A stretch of DNA of 64,000 bases from Anaeromyces robustus. Its lineage: Eukaryota > Neocallimastigomycota > Neocallimastigomycetes > Neocallimastigales > Neocallimastigaceae. Position numbers and translations under genes: made by a program. The notes under the pieces were generated by a model. It was given only the letters and a program-made list of their open reading frames with translations, had not been told where the DNA came from and did not search any database. The stretch covers positions 1 through 64,000 of the forward strand of contig MCFG01000045.1 of the NCBI GenBank assembly GCA_002104895.1, written 5' to 3'. Shown one piece after another: positions 1 through 64,000 of the stretch. Within the stretch, counting starts at the first letter, position 1. Every line of letters starts with the position of its first letter.

Positions 1-40
1 TCATTATTTTATTGATTTATTATGTTTATAATTTTTTTAA

Positions 41-292
41 GAGGTGCCTTTTATATAAGTAATTCAATTATTCAAATAAATCAAATAGAAATAGCAGATA
101 ATTTTTCGGAGAAGTCAGGTGGTACATTTTACATGTATCGGGACAATATGTTTTATGCTGAAAACGTTAGGATACGAAATTCAACCACTTTAAATTATGT
201 AAATTATTTAAATTATTATAATTAATATTATTATTGTTATAAATATATAAAATAATATATTAAGATGTATGAAAATAATAATAATAATAATG

Positions 293-390
<98 letters not shown>

Positions 391-3220
391 ATCATAATAA
401 TAATAATAATAATAATAATAATTATAATAATAATAATTATAATAATTAAATAAAAATTTGAAAGGGTGGAGTTTTTTCTATAAGTAATGCAGACTGGGAA
501 TATAAAACCACTTTAAAAAATATTACTATAACTGATATTAATAGAACAATATCATCAAATGATTCCGGAGTTTTGATATCGTATATATATTTACAGTTTT
601 TATAAATAATTAATATTTATTTTTGTTTAATATTAATTGAGATATTTTATTTTATTATTTATACACTACTATAATTTTTTTTTTTTATTTTACTATATAT
701 ATACTACTATAATTTTTTATTTTATTTTTTTATTTATATACTTACTATAATTTTTTTTATTCTTTTATTCTTTAATTAAATATGTTATTTTTTTTTTTTG
801 TTTTATTATTACTTAGTTCTTTTAATTATGGAAAAATAATAATTGACGGCTTTTATGCTTCAAATATTCGTTGTGCCATAAATGTTGCTTGTGGATTATT
901 TTTATTATATAGTGGCACAGAAATAGATATTAAGTAAAAATGATAATCAAATTTTGTTGTATATAATGTTTATATTAATATTATTAACAATAATACAATG
1001 ATATTAATATATATATTTTTATGGAAATTAATAATTATTAAGTAATGTAGTAATAAATGACATAAATGCTTCTGGTTCAGGTGGATTATTTATTCATTAT
1101 TATGGTCAACCTGAAAGATATAATGTAAATACTATTAAAAATTGTCAATTATTAAATACTACATTTAATGTTTTGAAAAATGGTTGCCTTTTTATATATA
1201 GTGATGATAACAATTATTCAATTTCGAAGTAATTATACTATAATACCATTTTTTTTCTTTACAAATATTATTCCAAAATATTTCATTACTAAAAAGAAAA
1301 AAAAAAAAAATTAAATATATATTTTATTATTATAATTATTTTACATATAATAATAATTTTATAGCGTTACAATTGATAATTGTTCTTCACCAAAATCTGG
1401 GTAAATTTAAAAAAAAAAAAAAAATTTTTTTTTTTTCATAATATTATATATAATAATGTTTTATCATTATTTATTATATCTGAATATATATTTTTTAATG
1501 AAAATTAATAAATTTATATATATATGTATATATATTAGGTTAATGTACACTTATGGAAGTGGTCAAATTACAATAGATGATATGAAAGTAAAAAATGTTA
1601 GAATTGATGATTTAGATTCTTTATTTCTTTCAGCTATAAATTGTAAAATATTTATATATTTATATATAATATATAATATTAATAAATGTTAATATATATA
1701 AATTAGAATATTTATTTTATTAATAATATATTTTATTAATAATATATATACAATTATATATATATATATATATATATTAAAAGTTCAATATCATATTAAT
1801 AATTTTACATTGGAAGATTCTTCATTTAGTAATGGAAGTATGTAAACTTCTTTGCAATATATTATAACATTTTAATATTAAAATAGAATAATAATCTAAT
1901 AACTAATCTATATTATTTATTTATTGACAAAAGTCATTTTTGCTCAAGGAGTTAATGAAATAGTTATAACTAATTCATCAGTAATTTTAATATAATTATA
2001 TAATAAAAAATTTTATTATAGTAATACAATATATTTAAATTAAATACAAGAATTGATTAATTATATTATATTATAATATTATATAATATTTTTTGTTATA
2101 TTATTAGTTTTCTAATATTACTAATTGTGGACTTTCAGTATCTTGTAATAATGAAAATCGTCGAAATCTTGATGATCTTAAAAATTTAGTTTTTGCTAAT
2201 TTTTTTTTCCCGCTTTCAAATTTGACACTTGATCATGTTAATATTGATAATTTTAATGGATGTAAGTTTAAAAAATTTTGAAATTTCATTATAAGTAGAT
2301 ATATATATATATAAATAACATTTCATTTTTAATTTTTTTTTAAATATATATTAATTCTTATATATATATATATGTCTTAATATATTTTTAAATAATAAAT
2401 GAAAATATTATAATGTGTAATATATATAAATAAAATAATTTTTAATTATTATTTTTTTAAGATACAGGAATAATAAGCAATACAAATTCTTTTATAACTT
2501 GTGATAATGTTTCGGTTAAAAACAGTAATTTCAAAAATAGTTTTATAAAGGTTGCTCCAAATAATCATGAAAATGATTCAACTGTAAAAATTAATAATTT
2601 AATATTTGAAAATAATTTTTCATATAATGGCGTATTCTTGAATATTTTATCTAATGATGTCAATCCCATTGAAAACAAAATAATTATTAAAAATTCCATA
2701 TTTAGAAATAATGTAGCATTAAATAATGGTGGTGTAGTATATTCAGCATCTGCAGATATAACAAATTATATTCAATTTTTAAAGTGTACTTTTAACAATA
2801 ATACAGCTGTTAATGGAAATATATGTTATTCAAGAAATGTTCAATCAGAACCTTATTTTTCAAATAAAAAGACACTTATTCAAAATGAAATGAATATATT
2901 CGCTACTAATCCTTCTACGATTAAATTATCTAATAATCTTAATAATACATTATCTACTATAGAGATAAATTCAGGAGATGAGTTACCAATAGATATGATA
3001 TGTAAGGGGAAAAAACTTTAATAGATATGAATATTTCATGAATTTTTTTTTTTTTTTATTTTGATTAAAGAAATAATTATAATAAAAATTCTTCATTTTT
3101 TTTTCTTTATTATTTACATATCAATATTTATATATATATATATATATATATATTTGGTTAATTATTAATTAATTTGTTTTTAAAGTTAATTTATATGATG
3201 ATTATGGTACATGTAAGTAC

Positions 3221-3257
<37 letters not shown>

Positions 3258-3543
3258 TAAAGTTTTTTATTTGATATTTGATTTATTAATACATATATTT
3301 AAACATAAATTATTATAGTAATTGATATTGGTTCTGATTTTGGTAATATTGAAGCTGATGATTTAGTATTTTTTAAATTACAAATTAATGATACATTTAA
3401 TGCAAAAATCATTGGTCAAACAACTAATTTTTGCTTTGATAAAAATTGTGAACTACCGGATTTTAAAAGTAATTTTAAAATTTTTTTTTTTTTTTTTTGT
3501 AATATTAATAATCATAATCATAATCATAATAATAATAATAATC

Positions 3544-3627
<84 letters not shown>

Positions 3628-3629
3628 TA

Positions 3630-3681
<52 letters not shown>

Positions 3682-3683
3682 CC

Positions 3684-3739
<56 letters not shown>

Positions 3740-3741
3740 CC

Positions 3742-3783
<42 letters not shown>

Positions 3784-5913
3784 TATTATTATTATTATTA
3801 TTATTATTAATTTATTAATATTATTTTTAATATTTTTATTATTATTGATTTATTGTTATTAATTTATTATTATTATATATATTATATATGTTTTTTTTAT
3901 ATAAAAGTTATTGGAAACCCAGGAAGTTATCAAGTTCTTTTTATTATTAATATTTTTGGTAAATATTAATATATATATATAAGATTTTATTTTAATTATT
4001 AAGATTTTTCTCTATAATAATAAAAATCGTATTTTTATTTTTATTATATAAAATAAATATATAAATCAATATATTTTAGGAAAGTTTATACCATTTGAAA
4101 ATAATACGTATTATATCGATGTTAATATTCTTCCATGTAATGAAACAGAATATATCTATCAAAATAAAGATGATTCATTCATAAAATCATGGTAATAAAT
4201 ATATTAATATATATATATATAATTTTTGTTTAAATCATTATTTTTCATTCTTTTTTATTTATTTTTATTTATATAATCAAATAATTAATTCAATAGTTAT
4301 TCACCGACATGTGAACCTTCATGTAATTCAGGTATTTGTGTAAATCAAAATGTTTGTGATTGTAGTAATACTAGATTTATTGGAAAAAATTGTAATGAAC
4401 GAGTAATTTTGAAAAGAAATCATAAATTTGATGTTACTGTAAGAATTATTTCTTTTATTTTAATAGGATTATCCTTAATATCAATTTTTGGTATCTATAT
4501 TTTTAGAGATGATACTATTATTAAAGGAGGTATTTATAAAAAAAAAAAAAACTTAGAAGTTATTAATTTAATAAAACTTTTTGATAAAAAAATTAACATA
4601 GATATATATAATATATATTTATATATATAATAATAATTATTTATTTATTATTAATTATTATTATTATTAATATTATTACTATTTTTCTATTATTATTATT
4701 GATGTTATAATTGGAATTATAATTGTAATATGTAAATAATTATCAAAATAGCTGGTATATATATATTAATTATTATTTTAATCGGAACAATAATGAATTA
4801 TTCTTATGCAATAATATTAACGAAAGAAAAAACTCATGAAAGATGCTTATTGTTAAATTTTTTAAGAGATATTGTAAGTTATTTTATTTTATTTTATTTT
4901 ATTTTATTTTATTTTATTTTATTTTATTTTTTATTTTATTTTTTTATTATTTTTTTATTTCATTTATTTCATTTATTTTTATTTTTTTATTATTTTTTAT
5001 TTCATTAATATTACATATATTTAATAATTATATTAATATTAAATACTTAATTTTTAATTTTAGGGATTTTCGTTCATTTTTGGATCATTTTTTGCTAAAA
5101 CCTTAAGAATATATTATGCGTAAAAATTAATAATATTATTTAATAATAGATTAATAAAATATATTAAAAAAGAATATAATAATAATAATAAAATAACTTA
5201 CAATATCTCTTATTTTCAGTTCATATAATTATATTTTTTTTTTTATAATTCAATAATTTAAACTAAATGATATTATTATTATTTTATTATTATTAATTAT
5301 TATTAATTATTATTAATTATTATTAATTATTATTAATTATTATTATTATTATTATTATTATTAACAAGACTATCGAAACATATTACAAAAGCAAAAATTA
5401 CAAATGAAAAAATGTTTGTATTCATATTTGGAATTGTAATTTTTCATGCTCTTATAGAACTATTATGGGAATTCTATAAAGGTTTTACTGTTGAAGCATT
5501 CATATTGGACGGTAAAGATAAAAGTAAAGAATATTATGGATGTAAAAAATCTAATTTTAGAATTATTACGTATGTATATTAATAATATTATATTATATAT
5601 TTATTTACTTATACATTACTTATTTATTTAGCTATTTATTTCATTATTTTCTTATATAAATAAAAAATAATTATATTATTAAATTAATTTGTATATATAT
5701 ATTAATAAACTTATTTATTTTTTTAATATAATAATATTATATTATTAATAAAAAAAAGATATATTTTTGATATGACAATTGTTTGTATCACTTGTTATCT
5801 ATCATATTGCATAAGAAATATACAAAAAGAATTTAAAGAAGTATGTTTATTTTATTTTATTTTTTTTATTTTATAAATGTAAATATGTATATATATAAAT
5901 AAATAAAATTCAT

Positions 5914-5968
<55 letters not shown>

Positions 5969-6302
5969 ATTATTATTAATTAACTAATATAATACATTTA
6001 AAAAAATAATATGTACATCTATAAATATATAGTCTATGGTTTTACCAGCATATATTTATATAATATGTGAATTATTGTTGACAATAATTAGTCAAACTAG
6101 TGGTTTATTTATGCTGAAAGACATAGCAAGTGTATTATGTACAATTATTTTTACTACAGCTGTATTATATAGTACATTCTTTAATAGATTCTACACTATA
6201 CATCAAAATATTTCAGAATCTTATGAACATATTAAACGTTCTCAAAAATTAAAGGATGCAAAACTTCAACGAAGATATGATGATAATTATTCTAGGTTTT
6301 AA
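41..6302 (+). CDS. Beta-helix/EGF/class C GPCR-like seven-transmembrane receptor, 5' partial
   Basis: Multi-exon gene whose 5' end lies outside the window. Exons proposed from GT-AG borders and continuous frame: 41-198, 465-580, 817-933, 1043-1228, 1365-1400, 1539-1642, 1784-1837, 1934-1980, 2108-2271, 2462-3001, 3186-3212, 3319-3468, 3908-3958, 4080-4191, 4297-4529, 4752-4873, 5064-5119, 5369-5569, 5759-5840 and 6033-6302. Exons up to about 3000 encode short beta-strand repeats typical of extracellular parallel beta-helices (for example NSIFRNNVALNNGG). Exon 4297-4529 starts with an EGF-like module (CEPSCNSGICVNQNVCDC) and then enters the first hydrophobic helix. Later exons encode further helices and a charged tail ending in NYSRF. 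The order, ligand-facing ectodomain then seven helices, matches class C GPCR-like receptors reported as expanded in gut fungi. Ligand and G-protein partner cannot be read from sequence. Individual small exons are less certain than the overall call. Confidence 0.72.
3480..3790. repeat. Intronic poly-T and AAT microsatellite
   Basis: A T tract followed by about 300 bp of nearly uninterrupted AAT triplets lies inside the intron between exons 3319-3468 and 3908-3958 of the receptor gene. Long one-amino-acid ORFs here on either strand are artefacts of the triplet. A few CATAAT interruptions mark blocks of local duplication. Confidence 0.95.
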
Positions 6303-6330
6303 TAATAAGTTAAAAGTTATAGCTCTTATA

Positions 6331-6366
<36 letters not shown>

Positions 6367-9040
6367 AGAAAAAAATTATTTATTATTTGGAATTTCTTTT
6401 TATATACTTTGGAATAGTATCATTATTCTACACATCTATATATTTTTTTTTTTATTATTTTTGTCAAAAGAAAGAGAAAAAAAAAAGCATTATTATCTAG
6501 TAAATATCATTTAAATATATATTTATTTTTTCATTGTATTAATATTTTTTGTTATATTATTTTTATCCTTTTTTTATTTATTTATTTATTCTTTTACTCA
6601 TAATCTTTTTTTGATATATCTTTTGTTTTATTTTATTTTATTTATTAATCAATTCAAAATTTGAATTTATATTAATCTTACAATTAATAATACTATTTTC
6701 ATTAATAAGACAATTAAAACATATTTATACATATATTATAAAAAAAAAAAAAAAAGATAAAACAAAAAATAAAATTTTAATAAGTATATTATTACAACAT
6801 ATAATAATAGTAATAACTATCAAATAATTTAGTTAAGTTAAAAAAAAAAATACCAAAATTATAAAAAAAATTGTTAAAAAAAGTTGTTGATTTTACCAAA
6901 AATATAAAAAAATTGTTAAAAAAATTTGTTGATTTTACCAAAATTATAAAAAAATTGTTGATTTTACCAAAATTATAAAAAAATTGTTAAAAAAAGTTGT
7001 TGATTTTATATAACAATATTTGACTATAATTTTTTTTATAGAACAAATACCTAAAACAGTATTATTTTTAATGTAATTTTTTTTTTTTTTTTTAATACTT
7101 ATTAATATTTTAAGATTTTAAAATTAATAAAAATATTGTTTTAATTGATACGAATTATAAAACAATTTATTTTATTATATTTAATAATATTGGTATAATT
7201 AGATAATATTATTAAAAATATTATCTAATAAAAAAAAATATATATCTTTATATTTAGATAAAAAACTTTATTAAAGATTTAAATATTAACTTTGTATATA
7301 TATATATATATTCATTTATAAATATTTCAATTAATATGATTGTGAAAAATAATTGTGATAGTTAGTATTTTCTATATAAAGCTAAAAAATATATTATTAA
7401 TTAGATATTACTAATAATATATTATTCTTCATTATAATAATAGTTAAAAATTTTATTTTAAATTATATATATATATATATATTTTAACAACATTAAAAAC
7501 AACAAACAATAATCAATGATATTCTTATATTTAATTTTTTAAATATCTTCCTTTTTTTAATGGATTCATATTATATATATTAATTTGAAAATGTGGGAAA
7601 TTGAAAAATTCAGTATAAAAGGTATATTATTTCTTCAAATTCTCTTGCTTATTGAAAAAACTCCTTGGTATATAATATTCTCTTTAAATTAATACTATCA
7701 TTAAATATCTTAACAAATATACTTGGTAAATAAATAAAAAAAAAACTTATATATATATATATATATAATAATAATATATAATAAAAATATTTTAAATTTT
7801 AATTTTGTTTTTTTATGATCTCATTAATATAAATTATATATATATATATAAACAATTTATAAATATTTATATTCTAAAACAATCATAATATGACGTCAAT
7901 GAAATATTAAAAAAAAAGCAATCACACAATTCCTTAGTAAATTAAAGTTTACCAAATATATTAATAAAATAATATGTATATCGCAACAAAGAAAAATTTA
8001 ATTTAAAAAGAGTAAATAACGAAAGACAAATTATAAAATCTGAAATAATTTTTGTGTAAAATAATTTTATAGTATAATTTCTATTTTACTATAATAGAAA
8101 TAAAGAGAATAGTATTAAAAAGGATAAATTATTATAAAAAATCTTTAAATTAAATCAACTTTCATATTTGTATATTTAAAAATTTTATGCTTAAAATAAT
8201 TTACATATTTATGAGAATTAAAATTAAAAAAGATCATTTTTTATAAATTGTTTATATATATCATTTTTTCTTTCTAATAATAAACAATATCCTTATTATT
8301 TATGGTATATATAGAACTTTTAAATAGAAATTGAAATAAAATTAATTAATATAATAAATACTTTATATATTCCTTTTTTTCTTATTTTATTTTATTATTT
8401 TATTACTTTTATATAATATATATATATATTTTAATAAAAAAAATTTTTTTTTAAATGTTTCTACTCAACGGGTCTTATTTAACATACTTTTTCAATAAAT
8501 AAGAACTAGAAAGCAGAAATATTATTTTTCCTATATGGTACAAAATATAGATTTCATTAATTTTAAATATACTTACTATTTAAAAAAATAATAAATATAT
8601 ATAAAATTTAAAATATATTCCAAATTATATAGGTTTATCAACTTTTCTAAGGAGAAAAAAAAAAAGAATTTAAGAAAAAAAATTTTTTTACTTAAATATT
8701 TTTTTTTTTTTGCTATTCTAATCAAATGTTAGTATTGTACATAAATTTTTAATTATCCAATCATTTATAATATTAAATGATACATTATTTATTAAATGTA
8801 TTATATAATTTAAATATAAATATTATTATTTATTAAACTTTTTTTTTTTTTTAAAATAAAAATTTAAAATATAATTTTTATTATAATTAAACAATGTATC
8901 ATTATAAATATTTTTTATAAATGTTGATATATAATTATTCATTATTGAATAATTATATATCATAAAAGTTTTTATATATTTTTTAATTATTTATATTTTA
9001 ATTATTTATCAAATCAAATATTATAATTTAAAATTGAAAA
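6303..9040. other. Intergenic, AT-rich; contains a degenerate tandem repeat at 6840-7010
   Basis: No credible gene. It holds a poly-A tract right after the receptor stop and an imperfect tandem repeat at about 6840-7010, whose unit contains TTGTTGATTTTACCAAAA and recurs about four times. Stretches around 7890-8060 and 8450-8560 are slightly less AT-biased but carry no open frame on either strand. I see nothing else assignable. Confidence 0.6.
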
Positions 9041-9589
9041 TAATTATACTTTATAAAAATAAAATATATAGTGAAATTCCTTTTTATTTCCTATAAAATT
9101 ATTACATAAAGTACTATAAAAAGAATTAATTTTAATATGAAACATATTAGAATACATTTAAATATTATAAATTTATTAATTTGAACCTTAAACTGATTAT
9201 ATCATATTTTATATAAATCATACTTTAAATATATATTAATAGGATTTTAATTCATTTATTTCTTATATTACATATAATACAATGAATTATAATAATAATA
9301 AAAGATAATCATAATTATTAATTGAATAAGAATCTTAATTATTTATATAAATAATGTTACACAAATAAATTAATAAATTGTTTTTTTAAATTTTTTATTT
9401 AAAAAAAATTGTTAAAATTTTTTAAAAAAATATAATTATTTTTATTATCATTTTACAAATAATACTAGTTTATTTCAATTTTAAAAAAAATATATATATC
9501 AATTAATTTTTTTTCTATATATTTTAATTATGTAATATACCGATATTGATTTTAGTTACTTTATGTAATATCATTTTTAGTAAATTACA
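9041..9589 (+). promoter_or_regulatory. Conserved 5' flank of LRR receptor copy 1
   Basis: About 500 bp upstream of the first LRR gene recurs nearly unchanged before copies 2 (13070-13645), 4 (23880-24446) and, with left-hand losses, 3 (18390-18800) and 5 (37430-37829). Conservation runs up to the ATG, with TACTTTATGTAATATCATTT about 40 bp before it. It is either a retained promoter or passive carry-over of the duplication unit; the sequence alone does not decide. Confidence 0.5.
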
Positions 9590-12405
9590 ATGATGGCATC
9601 TTTTTTTTCAATTGTAATTTTAAATATAATTTATAACTTCATAAATACTTTTGTATATAGTAAAGAAATAAATGATTGTTCAAAATTAAAAAGTATGTTC
9701 AGTCATTATGATTGTACAGAGGGTGAAGCTTTTTGCTTAACAGATGATTGTCATTTATGTGGTGAAATGCTTTATACTAGAAATCAATTAATCTTTGACA
9801 ATAACGGAAATCTTATATTTTTGTATATAATTAATTTTATCAATCTTATATCATTGTATATAATTAATTTTTTCAATAATTTAATAATTTTTAAAATAAT
9901 TATTAAAGAAAATATAATTTTTTTATATGAATTAATTGTATATAAAGGGATATCCGTTCTACATGTATTATGTATTTTGAATATTTTCCAATTTTTACCG
10001 AACTAGAAGATTTGTAATATTTTAAAAATAATAAATATCATATAAAAATATTTTATATATAGATAATATTAAAAATAATAATTAATAATATATAATAATA
10101 TTATTTATATATAGTAGATTGGAAGTTAATGGAATAAAATATAATAATAAATCAATTATACCAAAGATACTATTTGAATATCCAAAATTAAAAGAATTGT
10201 ATATATATATATATTTAATATTTAATTATATAATTATATATGAAAGATTAAAATTTATTATTAATATAAAAAATTATATTATTGGTTAATAGGGATATTC
10301 ATGGAAATTTAGAGGATATACCTAATGATATAAGTGATAATAATATAATTGAAAGAATGTAATATTTATATTTATTTAATTATAATTAATAATTATTTAA
10401 TATAATTAAATAATTAAATTATATATATGCATATTCGTTTTATAGATCATTGTCCTATAATATTCTTAAAACTTTTCCATATCAACTAACGAAGCTAAAA
10501 CATTTAGAACATCTGTAAATTTTGTATTATTATTATTGTTATTAATGTTATTTATTTGATAATAATATATTTATTTAAATTTATATATATATATATATAA
10601 ATATATTTAATAGTGATTTATCATCAAATGAGCTATCAGGTTCATTAAATAAAAATTTTGCAAATTTTCAAAGAATTAAATACATGTAAATATTATTTAA
10701 AAAGATAAAAATGTATTAAATATAATTGCATTTTATAATATTTTAGTATTTATTTATATATATATATGCTTTTTTTTTTATTATTAATTTTAAAATATAA
10801 ATATATATATGTAAATAAATTAACATATAGAAATTTGGAAAGTAATAATTTGACAGGTGAATTAATTATACCAGAAACGCTTGAACATATGTAAGAAAGA
10901 ATAGTTAAACTTTAGAAAATATTATTTAAAATTAATTCTAATTATAAATGATATATATAATTTTAATTAAAGAGATGCTAGTAAAAATAAATTTAATTCA
11001 ATTTTATATTTAAGTGATCATAGAAGTGTATTACAGGAATTGTAAGTATATTATATCAATAATATATTATTAATTTAATTAATAATATTAATCATACAGT
11101 ATTTTATATTTAAATTCATATAGGACGGTTAGCTATAATGATTTTGATGATAAAGTTTTTGAAGATATTCAAAATTTTGAAATACTAACGTACCTGTAAA
11201 ATATTCCAATTTTTTTAATATTTTTTTTTTTTATTTTTTATTTTTTTTTTTTTACTTCTTCTTCTTCTTCTTCTTAGAATTATTAATATTTGTATAAATA
11301 TATTTTTAATTGTTACATTATATTATCTATTACTTAAAAATATAGTGATTTATCAAATAATATGGGAATTACAAAAGTTCCCTCAACTATTAGCAGTTCT
11401 TCTTTTTTAGAAAGTTTGTAAGAAATATATACAATTAAATAATTTAAAGTTTTTATTAAACAAACAAACAAACAAAACGAAAAGAAATAAAATATAACGA
11501 AAAAAAAAAAAAAAAAGAATCATAAATATATTAATTTAATTATTCTTTTATTATTAATTATTAAAATAGTGATATATCTAATTGTAATGTTAAAGAAATA
11601 TCCAGCAATATTTTTAAATTAAATCTAAAAGTATTGTAAGCATATTTATTTTATTAATATTATTTTTTCTTACTTATGTTATTAAACTATATTTATTATT
11701 ATTATTTTTTTACTTATGTTATTATTATTAAAATAAATATATTTTAATAATTATTAATTTATTAACATCTTTATTATTATTATATATTATAAAAGTTCTA
11801 TAAGTAATAATACAAATTTAAATATAAGTATAATAAATTTTAAACATAAGAATGTTAATTGTGACATTAAAGATGTTAATGTTTTATGTTATGAAACTGA
11901 AAGTTGTGAGAATGTGAAAATTGAAAAATATAAAAACTGTACACAAGAAGAAATAAATAATGTTATTAAATCTCAAACTCCAGACATAATAAAACCTAAA
12001 AAGGAAGAAAAAGAGAAACAATTCAAAAATATCAATATTTTTTTAAACAATAACATAAATTTAATAATTTTTTTAAGCATTTTTCTTATATTAATATTAA
12101 TAACTATATCAATAAATTATATATGCAATAAAAAAAGAAATAATAATGATATCATTATTACCAGAATTGAAACTAAAAGATTATCATCAAATAATAACAT
12201 TAATAATAATTATGAAAACCTATCCAATCAAAATAACAATAATCATTTTTCAACTGATAATCAAACAAAATCAAATAATAAATATAATAATTCTAATACT
12301 TCAATTACTTCTTTAAATATAAATCAACATCAACATTTACCAAGATATAGTGACTTAATAGATGATGATCATATAGGATTAATACAACGTAATAATTACA
12401 AATAA
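9590..12405 (+). CDS. LRR receptor-like membrane protein, array copy 1
   Basis: About 12 exons. Exon 1 (9590-9832) encodes a signal peptide (MMASFFSIVILNIIYNFINT) and a cysteine-containing cap (CLTDDCHLC). Exon 2 is about 9948-10013. The following small exons each encode one LRR of about 23 residues, with phase-2 introns mostly splitting a leucine codon. The repeat pattern is plant-like, as in LDLSSNELSGSLNKNF. The final exon holds a cysteine-rich LRR end cap, a Lys/Glu stretch, one membrane helix (INLIIFLSIFLILILI) and an Asn-rich cytoplasmic tail ending PRYSDLIDDDHIGLIQRNNYK minus its first residue. No kinase domain is present, so this is receptor-like rather than receptor-kinase. All exon joins tested by eye stay in frame, giving roughly 500 residues. 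Ligand is unknown. The tail carries LPRY, an L/PPxY-type motif that could bind WW domains (inference). Confidence 0.75.
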
Positions 12406-12434
12406 AAATAAAAATTTTCAAAATAAAATATATT

Positions 12435-12466
<32 letters not shown>

Positions 12467-12584
12467 TTAAAAATTTACTGTAATATTTATAAAATTGATA
12501 ATTATAATTAATTATGATAATTAATAATAATAATTTGAAATATATGTATTTAAAATAAAATTTATAAAAAATTAAATTAGATTA

Positions 12585-12768
12585 GATAACAAATAACAAA
12601 TAACAAATAACAAATAACAAATATAAAATATAGAATATAAAATATAGAATATTAAATATAGAAAATAAAATAGAGAATATAAAATATAGAATATAGAATA
12701 TAAAATATAGAATATAGAATATAAAATATAGAATATAAAATATAGATATAGAATATAAAATATAATTA
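12585..12768. repeat. TATAGAATA(TAAAA) minisatellite after LRR copy 1
   Basis: Starts with a short run of AACAAAT units, then about 130 bp of alternating TATAGAATA and TATAAAATA units. The same family lies at the same place after copies 2, 3 and 4, so it belongs to the duplication unit and has expanded or contracted separately in each. Confidence 0.9.
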
Positions 12769-13645
12769 TTAAGTAGAATTGAGATAAATAAAATTTGACA
12801 ATTTATTTAAATAATAAAACGTTTAAATAAAGGAAAGTAATTTTTATCTTTATCTTTTTTATTAAAAATAATTATGGGTAAAAAAAATTTTTTATTTTAT
12901 TTTACTTTATAATAAAAAGATGAAGAGGTCATTGATAAAATTTAGTAAATTAAATCTAATTAGAGAGAAATAAAGATTGCCAACAAGGGCAATAAAAAAG
13001 GCATTCTCTTAAAAGTTATTTTCGAGTTATATATATAATCCATAAAAAATAAATTTTATTGTTTATATTTTAAAATTGAAAATAATTATACTTCGTAAAA
13101 ATAAAAATATATAGTGAAATTCCTTTTTATTTCCTATAAAATTATTACATAAAGTAACATGAAACATATTAGAATACATTTAAATATTATAAATTTATTA
13201 ATTTAAACCTTAAACTGATTATATCATATTTTATATAAATCATACTTTAAATATATATTAATAGGATTTTAATTCATTTATTTCTTATATTACATATAAT
13301 ACAATGAATTATAATAATAATAAAAGATAATCATAATTATTAATTGAATAAGAATCTTAATTATTTATATAAATAATGTTACACAAAATAAATTAATTAA
13401 TTGTTTTTTTTAAATTTTTTATTTAAAAAAAATTGTTAAAATTTTTTAAAAAAATATTATTATTTTTATTATCATTTTACAAATAATAATAGTTTTATTA
13501 ATAATATCTTTATTATTAAAAATTTTTTTAAAATTGAAATAAATATTATATATCTATTATTTTTTTTTCTATATATTTTAATTATGTAACATATACCGAT
13601 ATTGATTTTAGTTACTTTATGTAATATCATTTTTAGTAAATTACA
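12769..13645. other. Spacer between LRR copies 1 and 2
   Basis: No gene. 12918-13030 is the 3' part of the repeat found whole at 17760, 23225 and 36770. From about 13070 the conserved LRR 5' flank begins. This spacer lacks the ~1.4 kb upstream part seen in the other spacers, which accounts for the shorter copy 1 to copy 2 distance. Confidence 0.65.
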
Positions 13646-16481
13646 ATGATGGCATCTTTTTTTTCAATTGTAATTTTAAATATAATTTATAACTTCATAA
13701 ATACTTTTGTATATAGTAAAGAAATAAATGATTGTTCAAAATTAAAAAGTATGTTCAGTCATTATGATTGTATACAGCCTGAAGTTTTTTGCTTAACAGA
13801 TGATTGTCATTTTTGTAGTGAAATGAATAATACTAGAAGTCAATTAGAATTTGACAATAACGGAAATCTTATATCATTGTATATAATTAATTTTTATCAT
13901 TGTATATAATTAATTTTTTCAATAATTTAATAATTTTTAAAATAATTACTAAAGAAAATATAATTTTTTTTTATATGAATTAATTGTATATAAAGGTATA
14001 TAATTTCTTCATGTACTATGTATTTTGAAAATTTTCCAATTTTTACCGAACTAGAAGATTTGTAATATTTTAAAAATAATAAATATCATATAAAAATATT
14101 TTATATATAGATAATATTAAAAAAAATAATTAATAATATTTAATAATATTATTTATATATAGTGGATTGAATGTTTATAAAATAAAATATAATAATAAAT
14201 CAATTTTACCTAAGATACTATTTGAATATCCAAAATTAAAAAAATTGTATAAATATATTTAATATTTAATTATATAATTATATATTAAAGATTAAAATTT
14301 ATTATTAATATATAAAATTATATTATTGTTTAATATTTAATTATATAATTATATATTAAAGATTAAAATTTATTATTAATATATAAAATTATATTATTGT
14401 TTAATAGAGATATTCATGGAGAAATAGAGGATATACCAAAAGATATAAGTGATAATAATATAATTGAAAGAATGTAATATTTATATATATTTAATTATAA
14501 TTAATAATTATTTAATATAATTAAATGATTAAATTATATATATGCATATTCTTTTTATAGATCATTGTACAATAATATTCTTAAAACTTTTCCATATCAA
14601 CTAACGAAGCTAAAACATTTAGAATATCTGTAAATTTTGTATAATTATTATTATTATTAATGCTATTTATTTGATAATAATATATTTATTTAAATTTATA
14701 TATATGTATATATATTTTTAATAGTGATTTATCAATAAATAAGCTATCAGGTTCATTAAATAAAAATTTTGCAAATTTTCAAAGAATTAAAATAATGTAA
14801 ATATTATTTAAAAAAATAAAAATGTATAAAATATAATTGCATTTTATAATATTTTTAGTATTTATATATTTTTTTTTATTAATTTTAAAATATAAATATA
14901 TATATGTAAATAAATTAACATATAGAGATTTGGGATATAATGATTTAACAGGTGAATTAATTATACCAGAAACACTTGAATATATGTAAGAAAGAATATT
15001 TAAACTTTAAAAAATATTATTTAAAAGTAATTCTAATTAGAAATGATATATATAATTTTAATTAAAGAGATACTACTCGAAATAAATTTAATTCAATTTT
15101 ATATTTAAGTGATCATAGAAGTGTATTACAGGAATTGTAAGTGTATTATATCAATAATATATTATTAATTTAATTAATAATATTAATCATACAGTATTTT
15201 ATATTTAAATCCATATAGGAAGGTTAGCTATAATGATTTTGATGATAAAATTTTTGAAGACATTCAAGATTTTGAAATACTAACGAACCTGTAAAATATT
15301 CTAATTTTTTTAATTTTTGTTTTTTTTTTGTTTAATTCTTCTTCTTCTTCTTAGAATTATTAATATTTATATAAATATATTTTTAACTGTTACATTATAT
15401 TATTTAATACTTAAAAATATAGTGATTTATCAAATAATATGAAAATTACAAAAGTTCCCTCAACTATTAGCAGTTCTTCTTTTTTAGAAAGTTTGTAAGA
15501 AATATATACAATTAAATAATTTAAAATTTTTATTAAAAAAACAAACAAACAAAACGAAAAGAAATAAAATATAACGAAAAAAAAAAAAAAAAAAAAAGAA
15601 TCATAAGTATATTAATTTTATTGTTCTTTTATTATTAAATATTAAAATAGTAATATATCTAATTGTAATGTTAAAGAAATATCCAGCAATATTTTTAAAT
15701 TACAAAAACTAAATGTATTGTAAGCATATTTATTTTATTTATATTATTTTTTCTTACTTATGTTATTAAACTATATTTATTATTATTATTTTTTTACTTA
15801 TGTTATTATTATTAAAATATATTTATTTTAATAATTATTATTTATTAACATCTTTATTATTATTATAAAAGTTCTATAAATAATAATACAAATTTAAATA
15901 TAAGTATTATAAATTTTAAAAGTAACTATGTTTATTGTGAGATTGATGATATTAATGTTTTATGTTATGAAACTGAAAGTTGTGAGAATGTGAAAATTGA
16001 AAAATATAAAAACTGTACAAAAGAAGAAATAAATAATGTTATTAAATCTCAAACTCCAGACATAATAAAACCTAAAAAGGAAGAAAAAGAGAAACAATTC
16101 AAAAATAACAATATTTTTTTACACAATAACATAAATTTAATAATTTTTTTAAGCATTTTTCTTATATTAATATTAATAATTATATCAATAAATTATATAT
16201 TTAATAAAAAAAGAAATAATAATGATATCATTATTACCAGAATTGAAACTAAAAGATTATCATCAAATAATAACATTAATAAAAATTATGAAAACCTATC
16301 CAATCAAAATAACAATAATCATTTTTCAACTGATAATCAAACAAAATCAAATAATAAATATAATGATTCTAATACTTCAATTACTTCTTTAAATATAAAT
16401 CAACATCAACATTTACCAAGATATAGTGACTTAATAGATGATGATCATATAGGATTAATACAACGTAATAATTACAAATAA
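13646..16481 (+). CDS. LRR receptor-like membrane protein, array copy 2
   Basis: Same exon plan as copy 1, read exon by exon: signal peptide and cap (here CIQPEVFCLTDDCHFC), one-LRR exons with phase-2 introns, membrane helix and Asn-rich tail ending in PRYSDL...QRNNYK. Differences from copy 1 cluster in the cap after the first cysteine pair and at repeat positions likely to be exposed; the tail is almost identical. The intron before the fourth exon has a tandem duplication of about 75 bp (roughly 14240-14400) with no effect on coding. No break was seen. Confidence 0.74.
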
Positions 16482-16639
16482 AAATAAAATTTTTCCAAAT
16501 AAAATATTATTTATTTATTTATTATAAAAATATTGTAATATTTATACAATTAATAATTATAATTAATTATGATAATTAATAATAATAATTTGAAATATAT
16601 GTATTTAAAATAGAATTTGTGAAAAATTAGATTAGATTA

Positions 16640-16830
16640 GATAATAAATAACAAATAATAAATAACAAATAACAAATATAGAATGTAGTATATAAAATAT
16701 AAAATATAGAATATAAAATATAGAATATAAAATATAGAATATAAAATATAGAATATAGAATATAGAATATAGAATATAAAATATAGAATATAGAATATAG
16801 AATATAGAATATAAAATATAAAATATAATT
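16640..16830. repeat. TATAGAATA minisatellite after LRR copy 2
   Basis: About 150 bp of TATAGAATA and TATAAAATA units preceded by AACAAAT-type units, in the same position relative to the gene as after copies 1, 3 and 4. Confidence 0.9.
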
Positions 16831-18800
16831 ATAAAGTAAAATTGCGATAAATAAAATGTTATAATTTATATAAATAATAAAATGTTTAAATAAAAGAACG
16901 TAATTTTTATCTTTATTTTTTTTAAAAAAATATAACTATAGGTAAAAAATATAAAATATAATATTTAAAATAGAATATAAAATAGAATCTATAAATAGAA
17001 TTATTTAAATAATAAAATGATTGAAATAAAGAAAATTAATAATTTTTATTTCTTCTCTTTTTTATTTTATAAATATTTTTATATATTATATTTATTGTTT
17101 TATTATATTATTTAATACAAAAAAAATAAAAACATAATATTATCTTATATATTAATGTTTATGGAATTTGTTGATCGTGATTTTTAAGTATAATTCATAC
17201 ATTCAAATATAATCAATGTATATATATATATATATAATTTTATTTTTATTTTATTTTTTTTTTATTTGGTAGATTATATTTACTTATTTATTTTATATAT
17301 TATAAAATTAAAATAAATACCTCTATACTTAAAATTAACGAATATTGATATTAAATAAGTACATATAATAAAATTTAAAAAATAATTATAATAAATTTAA
17401 ATATAAACTTAAAAAAATCATTTAATATATGATTCAAAAAAATTTCAATTAATTCTATTATTATATTTAATTTTTATTTATCATATTTTTTTTTTTTAAG
17501 TTTATTTTATTATGATTTTTATTAAATAAATTTTTTTTTTTATTTATTTTCATTTTTATTTGTTTTTTTATTCTTTTTTAAACTAAAAGAAAGGAATACA
17601 CTTTAATGTTTTTATTAATTATAAATAATTATTAATTCATTTAGATATAGTATCATTTAGATATAGTATAAAAAAAAATAAATTAAAAATTAAAAGAAAA
17701 TTCAATCTAAAAAATCTATTATATATATATAATATAAAGAATGATATAATAAATTTCTGAAATTATAATAGTTTCAATATAGGGTACTATTCAGATTTCA
17801 CTCCTTTTCAAATGGTAAAATATTATAAAACAAAGAAGTAACATCTGAATTAATGATAGTGTGGTGTCTACTTCCGAAGAACCTGAGGGTGAAATAATAT
17901 CAAAATTTAAGATATTACTATTAATATGTCTTATCAATTTAACGTTTGTCGCTCTTGATCTTAAAGTTATGGTATTATACCGTTCAAATAACAACTTCAA
18001 AAAGCTGCATAATATTGGTATTATTTTTATTAAAAAATCAGTCAAATCCACAAGATATGGAACAGAAAGTTCTTTTGAACTTTTGTAAGATCGTTTAATT
18101 AATTATTTCTATTTCCCTTTATCGAAATGCAGCTCTTCCAAAGCTAAAACTCCATTAAAAAAGAATAGATTAATTTTATGTTTTATATCTTTTTTATATT
18201 CTATCTTAGAGTATATATTACATAAGAATTGTTTCTTTAATTTTGTCTTCAAAAAAAGATGAAGAGGTCATTGAATAAATTTAGTAAATTACATTTAATT
18301 AGAGAGAAAAAAGGATGGCCAACAAGGGAAATAAAAAAGGCATTCTCTTAAAAGTTATTTTCGAGTTATAAACTATAATTAAAAATTTTTTGGTTTATAA
18401 ATCATATTTTATATAAATCATACTTTAAATATATATTAATAGGATTTTAATTCATTTATGTCTTATATTATATATAATACAATGAATTATAATAATAATA
18501 AAAAATCATAATTATTAATTGAATAAGAATCTTAATTATTTATATAAATAATGTTACACAAATAAATTAATAAATTGTTTTTTTAAATTTTTTATTTAAA
18601 AAAAATTGTTAAAATTTTTTAAAAAAAAATTATTATTTTTATTATCATTATACAAATAATTATAGTTTTATAAATATTAATAATTTTTTAAAATTGAAAT
18701 AAATATATCTATTAATTTTTTATCGATATATTTTAATTATGTAATATATACCAATATTGATTTCAGTTACTTTATATTATATTATTTTTAGTAAATTACA
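16831..18800. other. Spacer between LRR copies 2 and 3
   Basis: No gene. 17100-17760 aligns by eye with 22700-23225 and, in its right part, with 36258-36770. 17760-18372 is a whole copy of the shared repeat, listed separately. The remainder is homopolymer-rich. Confidence 0.6.
17760..18372. repeat. Shared ~0.6 kb repeat, copy R1
   Basis: Higher-complexity DNA than its surroundings, present at about 17760-18372, 23225-23832 and 36770-37378, with its 3' end alone at 12918-13030. Each copy contains a plus-strand reading with GIIFIKKSVK and an overlapping minus-strand reading with SRATNVKLIRH, 70-90 codons long. Neither matches a family I know, and both being open may only reflect recent copying. 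No terminal inverted repeats, tRNA-like boxes or target duplications were recognised. It could be an old mobile-element fragment or a piece of a decayed gene carried with the duplicated spacer. Confidence 0.7.
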
Positions 18801-21599
18801 ATGATGGCATCTTTTTTTTCAATTGTAATTTTAAATATAATTTATAACTTCATAAATACTTTTGTATATAGTAAAGAAATAAATGATTGTTCAAAATTAA
18901 AAAGTATGTTCAGTCATTATGATTGTATAAAGGGTGAAGCTTTTTGCTTAACAGATGATTGTCTTTTATGTGGTGATATGATTAATAATAATAGTGAATT
19001 AATCTTTGACAATAACGGAAATCTAATATCATTGTATATAATTAATTTTTTTTAATAATTTAATAATTTAATAATTTTTAAAATAATTATTAAAGAAAAT
19101 ATAATTTTTTTTATATGAATTAATTATATATAAAGGTATTTCATTTCTTCATGTACTATGTATTTTGAAAATTTTCCAATTTTTACTGAACTAGAAGATT
19201 TGTAATATTTTAAAAATAATAATTATCATATAAAAATATTTTATATATAGATAATTTTAATAATAATAATTAACAATATATAATAATATTATTTATATAT
19301 AGTGTATTGGAAGTTAATGGAATAAAATATTATAATAAATCAATTATACCAAAGATTCTATTTGAATATCCAAAATTAAAAGAATTGTATATATATATTT
19401 AATATTTAATTATATAATTATATATTAAAGATTAAAATTTATTATTAATATAAAAAATTATATTATTTGTTAATAGAAGGATTTATGGAAATATAGAGGA
19501 TATACCTAAAGATATAAGTGATAATAATATAATTGAAAGCATGTAATATTTATGTATATTTAATTATAATTAATAATTATTTAATATAATTAAAAAATTA
19601 AATTATATATATGTATATTCTTTTTATAGATCGTTGTCCAGTAATGTTCTTAAAACTTTTCCATATCAACTAACGAAGCTAAAACATTTAGAATATCTGT
19701 AAATTTTGTATTATTATTATTGTTATTAATGTTATTTATTTGATAATAATATATCTATTTAAATTTATATATATATTTAATAGTGATTTATCTTTAAATG
19801 AGCTATCAGGTTCATTAAATAAAAATTTTGTAAATTTTCAAAGAATTAAACGAATGTAAATATTATTTAATACATTTTTATTTAATACATTTTTATTTTT
19901 TTTTTTCTTATTTTAAAAAAATAAAAATGTATTAAATATAATTGCATTTTATAATATTTTTAGTATTTATATATTTTTTTTTATTAATTTTAAAATATAA
20001 ATATATATATGTAAATAAATTAACATATAGAGATTTGGGATATAATAATTTAACAGGTGAATTAATTATACCAGAAACGCTTGAACATATGTAAGAAAGA
20101 ATATTTAAACTTAAAAAAATGTTATTTAAAAGTAATTCTAATTATAAATGATATATATAATTTTAATTAAAGAGATGCTACTCAAAATAAATTTAATTCA
20201 ATTTTATATTTAAGTGATCATAGAAGTGTATTACAGGAATTGTAAGTATATTATATCAATAATATATTATTAATTTAATTAATAATATTAATCATACAGT
20301 ATTTTATATTTAAATCCATATAGGACGGTTAGAAATAATGATTTTGATGATAAAGTTTTTGAAGATATTCAAGATTTTGAAATACTAACGAACCTGTAAA
20401 ATATTCTAATTTTTTTAATTTTTGTTTTTTTTTTTTTTTTTTTTTGTTTTTTTTTTTACTTCTTCTTCTTCTTCTTCTTCTTAGAATTATTAATATTTGT
20501 ATAAATATATTTTTAACTGTTACATTATATTATTTAATACTTAAAAATATAGTGATTTATCAAATAATATGAAAATTACAAAAGTTCCCTCAACTATTAG
20601 CAGTTCTTCTTTTTTAGAAAGTTTGTAAGAAATATATACAATTGAATAATTTAAAGTTTTTATTAAACAAATAAAACAAAAAGAAATAAAATATAACGAA
20701 AAAAAAAAAAAAAAAAGAGAATCATAAATATATTAATTTAATTATTCTTTTATTATTAAATATTAAAATAGTGATATATCTAATTGTAATGTTAAAGAAA
20801 TATCCAGCAATATTTTTAAATTACAAAAACTAAAAGAATTGTAAGCATATTTATTTTATTTATATTATTTTTTCTTACTTATATTATTATTAAAATATAT
20901 TTATTATTATTATTTTTTTTTATTTATGTTATTAAAATATATTTCTTTTAATAATTATTATTTTATTAACATTTTTATTATTATAAAAGTTCTATAAGTA
21001 ATAATACAAATTTAAATATAAGTATTATAAATTTTAAAAATAAGTATGTTTATTGTGACATTGAAGATGTTAATGTTTTATGTTATGAAACTGGAAGTTG
21101 TAAGAATGTGAAAATTGAAGAATATAAAAACTGTACACAAGAAGAAATAAATAATGTTATTAAATCTCAAACTCCAGACATAATAAAACCTAAAAAAGAA
21201 GAAAAAGAGAAACAATTCAAAAATATCAATATTTTTTTAAACAATAACATAAATTTAATAATTTTTTTAAGCATTTTTCTTATATTAATATTAATAATTA
21301 TATCAATAAATTATATATGTAATAAAAAAAGAAATAATAATGATATCATCATTACCAGAATTGAAACTAAAAGATTAACATCAAATAATAACATTAATAA
21401 AAATTATGAAAACCTATCAAATCAAAATAACAATAATAATTTTTCAACTTATAATCAAACAAAATCAAATAATAAATATAATAATTCTAATACTTCAGTT
21501 ACTTCTTTAAATATAAATCAACATCAACATTTACAAAGATATAGTGACTTAATAGATGATGATCATATAGGATTAATACAACGTAATAATTACAAATAA
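18801..21599 (+). CDS. LRR receptor-like membrane protein, array copy 3
   Basis: Complete by eye; the exon sequences read, in order, cap (CIKGEAFCLTDDCLLC), MYFENFPIFTELEDL, LEVNGIKYYNKSIIPKILF, IPKDISDNNIIESM, NVLKTFPYQLTKLKHLEYL, LSLNELSGSLNKNFVNFQ, LGYNNLTGELIIPETLEHI, FNSILYLSDHRSVLQEL, NDFDDKVFEDIQDFEILTNL, NMKITKVPSTISSSSFLESL and CNVKEISSNIFKLQKLKEL, then the last exon with membrane helix and tail. Each middle exon is one LRR with phase-2 borders. The tail has LQRY where copies 1, 2 and 4 have LPRY, so the possible L/PPxY motif is lost here. The intron after the third LRR-type exon group is extended by A/T expansion. Orientation and spacing match tandem duplication. Confidence 0.75.
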
Positions 21600-21769
21600 A
21601 AATAAAATTTTCAAAATAAAATATTATTTATTTATTTATTTATTTATTTATTACAAATTTACTGTAATATTTATAAAATTAATAATTATAATTAATTATG
21701 ATAATTAATAATAATAATTTGAAAATAAAATAGAATTTGTGAAAATTTAAATTAGATTAGATAATAAGT

Positions 21770-22005
21770 AACAAATAATAAATAACAAATAATAAATAAC
21801 AAATATAAAATATAGAATATAGAATATAGAATATAGAATATAGAATATAGAATATAGAATATAGAATATAGAATATAGAATATAGAATATAGAATATAGA
21901 TTATAGAATATAGAATATAGAATATAGAATATAGAATATAGAATATAGAATATAAAATATAGAAAATAAAATATAGAATATAGAGTATAGAGTATAAAAT
22001 ATAAT
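21770..22005. repeat. TATAGAATA minisatellite after LRR copy 3 (longest)
   Basis: About 200 bp of almost perfect 9-bp TATAGAATA units, more homogeneous than the related arrays at 12585, 16640 and 27430, which mix TATAGAATA with TATAAAATA. This suggests recent expansion here. Confidence 0.92.
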
Positions 22006-24446
22006 TATTAAGTAGAATTGCGATAAATAAAAGAAAGTAATTTTTATCTTTATCTTTTTTATTAAATATAAAAAAAATTTTTTATTTTACTTTATAATAA
22101 TAATATATATTTATTTTAAATATTCTGTTTTCTAGATTTTTACATTATACATTAATATATATATATATATATTTGGTTTTTTATTTTGGTTTTCTTTTTT
22201 TTACTTTATCTATTATAATACCTTACGCATTTTATATTAGTTTCAATTATTATTATAATATTAATAATCATAATTAATTAATTTTTGAAATATTAGACAA
22301 AAAATTATATATATAAAATAATATGAAATAAAAAATAAAAAATTTAAAAAATAAAATATAAAATAGCAATAAATAAAATTATTTAAATAATAAAATGATT
22401 GAAATAAAAGAAAATTAAAAATTTTTTATTTCTTCTCTTTTTTATTTTTTATTTTTATTTTTTGTTTTTTATTTTTACTTTTATTTATTTATTTATTTAT
22501 TTATTTATTTTTTTTTTTTTTTTAATTTTAATAATATTATTTATTTATTTTATTTATTACAGTGGAGGTATAAATATAAGTAAATTAATAAATATATATT
22601 AATTTATATTATGATGAATAATAAAATATAGTTAATAGATAAGTAATAAATAATTATAAATTATGTTTAATATATGTATATTTATATATTATATTTATTA
22701 TTTTATTATTTAATACGAAAAAATAAATAAAAACATATTATCTTATATATTAATGTTTATAAGTATGGAATTTGTTGATTGTAATTTTTAAGTATAATTC
22801 ATACATTCAAATATATATTTTTATTCATATTTTTTATTTTTTTTTAACTAGTTGATTATATTTACTTAATTAATATCAATATTCGTAAATTTTAAATATG
22901 GAGGTATTTATTTTAATTTTATAATTTATAAAATAATAAGTACATATTATAAAATTTAATAAAAATCATTATAAAATTAACTTAAAAAAAAAAATATGTT
23001 AAATAAAAATATCATATATTAAATGATTTTTTTATTTTCTTTTTTTTTTTTATTTATTCTTATTTAAATTAAAAGAAGATAATACACTTTCATATTTTTA
23101 TTAATTATAAATAATTATTAATTCATTTAGATATAATATAAAAAAAAAATAAAAATTAAAAATTCAATCTAAAAAATCTAAAATATATATATAATATAAA
23201 AAAAAAATATAATAAATTTTTGAAATTATAATAGTTTTAGTATAGGGTACTATTCAAATTTCACTCCTTTCTAAATGGTAAAATATTATAAAACAAAGAA
23301 GTAACATCTGAATTAAAGATAGTATGGTATCTACTTCTGAAGAACCTGAGGGTGAAATAATATCACGATTTAAGATATTACTATTATTATGTCTTATCAA
23401 TTTGACGTTTGTCGCTCTTGATCTTAAAGGTATGGATTTATACCGTTCAAATAACAATTTCAAAAAGCTGCATAATATTGGTATTATTTTTATTAAAAAA
23501 TCAGTCAAACACAAGGTATGGAACAGAAAGTTCCTTTGAACTTTTGTAAGATCGTTTAATTAATTATTTCTATTTCCCTTTATCGAAATGCAGCTCTTCC
23601 AAAGCTAAAACTCCATCAAAAAAGAATAGATAAATTTTATGGTTTATATCTTTTTCATATTCTATCTTAGAGTATGTGTATTACATAAGGATTATTTCTT
23701 TAATTTTGTCTTCAAAAAAGATGAAGAGGTCATTGATAAAATTTAGTGAATAACATCTAATTAGAGAGAAAAAAGGATTGCCAACAAGGGCAATAAAAAA
23801 GGTATTCTCTTAAAAGTTATTTTTGAGTTATATATATATATATACTATAATAAAAAATTTTTTGGTTTATATATCATATTTTATATAAATAAAATATATA
23901 GTGAAATTCCTTTTTATTTCCTATAAAATTATTACATAAAGTACTATAAAAAGAATTAATCTTAACATGAAACTTATTAGAATACATTTAAATATAATAA
24001 ATTTATTAATTTGAACCTTAAACTGATTATATCATATTTTATATAAATCATACTTTAAATATATATTAATAGGATTTTAATTCATTTATTTCTTATATTA
24101 CATATAATACAATGAATTATAATAATAATAAAAAATCATAATTATTAATTGAATAAAAATCTTAATTATTTATATAAATAATGTTACACAAATAAATTAA
24201 TAAATTGTTTTTTTAAATTTTTTATTTAAAAAAGATTGTAAAAATTTTTTAAAAAAATATAATTATTTTTATTATCATTTTACAAATAATAATAGTTTTA
24301 TAAATAAAATATTTATTATTAATAATTTTTTAAAATTGAAATAAATATATATATCTATTATTTTTTTTTCTATATATTTTAATTATGTAACATATACCGA
24401 TATTGATTTTAGTTACTTTATGTAATATCATTTTCGGTAAATTACA
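22006..24446. other. Spacer between LRR copies 3 and 4
   Basis: No gene. The segment 22560-22810 is the spacer stretch replaced by the ~8.1 kb block in the next spacer. 23225-23832 is repeat copy R2. The conserved LRR 5' flank runs from about 23880. Confidence 0.6.
23225..23832. repeat. Shared ~0.6 kb repeat, copy R2
   Basis: Closest to copy R3 (36770-37378): both read GEIISRFKILLLLCLINLT where R1 has a lysine and an isoleucine variant. Same position in the spacer, about 0.6-1.2 kb before an LRR gene start. Confidence 0.75.
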
Positions 24447-27256
24447 ATGATGGCATCTTTTTTTTCAATTGTAATTTTAAATATAATTTATAACTTCATA
24501 AATACTTTTGTATATAGTAAAGAAATAAATGATTGTTCAAAATTAAAAAGTATGTTCAGTCATTATGATTGTATAAAGGAAGAATCTTTTTGCTTAACAG
24601 ATGATTGTCATTTATGTGGTGATATGATTAATAATAAAAGTGAATTAATCTTTGACAATAACGGAAATCTAATATCATTGTATATAATTATTTTTTTTAA
24701 TAATTTAATAATTTAATAATTTTTAAAATAATTATTAAAGAAAATATAATTTTTTTTATATGAATTAATTATATATAAAGGTATTTCATTTCTTCATGTA
24801 TTATGAATTTTGAAAATTTTCCTATTTTTACCGAACTAGAATATTTGTAATATTTGAAAAATAATAATTATCATATAAAAATATTTTATATATAGATAAT
24901 ATTAAAAATAATAATTAACAATATATAATAATATTATTTATATATAGTGGATTGTCTGTTTATATAATAAAATATAATAATAAATCAATTTTACCAAAGA
25001 TACTATTTGAATATCCAAAATTAAAAGAATTGTATATATATATATATTTAATATTTAATTATATATGAAAGATAGAAATATATTATTAATATATAAATTT
25101 ATATTATTGGTTAATAGATATATTAGTGGAAATATAGAGGATATACCTAAAGATATAAGTGATAATAATATAATTGAAAAAATGTAATATTTATATTTAT
25201 TTAATTATAATTAATAATTATATAATATAATTAAATAATTAAATTATATATATGTATATTCTTTTTATAGATCATTGTTCAGTAATATTCTTAAAACTTT
25301 TCCATATCAACTAACGAAGTTAAAACATTTAGAACATCTGTAAATTTTGTATTATTATTGTTATTAATGCTATTTATTTGATAATAATAATATATTTATT
25401 TAAATTTATATATATATTTTTTTAATAGTGATTTATCAATGAATAAGCTATCAGGTTCATTAAGTAAAAATTTTGCAAATTTTCAAAGAATTAAAGAAAT
25501 GTAAATATTATTTAAAAAGATAAAAATGTATTAAATATAATTGCATTTTATAATATTTTTAGTATTTTTTTTTTATTATTATTAATTTTAAAATATAAAT
25601 ACATATGTAAATAAATTATCATATAGAAATTTGAGATATAATAATTTAAAAGGTGAATTAATTATACCAGAAACGCTTGAACATATGTAAGAAAGAATAT
25701 TTAAACTTTAGAAAAAATAATTAAAAATTAATACTAATTATAAATGATATATATAATTTTAATTAAAGAGATGTTAATGGAAATGAATTTAATTCAATTT
25801 TATATTTAAGTGATCATAGAAGTGTATTACAGGAATTGTAAGTATACTATATTAATAATATATTATTAATTTAGTTAATAATATTAATCATACAATATTT
25901 TATATTTAAATCCATATAGGATGGTTAGCAATAATGATTTTGATGATAAAATTTTTGAAGATATTCAGGATTTTGAAATACTAACGAACCTGTAAAATAT
26001 TCTAATTTTTTTAATATTCTTTTTTTTTTTTACTTCTTCTTCTTCTTAGAATTATTAATATTTGTATAAATATATTTTTAACTGTTAAATTATATTATCT
26101 ATTACTAAAAAATATAGTGATTTATCATATAATATGAGAATTACAAAAGTTCCATCAACTATTAGCAGTTCTTCTTTTTTAGAAAGTTTGTAAGAAATAT
26201 ATAAAATTAAATAATTTAAAATTTTTATTAAAAAAACAAACAAACAAAACAAAAAGAAATAAAATATAACAAAAAAAAAAAAAAGAATCATAAATATATT
26301 AATTTAATTATTCTTTTATTATTAAATATTAAAATAGTGATATATCTTATTGTAATGTTAAAGAAATATCCAGCAATATCTTTAAATTACAAAAACTAAA
26401 AGTATTGTAAGTATATTTATATTATTTATACTTTTTTTTTCTTACTTATGTTATTATTAAACTATATTTATTATTATTATTATTTTTACTTATGTTATTA
26501 TTATAAAAATATATTTATAATTATTATTTTTACTTATGTTATTATTTTTAAAATTTATTTATTATTTTTTTTATTACTTATGTTATTAAAATATATTTAC
26601 TTTAATAATTATTGTTTTATTAACATCTTTATTATTATTATAAAAGTTCTATAAGTAATAATACAAATTTAAATATAAGTATTATAAATTTTAAAAATAA
26701 GTATGTTCAGTGTGACATTGAAGATGTTAATGTTTTATGTTATGAAACTGGAAGTTGTATGAATGTGGAAACTGAAAAATATAAAAACTGTACACAAGAA
26801 GAGATAAATAATGTTATTAAATCTCAAACTCCAGACATAATAAAACCTAAAAAGGAAGAAAAAGAGAAACAATTCAAAAATAACAATAATTTTTTAAACA
26901 ATAACATAAATTTAATAATTTTTTTAAGCATTTTTCTTATATTAATATTAATAACTATATCAATAAATTATATATTTAATAAAAAAAGAAATAATAATGA
27001 TATCATTATTACCAGAATTGAAACTAAAAGATTAACATCAAATAATAACATTAATAAAAATTATGAAAACCTATCCAATCAAAATAACAATAATAATTTT
27101 TTAACTGATAATCAAACAAAATCAAATAATAAATATAATAATTCTAATACTTCAATTACTTCTTTAAATATAAATCAACATCAACATTTACCAAGATACA
27201 GTGACTTAATAGATGATGATCATATAGGATTAATACAACGTAATAATTACAAATAA
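24447..27256 (+). CDS. LRR receptor-like membrane protein, array copy 4
   Basis: Same exon plan as copies 1-3. The cap reads CIKEESFCLTDDCHLC; the second exon ends IFTELEYL; a repeat exon gives LRYNNLKGELIIPETLEHI, with Lys in place of the Thr of copy 3. The final exon starts near 26647 and encodes the end cap, the membrane helix and the tail with LPRY and the terminal QRNNYK. The intron before the last exon carries a short tandem triplication of TTACTTATGTTATTATT. No break was seen. It is the last complete gene before the interrupting block. Confidence 0.74.
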
Positions 27257-27283
27257 AAATAAAAATTTTCAAAATAAAATATT

Positions 27284-27315
<32 letters not shown>

Positions 27316-27429
27316 TTATAAATTTACTGTAATATTTATAAAATTAATAATTATTAATTATGATAATTAATAATAATAATTTGAAATATATGTATTTCAA
27401 ATAAAATTTATGAAAAATTAAATTAGATT

Positions 27430-27575
27430 AGATAATAAATAATAAATAATAAATAATAAATAATAAATAATAAATAACAAATAACAAATATAGTGTATAG
27501 AATATAGAATATAAAATATAGAATATAAAATATAGAATATAAAATATAAAATATAGAATATAGAATATAAAATAT
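27430..27575. repeat. AATAAATAAT and TATAGAATA minisatellite after LRR copy 4
   Basis: About 60 bp of AATAAATAAT-type units followed by about 80 bp of TATAGAATA/TATAAAATA units; the shortest of the four post-gene arrays. Confidence 0.85.
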
Positions 27576-28086
27576 AATTATTAAGTAGAATTGCGATAAA
27601 TAAAATTTGACAATTTATTTAAATAATAAAATATATAAATAAAAGAAAATAATTTTTATCTTTATCTTTTTTATTAAATATAACTATAGGTAAAAAAAAA
27701 AAAATTTTTATTTAACTTTATAATAATAATATTTATTTATTTTAAATATTCTGTTTTATAAATTTTTACTTTATCTATTATAATACCTTACGCATTTTAT
27801 ATTAGTTTCAGTTATTATTATAATATCAATAATCATAATTAATTAATTTTTGAAATATTAGATAAAATAAAAAATATAAAATAAAAAATAAAATATTTAA
27901 ATTATAAAATACATATAAAATAGAATCGATAAATAAAATTATTTAAATAATAAAATGATTGAAATAAAAGAAAATTAAGAATTTTTATTTCTTCTCTTTT
28001 TTATTTTTTATTTTTTATTTTTTATTTTTTATTTTTTATTTTTTGTTTTTTGTTTATTATTTTTATTTTTACTTTTATTTATTTAC

Positions 28087-28133
<47 letters not shown>

Positions 28134-28174
28134 TTTTTTAACTTTAATAATATTATTTATTTTTTTTATTGTTA
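27576..28174. other. Spacer 3' of LRR copy 4 up to the inserted block
   Basis: No gene. It aligns with 22020-22560 up to a TTTA microsatellite and the motif TTTAATAATATTATTTATTT. Similarity stops near 28175. Confidence 0.65.
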
Positions 28175-31100
28175 TTAAACAGCAAATTCAACAACTATAG
28201 GTACTAATGCTGCCAATGGTAAAAATCTTTTTTCTAATTGTATTTCATTGTTATGATTATATATACTATTATTATTAAATAAAATAAAATCGTTATTTTC
28301 TTTTCGTTTATTTTTATTTTCATTTTTTTTTTTATTTTTATTTTTATTTTTATAAGAAGTTTTTCCATCTATATAATCTATTTTACCTATTTCTTCATAT
28401 TGATTATTATAATAATCATAATCTTATTGACTTAAATAACTACGTTCTGTGGTACCTGATTTTTCTTTATATCCACTCCAATTTCTTTCTCTAGTAAGAC
28501 TTGTTGTATTAGTTATAGTATGAGTATCATCTACCGTAACTCCATGAATATTAACTTCAGAATGTTCATTATTAACGAAAATATTTTTATCATCCGCTAA
28601 AGTAGATCTTTCAGAATGTGCTATAGAGACTGCTAATTCCAAGGTATTAGTATCTGCATTTGACTCTGATTGAGATATACTGTCAGTATGAGTTAAGGTA
28701 GATCCCACTTCAATAGTATTAGATATTTCATCCGTAAAAGTATCTATATTACTCTCAATATTTCCTATACTACGTGATATAATTTCTCCTTTAGAATTGG
28801 TAATGGAATATTGTCGTTCATTTGTAAAAGTAATAAGAGCATCACATCAACAATACATCCTTCACAATTACTTACAGCAGCACAATTTGTAAATCCTTGT
28901 GATAATCCACCGGATATATCATTAATAATATCATTAATAGAATTAGGTAATTGTACTATACCACCTGTGACATGTCTAATATTAGGAACACGATTGTTAA
29001 TACCTATAATCAATGATTTATGATAAGAATTAAATTTTGGATTATTACTAACTAGCGGTATACATTGTTGTTGACTACTTTTTAATTTATTATAAATAGC
29101 ATCAATATAATTACTAATTATTTCTTTTGATTCTTCAATGGTATTTATACCTTTTATATATGGATTAATAATTTCTTTTTCATTTTCATTTTCATTTTTA
29201 TTTTTATTTTCATGTATTTCAGTACTTTCTTTATTTTCTTTATTTTCATTATCATTTCTTCTTTCTAATTTCTTTTGGATAGATGGAGTATCATAATAAA
29301 TACCAATACTATTAACCATAGTACTATTATCACACCAAGAAACCCCATACCATGTAGGACCTAAAACTTTGGCATATTCTTCAATAGTCTTAGTATATAC
29401 AACATTTTCATCATTATCGAAATATGCAGGATCATAAACTTTAGTTATACCTTTATGATTATAACGACAAAATATTTTAGATACATTTGCTAAAATATAC
29501 TATTAGCAAAGAATATACAAAGTACAATATTAATTAACATTAGAATTTTTTTTTTTTTATTATTTGATTTTAAATAATAAGTAATAATTAATTTTAATAC
29601 TTTTTTACTTTATTATTATTTTTAGCATAACTATGATTATGAATATTATCAATATTATTCATATTAAGTTTTATATTTATTACTAATCCTTTATCATTTA
29701 TATTTATATTATTTTTTATAATATAATTAGATACGTATTTAACAACATCATTAAAGTATTTTTTATAATCATTAATAGTAACTTGATTTTCTCTTCCTAA
29801 CATTTTTGAGAATTTATAATACGACCCTCCTATATATATATATTAAATTTTCTCACACTATTTTCTACATGGGTTTTAATATCTTTCGTCATAGAATCTT
29901 TTATTTTATTATCATATTCTGACATTTCATTAAATACTTCTTCTACATTGACATTTACATCTTCTGAAATTTTAGATTCAATATTAGGATTATATTGTTT
30001 AACTTCATCTATAGCTTCAGAAAATGCTTGATTTTAAAATTCATCAATAGATTGTATATTTTTTACTAATTTATTATGCAATTTATTATAATTACGTGAT
30101 ATAGCATTAGCATCTTTTTGATTTATACTACCTGGTGATTGATAATTCATGTATTGAAAACTTAATTCAACGGAATACCCCAAAGTATCATGTGATTCAA
30201 TTATACTATCTTCAATTAAATGGGATAGGACATCAGATTTATTATTAATATTTGAATGATCAAAAAACATATTTATTAAACTAGATTTACTTATTACGGA
30301 AACAGTATTACTTCCCCAAGTAAAACTACCTTCTTTACGGAATTAATTTTTAATATTATATATATAATCTTCAGGATTTATGATTTAATATATAGATATT
30401 GTCCACCCACTCTATATTCAAGTTTTACACCTGATTCTGATATAATATGTATTCCTTTACCCTCTACATAACCTGTATTTTCAAAATCATCATTAAAAGT
30501 ATTTGATGATTTTTTACCATATCCATTTATTCTTTTATTAACATCTGTTAAAGTTAATGATTCTATTTTTGAAGTATCAATCATATATTTAGAATTATCA
30601 TCTTCACTATCTTTAACAATAAAATGTAATATATTTTCATTACCGTTATTTTCTTTAATTAAAGTAAAATCTGTGTTTTCTTTAATACTTTTATAAATGG
30701 CATCTTTATCGTAAAATAATTCATAACATTCTTTAGTATTAATACAACTTTCTCCTACATCTTTATATAAAGTATATATTTCAGAATTTTCATCCATTAG
30801 AGTACTACCATTTTTATATATTTTTAATATATTATTACTATTTCCAGTAACACCATTCTTAATAAATTCTTTAAAATTATAATTATTATAATACTAATGT
30901 TCATGACTAACCCTATCTGGATTTTCTACTTTTCTATCATAAATAGACATAATATTTAATTCTTTGTCACTGTCCATTAATTGAATTCCAGTTAGCTTTC
31001 TAAATATATCTATATTTTCCATATGATTTTCAAATTCCGTTTCCATTCCACTAGGATTATCTTTATATCTATTATATAATTCTGATACATATGGATCATT

Positions 31101-31472
31101 TAGATGTTCAATATATTCATAACCTAATCTATCACATACTATTATTTCAGCTAATTTATATAATTCCTTAAACCTTCTTTCAATTTCTTTCGTTTTTTTA
31201 GAATCAGTATCATAGTTAGAATCAGTTTTAACTTCGTTTAATTTTGGAATTATTTCAGTAATATCTTTAATATATTTATTATTGTCAAAATTTTTTATAC
31301 TAATATTAATTTTTAAAGGTTTTTCATCTAAATCTTTAACTATATTACCCTTATGATCACCAGCTGATAAAATTAATAAAGCTATCTGTAAATCCAAATG
31401 ATTGTATGGACTACAATCAACTTTAATAATATATAATATTAATAATGATATAAAATATTTAATATTATTCAT
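28175..31472 (-). pseudogene. Decayed gene for a large secreted protein, family not recognised
   Basis: The 5' end (31472) encodes a clear signal peptide (MNNIKYFISLLILYIIKVDC) followed by acidic, Lys/Asn-rich sequence. Coding character (codon-like composition, no homopolymers) continues on the minus strand to about 28175, where a hydrophobic end is seen. A segment in the middle third has several cysteines (NCAAVSNCEGC). A segment near the 3' end is rich in Ser, Thr and His and resembles the low-complexity repeats seen in large secreted proteins of gut fungi. The unit is broken, with about five or more interruptions, and is treated as a relic. I do not recognise its family, and it gives no firm hint of activity. 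Confidence 0.6.
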
Positions 31473-31715
31473 TTTAATAAATATTTTTTAATATTGATTT
31501 TTAAAAAAAAAAAAATCATTTTATAAATATTAAATAATATTTTAAAAATTATTATTAAAAAATATATATATATTTAAATTTATTATCAATATTTTAAAAA
31601 TTATTATTAAAAAAAAAATATTTAAATTTATTATTAATTTCAATATATCAATATAATATAATATAATATAATTTACTAATTTATTAAATAAATAATTAAT
31701 ACTTTACTCTATATA
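31473..31715. other. Short AT-rich gap
   Basis: Contains a near duplicate of about 60 bp built on ATATTTAAATTTATTA at 31560-31640 and an ATAAT run. Nothing else is seen. Confidence 0.6.
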
Positions 31716-32945
31716 TTATTTTACACCAACATCAATTAAAAATTCTATATTTTCTATATTATATAAATAGACTACTTTTAATAATGAATCACCGTATTTA
31801 TTTTTTATATTTAATTTTGCTCCATTTTTAATAAATATTTTAAGTACATTACTATATAAATATCGACAAGCTTCAAATATTGGTGTTTCACCTTCATTAT
31901 TTAGTATATTTATATTTGCTTCCCTTTTAATTAAATATTCCATTAAAGTTTCTTCTCCTACAAATTTATAATATTTACAAGTCATATGCAATGGTGTATT
32001 TCCTTCATTATCTTGTTTATTAATATCAGCACCATAATCAAGTAATACTTTTACTATCTTCTTTCGTCCATATTTACAAGCTATTATTAAAGGAGTTTCT
32101 CCTTTATTATTTGGTTTATTTATATCTGCCCCTTGGTTTATTAAAAATATTACATTATCTTCATTAAGCGTAGTTCGAGATAAATTTATTAATGGTGTAT
32201 TACCTTCATTATCTTGCGCATTTATATTTGCTCCACGTTTTAATAATTTATCTATTGTACCTTCTTTTTTATATCTATTTTGTATACAAGCTTTATGTAA
32301 TGGCGTTTCACCTTTATTATTTTGTATATCAATATTATATTCTTTACTAAATAGTAATAGTGGTGTAGTAAGATTACCACTCTTAGCACCTATATGTAAT
32401 AATGTATTATTTTCATTATCTTTTATATAAATATAAGCACCATATTTATTAACTAACATATTTATTATATCTTTACAATTATGGTAAGAAGCAATAAATA
32501 AAGGATTAACTATTCTTCGAACGTTATATTTATCAGTACTATTTTTTTCATAATAGTCATATCTATCAATTACATTAAAATTAATCACAGAATTACATTT
32601 ATCTTCTTTTTCTTTAATTAATAATAATTCAAATTCTTTTTTTGAAAATTTTATTTTATTTTTATAATATAAAAGTAACTTTAAAATAAAGTTACTATTA
32701 TATTTAAAAAAATTATTAACTTCATAATCTCTATCATATCTATAATTTTCAAATAATTCTTTTAATACTGATTCCAAGATTTCTTGTCTTTTTAATTTAG
32801 GTAAACTAAGATCTTTAATTATTAAACAAATTAATAATTTAATTTCTTCAGATTTAAAATTACCTTCATTATACAAATTATACTCTTTAAGATATTTTAT
32901 TACAATTGAATTTTTTTTATGTTTATAATATTCAAGATTATTCAT
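31716..32945 (-). CDS. Ankyrin-repeat protein, 409 aa, intronless
   Basis: Single open frame. Residues 1-146 form a charged, helix-prone N-terminal region without a recognised domain (KYLKEYNLYNEGNFKSEEIK near the start). From about residue 147 to the end there are about eight ankyrin repeats, with the hallmark G-x-TPLH (NNKGETPLHKAC) and GA-D/N-IN segments spaced at about 33-37 residues. No signal peptide or membrane helix, so it is likely intracellular, with a protein-binding role; the partner is unknown. Intronless ankyrin proteins with a similar N-terminal region are common in gut fungi; ankyrin proteins also abound in large DNA viruses. The nearby virus-type relic keeps the second origin open, but composition does not separate the two. 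Confidence 0.85.
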   Translation of the reverse strand: MNNLEYYKHKKNSIVIKYLKEYNLYNEGNFKSEEIKLLICLIIKDLSLPKLKRQEILESVLKELFENYRYDRDYEVNNFFKYNSNFILKLLLYYKNKIKFSKKEFELLLIKEKEDKCNSVINFNVIDRYDYYEKNSTDKYNVRRIVNPLFIASYHNCKDIINMLVNKYGAYIYIKDNENNTLLHIGAKSGNLTTPLLLFSKEYNIDIQNNKGETPLHKACIQNRYKKEGTIDKLLKRGANINAQDNEGNTPLINLSRTTLNEDNVIFLINQGADINKPNNKGETPLIIACKYGRKKIVKVLLDYGADINKQDNEGNTPLHMTCKYYKFVGEETLMEYLIKREANINILNNEGETPIFEACRYLYSNVLKIFIKNGAKLNIKNKYGDSLLKVVYLYNIENIEFLIDVGVK

Positions 32946-33514
32946 ATTAATTATAAATTAAACTAAAAAAAATAATAATATTATTAATTGTCAAAATATT
33001 TTATATAGTTTAACTATTTTAAAAAAAAATTTAATAATATATCAATTTATACAATTTCACATAATGTATTAACAACAAAATAAAAACATAAATTAATTTA
33101 TTTTATATTTTATATTATATTCATTATAAATAAATTAAAATTAAAATGGGTAATTTACTTATATTGAATGATGTATATTACATAAATAAATTAAAATTAA
33201 AATGGGTAATTTACTTATATTGAATGATGTATATTACATAAATAAAAAGTCAAGTAAAAAAATATTATAGTCAACATTTATATTAAATAATACTTTTTTA
33301 TACTTTATACTTTTTACTTTTTAAATAATAAATAAATTTTTATAAATTGATTTTTTCAATAATAAAATTTAAAAAATATATATATATATATATAAATATA
33401 TATAATACTATTAATTATAATATTAATAATTAATAATTAAAATAATAATAATTAATATAATAATATTTAATTAATAACAATTATAAATATATAATTTCAT
33501 TATATTATATAAAA
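32946..33514. other. Divergent intergenic region with a 56-bp duplication
   Basis: Lies between the divergently transcribed ankyrin (-) and GPI-type (+) genes, so it probably holds both promoters. 33131-33242 is a perfect direct duplication of a 56-bp unit containing GGGTAATTTACTTATATTGA, the only conspicuous feature. Confidence 0.65.
33131..33242. repeat. Perfect 2 x 56 bp tandem duplication
   Basis: Two identical units beginning TAAATTAAAATTAAAATGGG lie between two divergent gene starts. Perfect identity in such AT-rich DNA points to a recent event. A doubled regulatory site is possible but untested. Confidence 0.9.
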
Positions 33515-34261
33515 ATGAATATTAATAGTTTATATATTATTTTATTAATATCTGTTATTTCTAGGGTTAATTCTACTAATATTTCAAAATTGTTAAAAAG
33601 AAATATAGAATTTGATGCAGAAAAATTTTATGATAATTTAAGTAAAGAATGTATTGAAGAAAATCAAAATTCTGAAATTAGTAATAACTGTATACCTTCA
33701 ATTACTTTAAGTAATTATAAAGAAAAATGTGCAAGTATTAAATCAGAATTATGTCAAACTTTTTATAATGATCCAAATCTAACAAAATATTATCCAATTT
33801 GTAGTCAATTTCCTCAATATAAAGAATATTTTCAACCAAGTATATTTAATTTTTTTAAACAGAATTATGAACTTGATTGTTTAACAGATGAAAATGATAA
33901 TTTATGTCCATATTTTTTATTTAGAATTACAAAAGGAGACACTTCAGGTGTTTTAGAAAATAATTGTAAATCCAAAAAATGTACTGAATCTACAATTAAA
34001 TTACTTAAAAACATTAATATTGATCAATTCGCAGCTTATGAAAATTTATCATTTACTTCTGGATCATTTTCTTATGAATCATTAACTTTACCTGATACTT
34101 TAATTTCTATAATGGAATCTGATGAATGTAAATCCATGCATTCAAATAATAATAATAATAATAGTAATAATAATAATAATGATACTAGTAATGCTAAATC
34201 TATTAAAATTAATAATAATATTTTATTAATTATGTTAATTTTACTAATATTTTTTTATTAA
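33515..34261 (+). CDS. Secreted cysteine-rich protein with GPI-type C-terminus, 248 aa
   Basis: Intronless. Residues 1-20 are a signal peptide (MNINSLYIILLISVISRVNS). The mature part has ten cysteines (residues 46, 59, 72, 80, 96, 122, 131, 151, 156 and 205), consistent with disulfide bonds, including the segment NNCKSKKCTES. An Asn-rich linker (about 210-223) is followed by a small-residue stretch and a terminal hydrophobic tail with no charged residue after it (NNNILLIMLILLIFFY). This is the layout of fungal GPI-anchored wall or plasma-membrane proteins. No catalytic motif is seen. The AAT/AGT-coded Asn run is slippage-prone. Family not firmly recognised; it resembles uncharacterised fungal cysteine-rich GPI proteins. 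Confidence 0.75.
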   Translation: MNINSLYIILLISVISRVNSTNISKLLKRNIEFDAEKFYDNLSKECIEENQNSEISNNCIPSITLSNYKEKCASIKSELCQTFYNDPNLTKYYPICSQFPQYKEYFQPSIFNFFKQNYELDCLTDENDNLCPYFLFRITKGDTSGVLENNCKSKKCTESTIKLLKNINIDQFAAYENLSFTSGSFSYESLTLPDTLISIMESDECKSMHSNNNNNNSNNNNNDTSNAKSIKINNNILLIMLILLIFFY

Positions 34262-34911
34262 ATAGAATTAAATAATTAAATTTGGTAAAATTTACTATCT
34301 CAGATAGATTTATTTTAAAAATAAAAAATAAAAAAAATATATATATACATATATTAATATTATTAAAATAAAAATAAAAATATATAAATTAAATTAAATT
34401 AAATTAAATAATTTATATTTATATATTTTTTAAAAACAAAATTTTTAAATGTATGATTAAAAATACATTAAATTAATAACAATATTTATTAAAAAAAATA
34501 ATAATAATAATAATTTTTAATGTAAATCGTTACATATATAATTATTTAAAATTAAAAAAAATTTTTTATTCATTTAAAATTTATTAATTTTTGATATAAA
34601 ATTATATATTTAAACAAATATTTTTAAAAATTAAAAAAAAAAAAAAAAATAAATAAATATTCTTCTTAAGAATATATAAATTAAAATAGGAATTATTAAA
34701 ATAATTTTAAAAAGTTTTTAAAAATTTTTAAAAATGGTATAATATATATAATATTATTAAAACAATGTTTTAAAAAATTTATATTAGCTATATAAAATAA
34801 ATATATAAAATATTTTAGTTACTATAATAATCTTTATTTTATTTATAAATAATAATACAATATTATATGCAATTTTTTTTTTTTATTTTTTATTATAATA
34901 ATATTAAATAA
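34262..34911. other. Convergent intergenic region
   Basis: Lies between the 3' ends of the GPI-type gene (+) and the capping-enzyme relic (-). It consists of A/T homopolymers and short AATT duplications, with nothing assignable. Confidence 0.7.
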
Positions 34912-36184
34912 TCAATGATTATTATTAATATTTGAAAATTCAATAATTTTTATATTTGAAGTATACAATATTTGTGATTCATCAAGAAATGGAAAAGTAT
35001 CAATAGTATATTCATTTAAAATTTTAAATCCATATTTTTCAAATATTTTTTTGACATGATTACCATTTATACCATTTTCATATTTATTAATAATATAAGA
35101 ATTGGCAATATTAATATACATAATATTATCACATTCTAAATGAGCATATCTAAGATAACTTAATAAATAAATTGGAGATGATTTATCTATTTCAATAGTA
35201 AAATTACCAGTTTCAGAGTCTATACACTTTTTATAGGTAATAGAAGAAGAGTTGATATTTTTGGTAAATAAATCGTAATCGAAAAATACAACGGAAAAAA
35301 TTCCATTTATATTTTTAGAAATATTTTCGAGCATATCAGAAATGTTTGTATAGGTTAAATCATTTAAAGTAAAAAAACAAGAAACAACATCATAAGTATT
35401 GTCTAATTTTACATTTTCAATAGTATTTTGAAGAATTGAAATGCGATTGCGAATTTCAGATTTTGAAACACGTTCGTTCAAAACTTTTATTTTTTCATAG
35501 TCTGGTTCCACACAAACAATTTTGCGGAAATTTTTCCATTTATGAATATCTCCTCCATTTCCTGTTCCTATATCCAACAGTGTTCCTCTATACTTATTGA
35601 GTATATTTTGCTTAATCCTATTATGATACTTTCGCATTAAAACGGTGGATAAAGGTAAAAAAAATTTCAATATTTATTTTCTGATAAGAAGCCAGTAATA
35701 TACTATTAAAAGTATTTATACTATTGGAGGTATACTTATCTTTTCGTACTTTAACTAACGTTTTATTATCTAGATTTATTTCGACTATAAAAGGAATTTT
35801 TTTCTCTCTGACTAAACGGTAACGAACATCACGTTTATCAGTTAACCTATAAAAATTAACAGATTCTATTTGTTTTTGGTAATAATAATGGTTAGTATTT
35901 ACCTTGGTTGGATTATTTTCATTACTTTCATCTTTTTTATAATACAATTTTTTATGTTGGTGATATAATTGACATATTTTTTTATATTCAGATAAGGATA
36001 AGTTTAATTTTATTTTCTTTACTAATGTTTTTTTAGCATAAAAATATCTTCCATCAAATCTAAGATCTACCGAATTTATTGTTTTTATTTTATAAACATT
36101 CAAATTATCATAATAAGATGATCTTCCGTCCGTGATAATGATTCCATCATTTGGAATGGATTTAGTATCATTTTCTTTAGTCAT
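34912..36184 (-). pseudogene. Virus-type mRNA capping enzyme relic (guanylyltransferase end plus N7-methyltransferase)
   Basis: Two coding parts are recognisable in the order used by capping enzymes of large DNA viruses (poxvirus and asfarvirus type) and of yeast cytoplasmic linear plasmids. The upstream part has the nucleotidyltransferase motif pair DGIIITDG and YKIKT followed by a short OB-like stretch. The downstream part has the SAM-binding motif LLDIGTGNGGDIHKW and a class I methyltransferase layout typical of cap guanine-N7 methyltransferases. The normal fungal capping system uses separate guanylyltransferase and methyltransferase genes, so this linked arrangement points to a virus-like source. 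The copy looks broken, with about two breaks, and is treated as a fossil. The open stretches are still long, which argues for modest age. A linear-plasmid source is the main alternative. Confidence 0.72.
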
Positions 36185-36211
36185 AGAAATTACAAAATTT
36201 CTATGACTAAA
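36176..36211. repeat. Perfect hairpin, 16-bp stem, 4-nt loop
   Basis: Arms TTTAGTCATAGAAATT and AATTTCTATGACTAAA flank the loop ACAA. It overlaps the 5' edge of the capping enzyme relic and lies about 50 bp inside the right edge of the inserted block. The stem includes GTCATAG, so it is not a simple A/T palindrome. It could be a remnant of a virus or plasmid end, or chance. Confidence 0.9.
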
Positions 36212-36257
36212 TTATTGATTATAATTATTAATCTACGAAATCCATCGGTTTTAGATA

Positions 36258-37829
36258 TATTCAATATATATATTTTTATTCATATTTTTTATTTTTTTTA
36301 ACTGGTAGATTATATTTACTTATTTAATATCAATATTCGTAAATTTTAAATATGGAGTTATTTATTTTAATTTTATAATTTATAAAATAATAAGTACCTA
36401 TAATAAAATTTAAAAAATATAATTAAAAAATTAAAAAAATTTTTTAATAAAAAAAAATATGTTTAATAAAAATCATAATAAAATAAACTTAAAAAAAAAG
36501 AAAAAAATATGATAAATAAAAATTAAATATAATAATAGAATTAATTAAAATTTTTTTGAATCATATATTAAATGATTTTTTTATTTTCATTTTTATTTGT
36601 ACTTATTCTTTTTTAAATTAAAAGAAGAGAATACACTTTCATGTTTTTATTAATTATAAATAATTATTAATTCATTTAGATATAATATAAAAAAAAATAA
36701 AAATTAAAAATTCAATCTAAAAAATCTAAAATATATATATAATATAAAAAAAAAATATAATAAATTTTTGAAATTATAATAGTTTTAGTATAGGGTACTA
36801 TTCAAATTTCACTCCTTTCTAAATGGTAAAATATTATAAAACAAAGAAGTAACATCTGAATTAAAGATAGTATGGTGTCTACTTCTGAAGAACCTGAGGG
36901 TGAAATAATATCACGATTTAAGATATTACTATTATTATGTCTTATCAATTTGACGTTTGTCGCTCTTGATCTTAAAGGTATGGATTTATACCGTTCAAAT
37001 AACAACTCCAAAAAGCTGCATAATACTGGTATTATTTTTGTTAAAAAATCAGTCAAACACAAGGTATGGAGCAAAAAGTTCCTTTGAACTTTTGTAAGGT
37101 CGTTTAATTAATTATTTCCATTCCCCTTTATCGAAATGCAGCTATTCCAAAGCTAAAATTCCATCAAAAAAGAATAGATAAATTTTATGGTATATATCTT
37201 TTTCATATTCTATCTTAGAGTATATATTACATAAGAATTGTTTCTTTAATTTTATCTTCAAAAAAAGATGAAGAGGTCATTGATAAAATTTAGTAAATTA
37301 TATCTAATTAGAGAGAAAAAAGGATTGCCAACAAGGGCAATAAAAAAGGTATTCTCTTAAAAGTTATCTTCTAGTTATATATATATATATACTATAATAA
37401 AAAATTTTTTGGTTTATATATCATATTTTATATAAATTATACTTATTAATAAGATTTTAATTCATTTATGTCTTATATTATATATAATACAATGAATTAT
37501 AATAATAATAAAAGATAATAATAACTATTAATTGAATAAGAATCTTAATTATTTATATAAATAATGTTACACAAAATTAAATTAATAAATTGTTTTTTTA
37601 AACTTTTTATTTAAAAAAAATTGTTAAAATTTTTTAAAAAAATATAATTATTTTTATTATCATTTTACAAATAATAATAGTTTTATTAATAATATCTTTA
37701 TTATTAATAATTTTTAAAATTGAAATAAATATATATATCTATTAATTTTTTTCTATATATTTTAATTATGTAATATATACCGATATTGATTTTAGTTACT
37801 TTATATAATATCATTTTTAGTAAATTACA
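36258..37829. other. Spacer remnant and 5' flank before LRR copy 5
   Basis: Resumes the spacer sequence of the array. It contains repeat copy R3 and then a version of the LRR 5' flank shortened on its left side (from about 37430). No other gene. Confidence 0.65.
36770..37378. repeat. Shared ~0.6 kb repeat, copy R3
   Basis: Nearly identical to R2 (23225-23832) over its length, including TATAGGGTACTATTCAAATT at the left and GATTGCCAACAAGGGCAATA near the right. The match confirms that the interrupted spacer was the same type as the spacer before LRR copy 4. Confidence 0.78.
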
Positions 37830-39499
37830 ATGATGGCATCTTTTTTTTCAATTGTAATTTTAAATATAATTTATAACTTCATAAATACTTTTGTATATAG
37901 TAAAGAAATAAATGATTGTTCAAAATTAAAAAGTATGTTCAGTAATTATGATTGTATAAAGGATGAAGCTTTTTGCTTAACAGATGATTGTCATTTATGT
38001 GGTAATATGATTTATGGTAGAAGTGAATTAAAATTTGACAATAACGGAAATCTTATATCATTGTATATAATTAATTTTTTTTTAATAATTTAATAATTTA
38101 ATAATTTTTAAAATAATTATTAAAGAAAATATAATTTTTTTTTATATGAATTAATTATATATAAAGGTATATCAATACTTATTGTTATATATATTTTGAA
38201 TATTTTCCAATTTTTACCGAACTAGAATATTTGTAATATTTAAAAAATAATAATTATCATATAAAAATATTTTATATATAGATAATATTAAAAATAATAA
38301 TTAATAATATATAATAATATTATTTATATATAGTGGATTGTCTGTTTATGGAATAAAATATAATAACAAATCAATTTTACCAAAGATACTATTTGAATAT
38401 CCAAAATTAAAAGAATTGTATATATATATTTAATTATTTAATTATTTAATTATATATGAAAGATAGAAATTTATTATTAATATATAAAAATATTATTATT
38501 GGTTAATAGAGAGATTAGTGGAAATATAGAGGATGTACCTAAAGATATAAGTGATAATAAAATTGAAAGAATGTAATAATTTATTTAACTATAATTAATA
38601 ATTATTTAATATAAATAAATAATTAAATTATATATATGTATATTCTTTTTATAGAACATTGTTCAATAATATTCTTAAAACTTTTCCATATCAACTAACG
38701 AAGCTAAAACATTTAGAATATCTGTAAATTTTGTATTATTATTATTGTTATTAATGCTATTTATTTGATAATAATATATTTATTTAAATTTATATATATA
38801 TTTAATAGTGATTTATCATCAAATGAGCTATCAGGTTCATTAAATAAAAATTTTGTAAATTTTCAAAGAATTAAAGAAATGTAAATATTATTTAAAAAGA
38901 TAAAAATGTATTAAATATAATTGCATTTTATAGTATTTTTAGTATTTATATTTTTTTTTATTATTAATTTTAAAATATAAATATATATATGTAAATAAAT
39001 TAACATATAGAAATTTGAGATATAATAATTTAAAAGGTGAATTAATTATACCAGAAACACTTGAATATATGTAAGAAAGAATATTTAAACTTTAGAAAAT
39101 ATTATTTAAAAGTAATTCTAATTAGAAATGATATATATAATTTTAATTAAAGAGATGCTAGTGAAAATAAATTTAATTCAATTTTATATTTAAGTGATCA
39201 TAGAAGTGTATTACAGGAATTGTAAGTATATTATATTAATAATGTATTATTAATTTAATTAATAATATTAATCATACAGTATTTTATATTTAAATCCATA
39301 TAGGAAGGTTAGCTCTAATGATTTTGATGATAAAATTTTTGAAGATATTCAGGATTTTGAAATACTAACGAACTTGTAAAATATTTCAATTTTTTTAATA
39401 TTTTTTTTTTTTTTTGTTTTTTTTACTTCTTCTTCTTCTTCTTATAATTATTAATATTTGTATAAATATATTTTTAACTGTTAAATTATATTATCTATT
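37830..39499 (+). pseudogene. LRR receptor-like gene, array copy 5, 3'-truncated
   Basis: Exons equivalent to the first nine of copies 1-4 are present and in frame: the cap (CIKDEAFCLTDDCHLC), then LRR exons up to the one containing NDFDDKIFEDIQDFEILTNL. Similarity stops near 39499 inside the next intron, just after a segment matching TTAAATTATATTATCTATT in copy 4. The last LRRs, the membrane helix and the cytoplasmic tail are therefore missing, and no substitute membrane exon is seen downstream. If expressed it could give a secreted, soluble ectodomain, but loss of function is the simpler reading. Confidence 0.7.
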
Positions 39500-40694
39500 G
39501 CGAAGAATAATCATGAGTATTATTTATATTACTATTAATTAATATAGAAAATTATATTAAAAAATTTAATTTTATTATTATTTTAATATATTATTGAAAG
39601 ATTCACCATTTATTTTATTATTAATTAAAGTTATATATAATAAAATAATAAATGTATTGTGACACTTCGTATTAAAATTCGAATAATAAAAATTATAAAA
39701 TTTTCTTTTTTTATTATTATATTTATTATTTAATTTTCTCAATAATAACCTTAATACAGTACAAATAGTAATTATGCATATAATGGAATAATAAAATCTG
39801 TTGAATTTTCTTTTTTTCTGATTATGTTAATTATTTAAAATATTAATTCGAAGTGTAATTTAATTCAAAATGTAATTATATATGTAATTTATTACTATGT
39901 TAATTATATAGAATTTTAAAATTATAATTTAACTCTTTTATTTAATTAATAGAATATTGAAAGGTTCGCCAAATGTTTCACTTTATATTAAAGATATACA
40001 TTTTATTCTTCTCTTGTTTTATACTGGTTATTTAAGAAATAAAATGGCTAAATAACTAGAATTAATTAATATAACACAAAAAACTTAAAATATCTAATAA
40101 AATATTTACTTTTCATTTCTTTTATAATTAAGCAATAAAATAATAAATGTGTATAATATATAATTTTATATTATATTATTTTAATAAATGTTTTATAATA
40201 GAAATGTTTTTGTGTGATTTTATTAATATATTTTATAATAAAAAAGCTTTTATATGTTTTTATTAATACATTTTATTACCGTTATATTTTAAAGGTTGAT
40301 TAGCAATTACATTATTCTTCATTAAAAAATAGTTTTAATGAATAATAATAAAAAAAATTTTTTTTAAAACTATATAAAGAGCTAAAATGGTTTCCATTTT
40401 TTAAATTTCATTAAGAATAAAAATTACAAATATTAATAATATATTTGTTTAATTAAAAAATTATAATATATAAAACAAACCTATTTCTACTATATTTACC
40501 GATAATAAAGTAATTATTTTATTAATATAAAGAAGTAAATTATTTAGTAATAATAATATATAATAAAATAATGAAATACATTATATTATATTTAATATAT
40601 TTTTATTTATCCATTAAATTTAATACTAAAATATTCTATATATATATATATATATATATATTATGAATATATATTCATAGATATTTAAAAAAAA
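39500..40694. other. Unique intergenic DNA after the LRR array
   Basis: No gene. A weak inverted pair, TGACACTTCGTATTAAA near 39660 and AATTCGAAGTGTAA near 39848, brackets about 200 bp. Otherwise AT-rich with nothing assignable. Confidence 0.55.
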
Positions 40695-41195
40695 ATGAAT
40701 TATAAGAATTTAAATATTATACTTATATTTGTTTCTTTTGCTTTAATGGTTTTATCTTCTCCAGTTACTAATGAATCAAGTACTGAAGTACCAAAAGTTA
40801 CTGAAAATTCAGATTTCACTATAGAACCAAAAGAATTTAAAGAATTTTACGATAATTTAGAAGACAGTCCAAATAATGATAATTCGTTTGAAAATGATTG
40901 GATGACTATTGCTGAAAATTTAGGTGTAGATACAGAATTAGCTAAAATTGATGTTAAACGATTAGAAGAAAATCCTGAATTAGATGTTAGTGATTCTCTT
41001 GTATTTAAATCATTAATTCAAATATTACAAAATGGTGAAAGTGATATTACTGTTACTTCTATTGATGAAAATAATAATTTAACTAAAAGACAATGTATCC
41101 AATGCTATGGTGTAGCTTGTGTAAACACTTGTCAAGGTGGTAAAACTAGTTCTTGTGAAAAGAAATGTACCAAGGAATGCATTGAAAGATTATAA
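40695..41195 (+). CDS. Small secreted cysteine-rich protein with Kex2-type site
   Basis: The open frame has 166 residues. Residues 1-22 are a signal peptide (FVSFALMVLSSP). A long acidic region (about 25-125) looks like a pro-segment. The dibasic pair Lys131-Arg132 precedes a cysteine-rich end with seven cysteines (134, 137, 142, 146, 154, 158 and 162), including QCIQCYGVACVNTC. This is the plan of a Kex2-processed fungal secreted peptide. A coding-like stretch with two more cysteines lies directly after the open frame, to about 41313, so the true end is uncertain and this copy may be imperfect. Function unknown; it could be a wall, signalling or antimicrobial-type peptide, and nothing in the sequence decides. 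Confidence 0.62.
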   Translation: MNYKNLNIILIFVSFALMVLSSPVTNESSTEVPKVTENSDFTIEPKEFKEFYDNLEDSPNNDNSFENDWMTIAENLGVDTELAKIDVKRLEENPELDVSDSLVFKSLIQILQNGESDITVTSIDENNNLTKRQCIQCYGVACVNTCQGGKTSSCEKKCTKECIERL

Positions 41196-41313
41196 TGTTA
41201 AGTCTTTAAATGAATTAAAAAAATTATTAAAGAAAAAATATGGTAAAGCAGTTATGGCAGCTAAACTTAAAACTGTTGGTGTTAAAATTTCGAAATGTAT
41301 AGCTAAATGTTAA

Positions 41314-42136
41314 ATTACATATGTTACTTTTTCATAATGTATACTATATATCTACATATTCTACGTAATATTTATATTATATATATATACGATACATATA
41401 TATGCCTATAGATTAATAGTCTTATAATTTTTAAATCTTTAAATGGATCATCAATAAATCCGGAAAAAATATATAAAAAATTTGGTAAATTTAGTATTAA
41501 AAAAAAAAAAAGAATAGAAACATTAAATAAAAAAATAAAAGAAAATAAATAAGACTAAATAATAAAAGAAAAAAAAATTTTTTTTCATTATTAATTTATT
41601 AATTTTTATTTAATAAAGTTATATTTATTTCATTTTAAAAATGTCAAATGAAATAATTCATTTTTCAAAATGAAATTAAATATATATTAAATAAATATAC
41701 ATTTGTAATGAAAGAAAAAATAAAATTTATAATAATAACAAAAATAATAAGTAAAATTAAAAATGAAAAAAATTAACAAGAATAATAAAATAAAATAAAT
41801 TAGAATAATAAATAAAAAAAAATAAAAATTAAATAATTATATATATAAATAAATATAAATAAATAATTATAAATATAAATAAATATAAATAAATATTAAT
41901 ATAAAATTAAAAAAAAATCACTACTGAAATAGTAGTAGGGTGAAGTGTAAACTTTTGAAAAAATCTTTTTAATATTTTAATTTTATAAATTGAATTAATA
42001 TTCATATAAAATTATTAAATTATTAATATACATGGCTTTTTTTTTTTTTTTTTTTGATAAATAAATGGAGAAAATTTTAATATTTTATCTGTAGAAATAA
42101 ATAAAAAAATTTTTTAATTTAATTAATTAATTAATT

Positions 42137-42220
<84 letters not shown>

Positions 42221-43887
42221 TTTTTTTTTATTATTATTATTAGTTTGTTTTTTTTTTTTTTGTTTTGTTTTGTTTGTTTATTAATTAATAATTAATTATA
42301 TTTTAATATATTTTAATATTTTATTTTGTTAAATTTTGTATTTTACTGCTAAAAAAATAAAAAAACAAAATAAATAAATAAATAAAAGTATATTGTGTAA
42401 AAATGTCGCGAATATTAATGGATTTAAAGTTAAAATTAACTAACAGATGAGTTGAAATTAAATTTTGTTATTGACAAAACCATTTAATATTTGATTTTTA
42501 ATAAAACAAATGAATATTAGAAAATATCCAAATTATTAAAGTAAAGGGTTTGGAAAATTAAAATAAATCTACATTAACTTAATTTAACCCTTAATAAATT
42601 AATAAAAATAATCTAAAAAAAAAAAAAATAACGATAATTGAAATTTTTCCTTCGCTTTGCTTTGATTTTACGTTCATTAAGAAACTTTGCTCAATAACTA
42701 CAACTTTTCTTAATTTCAACCCATTTAGACCACTAGTTCGCGAGATATTAGACTTTAAAAATTAAAAATACTTTTAAGATCTTAAATAATTGAATTAGAT
42801 ATTATATTTATATTTAAATATTGAGGAAATATAATAAAATTTATAGAAATTAATAATTACTCTATAAATAATTAATTAGTTAGAATATTAGATAATTATA
42901 TAATTATAAATTATAATCTAAAATTTTAGATTATAATGATTTATATCTTAAATTATTAATAATTATATATTAGTTTTTATTATATATATAATTATACTTC
43001 CATAACAAAAAATAGATAAAAAATATCATTCAATGTATAGTACATTTAATTACTTTTATTATTACTATTATTACTATTATTACTTTTAAGGTTCGTATTT
43101 CTAACTAAACTAAACCATACTATAAAATATATTTTATTAATAATTATTATTAATAAAATAAAATACGATAAAATAAATGTATATATATAAGAATATGATA
43201 ATAATATAGTTAATAAATATAAATATATTATAATATATATTTTAATGAAATAATATATTAATAATATAAAGTGTAATAATTTAAAATAAATAAAATAATA
43301 TTAATAGAAAATTACAATAATTACAATTAATAATATTAATTTTTTGAAAAAAAATATTTTTATTACATTTAATAAATTGTTTATTTATTTTTTTTTTCTT
43401 ATTTATTATTATTATTTTGTTCTTATTTTTTTTTTAATTTGAATAAATAAATTAATTACAATTATAAAAATTATTATTATTATTTTTATAATAAATATTA
43501 CAAATTATATATAATATAAACTTTTTCCTTTTTTTTTTTTATAAATATAAAATTTATTTATATAATTTAATATACATATTTATGAATAAAGAAAAAAAAA
43601 GAAATTATTTAATGAAATCAATTCATTAAAAACAGTTTATATTATATATAAATCAAATTATTATTATTATTATTATTATTATCTTATTTTTTTTTTTTGA
43701 TTTTTTATTTTTAATTTTAAATACAAGTATATGAAAATATTTAATGTTTTCATATCTTTAAAAAATTATTTATTTCTTATTATAATTATTATTAATTAAA
43801 ATATTAATTTTTATATTTTTTTTATTATATTAAATATAATAATTTTTTAATTATTATATATTTTCTTTATATACTTTTTTTTTCTAT
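41314..43887. other. Intergenic; long TTTA microsatellite and one higher-complexity patch
   Basis: 42120-42215 is a TTTA microsatellite. 42400-42760 is less AT-biased (for example CTTCGCTTTGCTTTGATTTT and CACTAGTTCGCGAGATATTA) but has no open frame on either strand and no recognised RNA. 41440-41550 has weak coding character, with lysine-rich sequence following on from the secreted-protein gene. Confidence 0.5.
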
Positions 43888-44919
43888 TTAAGCACGATCA
43901 CCACCTAAATTTTTAATATAATTATCAATTAAAGGTCTTTCGTAGTAATTTCCTTCAGTTTCCGTACCATAACGATTTGGTAAAACAACCCATTTTTCTG
44001 GTTGACTATGAATATCACTAGTGAACATATGATTAACATAACCAATAAGATATTTAGAAAATTGAGTATTTTTCATGTAGAAATCACTTGGATAATTATC
44101 ACCTTTGTATTTATTGAAATCATAAACATAAATATCAACATTCATCCATTGATCATACCATTTATCATAATCTAATTTAACATAACTCCAGAAAGCACAA
44201 TGATTATCAGCAACAGTTAAAATATGATCATCGCCAACCCCCATAATAATAGCAAGTTGACGGAAAAGCATATGATAACCTCTTTGATTAGCAGAACGTT
44301 GAATAATAATATTAGCAACATTACCACCACTACCATTCTTATCAATATTTTCATTAATTTTTTTAGCAAGTTGATATAAAGCCTTCTTTTTCTTTTCTCT
44401 AGCAAAAGTACCAGCTTCATCTAAATCTGGTTCATCAAATGGAATTTTCCAACTTCTAAGTAAATTTTCAGATAATTTATCCACTAAAGTTGGAACACCA
44501 CGACCTTCAAATGTAATATTATGACTACATTCAGAGAAACCATTTGATGTAATTTCTAATTTATAAGTATTAACAATAATTTTTTTTAATTTTTTACATC
44601 TAAGGAAAGCAGAATCTTCTAAGGTAATGACTTCTTGACTACGATCAAAAGTAACTTCTTCAAAATCTTCTTCAACAAAAGCACCATGAAGAATACTACG
44701 AATATAATATCTATCACCTTCAAGTACAACATAAGATGGAATATGAATACTTTTAGCATTTCTATATTTTGGACCTAAACCAGAAATATCAGCAATTCCT
44801 GATTTAGGAGCAGTAATCTTTAAATAGAAATAATCATTAGTTTGATTTGGTCCAGCAGGAAGACCAAAAATTAAAGTAAAGTTTAATACTAAAAGAGAAA
44901 TGATACTGAAGATTTTCAT
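43888..44919 (-). CDS. Secreted BspA-like/transglutaminase-like protein 1, 343 aa
   Basis: Intronless. Residues 1-20 are a signal peptide (MKIFSIISLLVLNFTLIFGL). Residues about 55-140 contain BspA-type LRR pieces (IHIPSYVV, LHGAF, ITLEDSAFLRCKKLKKIIV). Residues about 175-270 have the fold signature of a transglutaminase-like domain: RGYHMLFRQLAIIMGVG, then His240 in the AFWSYVKLD context and Asp262 in NVDIY. In active members a cysteine lies two residues before the GY (CxGY); here that position is Gln212. The His-Asp pair is kept while the nucleophile is missing, so catalysis is doubtful and a binding role is more likely. BspA-like repeats are a bacterial and protist surface family, so acquisition from rumen microbes is plausible. 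Paralogue at 48781. Confidence 0.78.
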   Translation of the reverse strand: MKIFSIISLLVLNFTLIFGLPAGPNQTNDYFYLKITAPKSGIADISGLGPKYRNAKSIHIPSYVVLEGDRYYIRSILHGAFVEEDFEEVTFDRSQEVITLEDSAFLRCKKLKKIIVNTYKLEITSNGFSECSHNITFEGRGVPTLVDKLSENLLRSWKIPFDEPDLDEAGTFAREKKKKALYQLAKKINENIDKNGSGGNVANIIIQRSANQRGYHMLFRQLAIIMGVGDDHILTVADNHCAFWSYVKLDYDKWYDQWMNVDIYVYDFNKYKGDNYPSDFYMKNTQFSKYLIGYVNHMFTSDIHSQPEKWVVLPNRYGTETEGNYYERPLIDNYIKNLGGDRA

Positions 44920-46368
44920 TTTATTATTTTTTTTTTATTTTTTTTTGTTTAATTAATAAATAAAAAAGAATTTGATTTCTTTATATACTTTTTTTTTTTT
45001 ATTATTATTTATTTTTTTAAATATTATTATATATATTAATTTTATTTATTTATCAATTATTTTTTTCAAAAAAATATTATTAAATATTTATAAATTTTAT
45101 ATTTAATAAGGTTTATTTTCTATTTAAACCAATAAAGTTACAGATAATAAATAATAATATAAATAAAAGATTTAATTAATGTTTGAAAAGAAAAAAAATT
45201 TTTTTTAATATTATAATATTTAAATAATTATTAATAATAATGATAATAATAATAATAATAAAGAATAATAATAATAAAGAATAATAATAATAAAGAATAA
45301 TAATTTTAATTTAGAAATAATTCTATAATATAATAATTTTTATTAATTTTTATATAATATAATAATAGAATATATTATTATTATTTATTTAAATTTTTTT
45401 TTTTTTCATTTTAAATGTAACTTCAAAATTATCATTATTCTATTATTACTATTTTTATTAATTATTTATTATTATTATTAATTACAGTTACATATTATAT
45501 TCTAGGTTAAGTATGAACAAATATTATTTAAATTAGATAAATTTACTAATTAGTTTAATAAATTATTAGTATTTTATTTTGTATAGGAAATAATAGAGAG
45601 GAAAAAAAAAGTACATGAAGAATTAACGATTTTAATTAAATAAGAAAATCTTTTAAATAATAAATAGTTTACTAATTATTTGTGTTAATTTATACTATTT
45701 AATTCTTTAATAAAAATAAAATATTTAAAAGATAAATTATGACATAAACAAAAAAAAAAAAAAAAAAAAAAAAGGAAGATCAGTAACTTAATATAACAAT
45801 AATTAATTATTATTAAATTTAAATAACTATATGTATAATATGGTTTAAATAATAATAATAATAATAATAATAATACTAAAAATTATTAATAGAAAATAAT
45901 ATTTATGATATAATAATTATACTTAATAAATACTAAAAGTTTAATATAATTTAATTTAATTATTATATAATTTAGATGTATATTATTTGAAGTGAATTTT
46001 AAAATTTAATTTATTTGGTAATAGGAAAAACTACTATTGAAGTTTATTTTGTTGAAAATTATAAGAAAGATTAATATTACAAATTTTGGCAATTATAAAT
46101 AATTGTTGTATAAATATAAATATATAAGTTTAAAAAATAAAATAAAATATAATAAAACTAAAAAAAAAAGATAGTCCTTTTTTTTTTTATTTTATTTTTT
46201 TCTTTTAATTATTCTAATTGTTATTAATTATAGTTAAAAATAAAAATTTTTTTATAAAATTATACTATAATTTCTGTATATTATTAAAATAATATATAAT
46301 AAATAATAACTAATAAATAATACACAATAATTTACAGAAATTTTATTTTTGTTAAAAAAAAAGATATA

Positions 46369-46457
<89 letters not shown>

Positions 46458-48780
46458 ATAGTATTATATCAATATTAATAATAAAATTATTTATTATTTA
46501 TGATATATAATAGATTTTTTTTATTTATTAAAAAGTAATTGATTAGTTTTAATAGTTTATAGTTTATATAAAAAACAATAATTAGTGAATTTTTCTTTAT
46601 TTTACTTTATTTTATTAGTTTTTACAGTTTACATAAATTGATTCTAAAAAAATTTATTTAAAATTCTTTTTTTACCTTTTTTGGTATCTTTGGTTAATAA
46701 GATTTGAAACAACTGAATAATAGTAAATATGAATAATAATTAATTAGTAATAAATAAATAACAAATCAATAATAAATTATTATTATTATCAATTATTATT
46801 ATTATCAATTATTACTATTGTAATGAGAATAAATAGAAAATAGAGGGCTTATATGCAAAAAATTAAATATTAACATAATTATAAATATAATTAAAAAAAC
46901 AATAAAGTTTATTGTGAAATTCTGTTAAATATAAAAAGAAACAAATTAAATTTAGTCAAAAAATAAAATTTATTTTATCTTTATCTTATTAATGAATTTT
47001 AAAGTTTGTATAATAAAAATATGAAAAAAAAATAAAAAAATAAAAAAATAAAAAAGAAAAGAAATATTTCTTTTTTAGAAATTGTAAAAAAAAGTTGTAA
47101 AAAAAAATTTGTATTTTTATTATTAAAAATTTTATTATAATTTTATTTTAAAAGTGTCTGTCTCATTTTAATAAATCTAAAGATTTAATTTTTTTTTTTT
47201 AATTTAAAAAAAATTATATTTAATTAAATTTTGGTATATTACTTTATATGGAAAAATAATTAATAAATAATTAATATTAAATATTAAATAATATTTATTA
47301 GTATTATATAATATTATATTTAAATAAATAAAAAAATAAATAAATAAAAAACAATAGTAAATAAATAAATAAATAAATAAATAATTAAAAAAAAAATTTT
47401 TTTTTTTCTCTTTTGACATTAAATATTTATAATAATTAAAAAGTCTAAATTAAAATTAAAAAGTTTAATATTTATATAAATATAAATATAAATAAATGTT
47501 ACATAATTTTTTATGGTTGCACAATTTATATATGATATATTAATATTTCCTAAACAAATAATAATATTCTGCATTTTCAAATATTTTTGCATTTTTAAAT
47601 CCACTTTTATTTCATTATTTATTATATAAAATAATACTGCTTTTTTTATTTATTTTAATTGTTCATAAGCTTAACATAACTTTTAAATTTATAAACATCT
47701 TTTATTGTATATATATAATTAATCCATAATATATACCTATTTATAATCACATAAATAATATAAATAAATATAATTGATAATAATTATAAAATGATAAATT
47801 TAGAATTTCATTTATATACATGAAGTTTTTTCTTTATAAAAGGAACTTTTATATTAAAGATAAAACTTTAATATAAAAGATAAATTTCATAATTCATAGT
47901 TTTCTAATTATTGATTATAAATTGTAATTTTTAATTATATTATAATTATTAATCATCTTTTATGAAATATTTGATAATAGTACAAATTATAAATTAATTA
48001 TTTATAATTATGTTATTATATTATATAATGATATATAAAATTACTTAATACACAATATAATATAATAAATACTTTAAATTATTTGATATTATATTTTTAG
48101 TTGATGGATTTATACATGTTAAAACAAACTACCCCACAGATATACATGATATACATATTAAATCCACATATATATACATCAAAATCTAATGATATGTACT
48201 TATTACAAAAAAAAATGGAGATTTATATAATAATATAAATATAAAATAAAATAATAAATAATAAATAAAATAAATAATAAAAAATAAAAAATTAAACAAA
48301 AATTAATTTTACAATTAAATAATATTTTATTTGTTTGTTTATTTATTTAGTTATTTATTAATTAATAATAAATATATTTATAAATAATTATTTTTTTTGT
48401 TGTTGTTATTGTTAAGTTTTTATTTTATACAATTTACATAAATATATATTAAATATATTATAATTTTTTTTTTCAATTCTTACTTCTTTTAATTATATTC
48501 ATATTTAGATACTTGAATAATATGAAATATGAATATATATAAATAATATTTTTCTCTCCTCTTATAAATAATATTAGAAAGATTTATCTAATCATTATAG
48601 ATAAATCAATAAAATATAATAAATTAAAAAAAAAAGAAAGAAAAAAAAAAAGAAATATTATTTTATTTTATTATATTCAATATAATAAAATAAAATAATT
48701 ATAAAAAAATTTTTTTTATTAAAACTTGATATTTTTTTTTTTTTTATTTTTTAAATATTTAATTTTTCATTAAATATTAT
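44920..48780. other. Intergenic, 3.9 kb, no gene seen
   Basis: Microsatellites include AATC then AAAT at 46372-46460, and poly-A at 45750-45774. Short ORFs around 47204-47604 are A/T composition artefacts. 47820-47900 and 48110-48200 are somewhat less repetitive but carry no open frame or RNA signature I recognise. Confidence 0.6.
46372..46460. repeat. AATC then AAAT microsatellite
   Basis: A short run of AATC units passes into about 17 AAAT units, showing a composite tetranucleotide array. Confidence 0.95.
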
Positions 48781-49812
48781 TTAATTACGATCACCAGTTA
48801 AATGGTACTTCTTTAAGTAAGTATCAATTAACATATAGTTTGAATGTAAACCTTCATTACTAGTACCATAACGAGAATCATAAACATACCATTTACCTGG
48901 GTTTTTGTGAATTTCATCATTCTTTAATGGAGCTTCCTTAATAAGATGAGCAATAAATTGACTATTGTTCATATAGAAATCACTTGGATAAGTTTTACCA
49001 GTGTATTTACTATAATTATAATTATAAATATCAACATTAACCCATTGATTATTATATTTATCATGATCAAATTTAACTAAACTCCAGAAAGTACAATGAC
49101 TGTCACTAACAGTTAAAATATGATTAGCACCAACACCCATAGTTATAGCAAGTTCACGGAAAAGCATATGATAACCTCTACTAGAAGCATGATGAGTAAT
49201 AAGAATACTAGCAACATTAGCATTACTATTTCCCCATTGATTATCTAACATACCCATAATTTTTTTAGCAAGTTTATATAAATCAGCTTTTTTTTGTTCT
49301 CTAGCATTAGTACCAGCATAATCATAATCTTTTTTACCAACAGGTAAATCCCAATTTTCAAGTAAATTTTTAGATAATCTTTCTACTAAATTTGGAATAC
49401 CATTACCATCAAAGAAAACATCATTACATTTTCTAAAAGCACCATCATTAACCACTAAATTTTTATTTTCAACAATAACTTTAGTTAATTTTTGATTATT
49501 ATAGAAGGATTCGTATTCTAAAACAACAGTTTTTGGACTTTCTTCAAAAACAACAGTTTCAACATTAGAATTAGCAAAAGCTCCATTAAGAACTTTAGTA
49601 ACATAATATTTATTACCATCATTTTCAAAATATGGTGGAACAGAAATAGTAGTAGCACCTTTACTATATGGACCTAAACCAGAAATATGAGCTTCAAGAG
49701 TATTACTAGTAAGCCAATAATAGAACATACCATTACTATTATATTTAGATGGTGCAGCAAAAGCAGCCCAAATATTTAAAACAGTTAAAAGAGCAATATT
49801 AAATAATTTCAT
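48781..49812 (-). CDS. Secreted BspA-like/transglutaminase-like protein 2, 343 aa
   Basis: Paralogue of the gene at 43888-44919: same strand, same length, same domain order, intronless. Signal peptide MKLFNIALLTVLNIWAAFAA; BspA-type pieces LNGAFANSNVETVVF and FRKCNDVFFDGNGIP; transglutaminase-like region ASSRGYHMLFRELAITMGVG, with His239 (DSHCTFWSLVKFD) and Asp261 (VNVDIY). The expected catalytic cysteine position is Ser211, unlike Gln212 in the other copy. The two have changed this site independently while conserving the surroundings, including the RGYHMLFR core and the N-x-YPSDFYM segment further on. Wide divergence in the repeat half suggests an old duplication. Confidence 0.78.
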   Translation of the reverse strand: MKLFNIALLTVLNIWAAFAAPSKYNSNGMFYYWLTSNTLEAHISGLGPYSKGATTISVPPYFENDGNKYYVTKVLNGAFANSNVETVVFEESPKTVVLEYESFYNNQKLTKVIVENKNLVVNDGAFRKCNDVFFDGNGIPNLVERLSKNLLENWDLPVGKKDYDYAGTNAREQKKADLYKLAKKIMGMLDNQWGNSNANVASILITHHASSRGYHMLFRELAITMGVGANHILTVSDSHCTFWSLVKFDHDKYNNQWVNVDIYNYNYSKYTGKTYPSDFYMNNSQFIAHLIKEAPLKNDEIHKNPGKWYVYDSRYGTSNEGLHSNYMLIDTYLKKYHLTGDRN

Positions 49813-50153
49813 TTTTTAAACTATTTTTTTCTTTTTTTCTTTTCTTTCTTTTTTATTTATTTTTTTATTATTTAATAGTTTAAAGATTTATTTATTTATT
49901 AATTTATTTTTTTAAATTAGTTTGTGGAGATAAATTAAAAGGAATTATTATTCTTTATATATGAAAAAAAAAATAGTTTTTTTTTTTTTTTTTGATTATT
50001 ATTAATGTCTCATATTTATTATTATTAATAAGATTAATATTAACAATAACAATTAATATTAATTAATTTATTAATTTTTTAAAAAAATTTTTTTTATTAT
50101 TGTTTAAATAAATATTATAGAAAATAGATCAGAAACTTTAAAATTAATAATTA

Positions 50154-50196
<43 letters not shown>

Positions 50197-50201
50197 ATTA
50201 A

Positions 50202-50241
<40 letters not shown>

Positions 50242-52322
50242 AAATAAATAAATAAATAAATAAATAATAAATAAATAAATAAATAATAAATAAATAAATA
50301 AATAAATAATAAATAAATAAATAAATAAATAAATATTACATATTTAAATAAAATAAATAAATAAACATTAAATAAATAAATAAATATATATATATTCTAT
50401 ATAAACAAATATTATTTAATCATATTAATTATTTGTTTGTTTATTTATTATGTATTATTATGTATTATTATATATAATTATTTATTTATAATAATATGTT
50501 TTATAATTACTATTATTATTATTTTTTTTAATACATTTAGTACAGTACACTTAATAATAAAAATCATTATAAATAATTAATAGAGTTTTAATATATTTTT
50601 ATATACATTATTTAAGATTATTATTATATACAATTATACAAGTTATAAAATTTATACAATATAATTTAATTATTATATTATTATATTATTATATTATTGT
50701 AATAATTAAAAATAATAAAGATAAATAAAATAATTAATAAAAAATAAAAAATAAAAATAAAAATAAAAAAAATAAGAATAAAAGAAAACTAAATAATTAT
50801 TTTTTATTATTATTTAAACTTTTTTTTTAATCATAATATATAATTATTTTTCAAACAAAAAAAAATTTTTTTTCCTATTGTTTGTTTTACGTTGCCAATA
50901 TTTTAGTATTATGATAATAAACAATTAAATAAACAATTTAAATAAACATTCATAAAAAAAATGATTAAAAATGAATTAATCATTATTTAATATTACTATT
51001 TATAATATTTATTATTAATATGATAATGGGAAAGATAAAACTTTTTTTCTTGACGTTTTGTAAAAAAAAAAAATTATAAATATAATAATTAAATTATCCA
51101 GAAAAAAAAAATAATGTTACACTAATAAACCATTTTATTATTATTAATTTTTTTATTAAAATTTTATTTATTAAATGAAAATATTAATTATCTATATTAA
51201 TATTATTATTTGATAATTTTTTATTGTTGTAACAAAAGATAGATAAAATATAAAAAAAGGTTTAAATATTTAAATTTATACCTATGAAATGAAATAATGT
51301 TGAAATGTTGAATTATTTATTACTTTTCATATTTTTATTTATTTATTATTATTTGTAAATATATAGAAATATTGAAATATTATTTTATATTTTATTTAAT
51401 TATATATAAATATTTTTATTTTATTATTGATTTTTTTTTTTTATTTTATTTTTTTATTTATAATTTTTTTTATTTTATTATTTTTTTATTATTTTATTAT
51501 TTTATTTTTTGTTTTTATTGTATTAATATTAAAATATTGGTTTTGTACCAATGATTTATTTTAAACAAAATTATTAAAAATATTGAACCCAAATTAATTT
51601 TTAAATATTTTTTATAATAAATAAAGTTTGATATTAATTAAAAATTGAACCAATAAGAATTATAGACAGTAATTAAATAAATAAATAATATAATTAAAAA
51701 AAAATGTAAAAAACAATTTTAAATAAAAATTAATTAATGGATGTATAATAAATAAAATCATAAATAAAATCATAAATAAAATCATAAATAAAATAATAAA
51801 TAAAAAATAATTAAATTTTTTTATTATTTATTATATTGATAAAATGATTTATTATAAAGTTAACTTTTTTAAAGATGTTATAATTTTTAAAAAAAAAGGT
51901 CAAACTCTTTTCCTTTTTTAATAATGATAATATAATGATTAATTATAATAATTAAATAATACAAATGAGTAATCATAATCGTTATCATAATAAATATAAT
52001 AATTAATTAAAAAAAATTAAAATTTTTTTTTGAATAATAATAAAATATTTATAAATTTGTTAAGATTATAAATCTTTTACCATTGTTATAACGAATAATT
52101 AAAAATTTATAATATTATACTATTAAACATTTTGAGTAATGTTTGAGATAATTTTAAAAATGTTTATTTGATTTTAATGTTTTAATGAATTTAATAAATA
52201 TAAACTTTTTCACTGCCTCTTTCGTTTGTAGATTTTTTTTACTGCCTCTTTTGTTTGTTTATTTTAGCTTATCTATAATGTAAGAAAAAAAAATACAACT
52301 AATAATAATAACAATAATACTG
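49813..52322. other. Intergenic; long AAAT arrays, no gene seen
   Basis: 50155-50340 is an AAAT microsatellite with interruptions. 51740-51800 repeats ATAAATAAAATC about five times. 52205-52262 holds two near copies of TTTACTGCCTCTTTTGTTTG. The apparent ORF at 51372-51554 is low-complexity Phe/Tyr/Ile and not a gene. Confidence 0.65.
50155..50340. repeat. AAAT microsatellite
   Basis: About 185 bp of AAAT units with occasional AAT slips. Confidence 0.95.
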
Positions 52323-52935
52323 AGTGTAGCATTTCGGCAATGTACATGAAATTTTTTGCATTGACAGGTCCTTTACGCCACATTTCATATTTTAAATTTA
52401 TATAAATATTTTTGACGCCACATTTATATAAAAATTTTTTAAGAGAGTTTATATACTAGTACTTGTATATTAAAACATTTCTTATTTATTTCATAATTTA
52501 AAGAATTATAAATATAAATTTTAAATTTCACTTAATATTTTATTTATTTCATAATTTAAAGAATTATAAATATAAATTTTAAATTTCACTTAATATTTTA
52601 TTTATTTCATAATTTAAAGAATTATAAATATAAATTTTAAATTTCACTTAATATTTTTTTTATTTCATAATTTAAAGAATTATAAATATAAATTTTAAAT
52701 TTCACATAATATTTTATTTATTTCATAAGTTAAATAAAAAAAAAAAAAAATATTAATAAAAAGAAGATACCACTAATAAATTGGTTTCATAAATCAATAA
52801 TAAATAAAATATTGATTTTAATAATATAATAAATTTTTTATTTATTTATTTTATAAGCCACAATATAATACATTTAAATAATACGTTATTTTAATGCGCG
52901 ATACATTTACGAAATACATTGCCGAAATGCACACT
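52323..52935. mobile_element. MITE-like element with 21-22 bp terminal inverted repeats
   Basis: Left end AGTGTAGCATTTCGGCAATG (52323-, continuing TA) is the inverse of the right end TACATTGCCGAAATGCACAC (52915-52934, then T). The ends are distinctly GC-richer than the surroundings. The interior is non-coding and includes direct repeats of GACGCCACATTT and a 58-bp tandem array. Length about 613 bp. No transposase, so it would be a non-autonomous DNA element. A target duplication was not clearly seen; both flanks contain AATAATA. Confidence 0.7.
52484..52732. repeat. 58-bp tandem repeat, about four copies, inside the MITE-like element
   Basis: The unit contains TTTAAATTTCACTTAATATT and repeats at exactly 58-bp spacing (starts near 52501, 52559, 52617 and 52675), with a few changes in the last copy. 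Confidence 0.92.
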
Positions 52936-53062
52936 TCCCCAATAATATTTGTATTATAATCAAAAGCATAAGCCTAAAAATTTCTATAAATATTGGTATT
53001 ATAAATCATATAATAATATAAAAATATAATAATATATAAAAATTAACATTAACAATAAAACA

Positions 53063-53097
<35 letters not shown>

Positions 53098-53344
53098 AAT
53101 AACAATAATAATAAAATAAAAAATAAATATTATTAGTAAAAGTGTCAAGATATTTTTAGTTATTTTTATATTAAATTATATCATAATAATAATATTATTA
53201 TTGTTGTTATTTAGTATATTTATATTAATTTAGGGTTATTATTTATATTTTTTGAAATATTATATAATATGATTTATTAATATTTTAATATTTTGAATAT
53301 TTTAACATTTAATTAATAAAATAATAGGATTTTATTATTATTAT

Positions 53345-53600
<256 letters not shown>

Positions 53601-53704
53601 ATAATAAAAGTTATGAGTTATGTTATTTTCGTCATCGTACTTTAGAATTAGCAATAATTAGCAATATGCCACGTGATACAAATAATACTGTTTTATATGT
53701 TGTG

Positions 53705-54270
53705 GCTGGTTTATCAATGTTGTATTTTTGTTTTGTTATGCATTTCGCAATGGGGCGCATAATTAAATAAATAAAAATATATATAATATAGTAATAAAAT
53801 TATTTAATAATATTTTTTTTAATAATATTGAATATTTTTTGAATATTTTTTGAATATTTTTTGAATATTTTTTATTTAATATTTTAATAATATTGAATAT
53901 TTTTTTGAATATTTTTTATTTAATATTTTAATAATATTGAATATTTTTTTGAATATTTTTTATTTAATATTTTAATAATATTGAATATTTTTTGAATATT
54001 TTTTGAATATTTTTTTTTAATATTTTAAAAATTAATAAAAAAAATATTTATTTTTTTTGTTTATTTTCTATTCATTTATTTATATATATATTTTTTATTT
54101 TATTTATTTATATATATTTTTTAATAATTTATTTTATTTCACAACGTGGCTTTCATAATTTGTGTGTAAAAATTTTATTTTTTAATTTATTTATTGTACG
54201 CCTAATAACAAAATTTTAATATGTGCCCCATATCATATTGCGAAATACAACATTGCGAAATGCAACACAT
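53705..54270. mobile_element. Second MITE-like element with imperfect ~45 bp inverted ends
   Basis: The left end contains GCATTTCGCAATGGGGCGCA (53740-53759) preceded by AATGTTGTATTTTTG; the right end (54221-54270) contains ATGTGCCCCATATC and ATTGCGAAATACAACATTGC in inverse order. The core GCATTTCG-CAATG is shared with the element at 52323, so both probably belong to one family. The apparent ORF at 53486-53770 runs from the microsatellite into this end and is not taken as a gene. Confidence 0.6.
53815..54025. repeat. GAATATTTTTT tandem array
   Basis: Compound array of GAATATTTTTT units separated by TTTAATATTTTAATAATATT, with about three higher-order repeats of about 50 bp, inside the second MITE-like element. 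Confidence 0.88.
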
Positions 54271-57200
54271 ATCAATTATCCAACAAATCTTGAAATCACC
54301 CCAGATTTTAATATTATATATAATGATTGAGAAGTAAACGAACAAAAAAAAAAAAAAAAAAAGCATGTTTTATCATAAAGAAAAAAATAAAGATTAAATA
54401 AGTTTTAAAATTTATATATATTAATTTTCTTATAATAAATATATATATATATCTTTAAAATTTATAATATATTATTTCACATTTTATTATTATTCATTCT
54501 TCATTAAACATAATATCATTTTAAATATTATTTTATATGTAATTTAAAATATTTATTTATTATATATAATAATATATATATAATATATAATATATATTTA
54601 TTTATTTTACTGATATAACTATGTAAACAATTTTATAGTGTATTATTCCATATTATTTTTCATATAATAAAAGTAATATATTTATATATATTTATATATA
54701 TAATTACTTTTTTATTATATCGAAAAATTGTTAAGTAAATTTTATATTCTATATATTTCAAAATATAATTTATGTCATAAAAACTAAATTCCAAGAAATT
54801 TTATAGAAAGAAATTTTAAAGAATTTATGGATACCAAGAAAAAAAAAAGTAATGAGTAATAAGTCAATATAATTTAAAGATGAAAAAAAAAAAATTGAAA
54901 ATTGAAAACTGAAAATTGATAAGTTTAATATGGATGGTTGGTACTTTTATTTATTTATGCTAATAATCATATTTTATTGACGTAAACTTAAAAAATTATA
55001 AGCATGTGATAAAATAAATCGGAGAAAGATTTATTATTTTTTTCTTGGTATTATACACAAAAAATTTCAAAAATTAAATTGTACATGAAGATATAAATTT
55101 TTCTATTCAAATTTATTAATAAATATAACGAATTTTTTTTTTTTTATGGTAAAGATTAATGATTTAACTATTTCAATATTTTTTTTTAACTAATAAGAAA
55201 AAAAAAAAAAAAAACATGAACGATTAAAATATAGGATTGGAAACAGAATGAAAAAAAATTCATAACACCCATCAAGTAATATATTATATTATCTTTATAA
55301 TCTTCGTCCAAATCTATAGATATTTCCAGTGATTTATCTTCAATAATTAAGGTAAACTTCAAGAATAAGTCATCGGCGTAGTTTTATAATTGAATTTTTT
55401 ATATCTTGTTCAAAAGCCTTACAATTAAAAATCTGGTGAGAAAAAAACTTTTTCATTTTTTTTTTCACTACAACAAGAGTAGCACATAGGTAAAGTTTTC
55501 AAGTGTTGATTTACCTTTTAAGTAAGATCTTGTAATCAAATTAAATTAAATTGAAAAAAAAAAAAAAATATTACATATATTTATAATCCAGAGAACCCGA
55601 ATTGGTGTTGTAGGGGGGGATAATTCTATTGAAACCTTTTTTTACCACTTAAAAGTTTTTATTTTCAAGTTATATATACATATTCATATTGTTTTTTTTT
55701 TTATCCATATTGTAAAAAATATTAAAGTATTTATCTATTTGATACCAAAGATTCAAATGAAAGTATTTATTACCCAAAAAAAAAAAAAAAATTTTTTATT
55801 AAAAAACAAAAAGAATTTTACATTATTATAAAAATACACATTAACACAACATAAATATATATATAAATAAAATATATATAATAAATTGATTACTTTTTTT
55901 TTTTTTTTTTTTTAGTTTTTTTTAGTTTTTTTATTTTTATTTTTTTTTGTTTTTGTTTTTTTTTTTTATATTTTATTTTATTGTATTTCTTTCTATTTAT
56001 TATTTTATTTATTATTAATTAATTAATTATTATTATTATTATTATTATTTTATTTATACTCTCTTTCTATATATTTTTTTTGTTTTTTTTTTTTTATAAA
56101 AGAAAAATAAAATAAAAATATACAATTAATAATAAAGAAAATAAAAAAAAATATTATTTTTTTTTTATACAATTATTTAATAATAATAATAAAGAAAAAG
56201 AAAAAGAATAAAAAAAAAAAAAAAAAAGTTTTGTTATTTATATATAACTTTTTAAATATGTAAATTTTTTTTTTCTTTTTCTTTTTTTTTTTCTTTTTTC
56301 TTTTTTAGTTTTTTTAGTTTTTTAATTTTTTTTTTTGTTATTTTATATATATAGAGAATATTAATAATTATCATTTTTTATAATATAATATAATATATTA
56401 TATATATATATATTTTTTTTTTTTTTGTTACTATTTTTTTTTATTTATAATTTTTATATTTTATATTTTATATTTATATTAATATTTTGATGATATTATG
56501 ATATATGATGATATTATTTATTATATATATTTGGATTGATTTATTAATTAATTAATTATTCTTTCATTTATATAATAATTTTTTTTTTTTTTTTTTATAT
56601 TTATTATTATATTTTATGAAAAAATAAATAATAAAAATAACAAAATAAAAATATTCTTATAAAAATCATTAAATAAAAAATAAAATAAAAATTATATTAT
56701 TAATAATAAATATAATAAAATAAATATAATATAATATTATATAATTATTAAATAATAAATTTCATTTTATTTTAATTTATAAATTAAATAATTTTTTTTT
56801 TTTTTTAATTTAAAAAAGAAAATTTATAAAAAAAAAAATTATTTATTATATAATAATATTTTTTATTTATTTATTATTATTATTATAATTTATTTAATAA
56901 TATTTTTTATTTAATGATTATTATTATTTTATAAACTATCTTAAATTAAAATTTGGGTTGTTGTTTTGCTTTTCGCTTTGTTTTATATTTTATATTTTAT
57001 ATTTTATATTTTATATTTTATATATTATATAATTATTATTATAATTTAAATATTTTATATTTCTTTTCATATTAATATTATTATTAATAATTATTATTTT
57101 TTTTTTCTTTTTTTTAATTTATAAAAAGAATTTAATAATTATTTATTAAAAGAAAAATATATATATTTTTTTCACACTTTTTTTTTTCTTTTTTTTCATG

Positions 57201-57470
57201 TAGGATAGTGACCTTCTTTTTAAGAAAAAAAAAAACTTTTTTTTTTCCTTAAAACTTTATAAATTATTGTGTTTTTACTTTTTTTTAAACTTTCAATAAA
57301 ATACATATATATTAAATATTTTTTTTCTTTTTTTTTTTTTTTTTAAAAAAATTAAAAATATTTTTTTATATATTTATTTTATATATTATTTTTTTTATAA
57401 AGATATATATATATTATTTTTTCTTTCATTTTTTTTTTTAATTCTTTCCATCATTCTTTATAAATTTTTT
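54271..57470. other. Intergenic; one degraded higher-complexity patch at 55260-55680
   Basis: Mostly homopolymer-rich. 55260-55680 is less AT-biased and, on the minus strand, shows short coding-like pieces (for example HLKTLPMCYSCC), suggesting a decayed exon or mobile-element fragment. I could not identify it. 56950-57030 has a TATTTTATATTTTA run. The rest is downstream sequence of FeoB. Confidence 0.45.
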
Positions 57471-59876
57471 TTAAAAGAAGCCAGAAATTTGGTAGAATAA
57501 AGTGGCTACTAACCATGCTAATACACAGGTATATACCGTTACAAATCCGGCCCACTTCCAACCGGCTTCATGACCAATAACAGCAATAGTTGCTATACAT
57601 GGGAAGTAAATTAATACAAATAACATATAAGCATAAGCACCTCTACCATTAATTTCTTTCTTAAGTTTTTCAGATAAAGTTTCAGCAAGAACTTCTTCAT
57701 CTTCTTCATCTTCTTCACCACCATATAAAACATTTAATGTGGAAACAACAACTTCCTTAGCACTTAAACCAGTTAAAAGACCAATATCCATTTGCCATGT
57801 AGTACCCATTGGTTCAAAGACTGGATGAATGAATTTACCAATACGACCAAGACAGGAATATTCATTTTGATCAACATCAGTACCTTCTGGAGCTTGTGGG
57901 AAGTAAGAAAGAACCCAAATAATAATACTGGCAGCTAAAATAACAGTACCCATTTTCTTTAAATATTGTTTAGCTCTTTCCCAAGTATGTTTTAAAACAT
58001 TAAGAAGAGATGGCCATCTATATTCTGGAAGTTCCATCAAGTAATTCATTTCCTTTTCTTTAACAAGGAATAAACTGAAAAGTTTGGCTAAAATTAAAGC
58101 AATGATAATACCACAAATATAAATGGATAAAACAATGTATGGAACATGATCTGGGAAGAAAGCAGTAGATAAAACAGTATATACTGGAATTCTAGCATTA
58201 CATGAGAAAAGTGAGGCAACAAGAATAGTAACTAAACGATTCTTACGATTTTCAATAGATCTGGTGGACATAATAGCTGGGACATTACAACCAAAACCAC
58301 AAATCATTGGAATGAAAGATTTTCCATGAAGACCGAAAACTCTCATAATACGATCTAAAATGAAAGCAGCACGAGCCATATAACCACTGTCTTCCATTAA
58401 AGAAATGAAAATGAATAATAATAAAATTTGTGGTAAGAAAACAATAACACCACCAACACCACCAATAATACCATCACAAATAAGATCTTTAAACCAACCA
58501 TCTGGTAATACATTACCAACTATTTCTTTAATCCAATCAAATAAGGCTTCAATCCAACCCATTGGATATTCACCTAACTTGAAAGTAATATAGAAGATAA
58601 CGAAAAGAATAAGACAGAAAACAATAAAACCTGCCCAACGGTTAGTAACAATAGCATCAACTCTTGCAGTAAGTTTACTCTTACCACCTTTATTGTTATT
58701 ATAGACACCTTCTAACATTTGATTAATGTAAGCATAACATTCACCAGCATTTTCAGTATCAATAACTTCAGCTCTTTTATTGAACTTTGGTGTAGTTCCT
58801 TTAACTGCAATAACTTCATCGAATAATTGTTTTAAACCTTTACCATAACTTGAAACAGTTGGAAGGAATTTCATTCCAAAACGTTTACTTAATTCTTCAT
58901 GATCAATAGAATCACCTCTTTTTTCTAATTCATCATACATATTTAAAGCACCGACCATTGGAACTCCGGCCTTTTGACATTGTAAAGTTAAGAAGAGATT
59001 ACGTTCTAAATTATTAGAATCAAGAACATTTAAGATAACATCAACCTTATTATTCTTTAAGTAGTCTTCAACATACTTTTCTTCTGGAGAATAGGATGCC
59101 AATGAATATGTACCAGGTAAATCAACAAGTTTAACTTTAACACTGTTGTGAATAAAGGTACCTTCCTTAGAATCAATGGTAACACCACAATAGTTACCTT
59201 CCTTTTCATGACCACCACTAATATGGTTGAAAAGAGTAGTTTTACCACAATTTGGATTACCTACAAGAGCAACTCTTATGACTTGACCATTCCATTTTCT
59301 ATTACGTAAAGTTTTTTTAATTTCTTCTTGTTCCTTTTCACAATTTTTATGTTCTGGACAGAATTTACAGAAATTTGGGATAGCAGCATCAAGTTCTTCT
59401 TGAGTAGCATTGTTAACAAGATCTTCATCATCAATTTCAATTTTAACATCTTCATCTTTCTTCTCACATTGACATTTCTTTGATTCAACTTTTTCTTTAT
59501 TATTAGTTTGACATTGACATTGTGTATGATCACAACCACCACAAGTACATTTATTTGAAGAAGAAGAAGATTCACCAGTTTCACTAGTTTTTTCTTCATT
59601 ATTTACTTCATCAAATGAATGATAATTTTCAGGACAAGCTACTTTATCAACTGGTTCCTTTGAAATTTCAATAAATTTGGTTTCACTTTTACGTAAAGTA
59701 ACGGTGGTACCCATAATTTCATATTCAACTGGATCCATTAATGGCGCTTTCATGTGGTTAAAAATTTTTTCACCACGTATGAAACCAATCTCTGAGAGTC
59801 GACGTGCAAATGCTTCATCGCCATTAACCTGCAATATGTAAGCCGATTCACCGATTTTTAAATCTGAAAGTTTCAT
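57471..59876 (-). CDS. feoB: FeoA-FeoB fusion ferrous iron transporter, 801 aa, intronless
   Basis: FeoB moves Fe(II) across a membrane using a G-protein-like domain. Residues 1-75 form a FeoA-type SH3 domain (MKLSDLKIGESAYILQVNGD). Residues 81-180 are an acidic linker with about a dozen cysteines (CTCGGCDHTQCQCQ, CKFCPEHKNC). The GTPase domain follows: GNPNCGKT (206-213), GVTI, DLPG (252-255), NMYD (312-315) and SSYGKG. The membrane part has both gate motifs, GFGCNVPAIMSTRS (527-540) and FSCNARIPVY (557-566), and about eight or more helices to the C-terminus. The FeoA-FeoB fusion and the linker cysteines are typical of rumen Bacteroidetes, and fungi normally lack Feo, so bacterial transfer is the likely origin. 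Length fits the fused family and no break is seen. The start is supported by the FeoA domain beginning at residue 1. Membrane location in the fungus is unknown. Confidence 0.95.
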   Translation of the reverse strand: MKLSDLKIGESAYILQVNGDEAFARRLSEIGFIRGEKIFNHMKAPLMDPVEYEIMGTTVTLRKSETKFIEISKEPVDKVACPENYHSFDEVNNEEKTSETGESSSSSNKCTCGGCDHTQCQCQTNNKEKVESKKCQCEKKDEDVKIEIDDEDLVNNATQEELDAAIPNFCKFCPEHKNCEKEQEEIKKTLRNRKWNGQVIRVALVGNPNCGKTTLFNHISGGHEKEGNYCGVTIDSKEGTFIHNSVKVKLVDLPGTYSLASYSPEEKYVEDYLKNNKVDVILNVLDSNNLERNLFLTLQCQKAGVPMVGALNMYDELEKRGDSIDHEELSKRFGMKFLPTVSSYGKGLKQLFDEVIAVKGTTPKFNKRAEVIDTENAGECYAYINQMLEGVYNNNKGGKSKLTARVDAIVTNRWAGFIVFCLILFVIFYITFKLGEYPMGWIEALFDWIKEIVGNVLPDGWFKDLICDGIIGGVGGVIVFLPQILLLFIFISLMEDSGYMARAAFILDRIMRVFGLHGKSFIPMICGFGCNVPAIMSTRSIENRKNRLVTILVASLFSCNARIPVYTVLSTAFFPDHVPYIVLSIYICGIIIALILAKLFSLFLVKEKEMNYLMELPEYRWPSLLNVLKHTWERAKQYLKKMGTVILAASIIIWVLSYFPQAPEGTDVDQNEYSCLGRIGKFIHPVFEPMGTTWQMDIGLLTGLSAKEVVVSTLNVLYGGEEDEEDEEVLAETLSEKLKKEINGRGAYAYMLFVLIYFPCIATIAVIGHEAGWKWAGFVTVYTCVLAWLVATLFYQISGFF

Positions 59877-62664
59877 ACTGATTATATATTATTTATTGAC
59901 TAAATTTTTGGTGTTTTAAAAGATTAATTATTTTAATATATATGTTTTTTTGTTAACATATATATTAAAATCTATTATATATATATCTTTTGAGAAAAAA
60001 AAATTAAATAATTTAAAGTTTTATTTTAAAAAAAAAAAAAAAAAAGTGGAGTATTTTTCTTTCTTTTTTTTTTTTTTATAAATATTTTTTTTTATAATTT
60101 TTTTTTTTATTTTATTTTATTGTTGTTAAAAAAAAAAAGAAAAAAAAGAATTTTTTTAATGAAAAATGTTGCTTATTATATATAAAAAATAATTTTTAAA
60201 AATTTTAATTTTTATTGGATAAGGTTTAAAAAATAGTTCATAATAATTATTGAATAAATAAATAAATAATAAAATAAATAAATAAAAGATATAAGATAAA
60301 ACGATTAAAAAATAAAATAAAATAAATAAATGAATGAATAATTAATAAGATAAATAAATAATTTATTTACTTTATAATTATTTATTCATTTATTTATATA
60401 TTTTTTATTTGTACTTTTTATAATAATTTATTTAATATTTATTTAATAATTTTTTTTTAAAAAAAAAAGGTACATATGATAATAATAATAATAATAATAA
60501 TAATTATTAATAATAATAATAATGATTATAATTTTTTTTTTCTTAATAATAATTATTGTTATAAATGTTTTGTATTATTCTATTGTATATTTATTTATAT
60601 TATTTATATTATTTATATATAATATATTATATTGGATTATATATTAGATTAAATTATTTAATTTAATAATTTAATAATCATAATAAATAAAATTTTAATT
60701 GATATGACGAAAATACTTTTTATATATTTTATATTGAATTTATATTCATAATATATACAATGTATTAAATTTAAATTAAAATTATTTTTATTACTCTATA
60801 GGATTTGTATTGAATCCTATATTAAATTTATATTATTAAAATATATTATTATTATATTATTTATATATGGATTTTTAAATTAAAAGATGGGGTAAAAGAA
60901 AAAATTGTTTTGATTTTAACGATGACTCTATTTACTTATTCATTTATTTATTAATTATTAGTAATTTATTTAATTTATAATTATTTATTAAATTAATTAT
61001 TTAAATAAATAAATAGAAGAAATATAAATTAAATAAATCGATAACTTTTATGAACCGTTAAATAAATAAATATATAAATATAAATTAAATAAATTACTAA
61101 TGAAATATATAAATAATTAAATAAATATTATAAAAATGCTAAGAAAAAAAAAAAAAAAAAAGGGAATAATAATATAAACGGAAAAAATAAATTAATTATA
61201 ATAATTATAATAATAATAATAATAATTTCTCTATATAAATATAAATATATATATAAATATATATATATATAAAAGAAAAGAGAAAAAAGAAAAAAGAAAA
61301 CATACACACATGAAAAATTAAGAGTATGAGAAAATTAATATTTGAAATTATATTTTAATCGTATTGATCAATTATAAAAAAATAAATCTATATTTTATAT
61401 TTATATTTATATTTATATAATATAATTTTTTTTTCCATTTCTTATACTTTTATTAGAAAAAGTATTATTTGTGAAACCATTAATTTTATTTTATATGAAA
61501 AAAAAAAAAGAAAAAAGGCAATAATAGTAATAAAATTTGTCAATTTTAAATAAAAATTGATAAGAAATAAAAAAAAAAAAGTGAAAAGAAATTTAAATCA
61601 TTAATTATTATTATAATGACAATATGTATAAGTATGAAAAAGAAAATAAATTGAAATTGGATTTTGTTTTTTTTAATGTAATAATTAAACAAAGTAGAAA
61701 GGGAAGAATGAATTATAATAAATAATTTCATTTACATTGTTTTTATTATTATAAAATATATATATATATATTTTTTTTTTTTTTGATCCCTTTCATGAAG
61801 TATAATAAATCATTTCTTTCTAAATATGTATAAATAAGTATTAATTACTTTTTAGCATAATTAAATCTAATGATTAAAAAAGAATAATATTAAACCTTAT
61901 TATAAAATAATGCAAAAATAAAATAAAATAAAATAAAATATTTTATGATGATTTCATTAAATTATTATCATTATGAGTAAGTTTTTTTTTTTAACAAATA
62001 ATAATTCATTAATAAAAAAAAAACATAATTGACATAATTGTGTATTTTTTTTTTATTTTCTATTTTTTTTTTTTTATTTATCCAGTTATAGAATAATACT
62101 AATGGTTATATAATATAAAAAAAAATTTTTTTTTTTTGATTAATGATTAATTGATTAATGATTAACAATAATAATAATTTTTTTTTTAAAGTATCAATTT
62201 GTATGGAATGAATTAAATAATTATTAATATTTTTAATATTTTTAATATTTAATCTGTATATAAAAAAAATGTATAAAAAAAAAATATGTAATCTAATTAT
62301 TATTATTATAATTATTATTCTAATTATTATTTATTATTATTATAATTATTATAGTTTACACTGATTAATTTATAAAATGTATGTATTCAATATCTTTCAT
62401 ATATAATATTACATTAAGATAATATATTATTTAGATTTCGAAATATTCTATAAATATTGTTATTGTTATTGTTATTGTTATTGTTGTTTTTTTTTTTTTT
62501 TTTTTTTTTAAATGTTTCATGTTTCAAAAATAGTTTAATTTTTATATATAACATACACATATACATATACATATTAATTATACATATATACATATAGTTT
62601 TTATTATTAGTATTATTCTATATTAAATAAAAAAAAAAATGAAAAAAGGAAAAATGAAAAATTG

Positions 62665-62702
<38 letters not shown>

Positions 62703-63943
62703 CTAAAGGAAGAGAATACACTTATACACTTCCATGTTTGAAAAAAAAATTGCATGATTATTATAAAACAAAACTCATTACAAATGCATTGTTAATTGAT
62801 TTAATTACATATTTTAAAATATTGAATTGATTTCGTTTTTTCTTTTTATTTTGTTTGTTTGTTTTTTGTTTTTTATTTTTTAAACTTTTAACACAAACAT
62901 TTTACACAATTAAAATAAAAAAAAAAAAAACACATCTTTTTTTTTTTTTTGTGATTTTTATAATTGTAATAAATTTATGATTTTATTATATTATATTATC
63001 ATTTTTATTTTATTTTATTTTATTTTATTATATTTTATTTTATTTTTATTTTTTATTTTTTATTTTTTATTTTTTATTTGTTTTGTTTTGTTTTTTTGTT
63101 TTTTTGTTCTTTTTATTTTTTTCTAATTAAATAATATTAATATAAATAATTTAATAGTGATAAATAGGGAAAACAACAAAAAAAGAAATACTTAAATTAA
63201 AATATATAAAGTTTTATTGTTAAAAATGATGATAAGAATAAGAATAAAAAATTAAAAATAAAAAATGGAGTAATGATTGCAATGTTGATTAAATATATAA
63301 TAATTTTTTTCCATTATAAAATGCTAAAAAAAAAATAAAAATTTAAAATATTATTATTATATTGGTAAAATTGTAATTTGAAACTAAAACAAATAAAAAG
63401 ATAAAAAAATAAATAAAAAATAAAACTATTTTTAAAATTAATAAAAATAAAAAAAATATATAACAACAATAATAATAATAATAATTTTTATTAAAAGATA
63501 TATCTTATATATATTTTTTATTGATTAATTTGAAAAAAAATATATATATTAAATAGTTTTAATATATTATTATTAATAAGATAATGTTGTGTTTTAATTA
63601 AAAAAAAAATTATCATTAATTTAAAAATAAAATAAAATATATATTAATATTTTAAATTTTTATTTTTTTTTACATAAACAATATGTATATATAAAATATA
63701 TTAATATATATTAATATATAATAACAACATAATTATATATTTTGGTCTATGTAAAAAAAAAAAAAAAATATTGTATTTAAAATTTAATATATATTATATT
63801 ATATTGTATTAATTATTAGAATTATTATTGTTATTATTGTTATATATAATTTTTTTTTCGTTTTTTTTTTTTTTGTTTTTTTTTTTTCAACTTTTAAATT
63901 ATAAAGTAAGAGGGGGGGTTTAAAAAGATTTTTTTTAAATGAA
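59877..63943. other. Intergenic between two FeoB genes, no gene seen
   Basis: About 4 kb of A/T homopolymers, AAAT/TTTA runs and poly-T. A stretch at 62700-62740 resembles the left part of the LRR-array spacers (GAATACACTT). The ORF at 61546-61731 is low-complexity. Nothing else can be assigned. Confidence 0.65.
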
Positions 63944-64000
63944 TTAAAAGATACTAGCTATACCATAGAACAGAGCAGAAACGATCCATGCTAATACACA
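63944..64000 (-). CDS. feoB: FeoB paralogue, C-terminal end only (gene continues beyond window)
   Basis: The last 57 bases encode CVLAWIVSALFYGIASIF plus stop on the minus strand. This aligns with CVLAWLVATLFYQISGFF, the end of the FeoB at 57471, and the nucleotides ATGCTAATACACA are identical. A second FeoB gene in the same orientation therefore lies just outside the window, making a tandem pair. Confidence 0.85.
   Translation of the reverse strand, partial: CVLAWIVSALFYGIASIF

Follow-up and report, generated by a model that had tools for sequence, protein, structure and literature searches.

Results

The window analysed here is a 64,000-nucleotide stretch of one contig of the anaerobic gut fungus Anaeromyces robustus, and two open frames on its minus strand encode parts of an mRNA capping enzyme. 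The first, at 34912..35670 (252 aa), carries a cap N7-methyltransferase domain with the SAM-binding motif LLDIGTGNGGDIHKW and the motif LMRKYHN, and the second, at 35621..36184 (187 aa), carries the C-terminal part of a guanylyltransferase with motifs IV (DGIIITDG) and V (YKIKT) and an OB domain; the two lie in different reading frames and overlap by ∼50 bases. The 252-aa frame matched Pfam families PF13649 (5.5e-8) and, under that family's own cut-off, PF03291 (8.6e-4); the 187-aa frame matched mRNA_cap_C (PF03919, 1.1e-4), likewise under its own cut-off. Because the longest open frame has 253 codons, whereas none in 500 order-1 Markov resamplings of this stretch exceeded 114, and because close matches exist elsewhere in the genome (protein identity of up to 96% for the methyltransferase piece, reached by the copies on contigs C504 and C435, and up to 94% for the guanylyltransferase piece), the two frames are not products of chance. 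The two-part capping gene proposed in an initial annotation of this DNA, with LLDIGTGNGGDIHKW, DGIIITDG, and YKIKT, is thus confirmed, and both frames lie where it placed them (34912-36184), but the remnant extends beyond that interval to 36254.

The added segment consists of 47 bases (36208..36254, minus strand) that encode guanylyltransferase motif I (KTDGFRR, KTDGFRRLIIIINNL) and are identical at 46 of 47 positions to L052 4368-4414. Compared with the C504 copy, capping-gene homology is continuous to 36200, skips ∼250 bases, and then resumes for these 47 bases before ending at a repeat; the skipped bases represent an internal deletion that separates motif I from the remainder of the gene. 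At the deletion joint lies a perfect inverted repeat (36176..36211; 16-bp arms, 4-base loop), one arm of which is an inverted copy of the capping gene's own bases. It is the only one of the 17 perfect inverted repeats in the window with arms of at least 14 bases to contain at least three G/C, and it resembles what a fold-back template switch might leave. Self-comparison of the window groups the repeat copy at which homology ends (36252..39507) into one family with the array at 8991-28119. That array is a tandem array of a ∼4-kb repeat, an extra copy of which (36252-39507) thus abuts the viral block; the recurrent 163-codon ORFs within the repeat gave no Pfam match. The window copy retains guanylyltransferase motifs I, IV, and V, the OB part, and the methyltransferase, and nothing more of the three-domain chain described below. 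With its 5′ part missing, an internal deletion, and a frame break, it is unable to make a working enzyme. The term fossil, used in the initial annotation, is apt for this copy but not for others, which retain long open frames with dN/dS of ∼0.3.

The block surrounding the window copy (30799-36254) is collinear with C504 at 89–100% identity in intervals with at least 200 compared bases. A 248-aa ORF with a signal-peptide-like start (33515..34261, plus strand; no Pfam match) adjoins the capping gene in three copies, its product being 85.9% identical to the C504 counterpart and 48.3% identical to that on C320; because it adjoins the capping gene on those contigs also, we consider it part of the capping neighbourhood. 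The window and C504 also have in common a 409-aa ankyrin-repeat protein (31716..32945, minus strand; PF12796, 6e-51), which is 98.6% identical to that of C504 over 281 aa and 84.6% identical to one on C190, and a second secreted-like protein (30894..31472, minus strand; 192 aa, 98.4% identical to that of C504). The edge of the element-related block is formed by the remnant of a secreted-protein gene (28182..29579, minus strand), which is rearranged as compared to C504 and shares 71% DNA identity with L052 678-2033; an ORF within it is 47% identical over 163 aa.

Two further features of the window lie apart from this block. An 801-codon FeoA-FeoB fusion gene (57471-59876, minus strand), with 30% GC amid surroundings of 13% GC, has its best bacterial relatives chiefly in the Bacteroidales (mostly 35–55% identity in a genome scan) and is likely a bacterial gene transfer into the fungus. 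Duplicated 343-codon genes (43888-44919 and 48781-49812, both minus strand) share 67.6% DNA identity, and the first of them matches LRR_5 weakly.

The A. robustus genome (70.2 Mb, 769 contigs) was searched for further copies at E 0.1 or better, yielding 68 raw matches to the methyltransferase piece and 36 to the guanylyltransferase/OB piece. After matches with E > 0.001 were left out (11 of 68 and 6 of 36; 57 and 30 kept) and neighbours within 3 kb were merged, there were at least 47 capping-gene loci on 42 contigs, 18 of which carried both parts. Open frames of 640–955 codons were found on four contigs, C190, C320, C504, and C417, although on C504 the N-terminal domain is absent and the frame is joined to other sequence. 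The long copies on C190, C320, and C417 carry triphosphatase, guanylyltransferase, and N7-methyltransferase domains in one chain, as does the model of the C320 enzyme (P0003). Ten aligned sequences are invariant in the triphosphatase motif ELEFR, the guanylyltransferase motifs KxDGxR and DG, and the SAM-binding methyltransferase motif, and they also share the guanylyltransferase lysine motif. The C417 form (L053 4468-6387) is only 34–38% identical to the other long copies and represents a second lineage within this host; a metagenome protein, P0162, is related to it at 53% identity.

Pairwise dN/dS among the long copies was 0.29 (C190-C504), 0.34 (C190-C320), and 0.31 (C504-C320), so these copies diverged under purifying selection, probably for the most part while still in the virus. 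When the window copy was compared with C504, the methyltransferase part gave dN 0.014 and dS 0.019 while the guanylyltransferase part gave dN 0.029 and dS 0.169; the unequal dS values indicate a mosaic identity of the kind expected from recombination between copies or between strains.

On C320, the long capping gene (25950-28589) lies within 17 kb of other viral core genes in a cluster spanning 11.7–28.6 kb: a family B DNA polymerase (PolB; 11696-15533; PF00136, 1.1e-63, and PF03104), a D5-type primase-helicase (18538-20490; PF08706, with one internal stop), RPB2 (21396-24994), and a uracil-DNA glycosylase (UDG; 24951-25565). PF03175, the type of protein-primed plasmid polymerases, was absent from the matches of this PolB at E 0.05, and the solved structures that it matched were headed by Pol delta. 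Contigs C122, C190, and C96 likewise carry both PolB and capping matches. A six-frame search for major capsid protein (PF16903, PF04451) and VLTF3 (PF04947) returned no matches but was run without a positive control; 10 IMG/VR records from the PolB scan that were meant as a capsid control gave no PF04451 match either. In an annotated protein of Neocallimastix californiae (P0025), a UDG-like sequence precedes the capping enzyme, and the two are neighbours on C320 also. Outside the cluster, C320 carries genes that appear host-like when their translations are read by eye, and its fetched ends, which may not be the ends of any element, share only AT-rich matches with each other. An extrachromosomal element, considered on account of the small contigs described below, is thus unsupported on C320.

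Thirty-nine relatives of the capping enzyme were collected, 14 of them metagenome or other entries; all 25 with a source name came from Anaeromyces, Neocallimastix, or Piromyces (A. robustus, N. californiae, N. lanati, N. ‘constans’, Piromyces finnis, and Piromyces sp. E2). Among the matches listed, full-length capping and PolB genes of Neocallimastix often lie on contigs of 30–93 kb, and one N. lanati contig size (93040 bases) recurs for both genes; such contigs may reflect either assembly-breaking repeats or episomes. For PolB there were 207 relatives, of which the best 120 of 207 were considered. In a 53-row PolB tree, built by a quick method with SH-aLRT support only and with several rows flagged for odd composition, nine gut-fungal rows (seven named, two unnamed) fell on one side of a branch with SH-aLRT 100 and were joined by five unnamed metagenome rows (SH-aLRT 99), and six cellular Pol delta rows clustered elsewhere (SH-aLRT 95), leaving the gut-fungal clade outside them; P0101 formed a long branch. 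Scans of IMG/VR confirmed no relative of the capping enzyme in 5 and then 78 stretches, and the PolB scan (80 of 570 loci kept) recovered distant polymerases with at best 29–35% identity over short segments.

Searched against viral structures with Foldseek, P0003 (mean pLDDT 74, with a weak N-terminal third) matched marseillevirus- and pithovirus-group enzymes at ranks 1–6 and 8 (E 1e-34 to 1e-30): in order, Tunisvirus (1.2e-34), Pithovirus LCPAC404 (5e-33), LCPAC101, Marseillevirus LCMAC102, Pithovirus LCPAC102, and Pithovirus sibericum, followed by Solumvirus, Pithovirus LCPAC304, and African swine fever virus (ASFV, 7.8e-30), with poxvirus enzymes lower. These matches run along the chain at 12–16% identity, with TM-scores <0.5. 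The first match to P0003 in the PDB was the vaccinia capping enzyme (D1); PDB searches with the whole C320 enzyme or with the C417 enzyme alone gave nothing useful. The best viral match of the PolB model was Pithovirus LCPAC104 (22% identity), with Emiliania huxleyi virus, Marseillevirus LCMAC102, and Heterosigma akashiwo virus next. On balance, this structural ranking at low identity favours placing the gut-fungal family near the pitho-/marseillevirus branch.

The methyltransferase domain alone is structurally as near to cellular as to viral enzymes, so the fold is not decisive in itself, and the decision falls to domain layout, linkage, and sequence signature. The start of the window methyltransferase scored z 27–36 against four unnamed giant-virus-like metagenome proteins (P0163-P0165, which are without the RKYHN motif, were left out of this comparison) and z 6.7 against an exon of the host's own Abd1. 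The latter gene lies separately on C452 in four matching pieces and has the motif VFDMCCGKGGDFGKW.

Discussion

Our analysis indicates that the locus is very probably a dead three-domain capping enzyme of nucleocytovirus type, within DNA of a large-DNA-virus family endogenous to anaerobic gut fungi. The virus-type origin put forward in the initial annotation is borne out by the fused three-domain copies and by a long copy that sits beside PolB, a D5-type helicase, RPB2, and UDG, and the past contact with gut fungi that it proposed is upheld by relatives in Neocallimastix and Piromyces besides Anaeromyces. Its assignment to poxvirus/asfarvirus-type viruses holds as to viral origin but is refined as to lineage, the nearest structures being of the marseillevirus and pithovirus groups, with ASFV ninth and poxviruses lower; the linear-plasmid origin that it also allowed is disfavoured, for reasons given below. 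While still part of the virus, the enzyme would have capped the transcripts of the viral RNA polymerase separately from the host's nuclear capping machinery, a role suggested by the enzyme's architecture and the linked RPB2. Viral DNA would then have entered the A. robustus nuclear genome, with fragments left or copied at dozens of sites. The window copy has lost its 5′ part at the repeat and bears the internal deletion, with its template-switch-like fold-back scar, as well as the break in its reading frame.

The capping enzymes of Pithoviridae and Marseilleviridae (e.g., Pithovirus sibericum W5SB45 and Tunisvirus V9SF61) share the three-domain layout and match the gut-fungal enzyme structurally over the whole chain, but identity is only 12–16%, no capsid gene was seen in the gut-fungal family (in a search without a positive control), and several pithovirus records include an OTU protease part, which is absent from the gut-fungal copies. 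ASFV NP868R and poxvirus D1 have the same domain order, but identity is ∼13–15%, and a sequence profile did not find them.

A nucleocytovirus lineage without a capsid may still be active in gut fungi, living as an element that integrates or is partly episomal. This is suggested by the long open copies, the purifying selection, the spread over several genera, and the many contigs of 30–93 kb, together with the presence of core replication and transcription genes while capsid and VLTF3 went undetected in a search lacking a positive control; we nevertheless regard it as unlikely.

We consider it very unlikely that these genes were left by a lineage of yeast-type cytoplasmic linear plasmids (virus-like elements), and the window copy itself probably does not derive from one. 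Such elements do share the capping layout, the DNA studied here is very AT-rich, and ORF3 (of pGKL2, for example) is described as a vaccinia D1-like three-domain capping enzyme that works with the element's own RNA polymerase and helicase (PMC6211774). However, neither the terminal proteins and inverted terminal repeats of these plasmids nor their cytoplasmic linear form were seen here, and the linked polymerase differs in type, combining PF00136 and PF03104 with solved-structure matches led by Pol delta. The linked D5-type helicase and UDG, the finding of nothing beyond AT-rich matches between the fetched C320 ends, and the host-like genes outside the cluster also argue against a plasmid.

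A fungal nuclear capping gene that was duplicated and then decayed is an extremely improbable source. Although the N7-methyltransferase fold is common to the window enzyme, fungal Abd1, and RNMT, Abd1 is a stand-alone gene with a different motif set, is present separately in A. robustus, and scores far below the giant-virus-like proteins against the window. A nuclear gene would fit neither the fused three-domain copies nor the linked PolB, D5, and RPB2. We therefore rejected a host origin, as the window lacks Abd1-type features and the separate Abd1 reaches only z 6.7; the window copy is not part of the fungal capping machinery, as the initial annotation had held.

Contamination or an assembly artefact, which the small contigs (30–93 kb) of full-length copies and a frame break that could be a sequencing error might suggest, is hardly credible given that the window block sits on a 261-kb contig, that 47 loci on 42 contigs show all stages of decay, that annotated relatives occur in three genera, and that, apart from its frame break, the window copy carries two lesions independent of each other.

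Comparable viral remains have been described before in other fungi. One report describes a 1.5-Mb endogenous nucleocytovirus region in Rhizophagus irregularis that is sister to asfarviruses, states that no capsid homologue was found in it, and notes that a large DNA virus infecting fungi has yet to be isolated (PMC10640383), and another lists nucleocytovirus genes in Gonapodya, Allomyces, and Rhizophagus (PMC5294986). These endogenous viruses, like the gut-fungal family, place viral core genes, polymerases among them, in nuclear genomes, but the Rhizophagus region is an asfarvirus sister whereas the gut-fungal fragments are scattered and look nearer to the pitho-/marseillevirus branch. Gong et al. 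(2020) reportedly described two endogenous groups, one near Pithovirus, over about seven fungal phyla, which may well include gut fungi. In view of the published cases and of that scope, we count the gut-fungal family as an addition to known fungal examples; a literature search gave no combination of gut fungi and nucleocytoviruses among the matches listed. Rumen fungi are important both ecologically and industrially, and a multi-copy viral family in three of their genera, ranging from long frames to scraps, provides a workable record of virus contact that bears on the existence of capsid-less nucleocytovirus lineages.
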